A stretch of 64,000 bases of DNA from Algoriphagus yeomjeoni (lineage in GTDB: Bacteria; Bacteroidota; Bacteroidia; Cytophagales; Cyclobacteriaceae), in the NCBI RefSeq assembly GCF_003259505.1, contig NZ_QLLK01000004.1, forward strand, positions 62,001 to 126,000, written 5' to 3'. Numbering within the stretch: the first letter of the stretch is position 1; each line of letters starts with the position of its first letter. A model generated the notes under the pieces. The model was not told where the DNA came from. It did not search any database and was given only the letters and a program-made list of their open reading frames with translations. The translations under genes were made by a program, and so were the position numbers. Positions 1-64,000 of the stretch are shown here, piece by piece.

Positions 1-59
1 TTTGGGTAGCCAAGTCTGCTTGATTCTCCTGCTGCTAATATGATAATTCCTGTTTTCAT
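1..59 (-). CDS. MobA-like nucleotidyltransferase, N-terminal fragment
   Basis: Only the first 19 codons lie in the window; the rest is beyond the left edge. They read MKTGIIILAAGESSRLGYP, the nucleotide-binding start of MobA/MocA-type nucleotidyltransferases (LAAG.S.R.G signature). It follows xdhC on the same strand after 133 bp. MobA-like CMP/GMP transferases and XdhC proteins both serve maturation of xanthine-dehydrogenase-type molybdenum hydroxylases, so a role in molybdenum cofactor cytidylylation is likely. That is inference from family and neighbour; GlmU/IspD-like nucleotidyltransferases share the same N-terminal motif. Confidence 0.72.
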   Translation of the reverse strand, partial: MKTGIIILAAGESSRLGYP

Positions 60-96
60 CTGTTTATAATTTTATTTTTAATGGTCAGATAGCCTG

Positions 97-174
97 TCCC
101 GATTTTTCCTCGGGAGAATCTTGCCTAGTGATCCCGACAACTATCGGGACATCCCTCTGTGTGTCGTTTTCGAC
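97..174. repeat. cluster of three small palindromes
   Basis: Three inverted repeats sit side by side: TCCCGA/TCGGGA with a 7-nt loop (97-115), TCCCGA/TCGGGA with a 6-nt loop (132-149), and GTCG/CGAC with a 4-nt loop (163-174). The second closely resembles the 19-nt insert at 58989-59007, so this looks like a dispersed BIME/REP-type repeat. Lying just downstream of xdhC on the minus strand, it could also act as a terminator or mRNA-protecting structure. Confidence 0.6.
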
Positions 175-192
175 ATGCTCGATTTCATGAGC

Positions 193-1302
193 TTAATCGT
201 GTATTGGGCCTTTCTTATTTCGCAGAAAGGTACCTTGTTTTTTTGCCAAAACTGCTTTCACTTCTGCCAAAATGGATAAAGCGATCTCCTCTGAACCCTC
301 AGCGCCGATATCCAAACCCATAGGAGAGTAGATAGCATTCTGATTTACAGTTAATCCATTTTTTTCCAAACGCTCGATCAACTTTTCAGATTTCTTTTTA
401 GGGCCCAAAATCCCGATGTACGAAAGTCCCAAAGGAAAAAGGTCTTTTAGCACCTGAGCTTCATATTCGAAATTGTGTGTCATTAAAAGTGCAGCTGTAT
501 TAGTATCTATTTCCAACTGCTGAACGACTTCATCTCCCGAGCCAGTAATAATTCCGACGGCAGTTGGAAACCGTTCTGGAGTTGCCAGATTTTTTCTTCC
601 ATCAATGACAAAAACCTCAAGTCCCAGAATAGCCGCCATTTTGCATACCGGAATTGTATCATTTCCAGCTCCGAAAAGCAAAATTCGGATAGCGGACTTG
701 ATTGATTCCATGAATACTTGAACGTCATCCAATTCCTCATATTTCTTGATAATATGATGGGAAAAGTCATTTGCGCTAATTTCATTTTGAATCTGTGACC
801 AAAGTGCAGGATCTAAGCTTTTTTCATTTCCAAAAGTCTGAGTTCCTTTCATTAGTACCTTGGTTCCAACTTGTTCTTGTTTGGAGTATTTCACTGAAAA
901 TACAGTGATCAATCTGCTAGTAACCCGCTCTTGAATAGCGATTTTCAGTAATTCAATTGGATTTATAGAATCTTGATAATCAATAGGTTCTATCAACACA
1001 TGTATAATTCCATTGCAGCCTAAACCTACTCCAAACTTTTGATCATCTTCATCAGTGGTGTCATAAGTTACAAGCATGGATTTTTGCTGGAAAATCACGG
1101 TCTGAGCTTTGCGAAGCGCATCTCCCTCGAGACATCCACCGGAGATCGCTCCAGTCAATTCCCCGTCTTCTGACACCAGCATTCTTGCCCCAGGACGACG
1201 ATAAGCCGAACCGTCTACCTGCACTACTGTCGCGAGCGCGACCTTCTTACCTTCTGCTAGGAAGATTCCATACGCTTTGATGATGGACTGGATTTCTTTC
1301 AT
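193..1302 (-). CDS. xdhC: XdhC/CoxI family molybdoenzyme maturation factor
   Basis: The 369-residue protein has the two-part XdhC architecture. The N-terminal XdhC/CoxI domain (about residues 10-80) contains SAYRRPGARM and the SGGCLEGD motif. The C-terminal Rossmann-like domain starts near ILLFGAGNDTIPV (about 205-215) and ends with a conserved GLDIGAEGSEEIA-type segment. Family members bind the sulfurated molybdenum cofactor and help insert it into xanthine dehydrogenase or aldehyde oxidase-type enzymes in the cytoplasm. The MobA-like gene downstream on the same strand supports this. The dehydrogenase subunits are not in this window, so the client enzyme is unknown. Confidence 0.9.
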   Translation of the reverse strand: MKEIQSIIKAYGIFLAEGKKVALATVVQVDGSAYRRPGARMLVSEDGELTGAISGGCLEGDALRKAQTVIFQQKSMLVTYDTTDEDDQKFGVGLGCNGIIHVLIEPIDYQDSINPIELLKIAIQERVTSRLITVFSVKYSKQEQVGTKVLMKGTQTFGNEKSLDPALWSQIQNEISANDFSHHIIKKYEELDDVQVFMESIKSAIRILLFGAGNDTIPVCKMAAILGLEVFVIDGRKNLATPERFPTAVGIITGSGDEVVQQLEIDTNTAALLMTHNFEYEAQVLKDLFPLGLSYIGILGPKKKSEKLIERLEKNGLTVNQNAIYSPMGLDIGAEGSEEIALSILAEVKAVLAKKQGTFLRNKKGPIHD

Positions 1303-1409
1303 TGAATAAGTATTTTCCTAAATAGTAGAAGTTCTTTATCAATTTCAAGAAGATTCATTTCGACGGTAAGGATTTTAGTAAAAATATAGGTCATGATATA
1401 ACTTGCAGT

Positions 1410-1886
1410 ATGAAAATCCCAAGTCTAGCCCAACTTAAAAAAGAACTTAGCTACTTAAATGAAAAGGAATTAATTGAACTGGTAGCTGATCTTAGCAAGT
1501 TTAGCCGTGATAATAAATCCTACCTTTTTTTTAAACTCAATGAGAAAGACAACCCACAACTCTATGTAGAAATGGTGCAGGAGGAACTAGAGCTTGATTT
1601 CCAAACGGCAAGGGGTGACCATTCATACTACGCGAAAAAAGCTGCTCAAAAACTTCGGAGGAAGATGAACAAGCTACTTAAGCTGAGTAAAGTCAAAACT
1701 GATCAAATCGAAGTTCTTCTGTTTTTCTGTGAAAAACTAAAGGAATACGGTTTTCTCAGACATAGAAATCAAGTGCTTGATAATATCTATCAAATGCAGT
1801 TGGCAAAAGCGGTTAAACTTATTTCACGCTTACATGACGATTTACAGTTTGACTACGAGGGTAGAGTAGAGGAGTTGACTAGTTGA
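1410..1886 (+). CDS. small helical cytosolic protein, DUF6155-like
   Basis: A 158-residue protein with no signal peptide or membrane segment, rich in Lys, Leu and Glu and apparently all-helical. The opening LAQLKKELSYLNEKELIELV resembles what I remember of the DUF6155 family of Bacteroidota, but I cannot confirm this. The gene stands alone: divergent from xdhC (107 bp between starts) and 137 bp before the deacetylase gene. No catalytic motif is visible and I assign no function. Confidence 0.75.
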   Translation: MKIPSLAQLKKELSYLNEKELIELVADLSKFSRDNKSYLFFKLNEKDNPQLYVEMVQEELELDFQTARGDHSYYAKKAAQKLRRKMNKLLKLSKVKTDQIEVLLFFCEKLKEYGFLRHRNQVLDNIYQMQLAKAVKLISRLHDDLQFDYEGRVEELTS

Positions 1887-2023
1887 TGTTCTAGCTAGGA
1901 TGTCGACTGTTTAAAGTCATCTGAGGACCGCTAATCATAATTTGCTTCGCTAAGTTTTTTGCAAACACTGGATTCAATCTGAAAAACCATAAATTCAGGA
2001 AACCCAACCTAAAACCTAGTAGA

Positions 2024-2824
2024 ATGAAATCAACTTTTAGAATCCTATTGATAGGATTTCTCTTTGCAGTGCAATGCAGTTTTGCCCAAAAAGCTACTTC
2101 CACACGCTGGAAAGGCAAGCAAGCCGCAGTAGTTTTGACTTACGACGATGCGCTGAATGTTCATCTGGACAATGTAGTTCCAGCTTTGGAAGCTCATCAA
2201 CTTAAGGGAACTTTTTACCTTTCGGCTTTTTTCCCAGGAAGTAAAAGCAGAATTGAAGATTGGAAAAAAGCAGCTGCTTTAGGCCATGAGTTAGGTAATC
2301 ACACCCTCTATCATCCCTGCGATGCTTCATTACCCGGAAGGTCCTGGGTTTCACCTGACAATGATTTACATAACTATACTACAGAGCAAATTCTAAAAGA
2401 AATCCTCATGACGAATGTGTTTCTGGAATCTCTGGATGGACAAAAGGAACGGACATTTGCCTACACATGCGGAGACACGGCAACTGGTGAAGGTTCTTTT
2501 ATGGAGGAAATCGAAGATGACTTTGTAGCCTCCAGAGGTGTGCGTGGGGCATTGAACGTGATTGGAAATATCAATTTACTTAATGTAGATAGCTATGGAA
2601 TTAATGGAGAATCGGGCGAAGACCTGATTCAATTGGTGAAAGAAGCTCAGGAGAAAAATGCGCTGATTACCTTCCTTTTTCATGGAGTAGGAGGTGAGCA
2701 TAACCTAAATGTATCTCTGGAGGCTCATCAAATGTTATTGGATTACTTGGCAGAAAATAAGGAAACTATCTGGACTACAACCATGCTGGATGCAGCAAAA
2801 CATGTAAAAGAACTTCAACACTGA
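2024..2824 (+). CDS. secreted polysaccharide deacetylase (NodB-like)
   Basis: A 266-residue exported protein with a signal peptide of about 21 residues. The mature protein opens with the NodB-fold motif VVLTYDDAL (TYDD, catalytic Asp and metal Asp) and later carries HELGNHTLYHP, the H-x3-H metal site motif of carbohydrate esterase family 4. A late FHGVG matches the conserved C-terminal His motif. It should remove N- or O-acetyl groups from a polysaccharide in the periplasm or outside the cell. The next gene, 27 bp downstream, is a CE15-like esterase, suggesting the pair acts on plant-type polysaccharides such as decorated xylan. The substrate is inference. Confidence 0.85.
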   Translation: MKSTFRILLIGFLFAVQCSFAQKATSTRWKGKQAAVVLTYDDALNVHLDNVVPALEAHQLKGTFYLSAFFPGSKSRIEDWKKAAALGHELGNHTLYHPCDASLPGRSWVSPDNDLHNYTTEQILKEILMTNVFLESLDGQKERTFAYTCGDTATGEGSFMEEIEDDFVASRGVRGALNVIGNINLLNVDSYGINGESGEDLIQLVKEAQEKNALITFLFHGVGGEHNLNVSLEAHQMLLDYLAENKETIWTTTMLDAAKHVKELQH

Positions 2825-2851
2825 TACGCTCAATATACCTTAAAACTTATA

Positions 2852-4384
2852 ATGAAAAAGACAATTTTATTTACGCTACTTCTAGGAATTGGTGGTTTGT
2901 CTACTGCTCAAACGACTAAAGTAGATTCCTCTAAATATCCCACACCAGTTACTTTTACAAATGAGCAAGACCACGCCAATATGCAGCAGCAATTGGGTAT
3001 CAAAGTGCTTCGTCCAGGCCCGAGTGGCAATGAATCTGCTCCAAATGCCGCAAACTATGATGAGACAAAAGCCAATCCTTGTCCAGAACTTCCGGATATT
3101 CTAACTACCGATGCTGGTCAAAAAGTGACTTCAGAGGAAATGTGGTGGCAAACTCGTAGACCTGAATTGGTCGATGCTTTAGAACGTGAAGTTTACGGCA
3201 AACTTCCAGAAAATATTCCTAATGTGAATTGGGAGGTGAAAATCACGGATCGGGAATTTGTAGCAAGAACTCCTGTGATAGCTAAGCAAATCATTGGGCA
3301 TGTTGACAATAGCGCATATCCTTTGATTGAGGTTGACATCAATATGATGCTGGTAGTGCCAGCAAATGCCAAGGGACCAGTTCCGGTGTTGATTATGTTT
3401 GGCAGGCCTTCTTTTCCGGCTCCAGCTCAGCCAAATGGAGAGGATATGGAAATATTAAACACCTCCTTCAAGGAAATGATGATCAAGAATGATCCTTCCT
3501 TGCAAGCGCTTTTTGATAAATATCCAGCCTACAATCCAGTCACTCGATTGCCTGGTCCAAGTTTCTTTGCGCCAGCTCCAACTGGCGATTCTCCATCCAC
3601 TGAGCAATTGCTTGCAGCAGGCTGGGGATATGTGACCATCGACCCAAGTAGCATACAAGCTGATAATCATGCTGGAATTACCAGAGGAATTATAGGTTTG
3701 GTGAATAAAGGTCAACCACGTTCTCCTGAAGATTGGGGTGCACTTCGTGCTTGGGCATGGGGCGCCGCAAGAGCTTTAGACTTCCTGGAAACAGAACCCT
3801 TGGTAGATGCTAAAAAAGTGGGAATTGAGGGAGTTTCCCGATATGGAAAGGCAGCTTTGGTGACTATGGCTTTTGAGCCTCGCTTTGCCACAGCTTTGAT
3901 AGGTTCATCTGGAAAAGGAGGCACAACACTTCACAGGCGAGTTTTCGGCGAAGCTGTTGAAAGCCTTACCGGTGGAGAAAACTACTGGATGGCTGGAAAT
4001 TACATGAAGTATGGAGCTGAAGAGTCTGTCTTTGGAAGAATGGATGGCTGTGATTTACCTGTAGATTCTCACGATATGTTAGCGCTGTGTGCACCTAGGC
4101 CTGTTTTTGTGAGCTATGGAATTCCTGAAAAAGGCGATGCCAAATGGCTTGATCAAAAGGGAAGTTATATGGCTGTGATTGCTGCTGGGGTTGCCTACAA
4201 ACTGTTAGGATCATCAGATTTGGGCGTTTCCAATGATTACATGAAAGAAGAAATGCCACCATATAATACCGATATGTTGGACGGAGATTTGGCTTGGAGA
4301 CAGCACGATGGAGGACATACGGATGGTCCGAATATGCAGCACTTTATTCCTTGGGCAAATCGGGTGTTGGATTACGAAAAATAA
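2852..4384 (+). CDS. CE15-type glucuronoyl esterase-like hydrolase
   Basis: A 510-residue exported protein with a signal peptide ending around TAQT. It has an alpha/beta-hydrolase fold of the CE15 type: the nucleophile elbow G-V-S-R-Y-G-K has Ser at residue 329, and the His of the triad lies in HDGGHTD (H485/H489). ESLTGGENYW and LCAPRPVF are also typical of the family. CE15 enzymes cleave the ester bond between lignin alcohols and 4-O-methyl-glucuronoyl groups of xylan. It lies 27 bp after the deacetylase gene, probably in the same transcript. Acetyl-xylan esterase activity is an alternative. Confidence 0.85.
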   Translation: MKKTILFTLLLGIGGLSTAQTTKVDSSKYPTPVTFTNEQDHANMQQQLGIKVLRPGPSGNESAPNAANYDETKANPCPELPDILTTDAGQKVTSEEMWWQTRRPELVDALEREVYGKLPENIPNVNWEVKITDREFVARTPVIAKQIIGHVDNSAYPLIEVDINMMLVVPANAKGPVPVLIMFGRPSFPAPAQPNGEDMEILNTSFKEMMIKNDPSLQALFDKYPAYNPVTRLPGPSFFAPAPTGDSPSTEQLLAAGWGYVTIDPSSIQADNHAGITRGIIGLVNKGQPRSPEDWGALRAWAWGAARALDFLETEPLVDAKKVGIEGVSRYGKAALVTMAFEPRFATALIGSSGKGGTTLHRRVFGEAVESLTGGENYWMAGNYMKYGAEESVFGRMDGCDLPVDSHDMLALCAPRPVFVSYGIPEKGDAKWLDQKGSYMAVIAAGVAYKLLGSSDLGVSNDYMKEEMPPYNTDMLDGDLAWRQHDGGHTDGPNMQHFIPWANRVLDYEK

Positions 4385-4422
4385 TTTGGGATATATTGGC
4401 AAGATTAGTGATACAAAATCAC

Positions 4423-4464
4423 GTTTGAAGTGAAGGAGTTAATCCTTATTCCTTCACTTCAAAC
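4423..4464. other. long perfect inverted repeat between convergent genes
   Basis: A 15-bp arm (4423-4437) and its complement (4450-4464) enclose 12 nt that contain the stop codon of the leftward lipoprotein gene. There is no clear T-run after either arm, so it may be a factor-dependent or bidirectional transcription end, or an mRNA-stabilising hairpin, serving the convergent esterase and lipoprotein genes. Confidence 0.5.
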
Positions 4465-5552
4465 TCAATAAATTGAAATTCTGAATCCTCTTGTTCAGAA
4501 GTTTGAATTTCCAGATCAGTTTCAAACAATCGATTCAAATTGTTTCCAGCTAGATCCTCCAATCTACTTGAAATCCTAACCTTGTACTTTCCTTTGTTCC
4601 AATTTGAATCAGGAGTGAAGTCTATGCTTTTTTCCTCATTTCCAATTTTCCACTCGCCATCGATTTCTTGATTTTTGTGCGATATAATCTTGAAAACTTC
4701 ATTGAGCAAACTAAAATCGAGTGATTCTTCAAATTTAACTTTTAAGGGTGATTTGGATGCTGATCTTGGAATTTCCAACTGCCATTCTTGCGGAGCCGGA
4801 GAAATACTATCTCTAGCTACAACAGCAAAATCCTTTGAATAGTCCCGATCTAAAACTCCACCATTTAACCCTTTCCATTCAGAAGAAATAATCAGCTTAT
4901 ATTTTTCAGATTTGCTCAACGGAGCTCCCATTTTTTGATTAGGAATCAGGTCACGTTTGATTCTGCCCGGATCAAGCCAGACTGTCAGTAGCGTCTGATC
5001 TTCATTCCACAGTTCGGGTTGCAAATCCAAGAAAACACCTGATAGCGTATCAGTATCACCTTTAATTAGTGTCAAATAGTTGACGGATTGACCTTCACGC
5101 ATTGGCTTCGAAAACTTCAAAAAGAGTTTCAGGAGATTTTCAGGAACACTATCCTGAGTTGGGTAAATTTCAACTAGTGAATGCTCAGAATCATTGGGAT
5201 CAAAGCCAGGAATTAATACATCTCCCAGTTTTTTATCACCATTATATATTGCATAGCTCTGCCCTCTGGTGAAAGGGATCAGTGGTGAAAAAATAATCAT
5301 ACCGCCTTCTTCTTTTAATTCTCCAAGGATTGGAACGCGGTTACCTTCTTGCACTAGCCGAACTTCTATTTGAGAATTTCCGAGTTCATAAATGCTAAGT
5401 TTCTCCAATTGAAGTGCTACTGCTTTATCATTTTCCCAAACAATGGAAATAGCTTCCTCCGTCTCATTTGTACAGGAAAATTGGAATAGGACAACAAAAA
5501 AAATCAGGTTACGCAATCCACATAACCTGATTTCAATAAGCTCAATCATCAT
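4446..5552 (-). CDS. Ig-like domain lipoprotein, function unknown
   Basis: A 368-residue protein with a hydrophobic N-terminal segment ending in the lipobox FSC (Cys near residue 27), so it is probably a membrane-anchored lipoprotein. Two regions (about 105-195 and 255-350) look like bacterial Ig-like/SbsA domains, with phrases such as LKFSKPMREG and LEDLAGNNL that are typical of that fold. It shares a TAATG stop-start overlap with the upstream propeller gene, so the two are translationally coupled and probably act together at the cell surface. A second Met directly after the first could be the true start. No enzyme motif is seen. Confidence 0.8.
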   Translation of the reverse strand: MMIELIEIRLCGLRNLIFFVVLFQFSCTNETEEAISIVWENDKAVALQLEKLSIYELGNSQIEVRLVQEGNRVPILGELKEEGGMIIFSPLIPFTRGQSYAIYNGDKKLGDVLIPGFDPNDSEHSLVEIYPTQDSVPENLLKLFLKFSKPMREGQSVNYLTLIKGDTDTLSGVFLDLQPELWNEDQTLLTVWLDPGRIKRDLIPNQKMGAPLSKSEKYKLIISSEWKGLNGGVLDRDYSKDFAVVARDSISPAPQEWQLEIPRSASKSPLKVKFEESLDFSLLNEVFKIISHKNQEIDGEWKIGNEEKSIDFTPDSNWNKGKYKVRISSRLEDLAGNNLNRLFETDLEIQTSEQEDSEFQFIEFEVKE

Positions 5553-6676
5553 TATTTTGTCAAATTCTCAGCTTTATCTGATGACCAAAGATCGAGAGCC
5601 CCATTTGATTTCTTTTGTAAAAACACCATCGTCCCATCGTCCATTTTGGCTAATTGCTGTACATCGGTGAGTGGCGTTGATTCAAAGTCAACTCCATCCG
5701 TTTTGACATTATCAGCTAAAGGTTCTGTCAAGGATCCTTCAAAACTTTCAATATCCTTAAAATCAACTTGGAAAACAGGATGTCTTGAATTTGCCATAAC
5801 CAGGTATGATTTGCCATCTTTTTTCATACTTATCAGGTCTAGCGGTTGATTACCATTCCCCATCTCAGCAATAGTTCTACCTTTTACATGAGTTCCAGCT
5901 TTCAATTCGTCCAGCGGAAACAAAACCAGAGGAGTACATGTGTAGCTAGCAATCAGGTATTCTTTCCCATTCACTTTACCAGTGGTAAAAGCTTTAATAG
6001 GTGAGGTAGTCTCATATCTTCCATGTGCTGCGTGAAAAATCTCCAAAGAGGCATAATCCTGCGAATCTGTGAAAGGAAATGGAATACTTCTGAAAGTTGA
6101 GCTGAATTCCTTATTGGATAGACCACTTACCATCAATTTGCCATCAGAATAGTCTATATCAGAAATAGTGGAAACTCGTAGCGATCGGCCTCTTCCATCT
6201 TTATCATCCACACCAGGTGAATTGTTAAGTTGCACTTCTGCAAATTCCACGTCCTTGAGCGTGACAGGAGCAAATTTACCCTCCGCCAAAGTCATTAAAA
6301 CTGGAGTACCGTCCCCAGATTGAATTGCTAGATAAACCTTCTTTGAAATTGGATTAACGGCAATATCCAAAATAGAAATATTGTCTGATGTAGTGCCTAA
6401 AAGAGTAGCGATTTTCTGATCAATCGCTTTCACATCGATAGAAGAAACTGATTTCGGGCCCTTGACATCCTTGGTGTTTACCGCATAAACTGCTGCGCTT
6501 TTGGAGTCTCCAATAAATAAAATTCCTTCGGGGCCAAAAGCCAAAGAGGAAATAGACTTGACCTCCGGACTACCCATCTTTAGATTATAGGGCAATTCAT
6601 CATTGCCTCGAAAGGTCATAGCGGCCAGAACCACCATGACTGTGCTTAATGCAACTAGTAAAACTGACTTTTTCAT
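5552..6676 (-). CDS. secreted beta-propeller-like protein, function unknown
   Basis: A 374-residue protein with an N-terminal signal sequence (about residues 1-20). The rest shows repeated beta-blade patterns such as SSLAFGPEGILFIGD, ILDIAVNPISKKVYLAI and DIDYSDGKLMVSGL, consistent with a propeller of the NHL/YVTN kind. A single SYTCTP motif holds its only obvious Cys. It overlaps the downstream Ig-like lipoprotein by one base (TAATG), a strong sign of joint function. I do not recognise the family more precisely; a surface binding or scaffold role is a guess. Confidence 0.8.
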   Translation of the reverse strand: MKKSVLLVALSTVMVVLAAMTFRGNDELPYNLKMGSPEVKSISSLAFGPEGILFIGDSKSAAVYAVNTKDVKGPKSVSSIDVKAIDQKIATLLGTTSDNISILDIAVNPISKKVYLAIQSGDGTPVLMTLAEGKFAPVTLKDVEFAEVQLNNSPGVDDKDGRGRSLRVSTISDIDYSDGKLMVSGLSNKEFSSTFRSIPFPFTDSQDYASLEIFHAAHGRYETTSPIKAFTTGKVNGKEYLIASYTCTPLVLFPLDELKAGTHVKGRTIAEMGNGNQPLDLISMKKDGKSYLVMANSRHPVFQVDFKDIESFEGSLTEPLADNVKTDGVDFESTPLTDVQQLAKMDDGTMVFLQKKSNGALDLWSSDKAENLTK

Positions 6677-6945
6677 ATTGTCTTGAGTTTAAGTATATCT
6701 TATTGCTAAACAGGAATTTATACAAAATTAAATTTGATTCAAAACAACTCTTTACAAGCGGTAGAAGAGGAATTCAATCAGCTAATTCAAGTCTTAAAGA
6801 ACATCTGGCAGCAAATTGTTTAATAAAAATTTTATCCAGAAATGCTGTCAACCAATCAGTTAACTGGAATATCTCTAAAAATTAATTACTTTGTAGGTAG
6901 TTTGTTTTGAATACTTTTTCTCAAAATTTTTAATAACTACAGAAT

Positions 6946-8097
6946 ATGACAGGACTAATAGTATTAGATACTTTTATCAGTTTGGTTTTCATCTTCCTCT
7001 TGTACAGTCTCTTTACAATGACATTGATTGAATCGCTTACTTCAATTTTTAGCTCAAGAGCTAAGAATTTGATGGCAGGAATTGAACGGTTGTTAGCAGA
7101 TGAAAATGAGTCAAATAAAACCAACCATACCATTGTAAATTTATTTTGGGCTTCAACAAATAGTCTACTTACAAAAGCCTTTTACACTCATCCATCAATT
7201 AGGTATCTAGGGCCAAAAGGTATAAACAGTAAACCTTCATATATAAGTCCTAATAGATTTAGCGAAACACTTGTTGACTTGTTACAAAAGGGAACGAATA
7301 GTAATGCAGTAGAAAACATTAGCGCCGCTTTGGGGATAATTCCAAAGTTTGAATTAGGAGAGCTAGAAGGCAATATCAAAGAGTTAGAGGAGGAAATCAA
7401 AATACTAAAGGGTATTGAATCTGTAGACGAATTTGAAGTTGAATCAGCTAAGCAAGAGCTGTCTTACCTCAAGTTAGAATTGGATAATAGAACCAAGACA
7501 AAGAATCCATTTCTCCCAGAGGATTTTATTTTAGGCACAGATACCAAATATCAATTCAATCTACTTTGGAATGAAGCCGGCGATGATATAGAAAAATTCA
7601 AGGGATTGCTAGAGCAATGGTATAACGATCAAATGGATAGGATTTCGGGTTGGTATAAAAGGAAGTTATCACTTCTTACTTTTATTCTCGGGTTCATAAT
7701 TGCTTGTTCATTCAAGGTAGATACCATTCAATTAGCTATGGAATTGTCAAAAAATGAAGATTTGAGAGCAATCTATGTGGAAGGAGCTAAAGACATGATT
7801 GCTAATATTCAAACAGTGGATAGCATAAAACTTGAAGAGAATAGGCAATATTTTGATAAAAAGCTGCAAGAAAACAATCTTGTTTTTTCTGTTACTGATA
7901 TCAGTTTTAAAGATATAAAATTCTTGAACTGGGTAGGTTTCTTGATCACCGCTTTTGCTATATCGCTTGGAGCACCTTTTTGGTTTGATCTACTAAGTAA
8001 GCTGATGCGCGTAAGAACCTCATTGCAGCCTGCAGCACCTTCGTCCTCAGGTACTTCTACTTCCAATGATGGGAAAAACACCAAAGCGGTAGGATAA
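6946..8097 (+). CDS. membrane protein with coiled-coil segment, function unknown
   Basis: A 383-residue protein with one membrane segment at the N-terminus (about 5-27) and two more at about 241-257 and 327-345. A charged coiled-coil stretch lies near 140-185. The last membrane segment reads GFLITAFAISLGAPFWFDLL, a motif I associate with an uncharacterised bacterial membrane protein family. The Ser/Pro-rich tail is likely disordered. The stop codon overlaps the start of the SH3-like/YdjC gene by one base (TAATG), so the two form an operon and may form a complex. Confidence 0.8.
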   Translation: MTGLIVLDTFISLVFIFLLYSLFTMTLIESLTSIFSSRAKNLMAGIERLLADENESNKTNHTIVNLFWASTNSLLTKAFYTHPSIRYLGPKGINSKPSYISPNRFSETLVDLLQKGTNSNAVENISAALGIIPKFELGELEGNIKELEEEIKILKGIESVDEFEVESAKQELSYLKLELDNRTKTKNPFLPEDFILGTDTKYQFNLLWNEAGDDIEKFKGLLEQWYNDQMDRISGWYKRKLSLLTFILGFIIACSFKVDTIQLAMELSKNEDLRAIYVEGAKDMIANIQTVDSIKLEENRQYFDKKLQENNLVFSVTDISFKDIKFLNWVGFLITAFAISLGAPFWFDLLSKLMRVRTSLQPAAPSSSGTSTSNDGKNTKAVG

Positions 8098-9314
8098 TGG
8101 AGACTTATAAAGGAATCGTAACCAAACTGGTTAATACTAGAATTTTCAAACCATCGGTAAATGCACCTAAATCCCAAGAACTTCAGCCGAGATGGGATGT
8201 GGAAATTTCACATGCCATACGGGGTGAACTTCATCGAGGTATAGATATTTGGTATGTTTTGACAAATCGTACTTTCGTATGGAGTGGGGCAGTTTTTACC
8301 AGCCAAAATATTCCAATCCTAGCAAAGCTATATTTAGTTACGGCTGATGATATTGGGGTAAATAAGGAGATAGATCTCGGTGCAAAACTTGCCCTAAAAA
8401 ACGGATTGATTAATTCAATAGCTGTTCTGATTAATCGTACAGCTGATGCTGACGATGAGCATTTGGAAAGTCTTCATAAATTTCTCAATGAAACAAAAGG
8501 GCCTAATACGTCCGCGCCTTTGGCACATACCACCCATGTAGGATTGCATTATACTATTACATCAGGCAGGCCTGTTTCTCCTATTGAAGAAGTCAAAAAT
8601 CTGGTTGATGAAAATGGATATTTTCCAGAATACAAGGGCTTGGATAGCAATTATGCTACTGACAGCTATGTGCAGCAAGCCATGCGTGAATTAGAATCCC
8701 AATACATCAAATTTAAAAAAGTTTTTAAGAGAGAACCTGCGCATCTTACTTCTCATCACGATGTTCACACATTCACCTATCCACTTTTCAATTCAATACA
8801 TAGCTGGGCGATTAGCAAAAAAATTCCAATCCGTTCCCATAGTTTTTTGCCCCCAATAAGGAGAGAGTTTTATGATTTGGGTGTGAAACTGAATTTACCT
8901 TCAATCGATACGATGAATTCCTGGTCTATAAAATTGGGATGTCAATCATCGACAGACCATACTATGGTTGGACATTATGGTCCAGCACCTTTTCTTCCAT
9001 TGATTAGCTATACTAGTGTGGTCAGGAAGAAGCATAAAACCTTAGATGGTGGGATTTATGATTTTTTGGCAAGTACAGATCAGACTCGGGAAATAATGGT
9101 ACATATAATAAAGTCGGATCTCACAAAAAAGAGTGAGTTTAAACATCACTACAAGCCATTTGTGAAAGAATATCCTGGAGTAGATACAAGGTATTTTGCA
9201 GGAAGAGTTGCAGAATATGTTTCTTTGCAGACGAGGAAAACAGCCCTGGAAGGAAAATTAAACTCCTATTTCATTCCATTTGATTTTATACTTCCTGAAA
9301 TAAGGAACGTTTAA
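8097..9314 (+). CDS. SH3-like domain fused to YdjC/ChbG-type deacetylase
   Basis: A 405-residue protein. Residues about 1-75 resemble a bacterial SH3-like module (GIDIWYVLTNRTFVWSGAVF). From about residue 80 it is a YdjC/ChbG/HpnK-type carbohydrate deacetylase: LVTADDIGVN carries the catalytic Asp pair, HVGLHYTIT follows, and LTSHHDVHTF holds metal-binding His residues. Family members remove acetyl groups from N-acetylated sugars in a metal-dependent reaction. There is no signal peptide, so it is either cytosolic or recruited by the coupled membrane protein. The SH3 fusion and this partnership are unusual; I cannot name the substrate. Confidence 0.8.
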   Translation: METYKGIVTKLVNTRIFKPSVNAPKSQELQPRWDVEISHAIRGELHRGIDIWYVLTNRTFVWSGAVFTSQNIPILAKLYLVTADDIGVNKEIDLGAKLALKNGLINSIAVLINRTADADDEHLESLHKFLNETKGPNTSAPLAHTTHVGLHYTITSGRPVSPIEEVKNLVDENGYFPEYKGLDSNYATDSYVQQAMRELESQYIKFKKVFKREPAHLTSHHDVHTFTYPLFNSIHSWAISKKIPIRSHSFLPPIRREFYDLGVKLNLPSIDTMNSWSIKLGCQSSTDHTMVGHYGPAPFLPLISYTSVVRKKHKTLDGGIYDFLASTDQTREIMVHIIKSDLTKKSEFKHHYKPFVKEYPGVDTRYFAGRVAEYVSLQTRKTALEGKLNSYFIPFDFILPEIRNV

Positions 9315-9338
9315 TAAGGTTTGAAAAAATAGGAGGAT

Positions 9339-10250
9339 TTAAACATTAAATTTTTCTCCTGTCATCTCTTCCGCTACTGTCCATAGTTTAGATGCGACTA
9401 GTAGATCATGTGATCTTGAAGAAGAATTCACCACTTTAGGCGCACCTTTGATTTCTTTGAAACCAGAAGGGCCAAAATATTCACCGCCTTTGACAGTCGG
9501 ATCCAAAGCTGCTCTTAAAGTAGGTAAAGCTCCAGCTTTGGCATCTTGTCCAATAAAGGAGGCAAATGGAGAGAATAACTTAGCTCCTATAATGGGCAAT
9601 AGGTGGCCTAAATTAGTACTTGAGAAACCTGGGTGGGCTGCAAGAGATTTTAGCTTTAATCCCTTATCATCAATCCTTCTTTGGAGTTCGTATGCAAAAA
9701 TCAAACATGCCAACTTACTTTGCCCATATACTTTCCAATTGGAATAGTTTTTTTCAGCATTCAGATTGCTAAAATTTATCCTCGCATTTTTATGGGCAAG
9801 ACTGCTCAGCATCACTACTCTTGATCCTACGGTGTTTTTAAGTATAGGGAACAGTCGATTAACCAGTAAAAAATGAGCAAGGAAATTCACGCCAAATTGA
9901 CTTTCAAATCCGTCTTTTGTTTTCTGAAAAGGAGGCATCATAATCCCAGCATTTGCTATTAAAAAATCAAGTCTGTTATGCTTTTCACCAAATTCCATTG
10001 CAAAATCCAGTACAGACTTCAGGCTGTTTAAATCAATGAGAATTATCTCCAAATCAGCGGCATGGACTTCCTTGATCATTTTGTCCATTGCCTTTTGAGC
10101 TTTGGCTAAGGAACGGCAGGCTAGAATGACAGTGATTTCCTTTTTTGCCAATGCCAAAGCTGTTTCATAGCCTAGACCAATATTGGCTCCTGTGACAATG
10201 GCAACTTTACCTTTTTGGGATGGAATAGATTCCAACTTAAATGTCTTCAT
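9339..10250 (-). CDS. short-chain dehydrogenase/reductase
   Basis: About 303 residues from the Met at 10250. An in-frame extension to 10337 is possible but hydrophobic and unlike the family, so I prefer the start giving MKTFKLESIP. Classic SDR motifs are present: the NAD(P) site TGANIGLGYE, NAGIM, a Ser in VMLSSLAH and the catalytic YGQSK. ACRS after the second strand suggests NADP preference. The closest general type is the retinol dehydrogenase/WWOX-like group that acts on lipophilic alcohols or ketones. It is convergent with the deacetylase gene and has no informative partner, so the substrate is open. Confidence 0.88.
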   Translation of the reverse strand: MKTFKLESIPSQKGKVAIVTGANIGLGYETALALAKKEITVILACRSLAKAQKAMDKMIKEVHAADLEIILIDLNSLKSVLDFAMEFGEKHNRLDFLIANAGIMMPPFQKTKDGFESQFGVNFLAHFLLVNRLFPILKNTVGSRVVMLSSLAHKNARINFSNLNAEKNYSNWKVYGQSKLACLIFAYELQRRIDDKGLKLKSLAAHPGFSSTNLGHLLPIIGAKLFSPFASFIGQDAKAGALPTLRAALDPTVKGGEYFGPSGFKEIKGAPKVVNSSSRSHDLLVASKLWTVAEEMTGEKFNV

Positions 10251-10435
10251 AAAAAATATACTATTTTTTAAAAGTATGGACTTGCTTGATAAAATAATAA
10301 CTACTGATAGTGAGCAATTTAGTGTAAAAAGCTTCACAAAAACAGCTGAATTTTCTATTCGTAGGAAATGCTTTTATAAACGGTGTTTGAGCACTTAAAG
10401 AAATCGATTAACTTTTTCACAAAATATTAGCCCAT

Positions 10436-12460
10436 ATGAAAAATCTACTGTTCGTCCTGTTAATACTATCCATCTCCTGCAGCCCAGAAGGAGAAACTAA
10501 TGAGTCAAAAACGGCTCGAAACTTTGTGGAAGTATCAGAAATAGACACATCGATAAAGCCAGGTGACAATTTCTTCATGTATGTAAACGGCATCTGGTAT
10601 GACACCGCAAAGATCGCAGATGATCAATCTGGTGTGGGATCCTATTCTTTTCTAAATATTCCTCAGAAGAAATTACTTGAGAATATTTTGGAGGAGGTTT
10701 CTAGAGCTGAAAATCCAGCAGGAAGTATAGAACAGAAAGTAGGCGATTTTTATGCTTCGGGTATGGATACTGAAGCCATCAATTCCAGAGGGTTTGAGCC
10801 CATCAAACCTATTCTTGAGGAAATTGAATCAATTTCTGATTTACCTTCTTTATTGAGTTTTGTGACAGATGAAATCAAATCAAATAGTGAATCTATTATT
10901 GGGTTGGGTATTTCTCCAGACGCAGAAAATAGTTCAATTAACATAGCACATTTTAGTCAAACAGGGCTTGGATTACCTGACCGGGATTATTATTTCAAAT
11001 CGGATTCTTCGACCTTGGCAATTCAACAAGCATATCTGGACTATTTGGCAACGCTATTCCAGTTAACCGGAACAGATGAAATTACAGCTCTGAAGAATGC
11101 ACAGAGTGTGTATGCGATTGAGAAAAAGCTCGCTGAATCTCATAAAACCCGAATCGAGCGAAGGGTTGTAAAGGAAAACTACCATAAAATGGCAGTTTCC
11201 GAACTGGATCAGAAGCAACCAAATATCCGTTGGTCAAGCATGCTGGATCAACTTGGGCTGGATGCAGATTCGGTAGATGTGAGGCAACCGGCTTATTATG
11301 AAACTTTGAATAGTATGCTAAAAACAGTATCCATTTCAGATTGGAAGAACTATATCAAAGCCCATACTTTATCGTCTTATGCTGAAGTTTTAAGTAAGCC
11401 TTTTGAGGACGCTTCTTTTGCATATGAAAAGGTAATCTCAGGACAATCCACCCAATTGACGCGAGCACAGCAAATGGTGCAAAAGGTAGATAGACAATTA
11501 GGGTTTGCTTTAGGTCAATTATACGTGAAACGCTATTTTAATGAAGATGCCAAAAAACGGGTTCTTGATTTGGTGAATAATCTTCAAAAAGCTTTTGAAA
11601 GCCGAATCAATCAATTGGACTGGATGAGTGACAGTACTAAAACTCAGGCAAAAGAGAAGCTTTATGCAATCACAAAAAAAATAGGATATCCAGACGAATG
11701 GAGAGAATATGATGTCAGCATTGATCCCACTAAGTATTTTGAAAATGTGCTTGCACTTCGTAAAGATCAGAGTCGGTACCAATTGGATAAGTTTGGTAAA
11801 GCTCCAAACAAGCTAGAGTGGGGTACGACTCCATCTACTGTGACAGCGTATTATAATCCTTCTTTGAATGAAATAGTTTTTCCAGCGGGCATTTTACAAT
11901 ATCCTTACTTCGATCTGTATGCTGATGATGCGATCAATTACGGTGGGATCGGTATGGTGATTGGCCATGAGCTAACTCATGCTTTTGATGATCAGGGAGC
12001 GCAATATGATAAGGATGGTAATGTAAAAAACTGGTGGACTGAGGCAGACTATGAGAAGTTCAAGGGCAAAACTCAGCAACTGATTGAGCGCTATGACACC
12101 TTCACTGTTTTAGATTCAGTTCATGTGAAAGGCGCAATGACTATTGGAGAAAACACTGCTGACAACGGTGCTTTATACATTGCATATGAAGCATTTAAAC
12201 TAACTGAGCAGGGTCAGGATACTACAAAAATCGATGGATTCACGCCAGATCAGAGGTTCTGCCTTTCAATCGCCAGAATCTGGAGAGTCAAAACAAGAGA
12301 TGAATTTTTGAGAACGTACGTGAATACAAATTCGCATTCTCCAGCCGTGTGGCGTGTCAATGGTCCTTTGATGAACTTCGATCCATTTTACACGGCATTT
12401 AATATTCAGCCCGGTGACGTAAATTATAAGTCAGAAGCAGAAAGAATCAAGATTTGGTAA
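10436..12460 (+). CDS. pepO: M13 family zinc metallopeptidase (PepO-like) lipoprotein
   Basis: A 674-residue protein with a lipoprotein signal (LSISC lipobox near residue 16). The C-terminal catalytic domain has the neprilysin motif HELTHAFDD (HEXXH at 511-515) and the second zinc motif ENTADNGAL. Length and order match M13 peptidases, which cut oligopeptides. In Bacteroidota these are usually anchored to the membrane facing the periplasm or outside. It is convergent with an M20 peptidase, and a bidirectional hairpin separates the two. It belongs to the run of exported peptidases in this part of the window. Confidence 0.92.
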   Translation: MKNLLFVLLILSISCSPEGETNESKTARNFVEVSEIDTSIKPGDNFFMYVNGIWYDTAKIADDQSGVGSYSFLNIPQKKLLENILEEVSRAENPAGSIEQKVGDFYASGMDTEAINSRGFEPIKPILEEIESISDLPSLLSFVTDEIKSNSESIIGLGISPDAENSSINIAHFSQTGLGLPDRDYYFKSDSSTLAIQQAYLDYLATLFQLTGTDEITALKNAQSVYAIEKKLAESHKTRIERRVVKENYHKMAVSELDQKQPNIRWSSMLDQLGLDADSVDVRQPAYYETLNSMLKTVSISDWKNYIKAHTLSSYAEVLSKPFEDASFAYEKVISGQSTQLTRAQQMVQKVDRQLGFALGQLYVKRYFNEDAKKRVLDLVNNLQKAFESRINQLDWMSDSTKTQAKEKLYAITKKIGYPDEWREYDVSIDPTKYFENVLALRKDQSRYQLDKFGKAPNKLEWGTTPSTVTAYYNPSLNEIVFPAGILQYPYFDLYADDAINYGGIGMVIGHELTHAFDDQGAQYDKDGNVKNWWTEADYEKFKGKTQQLIERYDTFTVLDSVHVKGAMTIGENTADNGALYIAYEAFKLTEQGQDTTKIDGFTPDQRFCLSIARIWRVKTRDEFLRTYVNTNSHSPAVWRVNGPLMNFDPFYTAFNIQPGDVNYKSEAERIKIW

Positions 12461-12468
12461 AAAGCTGG

Positions 12469-12498
12469 GAGACTAAGGAAAAAGACTTCCTTAGTCTC
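12469..12498. terminator. bidirectional terminator between pepO and M20 gene
   Basis: A 12-bp perfect stem with a 6-nt loop lies between the two convergent stop codons. On the minus strand it is followed by a T-rich run (AGCTTTTT). Confidence 0.7.
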
Positions 12499-12515
12499 TA
12501 GACTTTATCAATGAA

Positions 12516-13958
12516 TCAGATTTCATTGAATTTTTTCATCAGTTGATAAGTAAACTGAATGATTTCCTTGTAGTTTTCTTTAGATATTTTCTCGTCGATT
12601 CCATGAAATCTACTCATAGTTTCCGGGCTAATTCGAAGGGGATAATACCTATACACATCGTCGGATATTTTATAAAAATAACGTGAGTCAGTTCCTCCAC
12701 CAATTAATCCAGGGACTACCACTGTCTCAGGAAAAACAGACCGAACTGTTGCTTCTAAAAGCTTATATGAATCTGAGTCAATTCTCGAAGAAGGTGATGG
12801 ATTAGTCAAAAAACCTGATTTTTCTACTCGTACTTTATCACTGATGGTATTCTCAATATGCTCCTGAACGGACTCTATTGTTTCTCCTTGAAGAATTCTA
12901 AAATTGATGGTAGCCTCTGCAACAGTTGGAATCACATTGTTCTTCACTCCGCCATCAATGATAGTAGGAGCTGTGGTTGTATGTGAATTGAGTGCTTTCA
13001 AAATAGGGCCTTTCAAAAGCCATAGATTAGCAAATGCAACTTTCTGAGCAAACGGCATTTCAGGCCCTAAATATTCAAGTTGGTACCGCACAGGATCTAC
13101 TAATCTGTATGGACGCTGATTATTTTCCAAGTCAACAATTGCTTGGGCAAGCATTCCAATTGTATTTTCTCTTGGCGGAGCAGAACTATGACCACCATTT
13201 GTTTCTACAATTAATTTAAATGAGGCAAATCCTTTTTCCGCAACATTGATCATAGATACTGGTTGATCAATTCCCGGCACCATTCCTTCAGCTATCATTC
13301 CACCTTCATCTAGGGTAAAGGCAGCACGAATGCCTTTCTCTTCCAGATAATCAGCGATTTTAGCTGCACCATTTGCCCCGCCAACTTCCTCATCGTGACC
13401 AAAAGCAAAATAGATTGTTTGATTTGGGACAAAACCTTCTTTAATAAGCATCTCCGCACTTTCAAATAAGGCAATGAGAGATGATTTGTCATCCATAGTT
13501 CCACGTCCAATTATATGGTCTTCTGTGATTATACCTTCAAATGGTCCAGCTTCCCACATTTCCATAGTAGGGAGATCTACCGGCACCACATCCTGATGTG
13601 ACATTAGGATAATTGGTTTTTTCGCAGGATCAGAACCTTCCCAAGTATAAAGGAGGCTGTATTCACTGATTTTGGTTAGCGACATTGTCTGATGCACCAA
13701 AGGAAAAGTTTCCGCCAAAAAAGCATGAAATCCATTGAATGCTACTGAATCTGGGATAGCATCTTCACTAAAGGAAATCGTCTGAAACTGTATGGCCTTT
13801 GATAGATTTTGAAAAACATCATCAGAAATTGTAACAGGCTGAATAGGCTGTGGTTCTACCTGTTTAGATTCCATTCTAAGGGCATTGAAAATCAAAACAG
13901 CCGCTAATAGGAGAACCAAAATAATTAGACCTAAAAATATTTTTGTAATTTTCTTCAT
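12516..13958 (-). CDS. M20 family peptidase (carboxypeptidase S-like)
   Basis: A 480-residue protein with one N-terminal membrane segment (about 5-27). The M20 zinc motifs are clear: LMSHQDVVPVD with the metal His and Asp, GRGTMDDK with the bridging Asp, and GHDEEVGG with the catalytic and metal Glu residues. A dimerisation lid domain follows, and a late RFHGIDEKIS contains the final His ligand. The arrangement is closest to the PM20D1/CPS1-type group, which hydrolyses or forms N-acyl amino acids and dipeptides. It probably works in the periplasm, tethered to the inner membrane. Confidence 0.9.
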   Translation of the reverse strand: MKKITKIFLGLIILVLLLAAVLIFNALRMESKQVEPQPIQPVTISDDVFQNLSKAIQFQTISFSEDAIPDSVAFNGFHAFLAETFPLVHQTMSLTKISEYSLLYTWEGSDPAKKPIILMSHQDVVPVDLPTMEMWEAGPFEGIITEDHIIGRGTMDDKSSLIALFESAEMLIKEGFVPNQTIYFAFGHDEEVGGANGAAKIADYLEEKGIRAAFTLDEGGMIAEGMVPGIDQPVSMINVAEKGFASFKLIVETNGGHSSAPPRENTIGMLAQAIVDLENNQRPYRLVDPVRYQLEYLGPEMPFAQKVAFANLWLLKGPILKALNSHTTTAPTIIDGGVKNNVIPTVAEATINFRILQGETIESVQEHIENTISDKVRVEKSGFLTNPSPSSRIDSDSYKLLEATVRSVFPETVVVPGLIGGGTDSRYFYKISDDVYRYYPLRISPETMSRFHGIDEKISKENYKEIIQFTYQLMKKFNEI

Positions 13959-14154
13959 GTGAAATCGGTATGAGGTTGGGGATAATTTGTTGAATATAAG
14001 AAAGTAGGCTGAATTCTTTGAAATTGATTTTAATCCTAATTAGAATTGCCTCTTTGCTTCAAATTCGGATAATCACAATCTCCTCCGGATATTTTCAGAT
14101 CTTTATCCTACTTACACAGCAAAACTTCGCACACTAATCATTTGAAATACCCCT

Positions 14155-14409
14155 ATGTTTGAAGGTCCTGATTATCCCAAATCAATCACTGAAGAAGAGT
14201 TTGAATCCTGGCTAGAAGAGGGTAGAGCAAGTAAAATCAGCTATCATTTTTTGCTGATTGTATGGAATGTGTATGATGAAAAATATAATCCTGTTTATGT
14301 GGAAACTAGAGATGAACTAACCAATTATGAATTATACCCTGATGCCAGAGGATCCGAAGCATTGATTGCAGTTTACGATCTCTATTCCGAAAGTAGGGTT
14401 AGTCTATAA
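14155..14409 (+). CDS. small acidic protein of unknown function
   Basis: An 84-residue acidic protein beginning MFEGPDYPKSITEEEFESWL, without signal peptide or membrane segment. Its coding character (balanced composition, Trp and Tyr in a plausible hydrophobic pattern) supports a real gene. It is isolated: 196 bp from the divergent M20 gene and 122 bp before the M16 gene. I do not recognise the family. Confidence 0.6.
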   Translation: MFEGPDYPKSITEEEFESWLEEGRASKISYHFLLIVWNVYDEKYNPVYVETRDELTNYELYPDARGSEALIAVYDLYSESRVSL

Positions 14410-14531
14410 GATAATAGCCTATTTTCGATAAAATGCACATTTCCATTTAATTAGACTTTGCCGATCAACCAATAAGCGGTGGATTCAAGTAAATATTTCT
14501 ATTAATTCGCGGTAAGAAAACCTTCCTATCT

Positions 14532-17375
14532 ATGTTGAAAAAAATCACCTCACTTGTACTACTTGTGATCCTCGCTGCCGCTTGTAGCAAAAAGACTGAA
14601 ACTGCGTCAAGAGAGTTTAATGTGGAATTTGAAAAATTCAAGCTGGACAATGGTCTAGAAGTTATTTTTCACATCGATAAGTCAGATCCAGTGGTGGCAG
14701 TTTCACTGACTGCTCACGTAGGTTCAGCGCGTGAGAAAGAAGGTAGAACTGGCTTTGCTCACCTTTTCGAGCACTTACTTTTTCTGGAATCAGAAAACCT
14801 AGGAAAAGGAGGTTTGGATAAAATGACAGCTAGAATAGGAGGGTCTGGAGCAAATGGTTCTACCAGTCGTGATAGAACAAATTACCTTCAAACTGTGCCG
14901 AATGATGCATTGGAGAAAATGATATGGGCAGAAGCTGACAAGTTGGGTTGGTTTATAAATACGGTGACTGATCCTGTTTTGGCTAAAGAAAAGCAGGTGG
15001 TGAAAAATGAAAAAAGACAGGGAGTTGACAACCAACCCTACGGCCATACTTCTTATGTGATTGATAAAAACCTCTATCCTGAAGATCACCCGTACAATTG
15101 GCAGGTAATCGGCTCCTTGGAAGATTTGCAGAATGCAAAACTAGAAGATGTCAAGGAGTTTTTTAGAAGATGGTACGTTCCAAATAACGTTACACTTACA
15201 ATAGCTGGTGATTTTGACCCAAAACAAGCTAAAGAATGGGTGGAAAAGTATTTCGATGAAATAGCAGCAGGTGAGTCCATAGCCCCACTTACTCCAAGAC
15301 CGGGGAAAGTGGAAGCCATCAAAAAACTTTATCATGAAGATAATTTCGCGCGTCTTCCAGAGCTGACCATGACCTGGCCTACTGTGGAGCAATATCATGC
15401 AGACTCCTACGCTTTGGATGTGCTGACGGATTACCTATCCAGTGGAAAAGAAGCTCCTCTTAATGTGGTCTTGGTAGATGATAAAAAGCTTACATCCAAT
15501 GTGAGAATGTATAACAGAACTTCAGAATTAGCTGGGCAAGCACAACTTTCTGTCCGCGCGTATGCTGACAAAGATTTGGATGAAGTAGCTGCCGCTATAG
15601 AAATGGCTTTCGCCAATTTTGAAAAAGAAGGCATCTCCGAAAAAGACCTAGCACGTATTAAAGCAGGTCAAGAAACACGCTTCTACAATGCTCTTTCCAG
15701 TGTTTTAGGAAAAGGTGTACAGCTAACTCAATACAATATTTTTGCTGAAGACCCTGGCTTTATCAATCAGGATATTCAAAATGTCTTGGCTGTCACGACG
15801 GAAGACGTGATGCGGGTTTTCAACCAATACATTTACGGTAAGAATTACATCGCTACCAGCTTTGTACCTAAAGGAAATTTAGAAGCTGCACTCGAAGGGT
15901 CTGAGAAAGCTGAAGTCGTAGAAGAGCAAATCGTACAAGGTGCCGAAGAAAGCTTCGATGCATCGATTCAAGCTGAATACGAGCGTGCGCCATCTACTTT
16001 TGACAGGTCTGTTGAGCCTCCTTATGGCGAAGCGCCTGAGGTGACTATTCCAGCTGTTTGGGAAGATTCACTCGGCAATGGCTTACAAGTATATGGCATT
16101 GAAAACCATGAAGTTCCATTAGTTCAATTCAATATGATAATTGATGGTGGACAACTATTGGATGATCCTAATAAAGTTGGGGTTGCCAATCTTTTGGCTC
16201 AGTTGATGACAAAGGGGACTGAAACCAAAACCACCGCTGAATTGGAGGATGCAATTGATCAATTGGGAGCATCAGTGAATGTTTATGCAACTACAGAGAA
16301 TACAACTATAGCCGTAAATACATTAAGTAGAAACTACGATCAGGTGATGGACTTGGTGAAGGAAATCATTCTTGAACCGAGATGGGACTCTGTTGAATTT
16401 GAACTCGCCAAGCAGGCAACTTTGAGTAGAATTCGTCAACTGGAAGCTAGTCCAAACATGGTAGCTCAAAATGAATTCAATAAGCTGTTGTACGGAGAGG
16501 GTAATATTCGTTCTCAAAACATCTTGGGAAGCATTAAATCTGTAGAGGCGATTACATTGAATGACCTGAAAAATTATTATGATAAATACATTTCTCCTTC
16601 AGTTACCCGAATGCATGTAGTGGGTGATTTAGGTAAAGTGAATATTATCGCCTCTCTTCAAGACCTGGTAACTGACTGGGAAAGTAAGGACGTGAGCATT
16701 CCTGCTTATGATGCGCCATCAAGACCAGAGAATGCACAAGTTTATTTTTATGATATCCCAGATGCTAAGCAGTCCATATTACAATTTGGATATCCTGCGA
16801 TGGCTTCTACCAATCCTGACTATTACCCTGCAGTGGTAATGAATTACATCTTGGGAGGTGGTGGCTTTGCCTCAAGATTGACTCAGGAACTCCGTGAAGG
16901 CAAAGGATATACTTATGGCATTCGATCTTCATTTGCAGGGGGAAAAGTAGCCGCTCCATTCAGTATAAGCAGTGGAGTGCGAAGCAACGTTACTTATGAG
17001 TCTGCTCAGTTGGTAAAAGACATACTTTCAGACTATGCTTCCACCTACACTTCTCAAGATTTGGAAACTACTCAAAGCTTTATGATCAAAAGTAATGCTA
17101 GGGCCTTTGAGACTGCTGGGGCGAAACTGAATATGCTGGAGAATATCAGCGAGTTTGGCTGGGATCCAGATTACATGAAGGATAGAGAGAAAATAGTAAA
17201 TGAAATGACTGTGGAAAGAATTCAGGATTTGGCAGGAAGCTATCTTGATCCAAACAAGATGATTTGGCTGATTGTAGGAGATGCCAAAACACAACTGGCA
17301 GGTCTGGAAAAGCTAGGCTTTGGAAAGCCAATTCTTATCAATGAAGAGAAGGTTTCGATGGAAATGGACAAGTAG
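14532..17375 (+). CDS. M16 family (insulinase-type) peptidase lipoprotein
   Basis: A 947-residue protein with a lipoprotein signal (AAACSKK). It has two M16 halves. The N-terminal half holds the inverted zinc motif HLFEH (HXXEH, 77-81) with the downstream Glu region. The C-terminal half, from about residue 510, lacks the zinc motif but keeps the R/Y-type segment GKGYTYGIRSSF, as in pitrilysin-type clamshell enzymes. It degrades peptides in the periplasm or at the cell surface. The full tandem length and lipobox are typical for Bacteroidota. No operon partner is seen. Confidence 0.92.
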   Translation: MLKKITSLVLLVILAAACSKKTETASREFNVEFEKFKLDNGLEVIFHIDKSDPVVAVSLTAHVGSAREKEGRTGFAHLFEHLLFLESENLGKGGLDKMTARIGGSGANGSTSRDRTNYLQTVPNDALEKMIWAEADKLGWFINTVTDPVLAKEKQVVKNEKRQGVDNQPYGHTSYVIDKNLYPEDHPYNWQVIGSLEDLQNAKLEDVKEFFRRWYVPNNVTLTIAGDFDPKQAKEWVEKYFDEIAAGESIAPLTPRPGKVEAIKKLYHEDNFARLPELTMTWPTVEQYHADSYALDVLTDYLSSGKEAPLNVVLVDDKKLTSNVRMYNRTSELAGQAQLSVRAYADKDLDEVAAAIEMAFANFEKEGISEKDLARIKAGQETRFYNALSSVLGKGVQLTQYNIFAEDPGFINQDIQNVLAVTTEDVMRVFNQYIYGKNYIATSFVPKGNLEAALEGSEKAEVVEEQIVQGAEESFDASIQAEYERAPSTFDRSVEPPYGEAPEVTIPAVWEDSLGNGLQVYGIENHEVPLVQFNMIIDGGQLLDDPNKVGVANLLAQLMTKGTETKTTAELEDAIDQLGASVNVYATTENTTIAVNTLSRNYDQVMDLVKEIILEPRWDSVEFELAKQATLSRIRQLEASPNMVAQNEFNKLLYGEGNIRSQNILGSIKSVEAITLNDLKNYYDKYISPSVTRMHVVGDLGKVNIIASLQDLVTDWESKDVSIPAYDAPSRPENAQVYFYDIPDAKQSILQFGYPAMASTNPDYYPAVVMNYILGGGGFASRLTQELREGKGYTYGIRSSFAGGKVAAPFSISSGVRSNVTYESAQLVKDILSDYASTYTSQDLETTQSFMIKSNARAFETAGAKLNMLENISEFGWDPDYMKDREKIVNEMTVERIQDLAGSYLDPNKMIWLIVGDAKTQLAGLEKLGFGKPILINEEKVSMEMDK

Positions 17376-17537
17376 GTAATAAAAATCGTCCCTTTAGACA
17401 CAGAAAAAATCTTCTGCTTATTTAATAGCTACCATAGTTTGCCCCAATGGGGTGGTCAATATTTTAATATGACCTCACTGTCTAGTTTTTGGAGAAGCAG
17501 GACTACTTCCATTAAGGTTATTTATTGATACAAAAAT

Positions 17538-17567
17538 ATCGCCCGCTGAACATTCTCAACGGGCGAT
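17538..17567 (-). terminator. terminator of glnS
   Basis: A GC-rich stem (ATCGCCCG paired with CGGGCGAT) lies 51 bp beyond the glnS stop. On the minus strand it is followed by ATTTTTG, a short T-tract. Confidence 0.7.
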
Positions 17568-17617
17568 TCTAAACTAGAAACTGCGATTAGACAATTTCAA
17601 ATCTGAAACTTCTAATT

Positions 17618-19663
17618 TTAAATTCTTCCAGCTTCTCCAGCCAACTCCTCATTCTCATCTGCTAAGCCTGCTTCAATAAATTCAGCAATTTCAGTGTTTC
17701 TTTCTTGTCCATTTGCAAGCAAAACCCCCAATGCAATCATCACTCCGATACGGGTTCCCACTTTTTTAGCGGCAGTATTGAATAGAGGAGCTAATTCCTC
17801 ATAGCTCACTTCCTCTGCTAATTTTGCAATGTCTGCTCTAGCTGCAGCCAATTTATCACCGGAAAGGTTAGTGTATTTCTTCGCAATTTTCTGAATCTCA
17901 TTGATCGCAGAGCGCTGTCCTTGAGGCTGTCCTCCACCTTGGTTTTGTTGCTTTGCAGGTTGATTTTGTGGTGCAGAAGAAACTGGAGCTTGCTTTGCCC
18001 AGGAATCTCTCAAGCCCACCGTCTTGTTGAATACCAGGTTCTCTGCAGTAGAGTCCTTATCCAAAGTAAAATAGCCTAGCCTCTGAAATTGAAACTTATC
18101 ATCAAGTGTAGCATCTTTTAGAAATGGCTCTAAATAAGCTTCTTTGATAATTTTTAAGGAATCTGGATTGACGAATTCCATGAAATTCTTATCCTCATGA
18201 CTATCTGGAGCTTCATCCAAAAACAATCGGTCGTATTCTCTAACTTCCGCCTTAATAGCATGTTGGATAGACACCCAATGAAGCGTTCCTTTTACTTTTC
18301 TAATACTAGCTTCGGTACCAGATCCGGATTTTGAATCCAAGTCAGCAGTACAATGAATTTCAGTAATGTTACCCGCAGCATCTTTCACCACAGACTCACC
18401 TTTGATGATATAGGCACTTTTCAGACGAACCTCATTTCCCAAAGTCAAACGGAAAAACTTGCTTCCAGCTTCTTCTTTGAAATCTTCGCGCTCTATGTAA
18501 AGTTCTCCAGAGAATGGTAAATCATGTGTTCCTGAGTTAGGATCTTCTGGATTGTTTTCTGCAGAAAGGATTTCTGTTTTTCCAGCTGGATAATTGGTAA
18601 TCACCAATTTCACGGGATCCAAAACGCCCATCACTCGGGTAGCTGTTTTGTTCAAATCTTCCCGGATACAGTATTCCAATAAGGAGACATCTGTAACTGA
18701 GTCACGCTTGGAGATTCCTGAAAGATCAGAGAATTTACGAATTGAATCAGGCGTATAACCCCTTCTTCTCAAACCTGAGATAGTAGGCATGCGTGGATCA
18801 TCCCAGCCCGATACAGTCTTGGTCTGAACCAGTTCAAGAAGCTTCCGCTTGCTCATTACGGTGTAGCTCAGGTTTCTTCTGGCAAATTCCCGCTGCTTTG
18901 GTCTCAGTTTAGCTGGGTCATAGATTTGATCCAAAAACCAATCGTATAACTCTCGGTGCATCTTGAATTCTAAGGTGCAAAGAGAATGTGAAATCTGCTC
19001 TACGTAATCAGACTCACCGTGAGCCCAGTCATACATAGGATAAATGCACCATTCAGTGCCTGTACGATGGTGTGCTTTGCGCACAATCCTATAAAGAAGA
19101 GGATCACGCATCAACATATTGGAAGAAGCCATGTCAATCTTAGCACGAAGCACATAGCTTCCTTGCTCAAATTCACCAGCCTTCATTCTTTCAAATAAAT
19201 CTAAGTTTTCCTCAACCGAACGATCCCGGAAAGGTCCAGCTACTCCGGGTGTTGTTGGTGTTCCTTTCTGCGTAGCCATAGCTTCTGCAGACTGCTGATC
19301 CACGTAGGCCTTACCTTCTTTGATCAGTTGAACTGCCCAGTCATAGAGCTGCTGGAAATAGTCTGAAGAGTAACATTCCGTTGCCCATTGAAATCCCAGC
19401 CATTGAATATCGCGCTTGATTGCGTCTACATATTCCTGCTCTTCCTTGCTTGGATTAGTGTCGTCAAAGCGAAGGTTAACGGGTGCATTGTGCATCTCAC
19501 CCAAACCGAAATTCAAGCAAATAGAAGCTGCGTGGCCAATATGTAAATAGCCATTCGGCTCGGGAGGAAAACGAAAACGAAGTTTGTCCGGAGAAAAGCC
19601 TGCGGCCAAATCGTCAGCAATGATTTGTTCTATGAAATTGAGTGAGTCTTTTTCTTCTGTCAT
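17618..19663 (-). CDS. glnS: glutaminyl-tRNA synthetase with C-terminal extension
   Basis: About 681 residues from the Met at 19663. Upstream in-frame codons to 19765 do not look coding, and MTEEKDSLNFIEQII is the expected family start. The class I motifs are YLHIGHA (HIGH) and VMSKRKL (KMSKS-like), with the GlnRS catalytic core and two anticodon-binding barrels. After about residue 570 comes a Gln/Gly-rich linker and a helical segment of roughly 90 residues (INEIQKIAKKY to the end) absent from the 550-residue E. coli type. That segment may help tRNA binding; it does not clearly match the YqeY domain of Deinococcus GlnRS. The enzyme charges tRNA-Gln in the cytoplasm. Confidence 0.94.
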   Translation of the reverse strand: MTEEKDSLNFIEQIIADDLAAGFSPDKLRFRFPPEPNGYLHIGHAASICLNFGLGEMHNAPVNLRFDDTNPSKEEQEYVDAIKRDIQWLGFQWATECYSSDYFQQLYDWAVQLIKEGKAYVDQQSAEAMATQKGTPTTPGVAGPFRDRSVEENLDLFERMKAGEFEQGSYVLRAKIDMASSNMLMRDPLLYRIVRKAHHRTGTEWCIYPMYDWAHGESDYVEQISHSLCTLEFKMHRELYDWFLDQIYDPAKLRPKQREFARRNLSYTVMSKRKLLELVQTKTVSGWDDPRMPTISGLRRRGYTPDSIRKFSDLSGISKRDSVTDVSLLEYCIREDLNKTATRVMGVLDPVKLVITNYPAGKTEILSAENNPEDPNSGTHDLPFSGELYIEREDFKEEAGSKFFRLTLGNEVRLKSAYIIKGESVVKDAAGNITEIHCTADLDSKSGSGTEASIRKVKGTLHWVSIQHAIKAEVREYDRLFLDEAPDSHEDKNFMEFVNPDSLKIIKEAYLEPFLKDATLDDKFQFQRLGYFTLDKDSTAENLVFNKTVGLRDSWAKQAPVSSAPQNQPAKQQNQGGGQPQGQRSAINEIQKIAKKYTNLSGDKLAAARADIAKLAEEVSYEELAPLFNTAAKKVGTRIGVMIALGVLLANGQERNTEIAEFIEAGLADENEELAGEAGRI

Positions 19664-19964
19664 GGGTAAAAATTGAATTTCAAAATTAAGGCAATTGACT
19701 TGAAAAGCAATTAATGAATGCTTCGGTTGTATCCAGAAAGGGTTGCAATGATTTAAAAATTGCAAGATTGAAATATTGAAAAATTAGCTCCAAGTGAGCA
19801 ATAGGTTAAAAATGCCTAATGTATCAAATTGAAGTACTCACCACCGAGAATGTCGTTAATCCAACTTCATAAATCGAAAATACTATTGCGTGGTATTTCT
19901 CATTTGAAATTTCTGACTTTACCCGGAGGCATGGCCTTTGTTTATTTTCCCCAAAAAAACACAT
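19664..19964. other. divergent intergenic region glnS/GH3
   Basis: About 300 bp of AT-rich sequence between two divergent genes. It must hold both promoters, but I cannot pick a convincing -33/-7 pair. The leftmost part can be read as a continuation of the glnS frame, and the rightmost 27 bases extend the GH3 frame from a TTG; I regard neither as translated. Confidence 0.5.
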
Positions 19965-21485
19965 ATGGCCATACTAGGTAAGCTCGTAAAAGCGGGAATT
20001 GACATTACTTCAAAACTACAATTTGCAGAAGACACACCTGAAGTCTCTCAAGAAAAACAGCTTCGAGAGCTTCTTACTGAAGCCAAAAACACAGCCTTTG
20101 GAAAGTATTATGGATTTGAAGATATCCTGAAATCTGAAGATCCTGTTTCTTCATTTAGAAAAGAAGTTCCAATATTCAATTACCAGACCATGCATGAGCA
20201 ATGGTGGGCTAGGCAGGAGCGATTGAATGATATTACTTGGCCAGGCAAACCTGATTTCTTTGCTCGTAGCAGTGGAACGACTGGTAAAAGCAGCAAAAGA
20301 ATTCCGATAACCAAGGAATTCATGGCTTCTATGCGGTCAGTTGGATCTTCCATGATTAACTCTCTTCATGAATTCGATTTTCCAGAATCACTTTTTGAAT
20401 CTGAAGTCTTGATGTTGAGCAGCTCGGCAAACTTGGATGAAAATGAGCAGGGCTTCAAGGAAGGTGAGATTTCAGGAATCAATGTGAGCAATTTCCCCGA
20501 TTGGTACGACATTTTCTACAGACCGGGAAAAGACATTGCGGCCATTTCTGACTGGGATGAACGCGTAAATGCAATTGCAGAACAAGCTCCCGGATGGAAT
20601 ATTGGAGCTATTGCAGGAATTCCCTCTTGGGTTTTGTTGATGCTGAAGCGTATCATTGAGCGCCATCAACTTAAAAGCATACATGACATTTGGCCAAACT
20701 TGCAGGTGTATGCCACAGGAGGAGTTGCATTTGAAACCTACCGGGAGGATTTCGAAGCGGTATGTGAAACTCCACTTACAATCTTGGATACCTACTTAGC
20801 CTCAGAGGGATTTATCGCCTATACCAGCAAGCCTGATACTATGGCAATGAAACTAGCTTTGAATCACGGTTACTTTTTTGAATTTATACCCTTTGATGAG
20901 CGAGGAATAAACGAGACTGGAGACTTACTGAGTAATCCTTTGGTGTTGGGAATTGATGAAGTAGAAGTAGGGAAGGAGTATGTATTGATATTAAGCTCCT
21001 GTGCTGGTGCTTGGCGGTATGCAATTGGAGATGTAATCCGATTTGAAAGTCTCAACCCGCCACAAATAAAGATCACTGGAAGAACCAAATTCTTTCTCAA
21101 TGTAGTTGGATCCCAGCTTTCGGAAGAGAAAATGGATAAGGCTATTTTGGAATTAGCTGAGGCAAACAAAACAACTATCAACGAGTATATGGTGGGAGCC
21201 ATAAAAAATGAAGCAGGTGATTACATCCATCAATGGGTGTTAGTATCTGAGGTTAAACCAAGTGGATTAGCTAATAAATTGGATGAGCTGTTGAAATCAG
21301 CCAATAAAAATTATGCGGTAGCCAGATCCAAAGCACTTAAGGGAATAGATGTGAAGGTGATATCCAAGGATCAGTATACCAGTTATTTATCTGCTACCAA
21401 TAAAAAAGGAGGACAGACGAAAACTCCTAAAGTCATGAAAACTGAAAAAATGAATGCCTTACTTGAGTTTATATCTCAACCTTAG
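19965..21485 (+). CDS. GH3 auxin-responsive-like acyl-adenylating enzyme
   Basis: About 506 residues from ATG at 19965 (MAILGKLVKAG); an upstream TTG is in frame but less likely. The protein matches the GH3 superfamily: the ATP motif FFARSSGTTGKSSKRIP, a mid-protein YATGGVAFETY, and the C-terminal domain after YAIGDVIRF with ITGRTKFFLNVVG. Plant GH3 enzymes adenylate a carboxylic acid and join it to an amino acid. Bacterial members are common in Bacteroidota but their substrates are not established. The 3' end overlaps the convergent HEXXH gene by 17 bp. Confidence 0.88.
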   Translation: MAILGKLVKAGIDITSKLQFAEDTPEVSQEKQLRELLTEAKNTAFGKYYGFEDILKSEDPVSSFRKEVPIFNYQTMHEQWWARQERLNDITWPGKPDFFARSSGTTGKSSKRIPITKEFMASMRSVGSSMINSLHEFDFPESLFESEVLMLSSSANLDENEQGFKEGEISGINVSNFPDWYDIFYRPGKDIAAISDWDERVNAIAEQAPGWNIGAIAGIPSWVLLMLKRIIERHQLKSIHDIWPNLQVYATGGVAFETYREDFEAVCETPLTILDTYLASEGFIAYTSKPDTMAMKLALNHGYFFEFIPFDERGINETGDLLSNPLVLGIDEVEVGKEYVLILSSCAGAWRYAIGDVIRFESLNPPQIKITGRTKFFLNVVGSQLSEEKMDKAILELAEANKTTINEYMVGAIKNEAGDYIHQWVLVSEVKPSGLANKLDELLKSANKNYAVARSKALKGIDVKVISKDQYTSYLSATNKKGGQTKTPKVMKTEKMNALLEFISQP

Positions 21486-22134
21486 GTAAAACAGGCACTA
21501 GTTCATCTGGGCAAAGTTCAGCGCCACGAATAGTCATGTAGAATTTTTTGATCTGATCCTGATATGCCGGAGAAATAAAATCGTTTTCAAGTATATATTT
21601 TTTGGCAGCAATCACATCCTTTCGGAAACCGTGCCGAATCGCAATGCTATCCGCTTCATGTTCCCGCTCGCGTTTGTATTTATCGGAAAGCACGTAGCGA
21701 ATTCCATAAGCAATCATACCAGCATTGGAATGATTTTCATAATCCACAATGTGTCCAAGTTCATGTGCAAACCAACCACGCAATACATTCTCAGGTAAAT
21801 CAGCTATGTATAGATCATCTGAGTCAAGTACTTTTTCAGCTACATCTAACTTATACTGTCGGTTTTTCCCAAAAATATCACTGAGATTAATCACCGGCTG
21901 AGCCTGCATAGTAGAGCTGCCTAGGTTGCTTTGAATGACATCAAATCCATAGCTGTGGAGTTCCTTATACTGCTGCCAAACATCGAGAAAGGCTTTTCTG
22001 ATATTTTCATTGATTCCTGCAGAAAAAGTAGGAGAGCTGGTGTTCTTTACGCGGGTTTTCTCAAGACTGAATGATATACCAATCAAAACGGATACGATGA
22101 TTAATCCACCAATAATTTTGTATTTGTGTCGCAT
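21469..22134 (-). CDS. membrane-anchored HEXXH metallopeptidase-like protein
   Basis: A 221-residue protein with one N-terminal membrane segment (about 8-24). The zinc motif WFAHELGHIVDYE (HEXXH) is followed about 30 residues later by REREHEADSIA, whose Glu fits the third zinc ligand of gluzincins (as in M48/M56-like families). The protein is shorter than M48 peptidases such as HtpX, so it is a compact exported relative. Its last 17 bp overlap the end of the convergent GH3 gene. Confidence 0.78.
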   Translation of the reverse strand: MRHKYKIIGGLIIVSVLIGISFSLEKTRVKNTSSPTFSAGINENIRKAFLDVWQQYKELHSYGFDVIQSNLGSSTMQAQPVINLSDIFGKNRQYKLDVAEKVLDSDDLYIADLPENVLRGWFAHELGHIVDYENHSNAGMIAYGIRYVLSDKYKREREHEADSIAIRHGFRKDVIAAKKYILENDFISPAYQDQIKKFYMTIRGAELCPDELVPVLPKVEI

Positions 22135-22436
22135 TACTATCTATTTAAACAAAGAACATACCAGAGGTCTTTTGGTTTTATAAAGTAAAATATCATATAC
22201 ATGAAGTATGAATTCAATTTGTCTATACACTAGGTCTTTTCTCTTTTTGTTTTTCACAAACACGGAAATGACACCCTTTTATTCTTCTGCACTTTAGCAA
22301 ACTCAGTGTCTAGAGATTTTTAGTTAAGAATAGAAGGCTGTGCAATAAGAGGCCAATCGAACATAAATTCCTTTATCCATAAAAAAGCCCAGGCAATCAA
22401 ACCCGGGCCTTTCAACTCTAATCAACTCAACTAAAC
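22135..22436. other. intergenic region upstream of HEXXH gene
   Basis: About 300 AT-rich bases between two leftward genes. The only structure I can support is the terminator of the CHRD gene at 22381-22412; the rest would contain the promoter of the HEXXH gene. Confidence 0.5.
22381..22412 (-). terminator. terminator of CHRD lipoprotein gene
   Basis: On the minus strand a 7-position stem (GCCCGGG against CCTGGGC, one mismatch) with an 8-nt loop is followed by six T residues. It lies 25 bp beyond the stop codon. Confidence 0.85.
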
Positions 22437-24026
22437 TTAGTTTGCGTTACTTCCGATATTTCCCTGAGCTACCACTACTCCAAGTTCAGCCATAGAAAGA
22501 TGTACATTTACGTAGCCGTTGTACATCAACAACTGATCGTAAGTAATGGCTGTCATATCATCTAAAGCAACAATATTCGTCATACTCATTCCTGAATTAC
22601 CATCTACCGGAGTAAAGGTTACTTTAATACCTCCGCCCATGGCTGCTGTATTTTCATGAATGTGAGCTGGATGTTCGCTTCCTGGAATTGTATTTTGTAC
22701 TTCCAAAGTTGCTAGTGTTGTACCATTTACTCTTTCTTGGAACGTCACCATTCCACTGATTCCCGGTACATCTTTTTCACCCAAAACATACATTTTAGAT
22801 TCGCCAGTCAACTCATTTTGTCCTATATCACCCTGAGCAACTAAGGTAGATAAGGCATCTGCAGAAAGGTGTACATTGATGTATCCGTTGAAATCCATCA
22901 GATCATCGTATCCAACCATCGTCTCATCGTCCAACATGGCAAAATTCGTTTGACTCATTCCGGTTGCTCCGTTTACTGGGTTAAATGTGAATAGTATTCC
23001 ACCACCTTGAAGAGCTGTATTTGCGTGAATATGTGCAGGATGCATTTCATCTTCTGGGGTATTCATTAATTCTAATATTGCCAAAGCTTCACCGTTCATA
23101 CGCTCTTTAAATGTCGCAGTACCGCTGATTCCATCTACAGCTTTTTCGCCTAAATCATAAACCTTTTCTACGCCTGTTAATTCGTTTTGTCCTATGTCGC
23201 CCTGAGCAACTAAAGTTGACAATTCGTCTACCGAAAGGTGAATATTTATATATCCGTCAAATTCCAGCAATTCATCATAGGTAATAGGAGTATTTTCATC
23301 CAACATTGCGATGTTGGTGACACTCATACCAGAAGTCCCATCTACAGGGGTGAAAGTAACTGCAATTCCACCACCTTCGGCAGCAGTATTAAAATGGATG
23401 TGTCCTGGGTGCATTCCACCGTCAGGAGTACCGTTAAGCATGATTTTAACCAAGGTCTCATCATTTTTACGCTGACTGAATGTAGCTGTACCAGAGATAC
23501 CAACCACATCTTTTGTACCTAAATCATAGGTCTTAGACTCACCGGTGAGCACATTTTCTCCAATATCACCCTGAGCAACCAGCGTGCTAAGATCTGATGC
23601 TGAAGCGTGCACATTGATGTAGCCATCGAAGTTTATCAATTGGGAATAGGAGATAGCAGAGCCATCATCCAAGGTATTGACTGTCACGGAGCTCATTCCT
23701 GTGCCGCCTATTACAGTACCTAGAGTCAGTGCAATATCGCCACCTTCTGCAGCAGTATTAAAGTGAATGTGGGCTGGATGCATACCACCTGACGGCGTGC
23801 CTGAGAGCATCAAGTTGATTGTCGTCGTGTTATCGTCATTTTCGATAAACTCCGCCTTACCGGAAATACCTGGGTTGGAAACGGATGCTAAATCGAATGT
23901 TGTGGTCATGCCAGTTGGCATTGGCATAGGCATGGGTTCATTGTCGTCGTCGTTACAGCTAAAAAGAATAGCTGAAAAGAGTAATAAAATCCCTCCAAAG
24001 AGATGTTTTGAATAATTCATAATCAT
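22437..24026 (-). CDS. four-repeat CHRD domain lipoprotein
   Basis: A 529-residue protein with a lipobox FSC followed by an Asp-rich stretch and a Met-Pro repeat (MPMPMPTGM). The remainder is four tandem CHRD domains of about 115-120 residues. Each opens with a DLG..(V/P)GISG-type phrase, contains HPAHIH.NTA (HPGHIH in repeat 2), and ends YINVHLS...LSTLVAQGDIGQNELTG or close variants. The CHRD fold is a beta-sandwich with unknown ligand. The conserved His pairs in every repeat could bind a metal. It is followed by a strong terminator, so it is probably monocistronic. Confidence 0.88.
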   Translation of the reverse strand: MIMNYSKHLFGGILLLFSAILFSCNDDDNEPMPMPMPTGMTTTFDLASVSNPGISGKAEFIENDDNTTTINLMLSGTPSGGMHPAHIHFNTAAEGGDIALTLGTVIGGTGMSSVTVNTLDDGSAISYSQLINFDGYINVHASASDLSTLVAQGDIGENVLTGESKTYDLGTKDVVGISGTATFSQRKNDETLVKIMLNGTPDGGMHPGHIHFNTAAEGGGIAVTFTPVDGTSGMSVTNIAMLDENTPITYDELLEFDGYINIHLSVDELSTLVAQGDIGQNELTGVEKVYDLGEKAVDGISGTATFKERMNGEALAILELMNTPEDEMHPAHIHANTALQGGGILFTFNPVNGATGMSQTNFAMLDDETMVGYDDLMDFNGYINVHLSADALSTLVAQGDIGQNELTGESKMYVLGEKDVPGISGMVTFQERVNGTTLATLEVQNTIPGSEHPAHIHENTAAMGGGIKVTFTPVDGNSGMSMTNIVALDDMTAITYDQLLMYNGYVNVHLSMAELGVVVAQGNIGSNAN

Positions 24027-24328
24027 TGAGGTTAGTTAAAATTGATTCTGATTAATGCTTCCAAATTGTTTGGTTGCATTTTTAGCTACGAAGTGAGTAT
24101 CCGCATTGGATTGCTTGGTTCTTTATTTTCTCAAAAAATCAAGTAGGGAGGGGGGAGGTTTTTACTAGCGTGTAGCAGAAAATTAAAAAGTATTCAACGA
24201 AGCGACAGCTTGAAAGCCCCAGTTCTTAGAAAAATCTAAACTGGGGTTTAAGCATTTTCTAACATTTAGAGTTATAGTATATAGGTTAGATATACTGGTG
24301 GAAAATGTTTGAGGCAAATAGTTGACAT
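24027..24328. other. intergenic region upstream of CHRD gene
   Basis: About 300 bp containing the hairpin at 24214-24249, which ends transcription of the small gene to its right, and presumably the CHRD promoter to its left. No further structure or ORF is supported. Confidence 0.5.
24214..24249 (-). terminator. terminator of the 71-residue protein gene
   Basis: An 11-bp stem (CCCCAGTT paired with AACTGGGG plus flanking A/T pairs) with a loop of about 14 nt lies downstream of the minus-strand gene ending at 24329. A poor T-tract (CTTTC) follows. Confidence 0.6.
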
Positions 24329-24544
24329 CTAATCCACTGACCTATTTCCCCCGGTATTATTGGAAGAAAAACATCTGATTTTATGAACTAATCCGCTACT
24401 ATTTAGCCAATAATCCAACTCTTGTGATTCTGACCCATCGAGCAGTGCTTGCGCTTTTTTATATTCCTTTTCCAACAAACTGGAGTCAAAGCTTACTTTT
24501 TCAAGGATAGTTTTGTAATAGTTAAGAAATGATCCTTTTTCCAT
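24329..24544 (-). CDS. small protein of unknown function linked to Hsp20
   Basis: A 71-residue protein. The core YYKTILEKVSFDSSLLEKEYKKA looks like a small conserved helical family that I associate with Bacteroidota, though I cannot name it. It follows the hsp20 gene on the same strand after 97 bp that contain a hairpin, so the two may be co-regulated. It has no signal peptide. A role in stress response is a guess from the neighbour. Confidence 0.65.
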   Translation of the reverse strand: MEKGSFLNYYKTILEKVSFDSSLLEKEYKKAQALLDGSESQELDYWLNSSGLVHKIRCFSSNNTGGNRSVD

Positions 24545-24610
24545 TTTTCTTAAATTTTTGTTAGTGAAAAATCTTCCTCAGGTTCAGAAATAAGATTTAA
24601 AACAAGTGAA

Positions 24611-24632
24611 GGCAACCTCAGTTGAGGTTGCC
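24611..24632 (-). terminator. hairpin after hsp20
   Basis: A near-perfect 10-bp stem (GGCAACCTCA paired with TGAGGTTGCC) starts 9 bp after the hsp20 stop. The following minus-strand bases (TTCACTTGTTTT) are only moderately T-rich, so partial read-through into the small downstream gene is possible. Confidence 0.65.
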
Positions 24633-24641
24633 TGGTAAATT

Positions 24642-25100
24642 TTAAGAAATTTGAATGGTCTTAACGGGCTTCTTCTTAGCTTCCTCGCGCTTTGGAATAA
24701 TCAATCGAAGTACTCCGTCTTGATAAGTCGCTTCAATCTTGTCATTTTCTACAGTATTAGGCAAATAGAATGAGCGCCTAAATGATTGATAGCTGAACTC
24801 TTTGCGTGCGTAGCTTGCTGACTCGTCATGATTTTCAGATGTTGTCGAAGCTTCAGCTTGAATGGTCAGCGTATTATTATCAAGCTCTACTCTGAAGTCT
24901 TCTTTTTTCATACCAGGCACAGCCATTTCGACCTTGAAATCACTATCCGTTTCCAGAATATTCACACTAGGAAGTGTATTTTGGCTGTTGCTTCTGCCAA
25001 TCCCGGCTGAATCCAGCCAATTAAAAAAACCACCAGTTGGGAAGTCATCAAATAAGCTTGTAACTGGGCTATAACCGTTTCTTTTCATTAATGTGTTCAT
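24642..25100 (-). CDS. Hsp20/alpha-crystallin family small heat shock protein
   Basis: A 152-residue protein with the alpha-crystallin domain at about residues 45-140: VNILETDSDFKVEMAVPGMKKEDFRVELD at its start and the conserved YQDGVLRLIIPK (G-V-L motif) near its end. The C-terminal KTIQIS provides the I-x-I motif used in oligomer assembly. It is a cytosolic holdase chaperone that binds unfolding proteins. The gene is divergent from the M28 peptidase across 460 bp and precedes a small conserved gene. Confidence 0.93.
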   Translation of the reverse strand: MNTLMKRNGYSPVTSLFDDFPTGGFFNWLDSAGIGRSNSQNTLPSVNILETDSDFKVEMAVPGMKKEDFRVELDNNTLTIQAEASTTSENHDESASYARKEFSYQSFRRSFYLPNTVENDKIEATYQDGVLRLIIPKREEAKKKPVKTIQIS

Positions 25101-25560
25101 TGCTTTTACGTTTTAAGGATTAAACAAATAAACTGTCTTGATAGGTAATCCAGTTGCTAACCTTGGAGGATTACTGAATCAAGAAATTAATAAATTGAAC
25201 CGCGATTCGGGAGTAAAAAAACAAGTTATATGCCATCTGATCTGAAGAATATATTTTGTCACTTTTTTCTGAAAAAATGACAGATTTACCCAGAATTCAA
25301 GTGTGTAATTTGTCAGTTTTTCAAGCTGTTTTTCTATGAAACCACGTTTTCCTTTTACTTCAGAGCAAGAGATTTGGAGAAAAAATACGCAAAAAGAAGT
25401 TCAATGGAATTAGAAATTAGGATCATAATGATTCTGGAAGGTAAATCCCAAAAAGTAAGAGGTTTGCAAGAAACGGGTCTAATCATTCTTTACCTATTCA
25501 TTCCACTTTTAACCTTATCTTAATGCATCAAATTTAAAGATCTACTATACCTCCACCTCC
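25101..25560. other. divergent intergenic region hsp20/M28
   Basis: 460 bp of AT-rich DNA holding the promoters of both divergent genes. A possible 39-codon ORF at about 25404-25523 has no supporting features. I see no heat-shock inverted repeat that I would call with confidence. Confidence 0.5.
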
Positions 25561-27186
25561 ATGAAAAAAACATTATTTCTGACCTCACTTGTAGCCATAT
25601 GTGCCAGCTGTAGTCCTGTAGTTTTAGATGATGAAGCTTTATTGGCTTATGCAGATCTCGTAGATCAGGAGCTGATCAAGCATCATATTGCGGTGTTGGC
25701 TGATGATAGCCTGCGAGGGCGACTTCCGGGTACACCTGAATATGACATAGCCATGAACTATGTGGTCGAGCAATATAAATCCATGGGTATTGCCCCTCTG
25801 GGAGACAAGGAAGGTAGCACGTATTTTCAAAAGATGATGCTTCGCACGGCCATTATCGATGAACCTGCGTCGTATTTACTATTGAATAATTCTGATACCG
25901 TGACTGTAGGAACCGAGTACTTTTTTAGTGGAAATGCATCAGTACCAGAAGTGGAATTTGAAGGAGAACTGGTCATGGCAGGATACGGAATCGAGGCACC
26001 TCAGTTTGGATACAATGACTTCGAAAATCTAGAGGTAGCCGGGAAGGTGGTAGTTGTATTTACTGGAGGTCCGGATGCTTTACCAGCGACTGAACGGGCT
26101 CACTTCAGCAATACCAATACGAAGATTGAAACCCTGTCCCAAAAAGGTGCGGCTGGGATTATGTTTACAAACACCCCAAGTGGTAGGGGAAATTTCTCAA
26201 GTACCTATGAACGTGTATCTACAAGCGGAATCGTCAATGTTAAACTTTCCGACGGCGTGTATTCCGGTAGAGCTGTCTTTGGAAATTTGCAGTTTGGAGG
26301 CTTTTTCGACTGGGAATATCTTAGAAGTATCACAGACAATGAAGTTGATTCTATCTTGCTTGACTATGAGTCAGGAAAATTATCACAGCCCGCTAAGGAG
26401 CTTGTTTTCAGGGGAAAAGCAGTAAGCAGATACACAGAGATCGAAAGTGCCAACGTGGTGGGAGTGTTGGAAGGAAGTGAGTTGAAGGATGAATATGTTA
26501 TTCATACGGCGCATTTAGACCATGTAGGTATAGGAAAGCCGGTGAATGGAGATTCGATTTACAATGGTGCGCATGATAATGCCTCAGGTGTCAGTGCGAT
26601 GCTCGAGATCGCAAGACTGTACAGTGAGTTGCCTTCCAAACCGAAGCGATCATCTATTTTTGCCATCCTGACTGCAGAAGAAATGGGACTTTTAGGCTCA
26701 AAGTACTTGGCAGAAAATCCTGTTGTCCCTGCAAATAGCATCATTGCCAATGTAAATGCAGACATGCCCATGATGGTTGGTCCATTGGTATCTGTAGAAC
26801 CACTAGGAGCAGAGCAAAGTAGTATAATGAGTATAGTTCGGCGAACTACCAGCTTGCTAAATCTTACTATAGATGAAGATCATCTTCCTGAGGAAGTTCG
26901 CTTTGTGAGAAGTGATAATTACAACTTTGTGTTGGCAGGAATCCCGGCCTTACGGATGAAATTCGGTATAAAAAGCAAGGATTCAGAAACGGGTCTGGAT
27001 TCGGCAATTAAGTTTTTGATGAATGACCTTTACCATAGGCCATCTGATGAATTGGGAGAGAGCTTTAATTTCGATGGAGCCAAAACCTACGTGGAGCTGC
27101 AGTTTATGAATAGTTACCTGATCAATACGACAACTGCCCGACCTACCTGGAACGAGAATTCCTTCTTCAAGCGATTTGAGCGTTAG
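25561..27186 (+). CDS. M28 family aminopeptidase lipoprotein with PA domain
   Basis: A 541-residue lipoprotein (lipobox CASC, about residue 17). A PA domain lies between about 130 and 270 (phrases such as VVVVFTGGPDALP and AAGIMFTNTP). The M28 catalytic domain follows with zinc ligands in HTAHLDHVG, YNGAHDNASG, LTAEEMGLLGS, NADMP and the final LYHRPSDE. It should be an aminopeptidase acting outside the cytoplasm. It is one of five exported metallopeptidases within 17 kb, none of them in one operon. Confidence 0.92.
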   Translation: MKKTLFLTSLVAICASCSPVVLDDEALLAYADLVDQELIKHHIAVLADDSLRGRLPGTPEYDIAMNYVVEQYKSMGIAPLGDKEGSTYFQKMMLRTAIIDEPASYLLLNNSDTVTVGTEYFFSGNASVPEVEFEGELVMAGYGIEAPQFGYNDFENLEVAGKVVVVFTGGPDALPATERAHFSNTNTKIETLSQKGAAGIMFTNTPSGRGNFSSTYERVSTSGIVNVKLSDGVYSGRAVFGNLQFGGFFDWEYLRSITDNEVDSILLDYESGKLSQPAKELVFRGKAVSRYTEIESANVVGVLEGSELKDEYVIHTAHLDHVGIGKPVNGDSIYNGAHDNASGVSAMLEIARLYSELPSKPKRSSIFAILTAEEMGLLGSKYLAENPVVPANSIIANVNADMPMMVGPLVSVEPLGAEQSSIMSIVRRTTSLLNLTIDEDHLPEEVRFVRSDNYNFVLAGIPALRMKFGIKSKDSETGLDSAIKFLMNDLYHRPSDELGESFNFDGAKTYVELQFMNSYLINTTTARPTWNENSFFKRFER

Positions 27187-27199
27187 AGATTTGCGTTGC

Positions 27200-27215
27200 A
27201 AAGGCTAGCCTTTTT
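27200..27215 (+). terminator. possible short terminator after M28 gene
   Basis: A 5-bp stem (AAAGG/CCTTT) with a 4-nt loop followed by T residues lies 14 bp past the M28 stop. The stem is short, so the call is weak. Confidence 0.35.
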
Positions 27216-27421
27216 GGCTGAACACTTTTACCCCAAGGCAGTTTCAATTTCATGCATAATATCTCAGGAAATCATTCCGAACAGGGCAAAACCAAATTTT
27301 ATTTAGCTCTTCGAAAAGGAATCTTATCAGGTTTAATTCTGAAATCTGAAAGAATGGGTGGATATTAAGCCTTCTAGTGAGGTATGGACTAATCTATACC
27401 TGTGCTGCAAAACAACAAAAC

Positions 27422-28270
27422 ATGAATAATCAAAATATGAGTCAATTTAATAGTGTATTGGAAAAGGGTCCTATGAGGAAATTAGTTATTGTCGGGATAC
27501 TGGTAGTTATTCTATTTATCCTGAAGCCGTGGGTGCAAATTGGAGCAGGGGAAAGAGGAATAGTTTTGAATTTTGGAGCTGTTCAGGACAAGGTTTTAAG
27601 TGAGGGAATTCACTTTAAAATCCCGATCGTTCAGACTATAGAGATCATGGATGTGAAAATCCAAAAGGTAACGACAGATGCCGCTTCTTCCTCTTCAGAT
27701 CTTCAGGATGTAGATATGTCTGTAGCTTTAAATTATCATGTAATTCCTGAGGATGCGAATTTGGTCTATCAGACGATTGGAGTTCAGTTTAAGGATAGAA
27801 TCATTGATCCAGCCATTCAGGAAGTGATGAAAGCTGTTTCTGCACGCTACACTGCTGAAGAATTAATTACCAAGAGACCTGCCGTAAGTTCGGAAATGAG
27901 AGAGGCTTTGACCACTCGATTATTGGAGTCAAAAATAGCCGTAGATGCCTTCTCAATTATCAATTTCAGCTTTTCTCAGACCTTCACAGATGCAATTGAA
28001 GCAAAGCAAACGGCAGAGCAGAATGCGCTGAAAGCTAAGCGTGACCTGGACAGGATCAAGGTGGAAGCGGAGCAAACCATCGCCGCAGCAACTGCAGAAG
28101 CAGAAGCTTTAAGATTACAGAAGATGAATATTTCTCCGGATTTGATTGAGTTGAGAAAAATTGAAGCTAATCTAAAAGCTATTGAGAAATGGAATGGTAT
28201 TTTGCCTGAAGTTACTGGTGCAGGTGCAATTCCATTTATTGGCGTGGGAGAAGCAGCGAAGAAGAATTAG
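27422..28270 (+). CDS. prohibitin/HflC-like SPFH domain protein
   Basis: About 282 residues from the ATG at 27422; a GTG 45 bp upstream is in frame but gives an unlikely extension. One membrane segment (about 20-38) is followed by the SPFH/prohibitin domain beginning GAGERGIVLNFGAVQDKVL and a C-terminal coiled coil (AKQTAEQNALKAKRDLDRIKVEAE, shown in part). Prohibitin-like proteins form large rings on the inner membrane and regulate FtsH-type proteases or membrane organisation. It is a single gene with its own terminator. Confidence 0.9.
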   Translation: MNNQNMSQFNSVLEKGPMRKLVIVGILVVILFILKPWVQIGAGERGIVLNFGAVQDKVLSEGIHFKIPIVQTIEIMDVKIQKVTTDAASSSSDLQDVDMSVALNYHVIPEDANLVYQTIGVQFKDRIIDPAIQEVMKAVSARYTAEELITKRPAVSSEMREALTTRLLESKIAVDAFSIINFSFSQTFTDAIEAKQTAEQNALKAKRDLDRIKVEAEQTIAAATAEAEALRLQKMNISPDLIELRKIEANLKAIEKWNGILPEVTGAGAIPFIGVGEAAKKN

Positions 28271-28794
28271 ATAAAGAGCAGGAATACGGGAGATTGAGGA
28301 CAGAAGTATTCAGCATTAACTTATCAAGGTTTAGATTTTATCAAGGCTACCGGGTGTTTTCACTTGGTAGTTTTTTGCTTTTTGGTTTTAGCCTTATTAT
28401 TATCGCTCAGGAATGAAGGGTTTAAAGAATTCTGAACAGCTTTTAATTTATTGATAGATAAGACTGTTTAAAAACTCCAGAGAAACAGTAATTTTTAGTC
28501 ACATGGCAAGACAACGATTTAGTCAAACCATTAATCACCATGGTTGCAACCCATTGTTAGAAAAATCACAAATTCATTAGGCTCCGTGCTGGATAGCTTG
28601 TTGGTGACAGGGTTGAATGTGGAAAAATGGCAATGAGAATCTCTTATCAAAATATCACCCATTTGAGCGATGTCCAATATATCAAATCTATAAAGCAGCT
28701 CAGCTCCATAAAGGCATTAGCCTGATAACATCAACCTTAGATATCCCTATTTATTTTTAATATCTTTCATTTTCAGCTAATTATCTGCCCCAAA
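28271..28794. other. 524-bp intergenic region
   Basis: It contains the strong terminator at 28347-28376. The other 400 bp have stop codons in all frames, no repeat I recognise and no RNA-like structure I can support. The last part must contain the promoter of the propeller protein gene. Confidence 0.5.
28347..28376 (+). terminator. terminator of the prohibitin-like gene
   Basis: A 10-bp stem (CTACCGGGTG with CACTTGGTAG, two G-U pairs) has a TTTT loop and is followed directly by six T residues, 77 bp after the stop codon. Confidence 0.88.
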
Positions 28795-30555
28795 ATGATC
28801 AAACTCAATCTTTTATTTATTACCACTTTTTTATTGCTGCTACCATTTAAGGTAAATGCAAATGATCGAGATCATTTATTCATCGGTGAAAAGGACATCA
28901 AGACTGATACGATCATTGTTCCGGCTTCTGACTTTTTGTACGAACTTCCCAAAGGGGACATCATCGCCAATTCTTGGGCTTTGAGGGAAGAATGGGTATT
29001 TAATAATACTGCGATTGTACTTAATTCTCTGAGCAATCTTCTGACTCATATCACTGTTGCACAGGCAGGTGATTACTATCTTTTTGTGCGGAGTAAGGGC
29101 AAACCGAACAGCTCTTTTAAGGTTGCCGTCAATGATCAGGTCACCACATCGATTTTCGGCAATGATTCCCTCATGACCTGGAAGCAGGGGGAAAGGTTCA
29201 AGCTTCTGGAAGGAAAAAATGTCGTCAAGATTACCAGAATAAACGCTGGTGCTGCATTTGATGTGTTGGCTTTTACCAAAGCTCCTAGTTTGGAAGAGAA
29301 GGAACTCAAACAATTTGAACTTAATCCAGATGTAAAGCTGCTGAAGGAATATTCTATACCTGCCTCAAACTCCGTGAAATTTGGAGATCTCAACGGGGAT
29401 AATCTGACAGATTTTGTTGTGTTCACAAGGGACTATTCAGCACATGCCTTTGATCAGAATGGAAAGGAACTCTGGACTTGGGAAGCACCAGAAGAATACC
29501 GTCGGGAACGCTCAGAGTTTGAAGCTCCAGGTGTGATTTGGGATTTCGATCAGGATGGAAAAGCCGAACTGGTGCATTGGAGAATGACTGGTGAGAAGGA
29601 ATGGTTGGTGATAGCGGATGGTCAATCAGGTGAAGTGATCAGGCAGACCGAATGGCCTACAAACCCCTTACCGCACGTATATAATAACTTTCGATTAGCA
29701 ATAGGTAAACTCACTGCTGGAGATCCAAATGAAGTCGTGGTGTTCACCGATATGGGTGGAACCATCAGGGTAGATGCATATGATAGCAAGCTCACTCGGC
29801 TTTGGAATCATACCGAAAACCGAAAAAAAGACAATTTAGGTCATTACGTCTACCCGGTTGATTTGAATGAAGATGGAATGGATGAGGTATTGGTAGGATC
29901 ACTTTTACTTGATTCAGATGGAAAGGAACTTTGGAACCGTTTTGATTTACTAGGAGACAACCATGACCATGCAGATAATTACAAGTTTGCCGACATAAAC
30001 GGAGATGGGAAAAGAGACATTTTAACTGCCAATAGTGAGACTGGAGTCTTTATGTATGAGGGGTTGACGGGTGAAATAATCTGGCAAAATATCGCGGAAC
30101 ATTCCCAGCAGATAGAATCTGGAAATTTTCTAAAAGGCCAAAGCGAGCCTCAGGTGGTAGTTGGAGCTCGAACCTATGGCAACCGACAAGCTGGAGAGCA
30201 ATATTTATGGAGCCAATTATATTGGTTTTCCAAAGAAGGGGAAATGCTTTTCAAATGGCCACAGAAGCCAATTAATGGTAATCCTGACTTTGTAAAAGGC
30301 GACTGGCTGGGTAATGGTCAAGATCAATTGTTTTGGTTCAAATTTTTTATCAATGAGGAGGGAAAAGGAGATTTATATTTTCCAGACCCTGTCTTTCATA
30401 TGTTTGACTTTACCGGAGATGGGGCTGAAGAGGTAATAACGCTAGACGGGAGAACGCTTCGTGTTTTTGGCGCTAAAAATCCTCAAGTATCTAAGGATAA
30501 AAAAGAAGATCTTAACTATCTAAAGCACAAGGTGGTCAATCATACGCATTACTGA
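28795..30555 (+). CDS. secreted beta-propeller protein, rhamnogalacturonan-lyase-like
   Basis: A 586-residue protein with a signal peptide (about 1-22). Residues about 40-160 look like a carbohydrate-binding beta-sandwich (DYYLFVRSKGKPNSSFKV). From about 185 a propeller with calcium-binding DxDxDG-type loops follows: DLNGDNLTDFV, DFDQDGKAEL, DLNEDGMDEVLVG, DINGDGKRDIL. This blade pattern is shared by FG-GAP proteins and by polysaccharide lyase families such as PL11 and related glucuronate/rhamnogalacturonan lyases. I favour a polysaccharide-active protein but cannot see the catalytic residues with certainty. Confidence 0.72.
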   Translation: MIKLNLLFITTFLLLLPFKVNANDRDHLFIGEKDIKTDTIIVPASDFLYELPKGDIIANSWALREEWVFNNTAIVLNSLSNLLTHITVAQAGDYYLFVRSKGKPNSSFKVAVNDQVTTSIFGNDSLMTWKQGERFKLLEGKNVVKITRINAGAAFDVLAFTKAPSLEEKELKQFELNPDVKLLKEYSIPASNSVKFGDLNGDNLTDFVVFTRDYSAHAFDQNGKELWTWEAPEEYRRERSEFEAPGVIWDFDQDGKAELVHWRMTGEKEWLVIADGQSGEVIRQTEWPTNPLPHVYNNFRLAIGKLTAGDPNEVVVFTDMGGTIRVDAYDSKLTRLWNHTENRKKDNLGHYVYPVDLNEDGMDEVLVGSLLLDSDGKELWNRFDLLGDNHDHADNYKFADINGDGKRDILTANSETGVFMYEGLTGEIIWQNIAEHSQQIESGNFLKGQSEPQVVVGARTYGNRQAGEQYLWSQLYWFSKEGEMLFKWPQKPINGNPDFVKGDWLGNGQDQLFWFKFFINEEGKGDLYFPDPVFHMFDFTGDGAEEVITLDGRTLRVFGAKNPQVSKDKKEDLNYLKHKVVNHTHY

Positions 30556-30574
30556 TGGGCTAAGGTAGAACCGG

Positions 30575-31330
30575 CTATTTAAACAGAATTATTATCGCTC
30601 CCAAAGCTGTCAATACCAATATCATCTTTCTGAAAAAGACTTCATCGATCATCTTTATTAGTTTAATTCCCAGTACAAATCCTAAGATAATTGCTGGAAT
30701 CAATTTCAGATCCAGTAGGAGCGTTTCCTCTGAAATAGTATGCCAGATAAAGAAATGAAAGGGTAATTTAAACACGTTAATAATCAGGAAAAGCCAGGCA
30801 GCGGTGCCAATAAAGTGGTTTTTGGGAAGTCTCATCGCTAAAAAATAAATGTTAGATATTGGACCAGCCAAGTTTCCAACCATAGTCGTGAATCCTGCCA
30901 GAGTCCCAACTCCACTTGCAAAAGCCCAATGAGTTGGGACTTTTTCTACTTTTTTCTGATCCCACCAAACGATAATACCCAAGACTAGGAAGATAATGAT
31001 GGCCATTGCAATTTTAAAGATTTGCTCGGGAAGATCCATACCAATCCAACTGCCCAGAATTATCCCCAAAATCATCCAAGGGAGAAATTTAACCACGTAT
31101 TTCCACTGGGTATGGCGATTGTAATAGATGACAGCAAAAACATCTGCCACCACTAAAAGCGGTAAGACGATACCTGTTGACTGCTTGGCTTCAAAGGCAA
31201 TGGCCATGAAGGTCACATTGATAATGGCTATTCCTTTGATACCAGCTTTGGACAATCCGATGACAAATGCAGCTAAAAAACTAAGAATCCATGAAGTGGT
31301 ACTGATCTCAGAGGCAATAGATAAAAACAT
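30575..31330 (-). CDS. TSUP (TauE/SafE) family membrane permease
   Basis: A 251-residue integral membrane protein with about eight membrane segments in two similar halves. The opening FLAAFVIGLSKAGIKGIAIIN and the mid-protein GFTTMVGNLAGPISNIYFLA are TauE/SafE signatures. Family members export or import sulfite, sulfonates or other small organic anions. Its stop lies 19 bp from the convergent propeller gene. Nothing nearby identifies the substrate. Confidence 0.88.
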   Translation of the reverse strand: MFLSIASEISTTSWILSFLAAFVIGLSKAGIKGIAIINVTFMAIAFEAKQSTGIVLPLLVVADVFAVIYYNRHTQWKYVVKFLPWMILGIILGSWIGMDLPEQIFKIAMAIIIFLVLGIIVWWDQKKVEKVPTHWAFASGVGTLAGFTTMVGNLAGPISNIYFLAMRLPKNHFIGTAAWLFLIINVFKLPFHFFIWHTISEETLLLDLKLIPAIILGFVLGIKLIKMIDEVFFRKMILVLTALGAIIILFK

Positions 31331-31853
31331 AGATGTTGGTTAAAGGAGAAGTGCAAAAATAATTGAGTTTTCGAAACTAATTCCTTCCATAAAAAAGGAG
31401 GGGATTTGAAAGAATACTTATGGGAAATCAAAAATAGGGGATCATTTATTGGGATCGAATTGAAGTTATTTAAAAGAATGAAAAGATGATAAACGTGGCA
31501 TTTTCAGTTGAACTATTGGATTTACAAATACCCAGACTTACATAGACATGTAGTTGGGTTTCTTGAGAAACCTTTGACTATAATTTTCCTAAAGTCATTG
31601 GTTGAATAGTCAACATTTCTCAAAGTTCTATTTAACTTGTTCATCTTTAATACTTTTTTTGTCACTTGATAACTGAGTATGAAAATGTTTAGTATTTCTT
31701 CTAATCAAACCTAGATGCTGAACCATCCGGTCAATTTGATAAATTGACTCAGCTTGCTGTCAAAATAATTAAGGCCGATGGAGGCTTGGGGTAGCGTAGA
31801 TATATAGAATGAGAATGACAACGGAACCGTTGTACCCTTAGAATTACTTAATT
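31331..31853. other. 523-bp intergenic region
   Basis: An AT-rich divergent region between the TSUP gene and the response regulator gene. I see no ORF, repeat or hairpin worth calling; promoters of both genes must lie here. Confidence 0.5.
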
Positions 31854-32264
31854 ATGAAAATTAAACTTTTATTAATTGATGATGATCGAATTTCTCTTTT
31901 AATAGCTAAGAAATATCTTTCAGACCATTGTATAAAAGAATTGGTAGAAGAAATTATTGCATTTACAGAGGCTGAGGATGCATTGAAGCTACTGAAACAA
32001 GCAAAATCTGATCAGGATCAATGTCTTTTTTGGATTCTTTTGGATGTCAATATGCCGAAGATTAACGGTTGGGAATTTTTGAAGTTGGTTGAAAAATATA
32101 AGTTAAAAAATTTGTTAAAAGTAGCCATGTTGACTTCTTCAATCAGTGAGGTAGATAAGAGTACGGCCAAATCTTTTGATACGGTACACGGGTTCTTTAC
32201 AAAGCCTTTGACTCAAGAGAAATGTGAAGAATTTAAGGCCTTGATTAACCAACAAACAAGTTGA
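31854..32264 (+). CDS. single-domain response regulator (CheY-like)
   Basis: A 136-residue receiver domain without an output domain. The acidic pocket DDD is at residues 9-11, the phospho-acceptor is Asp64 in LLDVNMPKING, the switch Thr lies in AMLTSS, and the conserved Lys is in FFTKPL. Such proteins relay a phosphate or bind partner proteins. The next gene, 170 bp downstream on the same strand, encodes a LOV-domain phosphatase, so the two may act in one light or stress pathway. No kinase is adjacent. Confidence 0.9.
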   Translation: MKIKLLLIDDDRISLLIAKKYLSDHCIKELVEEIIAFTEAEDALKLLKQAKSDQDQCLFWILLDVNMPKINGWEFLKLVEKYKLKNLLKVAMLTSSISEVDKSTAKSFDTVHGFFTKPLTQEKCEEFKALINQQTS

Positions 32265-32434
32265 TTTTTTTTGTTATGGACGATAAAAGCCTACTAAAAT
32301 TTAAGGGAATTTGAGCTAACCTCCATCAAAATATTTATCCTGTTCAAGTAAGATTGCTTTGGTTTGAAGCTAGCGATTCTTAGTTTAGAATTGAGATTAG
32401 TGAATACTACAAGCACTTTTTGTTTGAGATTGGA

Positions 32435-33625
32435 ATGAGCCCAAAAGAAATAGTATCGTCGTATAAAGAATTTGAAGATTTGTTGATCAAGGCAACAAAT
32501 ACGGCAAATGAAGGGATTACTATCAGCTCTATGGACCAAATAGATAGACCTCTTGTTTTTGTTAATGAAGGTTTCGAAAGATTAACTGGATATTCAAAAG
32601 ACGATGTCATCGGCAAAAATTGCCGTTTCCTGCAGGGTGAAGAGACAGATCAAACTACGGTAGATATTCTGAGAAGAGCCATCAAAAAAGGTGAACAGGC
32701 AACAGTAGAACTCCTTAATTATAAGAAAGATGGAACTGCATTTTGGAACAGACTTTCTATTACTCCACTTAAGGATAAAAATGGAGTGACCACTCATTAT
32801 GTTGGAGTTCAGTCAGATATCACTGAGCTGAGGGAAACACAGAAAAATCTTAAGTCAGCCAATAAGGAGTTAGCTTTGTTCCAGGATAAAATCAACTTTG
32901 AACTGGAGGAGGCTAGGAGAGTCCAGAATTTCATACTTCCATCAATCTTACCCTCTACCAATAAACTTAGTTTTGCTTCGGTTTTTGAACCCATGGATCA
33001 AATTGGCGGAGATTTTTATGATATTCTTGAAATTGAAAAAGGGATTTTTGGAGTATTGATCGCTGATGTCACAGGTCATGGAATCCAGGCTGCTTTGCTC
33101 ACTTTTATGACTTCCTTTGCTTTCAAAAACATTGCACTTCAGACTAGCTCCACAGCCAAAGTAGTCACAGAGACAAACGAGAAACTCTATAATAAAATGC
33201 CGCGAGGTTCTTTTATTACAATGTTTTATGCCGTCTATGATTCAAATACTCAGCTTTTAAAATATACACAAGCTGGTCATCCAGAAGGTTATGTGATCAG
33301 AGCTAATACCAGAGAAGTTATTCCCCTGACGTCTTTGAGTCCTCTTGTTGGCGCTTTTAGCAAAGAAACGGTAAGCTATTCAGAATCAATAGTTAAGCTG
33401 GAAACTGGAGACAAAGTTTTACTTTACACAGATGCAATTCTTGAGGTTTGGGATAGCGAAGATGTGATGATGAAAAGGGAGGAATTCACAACATTCTTAA
33501 TCAAAAACTCTAAACTTCCAATTGATGAGCTCCTGAAAGACATAAAGTTATTTTGTCTCAAATTCAGTGGACAAAGTAGTTTCAATGATGATTTTACTAT
33601 GGTAGGATTTGAAGTACTTTCATGA
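32435..33625 (+). CDS. LOV blue-light sensor fused to SpoIIE/PP2C phosphatase
   Basis: About 396 residues from the ATG at 32435; the in-frame TTG at 32420 is less likely. Residues about 15-135 form a PAS domain with the LOV signature GKNCRFLQGEETD, in which Cys63 is the residue that makes the photo-adduct with flavin; SDITE closes the domain. A coiled coil (about 135-170) links to a SpoIIE/RsbU-type PP2C domain with metal-site motifs QIGGDFYD and IADVTGHG. It is probably a blue-light-controlled serine phosphatase acting on an anti-sigma-factor antagonist or similar target. No RsbW/RsbV partner is in the window. Confidence 0.92.
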   Translation: MSPKEIVSSYKEFEDLLIKATNTANEGITISSMDQIDRPLVFVNEGFERLTGYSKDDVIGKNCRFLQGEETDQTTVDILRRAIKKGEQATVELLNYKKDGTAFWNRLSITPLKDKNGVTTHYVGVQSDITELRETQKNLKSANKELALFQDKINFELEEARRVQNFILPSILPSTNKLSFASVFEPMDQIGGDFYDILEIEKGIFGVLIADVTGHGIQAALLTFMTSFAFKNIALQTSSTAKVVTETNEKLYNKMPRGSFITMFYAVYDSNTQLLKYTQAGHPEGYVIRANTREVIPLTSLSPLVGAFSKETVSYSESIVKLETGDKVLLYTDAILEVWDSEDVMMKREEFTTFLIKNSKLPIDELLKDIKLFCLKFSGQSSFNDDFTMVGFEVLS

Positions 33626-33633
33626 TAGAAACT

Positions 33634-33658
33634 AAAAAAGCCTCAAAATGAGGCTTTT
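33634..33658. terminator. bidirectional terminator LOV/fasciclin
   Basis: The stem GCCTCA/TGAGGC with a 3-nt loop is flanked by A-rich and T-rich runs, so it works in both directions between the convergent LOV phosphatase and fasciclin genes. Confidence 0.85.
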
Positions 33659-33681
33659 CAACTATTATGCATTTAGTACTG

Positions 33682-34215
33682 TTACATGGCAGGAGGTAAT
33701 AATACTGCGTCCACAAGGTGAACTACTCCATTTGATGCATCTACATCTGCTGCTATTACAGTCGCGCCATTCACTTTAGCACCGTCTGTTGTAGTGATCG
33801 TAATATCTTGACCATTAACAGTGGAAGCCTTCATTCCGTCAGTAAGATCTGTAGAAATAACCTTACCAGGAACAACGTGGTATGTTAAGATTGCAACCAA
33901 TTTGTCTTTGTTTTCTGGCTTTAACAAGTCTTCAACAGTTCCTTCCGGCAACGCTGCAAATGCCTCGTTAGTAGGGGCAAATACAGTAAAAGGTCCTGCA
34001 CCTTGTAATGTTTCAACAAGCCCACCTGCTTTAAGCGCTGCAACAAGCGTCGTCAAGGATTCATTCTCAAGAGCTAAAGTCACTATGTCTTTTGGCTGCT
34101 CCGCAACTACTTCTTCAACTTCTACAACTTCAACTTCTTCAGTGGAAGTTTTTTCGCCGCTACAAGCAACTGTAAATAAAAGCGCTAGGGCAAATAAATA
34201 ATTTAATGTTTTCAT
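33682..34215 (-). CDS. fasciclin domain lipoprotein
   Basis: About 177 residues from the Met at 34215 ([13 protein letters not shown]); the upstream in-frame Met at 34257 would spoil the signal sequence. The lipobox is VAC. A Val/Glu-rich linker ([10 protein letters not shown]) precedes one fasciclin (FAS1) domain with [15 protein letters not shown] and the late YHVVPGK and [15 protein letters not shown]1 proteins are adhesion or matrix-binding modules. It should sit on the cell envelope. The gene is separated from the NRPS-related phosphopantetheinyl transferase by 182 bp. Confidence 0.92.
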
Positions 34216-34397
34216 GATTAATGGTTTTAGTTTAATAGGATAACAAAGTATCTTCAAACTTGTTCAGTTTTATAGAATCTTACGCAGAATTTGTGTGTCT
34301 AGATTCTATGAATGGTATAAAGGTTAATATGGCGGGATTAAAATGATGTTAGTACTATTTGTTACATAATTTATATTATGTTAAATAAAGAATTAAG

Positions 34398-35081
34398 CTA
34401 ACCTTCAAACGTATATTCTCGATACTGAATCTCCAGCTCTTTTCCATGTACCACCACCCCAATTCCAAAGTTTGGAACAACATCTAAAAATCTGCATTCC
34501 AAAATTTCAGTTCTATTTGAATCAGTATGTGATGGAACGGTAAGAAATGGCTTATTCATAGTGTTTGTCACAAGAACTTGATCCAAGGGAAATGTTAATC
34601 CTTTACCAACTAGTTTGATGTACGCTTCTTTGATGCACCATAATCTAAAAAATGCTTCTGATTTAGTTTTTCCTACTGAGCTACGGATCAAGGATATTTC
34701 ATCAGAACCAAAAAAATGATTTGAAATTAACTCTGCTTCAATCTCAGCGTCTAAAAATTCTATATCAACACCAATCTCAGCATCTTTAGAAAAACCATAC
34801 AATACATGATCTTTAGAATATGATGTATTGAAAAAGATTTTTTCATCAGTATTGGCCACGTATGGTTTCCCAAGTTTTGTTTGGTTTATAACTATCTCAT
34901 TGGGTTTGACAGCTAAATACTTAGAAAGTAACTGACGAAGTATACTTCTGCGCTTTATAAAATGATCTTTAAAATTTTGATGAATAAAACGATCAGCACG
35001 GATTTGCTCTTCATCAGATAATAGACTTTCGTCTACATCTGTTAATTCATCAAGCTTCGCAAGCCATAAGTCTACTTTCAT
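34398..35081 (-). CDS. 4'-phosphopantetheinyl transferase (Sfp type)
   Basis: A 227-residue protein with the two magnesium/CoA motifs of the Sfp class: GVDIEFLD and FFRLWCIKEAYIKLVGKGL (W..KEA..K). It moves the phosphopantetheine arm from CoA to the Ser of carrier domains. Lying 18 bp after the leftward NRPS gene, it is last in the HupE-NRPS-PPTase unit and is expected to activate the carrier domains of both NRPSs and the stand-alone carrier protein. Confidence 0.93.
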   Translation of the reverse strand: MKVDLWLAKLDELTDVDESLLSDEEQIRADRFIHQNFKDHFIKRRSILRQLLSKYLAVKPNEIVINQTKLGKPYVANTDEKIFFNTSYSKDHVLYGFSKDAEIGVDIEFLDAEIEAELISNHFFGSDEISLIRSSVGKTKSEAFFRLWCIKEAYIKLVGKGLTFPLDQVLVTNTMNKPFLTVPSHTDSNRTEILECRFLDVVPNFGIGVVVHGKELEIQYREYTFEG

Positions 35082-35099
35082 AATCTGATGGATTGCAGC

Positions 35100-38000
35100 T
35101 TATTCATCATCCCACTTTCTTAGATTTCTTGCGATTGCTTCATTTAGCTGACCTGTGTAAGGTTCACGCATCAGCTTCAAATGTGGTCCCAATATTTCTT
35201 CTTTATCCACAATATTTACCAAGGGTTCCCACCCAAACGTATGCTTAAATTCCCTAGGTGTGGTAATAATTAGCGTATCACATTCGATTTTTTCTGGCTT
35301 ATATGCAAGAATATATTTTTGCAAAAGGCCTGTATCCTTAATTAATGAAGGCTGTTTTGAACCTTTATTAATTTTCTTCAGCACTTTTTGAAGTAACACT
35401 GCGGGTTTCTTAAAGTAGTCCAAATAGGTGAAAATCTTTCGATAGCCACCTTTGCCAAAAGTTCTTGATTTATCAAAAAACAGCGGAGGGTCTATCATAA
35501 TCAAGTTGACCTGATCCCCTGCCTCAAGCAGTTGTTTAGCCAACTCAAACGCAACCACATTTCCTATGGAATAGGATAAGATTCTATATGGTCCGGCGCC
35601 TTGAATCATCCTAATTTCTTTAAGTCCAAGGCTAGCTATTTCAGCAATATTTTTGGGAACAGATTCCTTCACCAACTCAGGACTAACAGATAAAATACCG
35701 TAAACAGGATATTCTGCAGGCAAATGCCTGGTCAATTGACTATAAACGGTTTCATAATAAAATTCACTATGAATGCAGAAAAGTGGTTTCTTAGTTCCTA
35801 CTGTTTTAATAGGAATCACTCTGTTTATCGGTTTTAAATCTAATTCAATTACGTTTTTTTCACCATCAACTTTTGATGAAATCTCCCGAATTGAGTCTGT
35901 CATTTTGATGGGTTTTGAGAAGTTGTACCTTGAATTAATCTCCTCTTCTACCCTAGTCCATTCAAATCTAGAACCTCCATTTTTTTCAAAACTATCCCTA
36001 ACACCTATCAATTTTTGGCCAAGAAACTTCTCCCAAACTTTCAAAACCTCCAACTCAAGCATGTTTTGAGGCCTTAAGTATTCTTCATGGTGAAGAGATT
36101 TCACCAGGGTTTCAACCGTAGAATAGCGAAGAAACTGTGCTGGAGTTACTTTAATCCCAATATCTCTGCATCTGGCGATGATCCGAATACTTTGGAGAGA
36201 ATTCCCTCCAAGCTCATTGAAATCACGATTGACGGGAATTTCATCTACTCCCATAACATCCGCCCAAATACCAGCAATCTGACGTTCCAAATATGTAGAA
36301 GGATGTTTAAAAGTAGTAGTTATTGTTTTTGGTTTGGATAATGCAGTTTCAGATAGCGCTTTTAAATCAATCTTACCGTTTGGCAATAGCGGAAAATCCT
36401 CCATTGGTAGAAGAATATCAGGCACCATGAACCTTGGTAAATTTTGACGAAGGAAATTCTCAAATTCCTCCTCAAGGATATTTTCGCTTGATTTATAGGC
36501 TAAAACGATTTGTTGGTTGCTCCCATCTGTGACAAATGATATTGATGAAACTATACCGGGAAAGCGACTAGCTAACTCTTGAATCTCGGTCAGTTCAACT
36601 CTGTGTCCTCGGATTTTAATCTGATTATCTAATCTTCCTAGGTATTCTATCCATCCATTTTCCTGAATTCGCACTAAATCTCCGGTTCGATAAATCTTGC
36701 TCCATTCATCAGAAAAGCTATTTACTGTAAATTTTCCGACAGAGTCAGCCTCAGCTAGGTAGCCTTTGACAAGTCCCGCACCAGCAATACAGAGTTCGCC
36801 CGGAATGCCAGTAGGTACCAATTCCTGATTTTCATCCAATATGTAGGCTAAGGTGTTATTGCTTGCTAAACCTATGGGAACTCGATGAAATGAATCCCCT
36901 TCCATCACTTCCTGAACGGTACACCAAACCGTCCCTTCGGTAGGCCCATATTCATTAAAAAGACGGATGGTAGGGTGCTTTGCAAAGTGCAGTGCGATTA
37001 ACTCGTTTGGAAACTCCTCACCTGCTAAGATTACAACTTGGAGTTCCTTTCTGTCACTGTCCCTACCCTGCAAAAGTGCTTGATAAAGCGAAGGCAACAT
37101 TAAGGTATGGCTGACCTCTTCCCTACTGATAATCGACGAAAGTGCTGCTGTATTTAAGGTTTCATTATCCTGAGTAATAACCAATTTCCCTCCTGTACAC
37201 AATGACCAGAAAATTCCTGCCACCGAGCTATCAAAAGAAAAAGAAGACAAAAGTAAAAATGAACTTGGGGACGCTTTGTAATACGCTTTCCTAGCAGCTA
37301 CAGAAGAGAATAAATTATCATGACTAACTAGTACACCTTTAGGCTTATTTGTACTTCCAGAAGTGAAAATTAGGTAAGCATTTCGCGAACTATTCGATTC
37401 TTTATCTAACTGAAAGTCATTAGTATAGTTATAATCAAGTGAATCTATTTCTATTGATTCGAACTCTTTTTTGAGCGAAACTTTGGAGTGTAATAATCCA
37501 CGATGCGTAAGGACATATTTTGCTCCTGACTCCTGTAGATATTGAAGAATTCGTTGATCTGGATATTCAGGATCCAAAGGCAAATATGGCCTGCCAAATT
37601 TCAGTATTGCGAGAATAGAAACAACAAAATCCACAGAGCGTTCCATGTAAATTCCTATGGGTTGATCTTGGGCTATAGCATGCTTTTTAAGTTCAAATGC
37701 TATTGCAGAACTTCTATGATCTAACTCTCCATAGGTCAGCCGGTCAGTACCACAAACTACCGCTGTTTGATCCTTCTTAGCTGACAGGATTTGGAGAATT
37801 TCGGTTATTACATTTCCATTAATTTCAGGATGAAAGGCATGACTTAACCCTGAAGTGAGGAAAACTCTTTCTTCCTCTGATAGTAAAGAATAGCGTTTTA
37901 ATTCCTGGTCAGGATTATCGCAAATTTCTTCCAAAAGTGTTGTAAAATGGGAAGCAAGCCTTTCTGCAAAGGATGAACTAAACAAATCAGTACTATATTC

Positions 38001-39263
38001 TATTCCAATTTGGTAAGTCCCTTTATTCAATCCAAAGTGATGAAGTGTCAAATCAAATTTGGACACATCTAAATCCAGCACTTCAAAATCTACAGGAATT
38101 CCATTGTTCCGAAAAGGATTCTCTCCTGCCGAATGGCCTACAAACATGGCTTGAAAAAGCGGATTGTAACTTTGATCCTTTCGTTCTTTGGATGAAATGA
38201 GCAATTCCTCATAGCTTTTCTTTTGAGATGAGATAGCTCCGAGAACGTCTTTTTTTACTTCATTTAAAAGATCCTTAAATGATTTTTTCGACTCCAAACT
38301 ACCACTAATTACTTGTGTATCTACAAAATAGCCAACCATGGATTTGAACTCTTCTTTGTCTCTATTTAAGACAGGAATACCCACATTTACAGCATCACTT
38401 TTTCCATATCTTCCTAAAAGAATTTGAAAACAGGCAAGAAAGAGATTGAAATCAGTTGTTTGAAGTGATTTGAGTGTCTTTCCAACTTTAGGACTTAATC
38501 TATCCGGAAGCGAAAATCTGGACAACTTCCCTTCATAACTAGGATTTGCTGGTCTTGGATAATCGAGTGGCAACTCCAAAAATGATTCATTGAAAGGCTC
38601 AGATGAAACTTGGTTGCCTGTTTCTTTTTGAAGTTCTTTTTGCCAAACTGTGTAATCCTTGTATTGAAATTCTGGTACTTCAGATTCAAGTGATTTATGC
38701 TTATATAATTTGGCAAAATCTTCCCTTAAGATTCCCATCGACCATGCATCAATGATGATATGATGAAAGGTCATACCTATAGTAAAATCACCGTTCTCTA
38801 ATTGGCAAACAGCAACTCGGATAAGTGAATCAGTTTCCAAACGAAAAGGCTTGTTAGCTAAACTCTTAAGCCATTTTTTGGCATCCAAATCATTCTTAAT
38901 TTCATCAGATATTTCCAAGCTGAATTTCTTTCCCCTTCGAAATACCATTGCTGGTTCTTCTTGGAAAATCACATAATTACTAGCTAAAACCTGATGCTTT
39001 TCAACTAGGTCTCCCAAAGCTGAAATAAAGTTGGCCTGATCGAAAGATCCATCCTGAAAATACCAGATTTCAGAATAATTGTAAACAGCACTTTCAGGAT
39101 TTTTCTGATAAACAAAGAAAAGCCTACGCTGAGCTATGGACAGCGGATAATAGTCAGAAAGAGGAGCTTTAGGGATTCGCTCCTCTTCCGATAACTCTTC
39201 TTCAAGGTTTTGCTCGTTTAAATTGAGCCACTGATCTAACAGATCATCCGAATTCCCCTCCAT
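35100..39263 (-). CDS. NRPS: C-A-T-(degenerate T)-TE termination module
   Basis: A 1387-residue synthetase. The condensation domain has HHIIID at 167-172. The A domain carries FTSGSTNKPKG (near 632), NEYGPTEGT and YRTGDLV. The residues I align with the substrate pocket are D-S-A-M-I-A-E-V-W, which I cannot assign to an amino acid. The carrier domain has LGGNS (Ser near 1020). A second carrier-like stretch around 1080-1115 has KNGGSRFEW where Arg replaces the attachment Ser, so it is probably inactive. A C-terminal thioesterase has its nucleophile in SYSIGN (near 1229). The enzyme should add one residue and release the product. It is followed by the PPTase gene after 18 bp. Confidence 0.9.
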   Translation of the reverse strand: MEGNSDDLLDQWLNLNEQNLEEELSEEERIPKAPLSDYYPLSIAQRRLFFVYQKNPESAVYNYSEIWYFQDGSFDQANFISALGDLVEKHQVLASNYVIFQEEPAMVFRRGKKFSLEISDEIKNDLDAKKWLKSLANKPFRLETDSLIRVAVCQLENGDFTIGMTFHHIIIDAWSMGILREDFAKLYKHKSLESEVPEFQYKDYTVWQKELQKETGNQVSSEPFNESFLELPLDYPRPANPSYEGKLSRFSLPDRLSPKVGKTLKSLQTTDFNLFLACFQILLGRYGKSDAVNVGIPVLNRDKEEFKSMVGYFVDTQVISGSLESKKSFKDLLNEVKKDVLGAISSQKKSYEELLISSKERKDQSYNPLFQAMFVGHSAGENPFRNNGIPVDFEVLDLDVSKFDLTLHHFGLNKGTYQIGIEYSTDLFSSSFAERLASHFTTLLEEICDNPDQELKRYSLLSEEERVFLTSGLSHAFHPEINGNVITEILQILSAKKDQTAVVCGTDRLTYGELDHRSSAIAFELKKHAIAQDQPIGIYMERSVDFVVSILAILKFGRPYLPLDPEYPDQRILQYLQESGAKYVLTHRGLLHSKVSLKKEFESIEIDSLDYNYTNDFQLDKESNSSRNAYLIFTSGSTNKPKGVLVSHDNLFSSVAARKAYYKASPSSFLLLSSFSFDSSVAGIFWSLCTGGKLVITQDNETLNTAALSSIISREEVSHTLMLPSLYQALLQGRDSDRKELQVVILAGEEFPNELIALHFAKHPTIRLFNEYGPTEGTVWCTVQEVMEGDSFHRVPIGLASNNTLAYILDENQELVPTGIPGELCIAGAGLVKGYLAEADSVGKFTVNSFSDEWSKIYRTGDLVRIQENGWIEYLGRLDNQIKIRGHRVELTEIQELASRFPGIVSSISFVTDGSNQQIVLAYKSSENILEEEFENFLRQNLPRFMVPDILLPMEDFPLLPNGKIDLKALSETALSKPKTITTTFKHPSTYLERQIAGIWADVMGVDEIPVNRDFNELGGNSLQSIRIIARCRDIGIKVTPAQFLRYSTVETLVKSLHHEEYLRPQNMLELEVLKVWEKFLGQKLIGVRDSFEKNGGSRFEWTRVEEEINSRYNFSKPIKMTDSIREISSKVDGEKNVIELDLKPINRVIPIKTVGTKKPLFCIHSEFYYETVYSQLTRHLPAEYPVYGILSVSPELVKESVPKNIAEIASLGLKEIRMIQGAGPYRILSYSIGNVVAFELAKQLLEAGDQVNLIMIDPPLFFDKSRTFGKGGYRKIFTYLDYFKKPAVLLQKVLKKINKGSKQPSLIKDTGLLQKYILAYKPEKIECDTLIITTPREFKHTFGWEPLVNIVDKEEILGPHLKLMREPYTGQLNEAIARNLRKWDDE

Positions 39264-39274
39264 ATTCTAAACTA

Positions 39275-40501
39275 CTAAAGGATTCCTTTTTCGAGTAACC
39301 AAGTATGGATTTTCATGTCATAGCCGAAAGCTCTCTCAATAATCCAGTAGGTAGAAATTGCGATTAGCAAGAGTGAGAATCCTACTACAATGATGTAGTA
39401 AAGTTTAACCCTGCTCAATAAGAATAGGATCGGAAATGCAATTAGAATTATTGCTAACTGACCTAATTCTACACCAATATTAAAACCTACCAATGAATAA
39501 ACCAGGTACTCCCCTCCTCTGGACTGCTCAGCCAAAACTGATGCAAATCCGAAACCATGAAATAAGCCGAAGATCAAGATGATCAACCATTCCTTTTTAT
39601 TCAGAAAGGGAACAATATTGTGAAATGCTGCCATACCTATAGATATAGCGATGATAGATTCCACTAATCTGGATGGCAAATTAACGAGTTCTAAAGCGGC
39701 TAAACTGAGCGTTACGGAATGAGCCAAAGTGAAAATGGTGATGATTTTAACTACTGAAATTAGAGCAATCTTAAAACTTTTTTCAGGTTCAAAATCCGTG
39801 TATTTGATGCCAAGCCAGCGTCTTTTTGGATCTTTTGGCCTGTAGACAATAACCGATGGAATCAGCAGAGCAATTAGAAAAAGAATGTGGTCTAACCCGA
39901 TCCAAATGTGATAAACACCGGATTTTACCATTGCCAAAAAGCCAGTCAATACCGAGCCTTCTTCTATATCCAGCGTTTGGTTTGGGTTGGAGGTGCCAAA
40001 AATCAAGGAAGGAAGGGATTCATTAGCTAAAACCCCTGTTTTCCAATTTCTTTCAATATGTAGTAATGACTCATGACTACTTAACTCTTCCACAAAAATC
40101 TGATCATATACCTCAAGTTCAGAGGGTACAGTGTCCATATTTTCAACCTTAAAATTAAATAGAAGGAAATCGTCATCTTTTAATTGCAAGAGACCTAGTT
40201 CAGTAAAAGTGAGCGCGTGATCTCCATTTACCGAATTGAATTGTAAATGATCTGTAAGGTACTTTATGATTGCTTGAACCTTTGGGTTATTTTTATCTGG
40301 AATAGCTCCATGAGCAAAATCATAGTTAAAAACTTCTTTTATATCAGACTTCTTCAATTCTACCCGACAATCCATTTGACCCTCATATATACTCAAGTAA
40401 ATGTAATTCTGATTTGGTCTGTGGGCCTCTACTCTCAAAACGCTTAGTGTAAAAAATACCAAGAATAGAAAACATGTTTTAATAAAATTAGTTGTTGTCA
40501 T
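39275..40501 (-). CDS. HupE/UreJ-like membrane permease
   Basis: A 408-residue protein: a signal sequence, an extracytoplasmic domain to about residue 180 starting HRPNQNYIYLS, then about seven membrane segments. Its motifs GLDHILFLIAL, FTLAHSVTLSLAAL and GLFHGFGFA, each with His, fit the HupE/UreJ_2 family, whose members are implicated in nickel, cobalt or other metal movement. It heads the leftward operon, ending 11 bp before the NRPS gene, and is divergent from the ornithine cyclodeaminase/TonB receptor unit. That placement suggests it handles the metal delivered by the cluster product; the metal is unknown. Confidence 0.85.
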   Translation of the reverse strand: MTTTNFIKTCFLFLVFFTLSVLRVEAHRPNQNYIYLSIYEGQMDCRVELKKSDIKEVFNYDFAHGAIPDKNNPKVQAIIKYLTDHLQFNSVNGDHALTFTELGLLQLKDDDFLLFNFKVENMDTVPSELEVYDQIFVEELSSHESLLHIERNWKTGVLANESLPSLIFGTSNPNQTLDIEEGSVLTGFLAMVKSGVYHIWIGLDHILFLIALLIPSVIVYRPKDPKRRWLGIKYTDFEPEKSFKIALISVVKIITIFTLAHSVTLSLAALELVNLPSRLVESIIAISIGMAAFHNIVPFLNKKEWLIILIFGLFHGFGFASVLAEQSRGGEYLVYSLVGFNIGVELGQLAIILIAFPILFLLSRVKLYYIIVVGFSLLLIAISTYWIIERAFGYDMKIHTWLLEKGIL

Positions 40502-40638
40502 GGAATGGGGTTTGGATGAGTTCTTTAGACAAATTTATCTTGAAAATGTTTAGAAATAAGTTCAATTTGTTGACTCTAAAAAACTGAATTGGCCCAATAG
40601 ATCAAAATTATTATAAGCCTACAGGTAAAATTAATTAA
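40502..40638. promoter_or_regulatory. divergent control region of the NRPS cluster
   Basis: 137 bp of AT-rich DNA separate the starts of the HupE-like and cyclodeaminase-like genes, the heads of the two cluster operons. A shared metal-responsive or other operator would be expected here, but I see no clear inverted repeat or Fur-box-like sequence. Confidence 0.45.
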
Positions 40639-41721
40639 ATGAAGAAGAATCAGGAGAGTATAATTATTGACAGTCACGCGGTAAATCAGATTATAAATAC
40701 AATAGGTTTAAACCAGGTGATGGACAAGCTTATAGCCAACTTAGAAAAAGCACTTTTAGGCTATTCAAAAGAAGAAACTGAAATTCCAATTCGATCAGGA
40801 TTCAACTATAAAAAACCCTTTCTTGGCTTAGTAGAGTGGATGCCGGTGATGAAAAAGGGTGAAGACGTTTTAATTAAAGTTGTTGGTTACCATCCTGAAA
40901 ATCCAGAAATTTTTAAAATTCCAACCATTTTATCTACCATTTCATCTTATGATGTACATACTGGACATTTAAATTTTTTGGTAGACGGGGTATTATTGAC
41001 AGCCCTTCGCACGGGAGCTTCCAGTGCTATCGCCAGTAAAATGATGGCTAAAAAAGACTCTAAAGTTTTGGGAATTATTGGTTGCGGAGCACAGTCGGTT
41101 CCACAGATTCATGCCATTTCTAGGCTTTTTGCTATTGAGGAAATTTTAATTTACGATACCGACCAACCTTCCATGGAAAATTTGGAAGAACGAATTGCAC
41201 CAATAAATCTTGGTATTTCACCACAATCTTCAACTATAGCTGACATAATTTCAAAATCAGATATCGTTTGTACTGCCACCTCTATTGCACCTGAAAAGGG
41301 TCCACTTTTTTATGAATTTACGGTCAAACCTCATCTTCACATTAATGCTGTAGGGGCAGATTTCCCGGGAAAATTTGAACTGCCTAAATCTCTTTTAGAA
41401 TCTGCCAATGTGTGTCCTGACTTTCTAGAGCAAGCAATTTTAGAAGGGGAATGTCAGCAGCTTAAATCATCGGACATAGGTCCTAGCTGGATTGAGTTGA
41501 TTCAGGATGATAAATTGAAAAATAAATATCAGGGCGAACTAAGTGTTTTCGATTCTACAGGTTGGGCTTTGGAAGACCAAGTAGTCGCAAAACTTTTTTC
41601 TGACTACGCTCAAGAGTTAGGATTAGGCACTAAAATGAATATAGAATCCTATTCTTCTGATGAAAAAAATCCTTACGGAGTTTTCCTACCTCAACGGGTA
41701 CAACCGGAAATTTTAGATTAA
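40639..41721 (+). CDS. ornithine cyclodeaminase/mu-crystallin family protein
   Basis: A 360-residue protein of the OCD/mu-crystallin superfamily. The Rossmann NAD site is G-I-I-G-C-G at 145-150, preceded by ALRTGASSAIASKMM, the conserved substrate/nucleotide region. VGADFPGKFEL and DSTGWALEDQ are family signatures. Members turn L-ornithine into L-proline plus ammonia, lysine into pipecolate, or reduce imines. In this cluster the simplest role is supplying a cyclic amino acid (proline) to the stand-alone A domain and carrier. An SbnB-like or reductive role is possible. First gene of the rightward unit. Confidence 0.85.
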   Translation: MKKNQESIIIDSHAVNQIINTIGLNQVMDKLIANLEKALLGYSKEETEIPIRSGFNYKKPFLGLVEWMPVMKKGEDVLIKVVGYHPENPEIFKIPTILSTISSYDVHTGHLNFLVDGVLLTALRTGASSAIASKMMAKKDSKVLGIIGCGAQSVPQIHAISRLFAIEEILIYDTDQPSMENLEERIAPINLGISPQSSTIADIISKSDIVCTATSIAPEKGPLFYEFTVKPHLHINAVGADFPGKFELPKSLLESANVCPDFLEQAILEGECQQLKSSDIGPSWIELIQDDKLKNKYQGELSVFDSTGWALEDQVVAKLFSDYAQELGLGTKMNIESYSSDEKNPYGVFLPQRVQPEILD

Positions 41722-41810
41722 AACTTTAATATTTCTCAAACAAAACTTACTGATTTGTGATTATTATAAATTAAAAATCAATTTCCCTCCAATTATTTAA
41801 CCTGTTTAAT

Positions 41811-44051
41811 ATGCTTAAAAATTTACTTTCCTTGCTTGCAATTGCCTTTGTTGGCGTTTTTTCTGCCCATGGGCAGGCGTTCAAAGGTCGGGTCCTAGAT
41901 AGTGGAAGTTCTCCTATCATCGGTGCTTACCTTATTCATGGTGATTCTGAGCATCATGCGCATACCAATGATTCTGGATACTTTGTGTTACCCGGAGTAT
42001 CTGCAGGTGACACGCTACAAATCAGCCATATAGGATTTGAAAGGCAAATCTATGTGATAGAAGATTTGACAAAAGAAGTAACAATCAGAATGAAAGATGC
42101 TGCCATTGAATTAGGTGAAGTGGTTTTCAGTCAAGACATAAATCCATTAAATACTTTATCTCGAATTGACCTCAAAACCAATCCGGTGAATACTTCTCAA
42201 GATATTTTGAGAAAAGTGCCTGGTCTTTTTATAGGCCAGCATGCCGGTGGTGGTAAAGCTGAGCAGATTTTCCTACGTGGTTTTGACATAGATCACGGTA
42301 CAGATATCAACATCACAGTAGATGGAATGCCGGTAAATATGGTGTCCCATGCACATGGACAAGGCTATTCAGATTTACATTTCCTGATTCCTGAAACTAT
42401 TGAGCGTGTAGATTTCGACAAAGGTCCATATAATGCTGATAAAGGTAATTTTGCGACAGCAGGTTATGTAAACTTCCAGACGAAAAGAGGCCTTGATAAA
42501 AGTTCTGTGAGTGTTCAGGGTGGTAGCTTCAACAGCATGAGAACTGTAGGTCTTTTTAAATTGATTAATGATAAAAAAAGCAATGCTTACATCGCAACTG
42601 AATATCTTTCCAACGATGGACCTTTTGAATCAAGCCAGAATTTTAGCCGCTTAAACTTGATGGGTAAATATGGGCTGACATTAGAAGATGGTAGCGATAT
42701 CAGTTTGCTAGCTTCCTATTTTACCAGTAAGTGGGATGCGTCAGGCCAAATCCCTGTCAGAGCTGTTGAAAGTGGTCAAATCACAGAATTTGGTGCCTTG
42801 GATGATACTGAGGGCGGGGTTACCAGCAGAATGAATTTGGCATTGAATCACACCAAGCAAGTTAATGATCGACTTTTTGTAAAAAATAATGCCTATTACT
42901 CAACTTATGATTTTGAGCTTTTCTCCAACTTCACATTTTTCCTAGAAGACTCTATCAATGGAGATCAAATCAGACAACGTGAAAACAGAGCGATTTTTGG
43001 AGCAGAAAGTCAGGTGACTTACAGCAACGCATTCAGTGGTGGTGACTATGCACTTCAGTTTGGAGTTGGTGTTAGAAATGACTTTATCCGAGACAATGAA
43101 TTAGCCGGAACAAAAAATAGAGATAGCGTAAGATTTGTGACTCAGCGTGGTGATATCACCGAGTCAAACTATTACAGTTATGTGAATTTTGACTTATTTC
43201 TGAGCAAACTTCGAATAAATCCTGGAATCAGAGTAGATTATTTCAAGTACCTATATCAGGATCAACTGACACCTGAATACGATCCAGCTTCCCTAACCGC
43301 AGCTGTTGTCAGTCCAAAACTAAATTTCATATACACAGTAAATCCTAGCGTTCAGGTCTTTTTAAAGTCAGGCATAGGCTTTCACTCCAACGATACCCGT
43401 GTGGTTCTTGAAAGACCTAATAATGAATCGATATTGCCTAGAGGCTTTGGAGCTGACTTAGGTGGTAATTTCAAGCTTTCTCCTAGACTCATCGTCAATG
43501 GTGCTTTATGGTATCTTGGATTGGAGCAGGAGTTTGTTTACGTGGGTGATGCCGGAATCGTAGAAGCCGGCGGCCGTACTGCACGTAAAGGAGTTGATTT
43601 GGGGCTACGCTGGCAGGCAAATAACTGGATTTATCTTGATGGTGATTTCACGTATTCTTACGCCAGAAGTATTGACGATCCTGAGGGAGATAATTTGATT
43701 CCTTTGGCTCCAAGAATTACTACGACTGGTGGTTTGAGTGTAGAGAAAAATGGATTTGCTGGTGCTCTCAGAGCACGATACTTGCAGGACAGACCTGCCA
43801 ACGAAGATAATTCGGTAGTTGCTGAAGGATATACTATCTTGGATTTAAATGCGAGTTACAGTTTCAGTAACTTTTCCGTAGGATTTTTCATACAGAATTT
43901 GTTGAACTCTGATTGGAAAGAAACTCAATTTGATACAGAATCAAGAATCCGACTTGCAAATGGACAATTGGAACCTTCTCCAGTGAGTGAAATCCATTTT
44001 ACCCCTGGAACTCCATTTAATTTCACAGGATTTGTCAAATTTTCATTTTAA
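41811..44051 (+). CDS. TonB-dependent receptor of the NRPS cluster
   Basis: A 746-residue outer-membrane protein: signal peptide ending at AHGQA, a carboxypeptidase-regulatory-like domain (about 22-105), a plug domain with FLRGFDIDHGTDINITVDG and the His motif SHAHGQGY, and a beta-barrel ending in aromatic FVKFSF. The His-rich plug motif resembles receptors that I associate with HupE-like permease genes, as is the case here. It likely imports a metal complex, perhaps the product of this cluster. The acyl-CoA-dehydrogenase-like gene starts 5 bp later, so receptor and biosynthesis genes share one transcript. Confidence 0.9.
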   Translation: MLKNLLSLLAIAFVGVFSAHGQAFKGRVLDSGSSPIIGAYLIHGDSEHHAHTNDSGYFVLPGVSAGDTLQISHIGFERQIYVIEDLTKEVTIRMKDAAIELGEVVFSQDINPLNTLSRIDLKTNPVNTSQDILRKVPGLFIGQHAGGGKAEQIFLRGFDIDHGTDINITVDGMPVNMVSHAHGQGYSDLHFLIPETIERVDFDKGPYNADKGNFATAGYVNFQTKRGLDKSSVSVQGGSFNSMRTVGLFKLINDKKSNAYIATEYLSNDGPFESSQNFSRLNLMGKYGLTLEDGSDISLLASYFTSKWDASGQIPVRAVESGQITEFGALDDTEGGVTSRMNLALNHTKQVNDRLFVKNNAYYSTYDFELFSNFTFFLEDSINGDQIRQRENRAIFGAESQVTYSNAFSGGDYALQFGVGVRNDFIRDNELAGTKNRDSVRFVTQRGDITESNYYSYVNFDLFLSKLRINPGIRVDYFKYLYQDQLTPEYDPASLTAAVVSPKLNFIYTVNPSVQVFLKSGIGFHSNDTRVVLERPNNESILPRGFGADLGGNFKLSPRLIVNGALWYLGLEQEFVYVGDAGIVEAGGRTARKGVDLGLRWQANNWIYLDGDFTYSYARSIDDPEGDNLIPLAPRITTTGGLSVEKNGFAGALRARYLQDRPANEDNSVVAEGYTILDLNASYSFSNFSVGFFIQNLLNSDWKETQFDTESRIRLANGQLEPSPVSEIHFTPGTPFNFTGFVKFSF

Positions 44052-44055
44052 TTGA

Positions 44056-45201
44056 ATGGAATTTAGTTGGAGCCCCGAGCAATTACAATTACGCCAAAAA
44101 GCTAAATTATTCTCCGAAGCAAACCTGAATGAGGATGTTTCACAAAAAGAACAGAATAATCTTTTTCCGCTAGAAGAATGGAAAAAGTGTGCTGAATTCG
44201 GAGTTCTGGGATGGCCTTTTAGCAAAGAATATGGTGGCAGTGGATTTGATCCACTGACCACTGTTCTTATGCTTGAGGGCTTAGGCTATGGCTGCAAAGA
44301 CAATGGCCTCCCCTTTTCTCTCAATTCCCAGCTTTGGAGTACTCAAGTAGCTATAAATGCCTTTGGTACAGAAGAGCAAAAGCAAAAATATCTTACCAGA
44401 CTTATTTCAGGAGCTATTGGTGCTTTTGGAATTACTGAAGAAGGATCTGGTTCTGATACCTATGCGTTAGAAATGACCGCAGAGAAAGTTGATGGAGGAT
44501 ACATCTTAAATGGAGAAAAGCATTACATCACCCTTGCTCCTCTCTGTGAAATAGCGGTAGTTTTTGCGACCACGAATATCAAATTAGCCAAATGGGGAAT
44601 CACAGCTTTTATTGTGGATACCACAATGGATGGATTTACTAGAAGTGAGGTTCGTGACAAAGTCGGTATGCGAACTACTCCTATGGGAAATCTCTACTTA
44701 AAGAATTGCTTTGTCCCTGATGAAAACAGGCTAGGAAGAGAAGGTTCTGGACTTAGTCTTTTCAGCTCGGCGATGGAGTCAGAGCGTGGATATATCTTTG
44801 CAAGTCAAATAGGTAGATTGGAGAAACAACTCGAGCTTTCTATAGCTTATGCCAATACAAGAATGACCTTCGGAAAAAGTATTGGTAAAAACCAATCCAT
44901 ATCTAATCGTATTGCCAATATGAGACTTCGTCTGGAAACCTCAAAGATGCATCTTTACAAAGTCGCATACTTGGATCAGCATGACTTGCCTTTGATGAAG
45001 GAAGCAGCCATGGCCAAATTATATATCAGTGAAGCATTTGTAGAATCAAGCATGGATTTTATCCGGATATTTGGTGCCAAAGGAGTCGTTACCGAATATG
45101 AAGTTGAGCGTGATTTACGTGATGGTTTAGGCGGATTGATTTATTCTGGTACTTCAGATATTCAGAGAAATATTATTGCCAAATTGGATGGCTTGTTATG
45201 A
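44056..45201 (+). CDS. acyl-CoA dehydrogenase-like aminoacyl-carrier oxidase
   Basis: A 381-residue flavoprotein of the acyl-CoA dehydrogenase fold (GAFGITEEGSGSD, then NGEKHYITLAP, and the C-terminal GTSDIQRNI). At the usual catalytic Glu position near the C-terminus there is Ser364 (YSGTS). A Glu is present in the ESERG segment (E243), the position used by isovaleryl-CoA dehydrogenase. Pyrrole-forming oxidases of the PltE/RedW type have this fold and oxidise prolyl-carrier to pyrrolyl-carrier. It overlaps the stand-alone A domain gene by 4 bp (ATGA) and shares a unit with a carrier protein gene, so that role is likely. Confidence 0.85.
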   Translation: MEFSWSPEQLQLRQKAKLFSEANLNEDVSQKEQNNLFPLEEWKKCAEFGVLGWPFSKEYGGSGFDPLTTVLMLEGLGYGCKDNGLPFSLNSQLWSTQVAINAFGTEEQKQKYLTRLISGAIGAFGITEEGSGSDTYALEMTAEKVDGGYILNGEKHYITLAPLCEIAVVFATTNIKLAKWGITAFIVDTTMDGFTRSEVRDKVGMRTTPMGNLYLKNCFVPDENRLGREGSGLSLFSSAMESERGYIFASQIGRLEKQLELSIAYANTRMTFGKSIGKNQSISNRIANMRLRLETSKMHLYKVAYLDQHDLPLMKEAAMAKLYISEAFVESSMDFIRIFGAKGVVTEYEVERDLRDGLGGLIYSGTSDIQRNIIAKLDGLL

Positions 45202-46730
45202 ATTCAACTACTGAAATATTAAGTAGACTCGTATCTGTAGTTGCTTCGACAACTCCTGATAAGGTTGCTTTCAGTAGTGTTGACGGCAAGATTACCTACG
45301 GTGAGTTAGACAGAAAGAGCAACCAATTGGCAAATTGGCTTGTAACTCACGGTGTGAGTAAGGGTGATCGTGTAGGAATACTTATAGGGAAAAATATTTT
45401 CACAGCTTATGCTATCTACGGAATTCTAAAGGCAGGTGCAGTGCTTGTGGCTCTAGATCCAAGTCAAACTACTGAAAGAATTGACGCTATTATTGCAGAT
45501 TGTGATATTGAAGTGATTATTTCAATCTCTGCACATCAACGAGTTGTTAATCATATAAATACAAAAAAAATAACTGTATTAGGGTCTAATCAAGGTTTCT
45601 CTTGGGAAGAAGTTTTTACCCAAGCTAGCGATACAACTTTAGAATTAACCATTAAACCTTCTGATCAGGCTTACATACTTTATACTTCTGGATCCACGGG
45701 GGAGCCAAAAGGAATTGTCCACACCCACGCCAGCGGTATGGCTTATGCAAGGCAATCCTCACTCCTTTACGAAGTATCTCCAGACGATGTAATTGGGAAT
45801 GTTGCATCACTTCATTTTGATCAAAGTACCTTTGGCTATTTCTCAGCGATGTATGCTGGCTGCAGTTCTTATATTTTCGGAACAAGCGAATTGGTGATGC
45901 TAGGTAGCTTTTGCGAAGCTGTTAGAACGAATAGCATTTCAATACTATATTCAGTTCCATCCCTTTTCATTGCTTTAGTTTCAGGTAATTTTGATCTCAA
46001 CTTCCCATCCGTAAGATGGATCAAATACGGCGGAGAGTCTTTTCCCCCGAATAAATTAAATGAGTTGCATTCAAAGATTCCTCAAGCTAAACTTTCAAAT
46101 GTATACGGTCCTGCAGAGGTAAATCAGTGTACTTATTTCAACTTTAAGGGTCCAGTTGATCCGGAAAAAGAAGTTCCAATTGGTCGAGTTTGGGATAATA
46201 CCTCCTATTTGATTTTGGATGAAACTAATCAGCCCGTCCAGCTAGATGAGCAAGGAGAATTATTGATTCACTCTGCCACCATGATGTTGGGCTATTGGAA
46301 TAATGACTCTTTGAATGAAAAGTCATTTTATCTAGCCAACATCGAAGGAAAACACATTAAATTTTACAGGACCGGTGACTTCGTTTATTTAAACAGAAAT
46401 GAAGAACTTGTCTTTGTAGGAAGAATGGATAGACAGGTGAAAATTAGTGGAATAAGAGTAGAACTTGGTGCCATAGAGCAGGTTTTCAGAAAATGTGAGG
46501 AAGTAAAAGATGTGGCTGTTTTCACTTCAAAATCAAATGGAATGAGAGAACTTTGCGCGGCTATCGTTCTAGCAGAAAGCTCCTATGAACTAGAAAACCT
46601 AAGAAAAAAGCTTTTCAAACTATTGCCTAAAACAAGTATTCCCAAACACCTTTTCGCAGTGCAATCCCTACCTCATTCGGATAATGGCAAAGTGCACTAC
46701 CGGAAGTTGGAAAAACAGTTTTCAAATTGA
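45198..46730 (+). CDS. stand-alone NRPS adenylation enzyme
   Basis: A 510-residue A domain without condensation or carrier parts. Core motifs are LYTSGSTGEPKG (A3), NVYGPAEVNQ (A5), FYRTGDFV (A7), GRMDRQVKISGIRVELG (A8) and the A10 region NGKVHYRKL with its catalytic Lys. The pocket residues I align read D-Q-F-S-K-G-V-Q-C, which differs from the proline codes I know for pyrrole loading enzymes. By context (oxidase before it, free carrier two genes after it) it should load the starter amino acid onto the carrier. Proline is my best guess from the cyclodeaminase, not from the code. Confidence 0.88.
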   Translation: MNSTTEILSRLVSVVASTTPDKVAFSSVDGKITYGELDRKSNQLANWLVTHGVSKGDRVGILIGKNIFTAYAIYGILKAGAVLVALDPSQTTERIDAIIADCDIEVIISISAHQRVVNHINTKKITVLGSNQGFSWEEVFTQASDTTLELTIKPSDQAYILYTSGSTGEPKGIVHTHASGMAYARQSSLLYEVSPDDVIGNVASLHFDQSTFGYFSAMYAGCSSYIFGTSELVMLGSFCEAVRTNSISILYSVPSLFIALVSGNFDLNFPSVRWIKYGGESFPPNKLNELHSKIPQAKLSNVYGPAEVNQCTYFNFKGPVDPEKEVPIGRVWDNTSYLILDETNQPVQLDEQGELLIHSATMMLGYWNNDSLNEKSFYLANIEGKHIKFYRTGDFVYLNRNEELVFVGRMDRQVKISGIRVELGAIEQVFRKCEEVKDVAVFTSKSNGMRELCAAIVLAESSYELENLRKKLFKLLPKTSIPKHLFAVQSLPHSDNGKVHYRKLEKQFSN

Positions 46731-46751
46731 AATACCCTCGCTTTAAAATTT

Positions 46752-47513
46752 ATGCTTAGTCAGGATCAAATTAATCAGTTCGAAAAGCAAGGCTTTCTAC
46801 ATCTAGCTAGTTGGTTGGAGGGAGAAAAACTTGAGCAAGTTATTCAGGCTATTGAAAAAATAGAGCAAATGGATGGCCCCGAGTTTTTTAGAGAAAAGAC
46901 TTCTAAGAAAATCAGGACTGTATTTGCTCCGGAAAAATTCGATTCCTCTATTTTGGATCTAATAAAGAATTCTCCGCTTCCTTACGAAATAAAGCAGCTT
47001 TTAAAGTCAGACTTTTACCTTTTCCAATCAAAACTTAATACTAAAGCATGCCTCGAATCGGGGGTGTGGAGTTGGCATCAAGATTTTAAGTTTTGGAGAG
47101 AAGATGGAATGTTGGAACCAAAAGCTTTAACGGTTGCGATAATGCTCACTGATGTAGATGTGGCAAATGGACCGATCTTGGCCATTCCCTCCTCTCAACA
47201 GGAAGGTGAGGTAAACTCTTATCTGAATAACCCTGATGGTGTGCATGATGAGAATCTGAAATATATGATCAGTCAAAGTACCTTAGCCAGTATGGTGGAT
47301 AAGTATAGTCCAATTATCCCATTTACAGGAAAAGCAGGTGATGTGCATATTTTCCACTGTAATTTGCTTCATAGCTCGTACCAAAACATGGGTGTGGTGG
47401 ATAGAAAACTACTTATGTTTACCTTCAACCCTATCGAAAATATCCAAGAAGTCTCAGATCCAAGACCTGAATACATGGTCAAGAGAGACACATCAGCAAT
47501 AAATCCAAACTAA
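46752..47513 (+). CDS. PhyH/EctD-like Fe(II)/2-oxoglutarate dioxygenase
   Basis: A 253-residue protein of the phytanoyl-CoA dioxygenase family. The iron triad is H109 and D111 in SWHQDF plus a distal His in FHCNLLHSS (probably H207). The central KFWREDGMLEPKALTVAIML and GPILAIPSSQQ strongly resemble ectoine hydroxylase (EctD), and relatives hydroxylate proline. It should hydroxylate a free or carrier-bound amino acid in the pathway. The stop overlaps the start of the carrier gene by one base (TAATG). Confidence 0.87.
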   Translation: MLSQDQINQFEKQGFLHLASWLEGEKLEQVIQAIEKIEQMDGPEFFREKTSKKIRTVFAPEKFDSSILDLIKNSPLPYEIKQLLKSDFYLFQSKLNTKACLESGVWSWHQDFKFWREDGMLEPKALTVAIMLTDVDVANGPILAIPSSQQEGEVNSYLNNPDGVHDENLKYMISQSTLASMVDKYSPIIPFTGKAGDVHIFHCNLLHSSYQNMGVVDRKLLMFTFNPIENIQEVSDPRPEYMVKRDTSAINPN

Positions 47514-47740
47514 TGCTCGAACAAATTACAAACTATATAAATAAGGAAATTGATATTCTTGTCAGCCAAGAAGAGGAATTGCTTAGTAGTGGATTGATAG
47601 ATAGCATTACTATTATGAAACTTATTGCTCATTTGGAGGAAACCTATCAGATCAAAGTTCCACCTCAGGATATGGTCATTGAGAATTTCAATACCGTTTC
47701 ATCTATTAGAGATTACATTGCCCAACAGCAGAATAAATAA
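47513..47740 (+). CDS. stand-alone acyl/peptidyl carrier protein
   Basis: A 75-residue four-helix carrier. The phosphopantetheine site is Ser31 in SGLIDSITIM. It overlaps the dioxygenase gene by one base and precedes the NRPS start by 8 bp. It most likely carries the amino acid loaded by the stand-alone A domain while the oxidase and dioxygenase act on it, then hands it to the condensation domain of the next NRPS. Confidence 0.92.
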   Translation: MLEQITNYINKEIDILVSQEEELLSSGLIDSITIMKLIAHLEETYQIKVPPQDMVIENFNTVSSIRDYIAQQQNK

Positions 47741-47748
47741 TAAGCAGA

Positions 47749-50700
47749 TTGCAACTATCAAAGGATTCGAGCACTAGCCTCACAGGAAGTCAACAAAGTA
47801 TTTGGGCAAGTCAAAAATTCAACCCAAGCTCAACAGCAAATTATCTTCCCCATACATTTGAGTTTAGCGCAGCTATAGACCAAGAAGCTTTTAGCAAAGC
47901 TTTCAATCAACTTATTGCGCAAAATGACAGCCTAAGAACCGTCTTTCAAGAAGATGAAGATTCTAATGTGGCACAAATCGTTTTGGACACCATAGAATTT
48001 ATTTTATCTGTAGAAGAACTTGGTGAGCAAGACTCTGATTCTTTTATCAATCGTCGGGTACAAACTACCCTAGATCTACAAATCAGATGCTTTGATTCGA
48101 TTTTACTGAAGGTCAGTGATGATAAGTTTATTTGGTACCTCAATATCCATCATATTCTTGCCGACGCTTCCACATTTAAAGTGCTTTTTGATGAAATGTC
48201 TAAGCTTTATGAAGCTGAGCTAAAAGGTGAAAAAATTGAAGTCAATAATAAGACAAGCTTTGAATCTTATCGAGAGTTTGAATCCAAAAAAAGAGAAGAC
48301 AAGAATTCGACAGCGGCAGATTACTGGAAATCCAAAGGACAATTTCCAAGTAAGAACTTATCGCTTTATGGAAACCAAAAAGGCTTATCCAATTCTAAAG
48401 CTACCAGAGTAAGAATCCCATTTTCTGAAGATTTAAAGACCCTTTTTGAAGAAAAGCTTACTACCGATGGGTATCGCTCTTTTAATCCAGATCTGACAAA
48501 ATTCACTATTTGGGCAACACTATTTACAGCCTTTATTTCCCGGATAACAGCTGAGTCCGTGATTAGAATTGGAAGCCCCTTTCCTAATCGAAACCTAAGC
48601 AAATTCAAGAATACAGCAGGGTTACTAATTGAAGTGCTCCCCATAGACATTCAAGTAGATTCTGAGGATACATTCAAAAGTCTATTTGAAAAGGTTAGAC
48701 AGGAGTTATTTGACTTCTTTAAGAATGGTTATCCTGGTGCACAGACCATGGAAAGTTCTCGGGGAATCCACCTGATCGTAAATTATATCCCTCTTTATTT
48801 TGGAGATTTTGGCACTATTCCGACGAAGACAAATTGGCTATTTCCAGATCAACTAGACTCTGGTCATCAGGTACGTTTTCAGGCGTTTGATTTCAACAAT
48901 CAAGCTAATCTGGATTACTATTTCGATATCAATGAGGCTTACTTAACTCCAACTCAGGTGGAGCTTCTTCCTCGTCACTTTGAAAAACTAGTTAAAGGAT
49001 TTATTGCTGACGATCAATCAAAAATCACTGAAATAGGCTTAGTATCTGCTCAGGAAAAGGATAACCTAATTTCAAATGGTGACTTCGAAAAGCTAGCTAT
49101 TCCATCTCTTGATGATATGCTCAGAAGCTCATTTGAACAGAATTCAAATGTTACTGCGTTAGTGTTTGGAGAAGCTAGGCTCAGCTACCAGGAGCTAGAA
49201 ACTTTAGTAAAAAAGGCAAGTCAACTCCTTAAAAATAAAGGCGTTAATCCTCAGGATATCGTAGTACTTCACAAGCATAGATCTATAGAGTTTGTGCTAT
49301 TCGTTCTCGCTGTCTTAGACTTGAAAGCAACATTTGTCCCTGTCCCGGTGGATCTTCCCAAAAAACGGGTGGAAGGTATTTTGAAGGACTTAAAGCCTAG
49401 AGTGATTATCAGTGCGTCCCAGGAATTTGATGTTGATCAGCAGGTTATTGATATAAGTATTGAGGAGATTAAATCCCTTGAGCCGCTAGGTCAAGATTTG
49501 GCAACAAAAGCAGATTTTGATAGATCTGCCTATATTTTATTCACTTCTGGTTCTACGGGTGTTCCCAAAGGTGTTGAAGTTTCTTTAGCTTCTCTTTCAA
49601 ACTATGTGGTCGAAGCGCGAAACTTATACAGCAGAGATGAGGCGGTTGGTATGCCTTTCTTTACTTCAATCGGTTTTGATTTAACGATCACTTCTCTTTT
49701 TTTACCACTAATCACAGGTGGTACTATCCATATTTACCCTGAAGGAAAATCTGGTCCAGATGTTTCTATTTTGGAAGTCATTAAAAATCAGGAGATAAAT
49801 ACCATAAAGCTGACTCCCTCCCACGCGAAAATCATTCAGGAAAACGCCTTAAGTAAATCCAATATTAGAACTGTGATTTTCGGAGGGGAAAACCTGAAAA
49901 CAAGTCTTGCAAAATCTATCCAATCGAATCTCTCAGAAGGGTCCGAAATATTCAACGAATATGGCCCAACTGAGGCTACTGTGGGTTGTATTGTACATAA
50001 ATATGAATGTTCTGAAGAAAGCAATTCTGTTCCTATTGGCAAATCAATTGCTGGTTGCTTCTTCTATATTTTAGACGAGGGATTGAATCCGGTACCTCAG
50101 GGAGTGCAGGGTATATTATACCTAGGTGGTCATGTTTTAGCGAAGGGATATTGGAATAATGCTGCTAAAACATCCGAGTCTTTTATAAGTGATCCTTTTC
50201 AACCTGATCAAAAAATCTATAAAACTGGAGACTTGGTACGACTCAATGCTTCAGGGATTTTAGAATATTTCGGTAGAGTGGATGAGCAAATAAAGCTCAA
50301 TGGAGTCAGAATTGAAGCTGGAGAACTTGAAACATTAATGAATCAGTTCTCTACTATTGAGGAGGCCCATATTGTGGTGGCAGATTCGAATAGTGATTTG
50401 TTTGAAGCTCCAGATTTTCATTGCAAAAACTGTGGGATTCCTTCGAACTATCCGGATGCTGTTTTTAATGAAGAAGGTATCTGTAATCTCTGTGAATCCT
50501 TTGAGGAATATCAAAAAAACGTTTCCTCCTATTTCAAATCAATGGACAACCTCAGGTCAGAGATTTTGGGCTTGTCCAACCATGGGGAAAAAGAGTATGA
50601 TTGCTTAATGCTACTAAGTGGCGGAAAAGACAGTAGCTATGCGTTGGCAAAACTGGTAGAGCTTGATCTAAAAGTTCTTGCTTGGACCTTGGACAATGGT

Positions 50701-51867
50701 TTTATCTCGGACAATGCCAAAGAGAACATCAACAATACGGTCACTAAACTTGGTGTAGATCATATCTATGGGCGCACAGATGCCATGAATGCAATATTCA
50801 GGGATAGCTTGGAGAGACATCAAAATGTCTGTAATGGTTGCTTTAAAACTGTTTATACGCTCAGTACCCAATTAGCCTTGGAGAAAAATATCCCGGTTAT
50901 TGTGACAGGTTTATCTAGAGGACAGTTTTTTGAAACAAGATTGACAGAAGAACTTTTCTTAAAAGATCATTTTGACCCAAAGGATATTGATAAAATCATC
51001 CTTGAAACCAGGAAATCATATCATAGAAGTAAAGACGCCGTCAGTGAATACCTAGACGTATCCATGTTTGAGACTGATGAAGTATTCAGCAAGGTTTCTT
51101 TTGTGGATTTCTACCGCTTCAGTGACGTGAGTCTATCCGAAATGTACGAATACCTCGAAAATACAATTGGCTGGCAGCGACCTAAGGATACTGGGCGTAG
51201 TACAAATTGTATTATCAATGATCTTGGGATTTTTGTCCATAAAAGGAAAAAGGGATACCATAATTATGCCTTTCCGTATAGTTGGGATGTCCGAGTTGGG
51301 CATAAAAAACGTGAAGAAACGATCGACGAGCTTAATGATGAGCTTGGAGTTGAATCTATCAAAAAACTCATGGATGAAATCGGGCTGGAAGAGCAGGATG
51401 ATTCCAAAGAGATCAGAGCCTATTTCAAAGCGTCCTCCCAGGTCAATAAAAATGAGTTGGTGGACTATCTGAAGGCATATTTGCCAGCTAATATAATTCC
51501 TTCATCCTACATTCAAATCGACTCCTTTCCTTTAACCTCCAACGGTAAAGTAGACAAGCAGGCTCTTTTGAGAAAAGAAACCAAAAGCGCAACTCCAAAA
51601 TCTACACCTATAATAAAACCAAAAAACAAGATTGAAGAACTCGTACATAGTACTTGGTGCACAGTTTTGAAAATGGATGCTATCGATGTTACAGATTCAT
51701 TTATCCCACTAGGCGGAAATTCTCTTTCGGCTATTCGTATCGTTTCACTTTTAAGTAAACGCTTGAATCTGGAGATTTCTATCCAAGACTTTTTTGAGCA
51801 AGACTCTATCAGGAAACTATCGGCTGGCATAGAAGGAGAGATAAAAAAGCGAATGGGGATTTCATAA
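47749..51867 (+). CDS. NRPS C-A-T with A domain interrupted by a PP-loop ATPase
   Basis: A 1372-residue synthetase starting at TTG 47749. An in-frame stop lies 15 bp upstream and the C domain begins within 11 residues, so no ATG fits. C domain: HHILAD at 134-139. A domain: FTSGSTG at 598-604; pocket residues D644 L645 T648 K687 I710 G712 E737 V745 G746 K1267 give DLTKIGEVGK, one change from the asparagine code DLTKLGEVGK. Between A8 (about 841-860) and A9/A10 (NGKVDK near 1265) sits an insert of about 320 residues with CxxC at 892-895, 912-915 and 1028-1031 and the PP-loop SGGKDS at 957-962, resembling N-acetyl sugar amidotransferases. Carrier LGGNS has Ser1325. It should activate Asn and modify its side chain, perhaps to an amidine or thioamide. 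Confidence 0.92.
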   Translation: MQLSKDSSTSLTGSQQSIWASQKFNPSSTANYLPHTFEFSAAIDQEAFSKAFNQLIAQNDSLRTVFQEDEDSNVAQIVLDTIEFILSVEELGEQDSDSFINRRVQTTLDLQIRCFDSILLKVSDDKFIWYLNIHHILADASTFKVLFDEMSKLYEAELKGEKIEVNNKTSFESYREFESKKREDKNSTAADYWKSKGQFPSKNLSLYGNQKGLSNSKATRVRIPFSEDLKTLFEEKLTTDGYRSFNPDLTKFTIWATLFTAFISRITAESVIRIGSPFPNRNLSKFKNTAGLLIEVLPIDIQVDSEDTFKSLFEKVRQELFDFFKNGYPGAQTMESSRGIHLIVNYIPLYFGDFGTIPTKTNWLFPDQLDSGHQVRFQAFDFNNQANLDYYFDINEAYLTPTQVELLPRHFEKLVKGFIADDQSKITEIGLVSAQEKDNLISNGDFEKLAIPSLDDMLRSSFEQNSNVTALVFGEARLSYQELETLVKKASQLLKNKGVNPQDIVVLHKHRSIEFVLFVLAVLDLKATFVPVPVDLPKKRVEGILKDLKPRVIISASQEFDVDQQVIDISIEEIKSLEPLGQDLATKADFDRSAYILFTSGSTGVPKGVEVSLASLSNYVVEARNLYSRDEAVGMPFFTSIGFDLTITSLFLPLITGGTIHIYPEGKSGPDVSILEVIKNQEINTIKLTPSHAKIIQENALSKSNIRTVIFGGENLKTSLAKSIQSNLSEGSEIFNEYGPTEATVGCIVHKYECSEESNSVPIGKSIAGCFFYILDEGLNPVPQGVQGILYLGGHVLAKGYWNNAAKTSESFISDPFQPDQKIYKTGDLVRLNASGILEYFGRVDEQIKLNGVRIEAGELETLMNQFSTIEEAHIVVADSNSDLFEAPDFHCKNCGIPSNYPDAVFNEEGICNLCESFEEYQKNVSSYFKSMDNLRSEILGLSNHGEKEYDCLMLLSGGKDSSYALAKLVELDLKVLAWTLDNGFISDNAKENINNTVTKLGVDHIYGRTDAMNAIFRDSLERHQNVCNGCFKTVYTLSTQLALEKNIPVIVTGLSRGQFFETRLTEELFLKDHFDPKDIDKIILETRKSYHRSKDAVSEYLDVSMFETDEVFSKVSFVDFYRFSDVSLSEMYEYLENTIGWQRPKDTGRSTNCIINDLGIFVHKRKKGYHNYAFPYSWDVRVGHKKREETIDELNDELGVESIKKLMDEIGLEEQDDSKEIRAYFKASSQVNKNELVDYLKAYLPANIIPSSYIQIDSFPLTSNGKVDKQALLRKETKSATPKSTPIIKPKNKIEELVHSTWCTVLKMDAIDVTDSFIPLGGNSLSAIRIVSLLSKRLNLEISIQDFFEQDSIRKLSAGIEGEIKKRMGIS

Positions 51868-51948
51868 AGTCAGAAATTTCAACTTTTGAGACTTCAATTT
51901 TTTAGCCGGCAAAAAATATGTCTCGAAAAGTTTTAGCTTTAAGACTTT

Positions 51949-53415
51949 ATGAAAATCAATCTTAAATCACTAGGGCTTTACTTTGGGCCATTAGCTTTTA
52001 TAGTAATTAATTTTTTTGTTGAGTTCAATGGCTTAAACGCGTCTGCTCAATCTATGCTAGCATTAGCTGCTTGGATGGCAATCTGGTGGATTTCTGAAGC
52101 CTTACCTATTGCAGCAACTGCTTTTCTCCCATTGATATTGATGCCCTTACTAGGTATTCTGCCTATCGCTGATGTGTCTGAAAACTACATGCATCCTACA
52201 GTTCTGCTATACATGGGGGGATTTTTGTTGGCTACTGGAATAGAAAAGTGGAGCTTACACCGCAGAATCGCTTTAAATATTATAAATCTCATAGGAACAG
52301 ATCTTCGAAAGATCGTTCTGGGATTTATACTTGCCACTGGAATCCTTTCGATGTGGATATCCAATTCTGCAACTTCTCTTATGATGTTGCCTATTGGTTT
52401 GGCTGTGGTAAATCAGTTTAAAGATCAACTTGGACCTTCTAAACTAGCTATTTCTGAAAATCTAGGTAAAGCTATCATGCTCGGAATTGCCTACAGTGCA
52501 TCCATCGGAGGCGTAGCAACATTGATCGGAACACCGACGAATATCATTCTAGCCAGCGTAGTTTCAGACTTGTATGGCTACGAAATTGGCTTTAACGAAT
52601 GGATGTTATTTGGCTTGCCTCTATCTGCAGTGATGCTTTTTATATGCTGGTATTACCTGGTGAATTTTTCTAATCCCCTACCCGACCGCTTTAGTTTAAG
52701 TGATGGGAAAAGTATTATTAAAACCCAGTTAACTGCCTTAGGAAAAATCACTTATGAAGAGAAAATGGTGATGATCGTTTTTGGTTTAGTCTGTTTTGCA
52801 TGGATTACCAGATCTTTCTTATTGCAGCAATTTTTACCGGGCTTGGATGATACGATTATAGTACTGATTGGTGTAATAGCCTTGTTTATTATCCCTTCCT
52901 CAAAAGATGATGAACGAATTTTGGACTGGAAAACAGCGGAGCGAATTCCATGGGGAGTATTGATCCTTTTTGGTGGTGGTTTAGCTTTGGCGGCAGGTTT
53001 CAAGGAAACAGGTCTGGCCGAATGGATCGGAACGAGATTTACATTAATCGAAGGTATTTCATTCTTCCTTTTACTAGTGATTATCATTGCTTCTGTCAAC
53101 TTCCTTACCGAGGTGACATCCAATGTAGCCACTGCTTCCATGTTGCTTCCAATACTTGCGTCTGTGGCAGTGAAGCTTGATTTGCATCCTTTTGGATTGA
53201 TGGTTGGTGCTACCTTGGCTGCAAGTTGCGCATTTATGCTTCCGGTGGCGACCCCTCCAAATGCCGTTGTTTTTGGATCTGGTTACCTTCAAATGAAGGA
53301 TATGGTGAAAGCAGGGTTTTGGCTGAATATCATGTCGATCATTCTGGTGACGTTAATGGTGTATTTTGTCCTTCCGAGTATGTGGAAAATTGATTTGTTG
53401 AGCAATCCCTTTTGA
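51949..53415 (+). CDS. DASS/SLC13-type sodium-coupled anion transporter
   Basis: A 488-residue membrane protein with about 11-12 segments. The two SNT-type motifs of the divalent anion:sodium symporter family are ISNSATSLM and TSNVATASM, and WWISEALPIAATA near the start is characteristic. Family members import dicarboxylates, citrate or sulfate. It begins 81 bp after the NRPS. It may be an unrelated neighbour, or provide 2-oxoglutarate or another carboxylate to the cluster. No C-terminal TrkA or other regulatory domain is seen. Confidence 0.9.
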   Translation: MKINLKSLGLYFGPLAFIVINFFVEFNGLNASAQSMLALAAWMAIWWISEALPIAATAFLPLILMPLLGILPIADVSENYMHPTVLLYMGGFLLATGIEKWSLHRRIALNIINLIGTDLRKIVLGFILATGILSMWISNSATSLMMLPIGLAVVNQFKDQLGPSKLAISENLGKAIMLGIAYSASIGGVATLIGTPTNIILASVVSDLYGYEIGFNEWMLFGLPLSAVMLFICWYYLVNFSNPLPDRFSLSDGKSIIKTQLTALGKITYEEKMVMIVFGLVCFAWITRSFLLQQFLPGLDDTIIVLIGVIALFIIPSSKDDERILDWKTAERIPWGVLILFGGGLALAAGFKETGLAEWIGTRFTLIEGISFFLLLVIIIASVNFLTEVTSNVATASMLLPILASVAVKLDLHPFGLMVGATLAASCAFMLPVATPPNAVVFGSGYLQMKDMVKAGFWLNIMSIILVTLMVYFVLPSMWKIDLLSNPF

Positions 53416-53782
53416 TTTGAGATTTACGCCATTTCCGAAGTTGGGTAAATCAATTTGTACTTCAGGCTTTGTCGTATTTCCATACTTCATTATTCGGAGT
53501 TTATTATTCAACATTCATTATTACTAGTGAGCCAATGTCGATTAATCAAGCTGAGCGAAGTTGAAACCTAGATTTTTTTCTTAAACCTCAATCAAAATTT
53601 CAGAAATGTTTAGCCTATAAAACTACCTCCTCTCTCCATTGATCTAGTAAATCCAAAATCGTAATTCGTAAAACCGAAATCCCAACTTCTTATTCATCCC
53701 CCGAATTCCCCATTTCGTCCCATACTTTTGCAAAGACTTACAGGCACCACTAATCTTGTCTTATCAATTAGGAAGAGAATTA
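53416..53782. other. intergenic region after the NRPS cluster
   Basis: 367 bp with many stop codons. It includes short AT-rich repeats of the ATTCATTATT type (about 53485-53525) and the phrase AAGCTGAGCGAAGTTGAAAC (about 53550), which looks like half of a dispersed palindrome. I see no ORF or strong terminator. It probably marks the right border of the biosynthetic cluster. Confidence 0.4.
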
Positions 53783-53929
53783 ATGAACACCAAGAAAGTC
53801 TTTTATTTGCTGATCCTTTTAGCGCTTATTTATAACATCATCCTGATGTTTTCGGTAGAAAGCGTGGAGACCGAAGGTGCAGAAAAGATTACCTTGAACA
53901 TTAAGACAAATCTGATTGAACCAAAGTAA
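53783..53929 (+). CDS. small single-pass membrane protein upstream of LytS
   Basis: A 48-codon ORF starting MNTKKVFYLLILLALIYNII, with one membrane segment (about 6-24) and a polar C-terminal tail ending IEPK. It is preceded by a GGAAGAGAA purine stretch that could serve as a ribosome binding site. It ends 26 bp before the histidine kinase gene on the same strand, so it is probably co-transcribed and could be a sensor accessory peptide. The function is unknown. Confidence 0.55.
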   Translation: MNTKKVFYLLILLALIYNIILMFSVESVETEGAEKITLNIKTNLIEPK

Positions 53930-53955
53930 TTCAAGCAGTTAATTAACAAGTCGAT

Positions 53956-55350
53956 ATGAAATCAAAAAGTTATGTTTTTCGGAATATTGAATGGTGGGTT
54001 GTCACCCTCATATTTATCATCATCGTGCTCACCAATATCATGGATGGTGTTCATTATGGCCAGATTGAACGGTTTCTAGGGAAAGTATTTATGCCCGTAG
54101 TAGTCTATATAGGCTTTTACCTGATGCACTTAGTGATAATACCGAAGTACCTAAGAGACAAAAATGTGGTGCAATTGGTACTTTTCAGTATTCTGACAGC
54201 AACCGTAACTGGGGCTTTTTCAGGAATTTGTGCTGCGGGAATGGATACTGATATAGAACGGTTTTTTAGCTTCTATTTTAGCATTTTAGCCCTCTATCCT
54301 GGTTATCTATTGACTGTGATACTGGTAAAAAAAATGCTATTGCCGCCAGTTTTCCGGGACTTTCAATTGTATAATGGCGTTAGGCTATTTATGCTACTCG
54401 TATTCTCGGTAGTATTTTTGATTGCCTCTAAGTTTTTCGTTAACTCAGGGACTTACATTATACTATTCATAATTTTCCCAAGTATCATTTTCTTTGTCCT
54501 ATATAATTATCACCTGCTGTACCGAAACAAATTGGCAGGAAATATCAAAGCTTATCGCTGGTTCCTTTGGGGATTGATGGCCGTTATTTCTATTGTGTTT
54601 TTTATTATTGCTGTAGAAAATAGTGCAGAAGAAATCTTGCTTTTTGGAGTAGGTATGATCCTTTTACTCCTATTCGTAGTATTCCCACTTTCCAATCTGA
54701 TTTTTAGAAAATACGAAGATTACATTGGTAAAATTGACACACTTTCTGTCCAAGTAAATCAAAGCACCGCCAACCTGAGTTTCCTTCGCTCCCAGATCAA
54801 TCCACATTTCCTTTTCAATGCGCTGAACACGCTCTATGGAGCCGCTTTGATGGAAAATGCAGAAAAGACATCCGATGGAATCCAGAAGTTGGGCGATATG
54901 ATGCGCTTTATGCTTCACGAGAATCAGATGGATAAAATCCCTCTTACCAGGGAAATTGATTACCTGAGAAATTACCTTGATCTCCAGATGCTGAGGTTTA
55001 AGAATGAAGAAAATTTAGAGGTGGAAATCAAAATGTCTGATGATATCTGTGAAGGAAGTATCTCCCCTATGCTGCTTATTCCTTATGTGGAAAATGCTTT
55101 TAAACACGGCATCAGCACCAAAAGCAAGTCCTGGATAAAGATAAACCTGAGGTGTTTACAAGGTTCAGTTCATCTGGATGTCGTAAACAGCATTCATCCC
55201 AAAAAGCAGACGGAAGATCCACGCGATGAATCAGGCATAGGTTTGGAAAATGTCAAGAGCAGGTTGGCGCATTTCTACCCACAAAAGCATAACTTAACCA
55301 TCGTAGCAAACGATTCAGAACACTTCGTACACCTTTCTGTTCAGTTGTGA
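53956..55350 (+). CDS. LytS-type sensor histidine kinase
   Basis: A 464-residue protein. About eight membrane segments fill residues 10-245. A short coiled linker follows, then the His_kinase domain with LRSQINPHFLFNALNTL (phospho-acceptor His in NPHFLFN). A GHKL ATPase domain has PYVENAFKHGI and GIGLENVKSRL. It partners the LytTR regulator encoded 23 bp downstream. The membrane sensor has no recognised ligand domain, so the signal is unknown. Confidence 0.92.
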   Translation: MKSKSYVFRNIEWWVVTLIFIIIVLTNIMDGVHYGQIERFLGKVFMPVVVYIGFYLMHLVIIPKYLRDKNVVQLVLFSILTATVTGAFSGICAAGMDTDIERFFSFYFSILALYPGYLLTVILVKKMLLPPVFRDFQLYNGVRLFMLLVFSVVFLIASKFFVNSGTYIILFIIFPSIIFFVLYNYHLLYRNKLAGNIKAYRWFLWGLMAVISIVFFIIAVENSAEEILLFGVGMILLLLFVVFPLSNLIFRKYEDYIGKIDTLSVQVNQSTANLSFLRSQINPHFLFNALNTLYGAALMENAEKTSDGIQKLGDMMRFMLHENQMDKIPLTREIDYLRNYLDLQMLRFKNEENLEVEIKMSDDICEGSISPMLLIPYVENAFKHGISTKSKSWIKINLRCLQGSVHLDVVNSIHPKKQTEDPRDESGIGLENVKSRLAHFYPQKHNLTIVANDSEHFVHLSVQL

Positions 55351-55373
55351 AACGGCTAAACAATACTTAAATA

Positions 55374-56054
55374 ATGATTAATTCTATCGCAATAGACGAT
55401 GAAAACATGGCCTTGGAGGTGATAAAATCTCACGCTTCCAAGGTCCCTTTTTTGGAACTCAGAGCCACTTTTACAGATGCTGTGGAAGGTTTGGAATACA
55501 TAAAGGCTAATCCTGTAGACTTGATATTCTTAGATATCAATATGCCCGATATTTCTGGGGTGGAATTAGCGGCTCTTCTGCCAAAAGAAACTCAAGTGAT
55601 CTTTACCACGGCCTATTCAGACTATGCTGTTCAGGGATTTGAATTGGATGCCATCGATTATTTATTGAAGCCTTTCAACCTTGTGAGATTCCTGAAAGCT
55701 TGCCAAAAAGCGCAAGAATGGATACAATTACAACCGGGAAACAAGCAGCAATCTCTTTACATCAAAACCTCTGATGGTCAAGTCAAAGTTAAGTTTAAAG
55801 ACCTTTTTTGTTGTGAGGCTACTGGCAATTATGTGACTTTTCACCTGAGAAATGACAAGCTAATAAGCAGAATTACTTTGCTGGAAATAGAAAAAGAGCT
55901 TCCCTCCTCTTTTATTAGAACTCATCGCTCCTATATAGTCAATTCTGAATTAGTGGATAAAGCCGAAAGGCACCAACTAATTCTGGAAGGTCAATCTTTC
56001 CCAATTAGTTTATCTTTTGTTGATGAAGTAATGGGGCATTTTGAAAATAGTTGA
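55374..56054 (+). CDS. LytTR family response regulator
   Basis: A 226-residue regulator: a receiver domain with DLIFLDINMPDISG (phospho-Asp), TTAYSDYAVQGF and the Lys in LLKPF, then a LytTR DNA-binding domain from about residue 125 with CCEATGNYVTFHL and FIRTHRSYIVN. It is the cognate partner of the upstream LytS-type kinase. LytTR proteins bind direct-repeat sites as dimers. Target genes cannot be read from this window. Confidence 0.94.
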   Translation: MINSIAIDDENMALEVIKSHASKVPFLELRATFTDAVEGLEYIKANPVDLIFLDINMPDISGVELAALLPKETQVIFTTAYSDYAVQGFELDAIDYLLKPFNLVRFLKACQKAQEWIQLQPGNKQQSLYIKTSDGQVKVKFKDLFCCEATGNYVTFHLRNDKLISRITLLEIEKELPSSFIRTHRSYIVNSELVDKAERHQLILEGQSFPISLSFVDEVMGHFENS

Positions 56055-56107
56055 GTCCAAAAGGTAAACCGTGGCCGAGCTTGCTGTCTTTACTTCGAAT
56101 TTCTTAT

Positions 56108-56980
56108 TTATAAAGGCTCAATAAAGTCCTTTTTATAAGCCATTGGAGTCTTTCCTATTCTATCTTTAAACTGCTTGTTGAAATTTGACAGAGTAGGAAA
56201 GCCACTTTCATAGCAAACCTGACTGATATTCAAATCTTCATCCTGCAGTAACTTGCGGGCATTGCTAATACGTACATCACCTACAAAATCAGAAAAGGAT
56301 TTATTTACCCGAGTTTTAAAATATCGGCTAAAAGCACTTTCAGACATATTAGCTATTGATGCAACATCACTCAGCGTGATTTTTTCCTTGAAGTTTTTTA
56401 GTACATATTCCAATATCTCAGAGATCTTATCCTTTTCGTGTGCTGTATAGTTACTCTTATAGTCTGTATTTGTAATTGGATGTAATTCGGAGCTATGCGC
56501 CAATACGTCAAGAATCTCTAATAATCCTATAATACTTGCGCCTCCTTTGAGATGAACCAACTCTTTCATCATCTTCATCACTTTTTTATTAGTCTGACCA
56601 GTAACCTCAAGGCCTCGATCAGCCCGGGCAAGAAGTTTACCTATCTCTTCAAACTCCTCTTTTTGCAAAGCATCTTTACCCAAGAAACTCTCTGGAAAGT
56701 AGATTACGATGTCATGGGTATCTAAATTATTTTCTGGGTCGAAATAAGCATTATCACTCCTCCATACATGTGGAAGATTAGGACCAGTCAGGACTAAGTC
56801 ACCTTCTTTGAAAGGCTTCATGTGATCGCCAATGTAACGAGTGCCTCTTCCTTTCAGAATGACATTAAGCTGATATTCTTCATGTGAATGCCAATATTTA
56901 TCCAGATATGATTCCCGCAATTCTCTAATGACAAATACTTTGTTGCTAGGAATTTTTGATTTCTGCAATGGCTTTTTCAT
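56108..56980 (-). CDS. AraC family regulator with N-terminal cupin domain
   Basis: A 290-residue protein. The N-terminal half is a cupin-like sensor (YWHSHEEYQLNVILKGRG, GPNLPHVWRSDN), the type that binds small sugars or organic molecules. The C-terminal half has two helix-turn-helix motifs (LSDVASIANMSESAFSRYFK and ISQVCYESGFPTLSNFNKQF). Three evenly spaced TCATAATT repeats stand 40-70 bp upstream of its start and may be its own operator. No catabolic operon is next to it. Confidence 0.92.
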   Translation of the reverse strand: MKKPLQKSKIPSNKVFVIRELRESYLDKYWHSHEEYQLNVILKGRGTRYIGDHMKPFKEGDLVLTGPNLPHVWRSDNAYFDPENNLDTHDIVIYFPESFLGKDALQKEEFEEIGKLLARADRGLEVTGQTNKKVMKMMKELVHLKGGASIIGLLEILDVLAHSSELHPITNTDYKSNYTAHEKDKISEILEYVLKNFKEKITLSDVASIANMSESAFSRYFKTRVNKSFSDFVGDVRISNARKLLQDEDLNISQVCYESGFPTLSNFNKQFKDRIGKTPMAYKKDFIEPL

Positions 56981-57021
56981 AGGTTATAGCTGATTTACTC
57001 TATATATTCATGGATATCAAG

Positions 57022-57050
57022 TCATAATTAATCATAATTCAGTCATAATT
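57022..57050. promoter_or_regulatory. three phased TCATAATT direct repeats
   Basis: Identical 8-mers lie at 57022-57029, 57032-57039 and 57043-57050, with 10- and 11-bp periods. They therefore face the same side of the DNA helix. They sit 41 bp upstream of the start of the AraC-type gene. A binding site for that regulator or another activator is plausible. Confidence 0.5.
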
Positions 57051-57271
57051 CAAGCTTCTAATACTTTTATTACGGAATTTTTTTATAAAAATTGAATTTT
57101 ATGAAGTCTTCAAGCATCATCATTTCCCTATACTTTCGGCAGGTGATACATCAAGCTAGTAGTATTACTTAACTTGAAAAATAGAAGATAGTTCTAGACC
57201 AGCCTGATAAAAATGGACCTGAAGCAGTGGAAAAAATTAACCAAGACATATTTATAGAACATCATATAAAC

Positions 57272-57302
57272 AAAAAGGTGATAGAATTTATATCACCTTT
57301 TT
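57272..57302 (-). terminator. terminator of the 128-residue exported protein gene
   Basis: A 12-bp stem (AAAAAGGTGATA/TATCACCTTTTT) with a 7-nt loop lies 41 bp beyond the stop codon on the minus strand. It is symmetric and would work both ways. Confidence 0.85.
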
Positions 57303-57343
57303 GTTATTTAGATTTAGGTATGTCTTTACCTTCTTTGTAATCC

Positions 57344-57730
57344 TTACTTACTATCTTCTTTCACTCGTGTACCCTCTGCATCAAACATGCCTAGAAGGTC
57401 TCCGTTGGCGTTGTCTGCATCTACTTTTTTCAGAAATAAGGTGACATCGTAACCGCTAATGTTAAATGATGTATTGATTACATCTCCATTAATAGTAGCA
57501 GAACTCATTTTTTTCTCTTCTGTAGCTCCTTCTTCCAGAAAATAACCCGTGGTCTTCCCGTCAATTGTTTCAAACCGAATAGGGATTGTAGCATCCCCTT
57601 CAGGAGTACCTTTAATTAAAACATTCCACTTGCCTTCAAAATATTCCGGTGAGGAAACTGAAGCAGCGAGAACAAAGCTAAGGGAAAGCAAGAAAATGAT
57701 GCTAGCTAAAATAAGTTTGTTTGATTTCAT
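57344..57730 (-). CDS. small secreted protein of unknown function
   Basis: A 128-residue protein with a clear signal peptide (cleavage near VLAAS). The mature part, about 105 residues, seems to be a small beta-barrel-like fold (FEGKWNVLIKGTPEGDATIPIRFE, IDGKTTGYFLEEG, IDGKT and FLKK repeats). I know similar short exported proteins in Bacteroidota but no function. It has its own terminator and a long divergent upstream region. Confidence 0.78.
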   Translation of the reverse strand: MKSNKLILASIIFLLSLSFVLAASVSSPEYFEGKWNVLIKGTPEGDATIPIRFETIDGKTTGYFLEEGATEEKKMSSATINGDVINTSFNISGYDVTLFLKKVDADNANGDLLGMFDAEGTRVKEDSK

Positions 57731-58172
57731 ACCTGGTTCTTTGATTAAATTATTAATCTCTCAATATAATGAAATGATTATTTGGTTTTCTGAAAATATC
57801 AATGGATTTATGCCTTTTTTACGAGATAAAGTCAAATAAAGTATTGTTGATTCAATTATTAAAAGAATATTTGGTACCTTATCTTAACCTGATTTTGACT
57901 TATTTGATGATCATTAACCTGCAACTGATAGAAATACACTTTAAAGTCAAGTCATCAAGAAGACTAAAACGTTTCCACAAATCAAAGCTTGGTGCCAATC
58001 AGTAACAGAAGAGTGAGCGGAGCTCCATTCAAAGTATTCCTCACTACTTTCTTCAATTGAATTAGAAAGATACCCGCTTAAATAATGTGTGCTGCAATTG
58101 ATTAGGAAATACGGAAATAGAATCAATTCAGGATATAGAAACTAAGAAAATTTGAATTCTTAAAATTAACTT
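57731..58172. other. divergent intergenic region
   Basis: 442 bp of AT-rich DNA between the small secreted protein gene and the FISUMP gene. Only unsupported ORFs of 60-70 codons cross it. No repeat or hairpin was found that I would call. Confidence 0.45.
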
Positions 58173-58850
58173 ATGATCAAAATACATTCATTGGCTTTAG
58201 TTATTCTACTACTTTTTTCTTGTCAAGAGCCAGAGGATCCGCGTTTATCCGTCATTCCGGAAAATGGTATTGAAATAGGTGATCAGATTTGGATGAAAAA
58301 GAATCTAGGGTTAAAGAAATTCAAAAATGGTGATGATCTCTTTCACGCTACTAACCAAGGAGATTGGGAAAGAGCTTATTTAGAAAAAGTACCTGCTTGG
58401 TCTTATTATGAAAATTTAGAAGAAAATGGAAACGTATACGGATTAATCTATAATTACTATGCAATTGTTGATGCTAGAGGATTAGCACCCGAAGAATGGA
58501 AAATCCCTACGATATCTGATTGGAATGATTTATTTAATTTCAACGGAGGGACTCTTGAAGCAGGTAAAAAACTCAAAAGCACGGGTTACTGGATAAATAA
58601 ACCTGGAACAAATACAAGCGGATTTAATGCACTTCCTGGAGGAGAAAGATACATTGGTGGTTACTTTGGTTCAAAAGGGTTAATCGCTTCCTTTTGGACA
58701 TCTACCACTGAAAAATCTGGAGATATTATAACTGTAGGAATTTCAGATCTTTCCGAAGACTCTAAAATTTTTGTTTCAACTTCAAATGCTGACTATTTTT
58801 CTCCTTCTCAAGAACTTCCAGGCTTTTATTTAAGATGTATCAAAGACTAG
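58173..58850 (+). CDS. FISUMP domain lipoprotein
   Basis: A 225-residue lipoprotein with the lipobox FSC at about residue 17. The rest is a Fibrobacter succinogenes major paralogous (FISUMP) domain: IGDQIWMKKNLG at the start, YGLIYNYYAIVD, then WKIPTISDWNDL, FNALPGGERY, FWTSTTE and the final FYLRCIKD. This fold is common in surface proteins of Bacteroidota; no enzymatic function is known. It stands alone, 75 bp before the left repeat of the tRNA-linked GIY-YIG unit. Confidence 0.88.
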   Translation: MIKIHSLALVILLLFSCQEPEDPRLSVIPENGIEIGDQIWMKKNLGLKKFKNGDDLFHATNQGDWERAYLEKVPAWSYYENLEENGNVYGLIYNYYAIVDARGLAPEEWKIPTISDWNDLFNFNGGTLEAGKKLKSTGYWINKPGTNTSGFNALPGGERYIGGYFGSKGLIASFWTSTTEKSGDIITVGISDLSEDSKIFVSTSNADYFSPSQELPGFYLRCIKD

Positions 58851-58925
58851 TAGTCAATGAACTCTATTTATTGGTTTTCAGGTTGAAAACTAACGAATAA
58901 AAATTAAAACTAGAAAATCTGCTTT

Positions 58926-59022
58926 ATGCCCTAAAATACAAAAAGGGAAACATTGCTGTTTCCCTTTTTGAGCCTCCTATCGGGATCGTCCCGATAACTA
59001 TCGCGGACAATGACCTACTGAT
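58926..59022 (-). repeat. left copy of tRNA-Thr 3' part plus terminator
   Basis: Bases 58926-58988 are identical to 59324-59386 (63 bp), which include the tRNA-Thr terminator and acceptor/T-arm end. After a 19-bp palindromic insert (58989-59007, where the right copy has 3 bp) identity resumes at 59008-59022 (15 bp, variable region and 3' side of the anticodon arm). The match ends in the anticodon loop. This is a broken tRNA 3' half, not a working tRNA. Confidence 0.88.
58940..58969. terminator. terminator, left copy
   Basis: A 13-bp perfect stem (AAAAAGGGAAACA with TGTTTCCCTTTTT) with a 4-nt loop. It is identical to the tRNA-Thr terminator at 59338-59367 and lies 55 bp beyond the GIY-YIG stop codon. 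Confidence 0.88.
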
Positions 59023-59024
59023 AT

Positions 59025-59309
59025 TTACTTATACCTTAGGCGTAATTTTTCAGTAATTTCTGGGTACTTTATAATATTCTCCAAATAAACTCTGGATTTT
59101 GATTTTTTGATATGAGATTCTATTCTAACCGCCTGTGCTCTAGTTTCACATTCCAACGAAAAATATAGGCTCCAATCATTTGTAATTTTGGTAGAAGCAG
59201 ACTGAAAAATATGTGAATTATGCTCTTCAATTCTACGACCAAAATCTTCCGATTGACCAATGTAGAATTGATCTATTTTTACTGAATACAGAATATAGAC
59301 AACAAACAT
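59025..59309 (-). CDS. GIY-YIG nuclease domain protein beside tRNA-Thr
   Basis: About 94 residues from the Met at 59309 (MFVVYILYS); an in-frame extension to 59351 would run into the repeated terminator. It is a minimal GIY-YIG (URI/UPF0213-like) domain: VYILYS as the GIY strand, FYIGQSEDFGRRIEEHN with YIG and the catalytic Arg, and a later E in the AVRIESHIKKSK segment. Such small nucleases are common in Bacteroidota and mostly uncharacterised. It sits exactly between two copies of the tRNA-Thr 3' part, on the tRNA strand, as the only gene of a unit of about 400 bp. Confidence 0.88.
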   Translation of the reverse strand: MFVVYILYSVKIDQFYIGQSEDFGRRIEEHNSHIFQSASTKITNDWSLYFSLECETRAQAVRIESHIKKSKSRVYLENIIKYPEITEKLRLRYK

Positions 59310-59323
59310 ATAGGTAACGTTTG

Positions 59324-59441
<118 letters not shown>

Positions 59442-59540
59442 TTATTCCCTTATTGTGATGCAAATATAGCCGTTCACTTTATTTGCTCCAAACCCTCACA
59501 AAAGAAAAATCCTATCTTCCTTATTCTGAGTGAGAAAAAT

Positions 59541-61685
59541 TTAAAACTCCCTTAATATTGACAGCTTACTCTTCAGTTTTTCGATCTCTTCTTCTGCTTT
59601 TTGGATCTTCACATCAAACTGATCTTTCAATTTATCAGCAGTCTTGGAGGCAGCAAAGAATTCCAAATTGTTTTTCCACAAGGTGATGTTATTCTCCAAT
59701 TCAGAAATTTGCTTACGTATTCCGTGTTCTTTTTTATTCAGTGTTTTTACAGCGTTTGGATCCGATTGGAGTCTGTTCAGATTTAACCTAAATAGGAATT
59801 CCTCTCTTCCAGCTCCTTCAGGACTCAACTTTTCTAGATAAAGATCCACAGCAGTTTTGAATTGAGACTGAATCTCTTTCATGGATTTTCTAGGTACAAA
59901 ACCCAAATCATTGAACTCCCCTACCAACGTGGTCAATTCATCCTCAGATACTTCTCCACTTTTAGCGGAATCAGTAATTTGCTTACAAATTGCCTGTTTA
60001 CTTGCAAGGTTCTCTTCAAACTCAGCATTGGACTGCTTATTTGATTCTCTTCTATTGTCAAAGAAAGTATCACAAGCAAGTTTAAAACGCTTATAGAGAC
60101 TATCTCTACTTTTTTCAGGTGTTGGGCCAAGCTTTTTCCAATCTTGCTGAAGTTTCACCAAAGCATTAGCGGTATTCTGCCAATCTGTATTGTCTTTTAA
60201 TTCTTCTGCTTTGCTAATTAGCTCTTCTGCTTTAGCTTGGTTTGTTGCACGGATTTCATCAAGTTCTTTGAAGAACAAATTCTTGTTGTGGAAGAATTGC
60301 TTGAAAGAAGCCCAAAATGACTTATTTATATCCTTTCCTGCTTCTCTAGGTACAGGGCCTATTTTTTCCCAATTTTTTTGAATTTCTAAGATCTCCTTAG
60401 TCTTGGCATTCCACTCACGAATTCTATCTGCCTTAAATTCAGCAAAAGGCTTCAAAGATTCAATTAGTGCTTCTTTTTGATCCTGATTTGCTTTGAAAAC
60501 TTCTTTTTGACCTTCATAGAAATCCTTTCTACGATCGTAAACTGCATCAGAAGCAGCTTTAAATTTTTGCCACAATGCCTCTTGCTCTTCCCTAGGAACT
60601 GGGCCTATATGCTTAAATTCCTCATGAAGCTCGTTCAGCGCTTTGATTGCATCTTTAAGATCTTTCACGTCTTTTAATGCAACGGCTTTATCAACAAGCT
60701 CCAATTTACTTTCTAGATTTTTCTTACGATCAAGCTCTTTTAACTCAAAATAGATACTTCTATTATCATAAAAGCGGTCCATCAAAGCATTGTAGCTTGC
60801 CCAAAGGCTTCTATTCTGTGATGCTGGTACTTGACCAATACTTTTCCACTCTTCTTGTAAGGCTTTTATCGTCGCCATACTTAAAGTAGTTTCCTCGCCG
60901 TCGACTAGATCTCTAAGTTTATTTAGCAACTCTGTCTTCGCCGCCAAATTGGATTCTTTTTTCTTTTCTGCTTCTTTGCGAAGGGCTCCTAGTTGATGAC
61001 GATATTCGTAATAATATGTATTGAACTCCTTTTCTTCGTCACTTGGACGGAAATCAAAATCGTCTTCTGCACCTCCTTCAGCTTTAAATTTCTCTAAAGC
61101 TTCATCCTTTTCCTTATGCGTATATTCATCAAAAGCTGCCTTGATTTCATGGACAAGCTTGTCAATTCTATAGATATTCTCTTGCTTAACCTTACTTTTT
61201 AGTAAAGCCACAAGTTCTATTTTAGAAAGTGTAGAGACATCAATCCCCTCATCATGATGATCGTCTTCTTCATCCTCTGAATCACTGTCTTCGGATTCTG
61301 AGTCAGCATCATCAGTTGCTGAAGCAACTACTTCAGCTCCAGAATCAACTTGTTCAGCAGGCTCAGGAGAAGTTGATTGCTCTTCTATTGGAGCTTCTTC
61401 TACAACTTTGGGCGACACGGCTGCAGGTGTAATTGGAGCTTCGGCAATTTGTTCTTCAACAGCCTCTACAGGTTCATCTGCTTCTACAGATTCCTGAGTT
61501 GATTCAGCTTCCACATCGTTCTCCGGAGTTGAGTCTACCCTAGGTGAAGTTTCTGTTATCTGATCTTCCGTAGTTTCTTCGTTAGTTTCAGATCTAATTT
61601 CCTTTGCGATACCCTTTACCTCTTCAGAACTGGAGGCTTGAGTCACCTTGTCCTTGTCGGACAAATCATTACTTTTATCAGTCAT
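59541..61685 (-). CDS. DUF349 repeat protein
   Basis: About 714 residues from the Met at 61685 (MTDKSNDLSDKDK), preferred over the Met at 61718 because the extension is unlike a start. The first 160 residues are highly acidic and low-complexity (Glu, Ser, Pro, Val, ending in a Glu/Asp/His patch). The rest holds about five DUF349 units of 70-75 residues, each with W..IG.VPR...LW..F..A.D..YD-type motifs (KHIGPVPREEQEALWQKF and its relatives), and a C-terminal coiled coil. DUF349 proteins are cytosolic and of unknown function. Confidence 0.93.
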   Translation of the reverse strand: MTDKSNDLSDKDKVTQASSSEEVKGIAKEIRSETNEETTEDQITETSPRVDSTPENDVEAESTQESVEADEPVEAVEEQIAEAPITPAAVSPKVVEEAPIEEQSTSPEPAEQVDSGAEVVASATDDADSESEDSDSEDEEDDHHDEGIDVSTLSKIELVALLKSKVKQENIYRIDKLVHEIKAAFDEYTHKEKDEALEKFKAEGGAEDDFDFRPSDEEKEFNTYYYEYRHQLGALRKEAEKKKESNLAAKTELLNKLRDLVDGEETTLSMATIKALQEEWKSIGQVPASQNRSLWASYNALMDRFYDNRSIYFELKELDRKKNLESKLELVDKAVALKDVKDLKDAIKALNELHEEFKHIGPVPREEQEALWQKFKAASDAVYDRRKDFYEGQKEVFKANQDQKEALIESLKPFAEFKADRIREWNAKTKEILEIQKNWEKIGPVPREAGKDINKSFWASFKQFFHNKNLFFKELDEIRATNQAKAEELISKAEELKDNTDWQNTANALVKLQQDWKKLGPTPEKSRDSLYKRFKLACDTFFDNRRESNKQSNAEFEENLASKQAICKQITDSAKSGEVSEDELTTLVGEFNDLGFVPRKSMKEIQSQFKTAVDLYLEKLSPEGAGREEFLFRLNLNRLQSDPNAVKTLNKKEHGIRKQISELENNITLWKNNLEFFAASKTADKLKDQFDVKIQKAEEEIEKLKSKLSILREF

Positions 61686-61733
61686 AAAAACAGTACTATT
61701 AGGCGGCAATATGCGCAAAAGTAGGGATTTTGC

Positions 61734-62309
61734 CTAATTTAATCTTGGATCTAGGGGATAATTTGCTATTACTTTAAACTCTCCTCCCATATTCTTGAGT
61801 AGGTTTTTCCAAAGCTCTTCAGGTGTAAAATCAAAAGTTTTTTCATCCAGATTTTCTCTACAAATAATCCAAGTTTCCTCTGATAATTCATCATCCAATT
61901 GATCAGAACCCCATCCACTATACCCTAGAAAAAAACGTACTGACTCAGGGTCAAACAGTCCAAGTTTTAATTTCTCAACTAAAGAGTCATAGTCTCCGCC
62001 CCACCATATATTTTCACCCAAAGAAATACTGCCATCCAATGCCTTTTCCCCGACATAGATAAAATGTAGGGTATTCTGTTCTACTGGCCCACCTACAAAT
62101 ACTTCTTTGTCCAAAAATCCCAGGGCTTCCACAAGTTCCCCCAATTTAAGTATTGATGGTTTGTTGATAATAAGGCCAAAACTACCTTCTTCGGAATGTT
62201 CACAAAGTAAAACCACAGAGCGAACAAAATTTTCGTCTTGCAAAAATGGCTCGGAAATTAAAAGATCACCAGCCTTAGGGTTACGTTGTTCATCTTTACT
62301 CATTCGCAT
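61734..62309 (-). CDS. YqgE/AlgH (UPF0301) family protein
   Basis: A 191-residue protein with the family signature AGDLLISEPFLQDENFVRSVVLL near the start, EGSFGLIINKP, VFVGGPVEQNTLHF, and FFLGYSGWGSDQLDDEL. The start could be either of two Met codons two residues apart. The biochemical role is unsettled; AlgH was linked to alginate gene control in Pseudomonas. The stop lies 48 bp from the DUF349 start, so the two probably share a transcript. Confidence 0.93.
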   Translation of the reverse strand: MRMSKDEQRNPKAGDLLISEPFLQDENFVRSVVLLCEHSEEGSFGLIINKPSILKLGELVEALGFLDKEVFVGGPVEQNTLHFIYVGEKALDGSISLGENIWWGGDYDSLVEKLKLGLFDPESVRFFLGYSGWGSDQLDDELSEETWIICRENLDEKTFDFTPEELWKNLLKNMGGEFKVIANYPLDPRLN

Positions 62310-62406
62310 CTAAATTCTAAATTCTTGAAAAATATAGATCATAATTTTTTAAATGCAATGGCTATGGTAATTTTATATCAAAGAATTTATTGATTATAAT
62401 CCATCT

Positions 62407-63039
62407 ATGGACATCTCAGCAATACGTAAAGACTACACCATTAAATCTCTGGATATCAGTGATGTAAACGTAGATCCAATCATCCAATTCAAAGCTTGGT
62501 TTGAAGAAGCTGTAATAGCTCAAGTTCTCGAAGTTAATGCTATGACTGTTTCTACAATTGGCTTAGATGGGGCCCCAAATGCCAGAATTCTTCTATTGAA
62601 AGGCATCGATACCGGTTTTGTTTTTTTTACCAACTATTCTAGCGAAAAAGGAAAAGAACTTGAAAATCACAGTTTAGCTTCTTTAACTTTTTTTTGGCCC
62701 GAACTTGAGCGGCAAGTGAGAATTCGTGGAAAAATTGAAAAAGTAACAGCTGAAGAATCAGATTTATATTTTTTCTCTAGGCCTATAGGTTCACAAATTG
62801 GAGCCTGGGTATCACCACAAAGTCAAGTAATCGATTCAAGGGAAGACCTTAATGACCGGCTAACAGTATTCGAAAAACAGTTTACTGAAAATAGTATATC
62901 ACGACCACCGCATTGGGGTGGGTACAGATTACTTCCAAATACAATTGAATTTTGGCAAGGGAGACCGAGTCGACTACATGATCGGATAAAATACGTACAG
63001 AAAGGTGATAATTGGGAAATCGTAAGATTGGCTCCCTAA
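62407..63039 (+). CDS. pdxH: pyridoxamine 5'-phosphate oxidase
   Basis: A 210-residue protein matching PdxH over its full length. It has the FMN site RILLLKGIDTGFVFFTNYSS (20 residues), a central WPELERQVRIRG, the substrate/FMN region SRPIGSQIGAW, and the C-terminal PPHWGGYRLLPN and RLHDRI. It oxidises pyridoxine or pyridoxamine 5'-phosphate to pyridoxal 5'-phosphate in the cytoplasm. It ends one base before the convergent bshB1 stop. Confidence 0.96.
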   Translation: MDISAIRKDYTIKSLDISDVNVDPIIQFKAWFEEAVIAQVLEVNAMTVSTIGLDGAPNARILLLKGIDTGFVFFTNYSSEKGKELENHSLASLTFFWPELERQVRIRGKIEKVTAEESDLYFFSRPIGSQIGAWVSPQSQVIDSREDLNDRLTVFEKQFTENSISRPPHWGGYRLLPNTIEFWQGRPSRLHDRIKYVQKGDNWEIVRLAP

Positions 63040-63759
63040 TTACTTTAGGTCAAAAAGATTATCACTTCCTATCATTCGTTCTACTGTGAAGCCTTCTCCA
63101 TATTTCACTAGAATCTTGTGCCCAAATTCCCGAGCTCTAGCTTCTATGAATGGCAGAAATTCTGGATCTGAAATGAAACTGGCTGGTTCTTCGCTGGCTG
63201 GATCGTAAAACTGAGATTGGAATGCTAGAATACTATCAATTTTGGTTTGCCAATGCGGCGTAATATCCATCACAAAATCAGGCTCTATGTAATTGTTTTG
63301 AATGTAGTGATAAACAAATTTTGGTCTCCACGCCACTTGATCCACCCCGTTTAGCTGGGTTTTGATTTTACGAAGTCCGCTCATAAAGCATGCTGTACTA
63401 GCCAAATTAGAGCCTTTACCGTGATCAGGATGCCTATCAGAAACGGCATTAGCCAGTACAATCTCGGGTTGATATTTTCTGATCATCTCGATCAATTTCA
63501 ATTGATGAGGTTCATCATTTTGAAAATAAACATCCTGAAAACCTAAGTTTTCTCTTGCTGAAAGTTGTAAAATTTTACTTGAAGCTTCGGCTTCCTGAAG
63601 GCGAATTTCAGGAGTACCACGTGTTCCCATCTCTCCTTGAGTAAAATCAACAATTCCAACTTTATGTCCTTTAGCTACATGGGAAGCAATTGTACCAGAA
63701 CAACCTAACTCAGCATCATCGGGGTGTGCGGAAAAAACTAATATATCCAGCTTTGTCAT
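63040..63759 (-). CDS. bshB1: bacillithiol biosynthesis deacetylase BshB1
   Basis: A 239-residue LmbE-family zinc hydrolase: SAHPDDAELGCSGT (HPDD metal/catalytic motif), FTQGEMGTRGT, and SDRHPDHGKGS with the metal His. Length and motifs match BshB1, which removes acetyl from GlcNAc-malate in bacillithiol synthesis. Bacillithiol is the low-molecular-weight thiol of many Bacteroidota. It starts 12 bp after the LysM protein gene and probably shares its transcript. Confidence 0.93.
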   Translation of the reverse strand: MTKLDILVFSAHPDDAELGCSGTIASHVAKGHKVGIVDFTQGEMGTRGTPEIRLQEAEASSKILQLSARENLGFQDVYFQNDEPHQLKLIEMIRKYQPEIVLANAVSDRHPDHGKGSNLASTACFMSGLRKIKTQLNGVDQVAWRPKFVYHYIQNNYIEPDFVMDITPHWQTKIDSILAFQSQFYDPASEEPASFISDPEFLPFIEARAREFGHKILVKYGEGFTVERMIGSDNLFDLK

Positions 63760-63771
63760 TTTTTACTTTGG

Positions 63772-64000
63772 CTAGCGAACACGGAGGTTCTGTCCTATTC
63801 TTAATATTGTACGAGTTGAGATTCCATTTAACCTAGTTAGCGCACTTACTGATACACCATACTTTCTGGCTATAGAACCCAAATTTTCTCCCTTTTTTAC
63901 TTTGTGATACGCATTTGTTCTCGCTTGAACTATATTACCAAAAAGCTCAGGGGTTATTAAATAATTTTGACTTCGGATTTTATATTCCGGAAAATCGTAA
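63772..64000 (-). CDS. LysM domain protein, C-terminal part
   Basis: Only the last 75 codons lie in the window; the frame is open to the right edge. It ends with one complete LysM domain (YHKVKKGENLGSIARKYGVS through LRIGQNLRVR). The preceding stretch (YKIRSQNYLITPELFGNIVQ) fits a linker after another cell-wall-binding repeat. A common arrangement is a membrane-bound lytic transglycosylase (MltD-like) with C-terminal LysM repeats, but the catalytic part is outside the window. It runs 12 bp before bshB1. Confidence 0.85.
   Translation of the reverse strand, partial: YDFPEYKIRSQNYLITPELFGNIVQARTNAYHKVKKGENLGSIARKYGVSVSALTRLNGISTRTILRIGQNLRVR

What the first reader, a model, noticed from the sequence alone, without database searches (positions are those of the whole stretch)
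47749..51867. Asparagine-type NRPS A domain interrupted by a PP-loop ATPase with CxxC pairs
The sequence shows a full A domain (A3, A8, A10, code DLTKIGEVGK) split between A8 and A9 by about 320 residues holding SGGKDS and three CxxC pairs, like WbpG/PseA-type N-acetyl sugar amidotransferases. Embedded methyltransferases are known at this site; I know of no described PP-loop insert. Such enzymes turn an amide into an amidine, or related ones make thioamides (closthioamide CtaC), and the Asn side-chain amide is a fitting substrate. Inference: on-line amidine or thioamide formation.
Basis: partly seen in the sequence, partly recalled or inferred. Interest (0 to 1): 0.93.

Follow-up and report, generated by a model that had tools for sequence, protein, structure and literature searches.

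The report
Nitrile-forming insert in metallophore peptide synthetase
A peptide-building enzyme of an Algoriphagus bacterium carries, inside the domain predicted to select asparagine, an extra domain of the family known from albicidin and cystobactamid synthesis, which likely turns the bound asparagine into a nitrile; its gene cluster, found in many bacteria beside predicted metal-uptake genes, would make a metal-scavenging peptide of a kind not yet described.

Summary
In detail: window 47749-51867 encodes one open 1372-residue C-A-T module whose A domain (code DLTKIGEVG, Asn type) is split after A8 by a ~300-residue PP-loop domain. The same split stands in 112 long relatives aligned, so it is no assembly artefact. 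It is an AMDH (aminomutase/amide dehydratase) domain: a named Xanthomonas albilineans A-T protein (AlbIV architecture) has the same code, junction and eight cysteines, and 157 of 296 insert residues identical. In cystobactamid CysH such a domain makes beta-cyanoalanine from bound Asn and is needed for isoasparagine. Nitrile, not amidine or thioamide, is therefore most likely. Two things look new. (1) A CxxC...C triad, invariant in these inserts but rare in standalone N-acetyl sugar amidotransferases (3-4 of 25), resembles the [4Fe-4S] site of TtuA/LarE and could explain the reported, unexplained brown colour of CysH. (2) The host cluster, X-Asn*-His with TonB receptor and N-terminal-His HupE permease, recurs widely; among 245 genomes of one family insert and this HupE type occur in 8 each, together in 7. 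I infer an undescribed Cu/Ni/Co-type metallophore. No chemistry was tested.

The parts
47749..51867 (+). NRPS module C-A(insert)-T, 1372 aa
47776..49068 (+). Condensation domain, residues 10-440; H134 H135 D139 conserved in >=99% of 113 rows
49129..50376 (+). Adenylation core, residues 461-876, Asn-type code DLTKIGEVG
50413..51318 (+). Inserted AMDH-type PP-loop domain, residues about 889-1190
50422..50493 (+). Tetracysteine C892/C895/C912/C915, counterpart of the zinc site of the solved N-acetyl sugar amidotransferase
50617..50634 (+). PP-loop SGGKDS, residues 957-962
50830..50841 (+). C1028-x-x-C1031, first two cysteines of the proposed [4Fe-4S] triad
51208..51210 (+). C1154, proposed third ligand of the triad
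51412..51573 (+). C-terminal A subdomain after the insert, with A10 Lys1267
51640..51825 (+). Thiolation domain, residues 1298-1359, Ser1325
47513..47740 (+). Free-standing carrier protein, 75 aa
46752..47513 (+). PhyH-type 2-oxoglutarate oxygenase; in only 5 of the 82 sets compared
45198..46730 (+). Free-standing adenylation protein, likely for a cyclic imino acid
44056..45201 (+). Acyl-CoA dehydrogenase fold, closest solved relative prolyl-ACP dehydrogenase 4irn
41811..44051 (+). TonB-dependent receptor
40639..41721 (+). Ornithine/lysine cyclodeaminase family, closest solved relative lysine cyclodeaminase
39275..40501 (-). HupE/UreJ_2 permease with a likely N-terminal His after its signal peptide
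35100..39263 (-). Second NRPS, C-A-T-TE, His-type code DSALIAEVW
34398..35081 (-). 4'-phosphopantetheinyl transferase

Best explanation
The insert is an AMDH-type PP-loop domain that is predicted to dehydrate the side-chain amide of carrier-bound asparagine to a nitrile, giving beta-cyanoalanine, in an assembly line that likely makes a cyclic-imino-acyl-(modified Asn)-His metallophore. Shown here: the anatomy, the homology to the AlbIV-type insert, the Asn-type and His-type codes, and the linked TonB, HupE and carrier genes. Inferred: the A domain loads Asn on the T domain; the PP-loop adenylates the amide oxygen, which leaves as AMP; the cysteine triad holds a [4Fe-4S] cluster that assists. 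The carrier protein donates a proline- or pipecolate-derived acyl group, the second NRPS adds His, and its thioesterase releases the product. The receptor and HupE would take up the metal complex or its metal. Without a hydroxylase like CysJ, nitrile is the default; isoasparagine is the second possibility.
Against: No activity was tested. CysH itself was not retrieved, so identity to the one biochemically tested AMDH domain is indirect (AlbIV-CysH 69%, from PMC7966384). AMDH also serves as aminomutase, which leaves mass unchanged. A nitrile is a poor metal ligand (recalled), so why a metallophore would carry one is unexplained. Metal identity is unknown; TonB and HupE near an NRPS do not prove uptake of its product. 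11 of 80 loci show neither gene, 4 of them among the 62 with long flanks. G458 has this HupE without the insert, G416 the insert without it. The triad could bind zinc or nothing, is not confined to AMDH domains (3-4 of 25 standalone rows have it), and CysH's authors saw no CxxCxxxC motif. The 53-row clade has 88% bootstrap only, and the tree program warned of long branches among the standalone rows.
Confidence: 0.72

Rival explanations
1. The insert acts mainly as an aminomutase and gives isoasparagine, so that a beta-amino acid residue stands before His.
For: AMDH deletion in CysH abolished isoasparagine as well as nitrile products (PMC7966384); the window and four other sets carry a PhyH oxygenase that could stand in for the hydroxylase. 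A beta-residue before His would chelate metal better than a nitrile (inference).
Against: CysH alone gave nitrile in vitro; no albicidin with isoasparagine had been identified (PMC7966384) and the AlbIV-type row lies in the window's clade; PhyH is in only 5 of 82 sets.
Confidence: 0.18
2. One reading: the insert makes an amidine from the Asn amide with ammonia, as WbpG-type enzymes do, possibly ring-closing onto the preceding carbonyl to a bleomycin-like aminopyrimidine next to His.
For: Closest named family WbuX and closest fold 8wex; Asn*-His order recalls the bleomycin pyrimidine-His unit (recalled).
Against: Below the WbuX cut-off; separate clade with mostly different residues at the triad; homologues with known products give nitrile or isoasparagine.
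Confidence: 0.06
3. The insert makes a thioamide with a sulfur donor held on the [4Fe-4S] cluster, as TtuA and LarE move sulfur.
For: Triad and fold resemble TtuA, NcsA and [4Fe-4S] LarE; thioamides are good copper ligands (recalled).
Against: The AMDH relatives with known products use no sulfur there; no sulfur-donor gene was recognised among the recurring neighbour families, though several of these were not annotated by any search.
Confidence: 0.04

Closest known systems
AMDH domain of cystobactamid CysH
   Same: Inserted in an Asn-specific A domain, ~38 kDa, SGGKD motif, acts on carrier-bound Asn (from PMC7966384 passages)
   Different: CysH is a stand-alone A-T that loads another module in trans; the window's A domain sits in line behind its own C domain, in a TonB/HupE cluster. 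CysH sequence not compared here.
AlbIV of albicidin (P0320, named X. albilineans, A-T, 910 aa; that it is AlbIV is inferred from species and architecture)
   Same: Code DLTKIGEVG, junction 37 against 36 residues after A8, all eight cysteines, 157/296 insert residues identical
   Different: Stand-alone A-T; product an aryl-amide antibiotic
N-acetyl sugar amidotransferase WbuX/WbpG (8wex)
   Same: Fold, PP-loop, tetracysteine
   Different: Free-standing enzymes of sugar metabolism; CxxC...C triad in only 3-4 of 25 rows; score 134.6 under cut-off 203.2
TtuA, NcsA and [4Fe-4S] LarE
   Same: PP-loop fold; CxxC aligned with that of 8cnz
   Different: Sulfur transferases to tRNA or cofactor; 12-21% identity in the listed rows
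ArtA/NitB and QueC/ToyM nitrile-forming enzymes
   Different: Free-standing; ArtA is argininosuccinate-synthetase-like (PMC13060819 reference list)
Anglerase-HupE proteins (PMC12537917)
   Same: Signal peptide, N-terminal His domain, HupE/UreJ-2 permease
   Different: Described for Pseudomonadota and Actinomycetota; the term NRPS does not occur in that paper's main text

Membership tests
AMDH domain (CysH/AlbIV type) | Inserted in an Asn-specific A domain | tested here: met
   A code DLTKIGEVG in window; 71 of 80 read A domains identical, the other 9 one change away
AMDH domain (CysH/AlbIV type) | Sequence homology to the AlbIV insert at the same junction | tested here: met
   157/296 identical, same eight Cys; shared clade
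AMDH domain (CysH/AlbIV type) | SGGKD ATP-binding motif | tested here: met
   SGGKDS 957-962
AMDH domain (CysH/AlbIV type) | Sequence identity to CysH itself | not tested
   No row named CysH among the 120 listed in each
AMDH domain (CysH/AlbIV type) | Dehydrates or isomerises carrier-bound Asn | not testable with these tools
   Needs enzyme assay
WbuX N-acetyl sugar amidotransferase | Curated score cut-off of TIGR03573 (203.2 bits) | tested here: not met
   134.6 bits; 138.3
WbuX N-acetyl sugar amidotransferase | Tetracysteine CxxC-Xn-CxxC | tested here: met
   C892 C895 C912 C915
[4Fe-4S] PP-loop enzymes (TtuA/NcsA/LarE type) | Three cysteines CxxC...C | tested here: met
   C1028 C1031 C1154 100% in 113 rows; 120 of 120 AMDH-like proteins. 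That three cysteines hold the cluster in TtuA and LarE is recalled.
[4Fe-4S] PP-loop enzymes (TtuA/NcsA/LarE type) | Bound iron-sulfur cluster | not testable with these tools
   CysH reported dark brown (PMC7966384)
Nonribosomal metallophore cluster | Uptake-type genes linked to the NRPS | tested here: met
   HupE or TonB in 69 of 80 loci; co-occurrence in 245 genomes
Nonribosomal metallophore cluster | Product binds metal | not testable with these tools
   Product unknown

The most novel reading that the evidence does not exclude
AMDH domains are iron-sulfur PP-loop amide dehydratases, a sugar-amidotransferase fold with a TtuA-like [4Fe-4S] site, and a main use of them in nature is not antibiotics but an unrecognised, widespread family of X-(cyano-Ala or iso-Asn)-His metallophores for copper, nickel or cobalt, taken up through a TonB receptor and an N-terminal-His HupE permease in Bacteroidota, cyanobacteria and Roseobacters.
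Probability: 0.4. Interest if true: 0.85.

Novelty: new member of a known kind. Interest (0 to 1): 0.55.

Why it matters
The domain family is known, but its catalytic mechanism and cofactor were left open by the authors of the CysH study (PMC7966384). The conserved CxxC...C triad gives a concrete, testable cofactor hypothesis. The cluster, if it makes a metallophore, would be a common metal-acquisition route, mostly of Bacteroidota, that I did not find described in ten paper searches, and it would give the AMDH domain an ecological role beyond two antibiotic families.

Tried and rejected
Assembly artefact joining two genes: rejected, same frame in many genomes. Ordinary sugar amidotransferase fused by chance: rejected by the clade and the shared code and junction. 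Amidine or thioamide: kept as rivals, low. Triad as a mark of the embedded form alone: I first read that way, but it printed only the two commonest residues and, through repeated names, only 4 of the 8 embedded rows; the recount shows Cys in 3, 3 and 4 of 25 standalone rows at the three positions, so the triad is enriched, not exclusive. Metal-responsive operator between HupE and the next gene: exact palindromes sought in 42 intergenic stretches, 40 results printed; none in the window, none common to all, though L077 and L085 share one and L054 and L058 have similar ones. Solved relative of HupE: none up to E 10. TonB receptor: weak matches of the plug region to BtuB, colicin I receptor, PirA, CntO and others, no metal assigned. 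A solved CysH or AlbIV: none in the profile search. Bleomycin-like aminopyrimidine: idea only, folded into the amidine rival.

Limits: one search kept the best 80 of 311 loci, and its two search patterns contain the triad cysteines, so triad conservation in those loci is partly by construction, from which the other triad counts come, do not share this fault. Lists: 120 of 2015, of 706, of 565. Alignment A3 used 45 of 81 possible rows and A4 28 of 79 (window plus the 80 and 78 loci that gave a row; thinned by hand). In one search the label 'hupE_cluster' was given to all 44 locus rows of A3, the window and Roseovarius, whether or not HupE lies in the fetched stretch; 14 rows were in no group. 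The HupE N-terminal His was read by a loose pattern, 55 of 57, no signal-peptide program was run; the two misses show A-H by eye. In one search nine further genomes matched at weaker E-values (about 1e-26 to 1e-38, several only in part) and were not counted as this HupE type; G424 (47%) and G546 (42%) were not counted as this insert type, and neither has this HupE. Coordinates of the models were not available, so sulfur distances were not measured.
Full report
OBSERVATION. Window 47749-51867 is one open frame of 1372 residues with condensation, adenylation and thiolation domains and, between A8 and A10, a stretch that NCBIfam scores as WbuX, N-acetyl sugar amidotransferase (residues 892-1209, E 5.3e-39, 134.6 bits, cut-off 203.2). 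In 113 aligned rows (112 relatives over 1300 aa and the window) all eight insert cysteines are invariant, and the PP-loop SGGKDS, A10 Lys1267 and T-domain Ser1325 are at least 99% conserved; the insert is visibly more conserved than its surroundings. The A code is DLTKIGEVG in 96 of 113 rows and one residue off in the other 17. The genome is probably an Algoriphagus: the best database hit (98% over the insert) is named A. yeomjeoni.

WHAT IT IS. A survey of A-domain codes says, in the passages I read, that DLTKIGEVGK also serves beta-cyanoalanine in albicidin, whose A domain holds a 342-residue insert of the same superfamily (PMC12283262). The cystobactamid study (PMC7966384, passages) names the homologous CysH insert AMDH: CysH with Asn loses 18 Da, CysH without AMDH does not; deletion of the domain in vivo abolishes nitrile and isoasparagine products; the AlbIV and CysH domains are 69% identical; the homologues its authors found all sat in Asn-type A domains, none linked to a known metabolite. 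I compared the window with P0320, a 910-residue A-T protein named X. albilineans: code DLTKIGEVG, all eight cysteines, the same junction, 157 of 296 insert residues identical. In a 77-row tree the 65 AMDH-like rows form one side of a 97/97 branch against 12 standalone WbuX rows, and P0320 lies in the same 53-row group as the window (88/98); the program warned of long branches among the standalone rows. So the insert belongs to a described kind. CysH itself I could not retrieve.

CYSTEINE TRIAD. CysH is dark brown as purified; its authors found no CxxCxxxC motif and left the cofactor open. In the window family C1028-x-x-C1031 and C1154 are invariant. In the recount, all 8 embedded rows and all 120 AMDH-like proteins of the second search have the three cysteines, among them free AMDH-condensation fusions; of 25 standalone amidotransferases 3 have Cys at 1028, 3 at 1031 and 4 at 1154. 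The triad is thus strongly enriched in, but not confined to, AMDH domains. P0320 has it. HMMER aligns the CxxC with that of [4Fe-4S] LarE 8cnz. That three cysteines hold the cluster in TtuA and LarE is recalled. I infer a [4Fe-4S] site; no model coordinates were available to measure sulfur distances.

SURROUNDINGS. Next to the NRPS stand a carrier protein (47513-47740), a free A protein, an acyl-CoA-dehydrogenase-fold protein closest to prolyl-ACP dehydrogenase 4irn (373.9 bits), a cyclodeaminase closer to lysine cyclodeaminase (279.9 bits) than to ornithine cyclodeaminase (127.0 bits), a TonB receptor, a HupE permease and a second NRPS C-A-T-TE on the other strand. Its code DSALIAEVW is a His code in PMC12283262; the 44 second-NRPS A domains read give DSAL(I/M/V)A, 42 of them in full and 2 cut short. 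A Roseovarius plasmid encodes both modules in one protein in the order Asn*-His, second code DSALIAEVW. The free A protein's code varies with the presence of cyclodeaminase and dehydrogenase, so the first residue likely varies while Asn*-His stays.

DISTRIBUTION AND METAL LINK. A genome scan found 311 loci, best 80 kept: mostly Bacteroidota, also Balneolota, cyanobacteria, Acidobacteriota and others. Of the 80, HupE is in 56, TonB in 60, either in 69, carrier in 55, His-type module in 43, a His-rich small protein in 38, dehydrogenase in 35, cyclodeaminase in 28; of the 62 with long flanks, HupE 49, TonB 52, either 58. The His-rich protein has a median of 7.9% His against 2.2% for the other ORFs. 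The HupE proteins show a His right after a signal-like stretch (55 of 57 by pattern), as in 'anglerase' HupE proteins that bind copper and other metals (PMC12537917, passages). In 245 genomes of the window's family, inserts of at least 61% identity occur in 8, this HupE type (E <= 1e-90) in 8, both in 7 (Fisher 6.6e-12, uncorrected for kinship; 1.8e-10 without the window's genome); in 6 of the 7 the two lie on one contig, 11 to 13 kb apart. G403, outside that sample, has both about 11 kb apart. Against: G458 has the HupE without the insert, G416 the insert without it. HupE of any kind is common (231 of 245 genomes); it is the window's long type that goes with the insert. In a phylum-wide sample the embedded form, judged by frame length, was in 2 of 395 genomes, so it is patchy.

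MECHANISM. Most likely: Asn is adenylated and loaded; the insert adenylates the amide oxygen and eliminates AMP to a nitrile; condensation with the donor on the carrier protein, transfer to the His module, release by TE. Everything from loading on is inferred, the insert's act from CysH. Why a metallophore would carry a nitrile is not explained; isoasparagine, or further reaction of the nitrile, would be chemically easier to square with metal binding.

VERDICT. Ordinary in the sense that the insert type is known; of interest for the proposed iron-sulfur triad and for a widespread, metal-linked cluster.

Noticed in passing
L113:12202-18124: Streptomyces plasmid: an AMDH-like domain fused to a condensation-like domain, not embedded in an A domain; separate A-T protein and asparagine synthase next door. 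Similar fusions in Pseudomonas and other Actinobacteria.
   Followed up: partly
L004, L005, L007, L024: Standalone N-acetyl-sugar-amidotransferase-like frames with a CxxC after the PP-loop: a subgroup that may share the proposed metal site.
   Followed up: no
L112:1-21466: Roseovarius pelagicus plasmid: the cluster sits beside HisF, HisH and NeuD-type sugar genes, the usual company of true N-acetyl sugar amidotransferases (the last is recalled).
   Followed up: no
Neighbour families 8 and 12: By eye, an MGT-type glycosyltransferase of about 445 aa in 16 loci and a methyltransferase of about 263 aa in 8 loci near the NRPS genes: possible tailoring; no call annotated them.
   Followed up: no
G424:C1:2699847-2700734 and G546:C8:21668-22549: Divergent inserts (47% and 42%) in genomes without this HupE type: probably another AMDH product.
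   Followed up: no
L012, L018, L020, L028: Standalone WbuX-like frames of 669-680 aa, much longer than usual: fused to something not identified.
   Followed up: no
G591:C174:1380-2606: HupE copy with one in-frame TAG.
   Followed up: no
window 51949-53415: Sodium-coupled anion symporter (DASS) directly after the NRPS; in 4 of 82 sets only, so likely not part of the cluster.
   Followed up: partly
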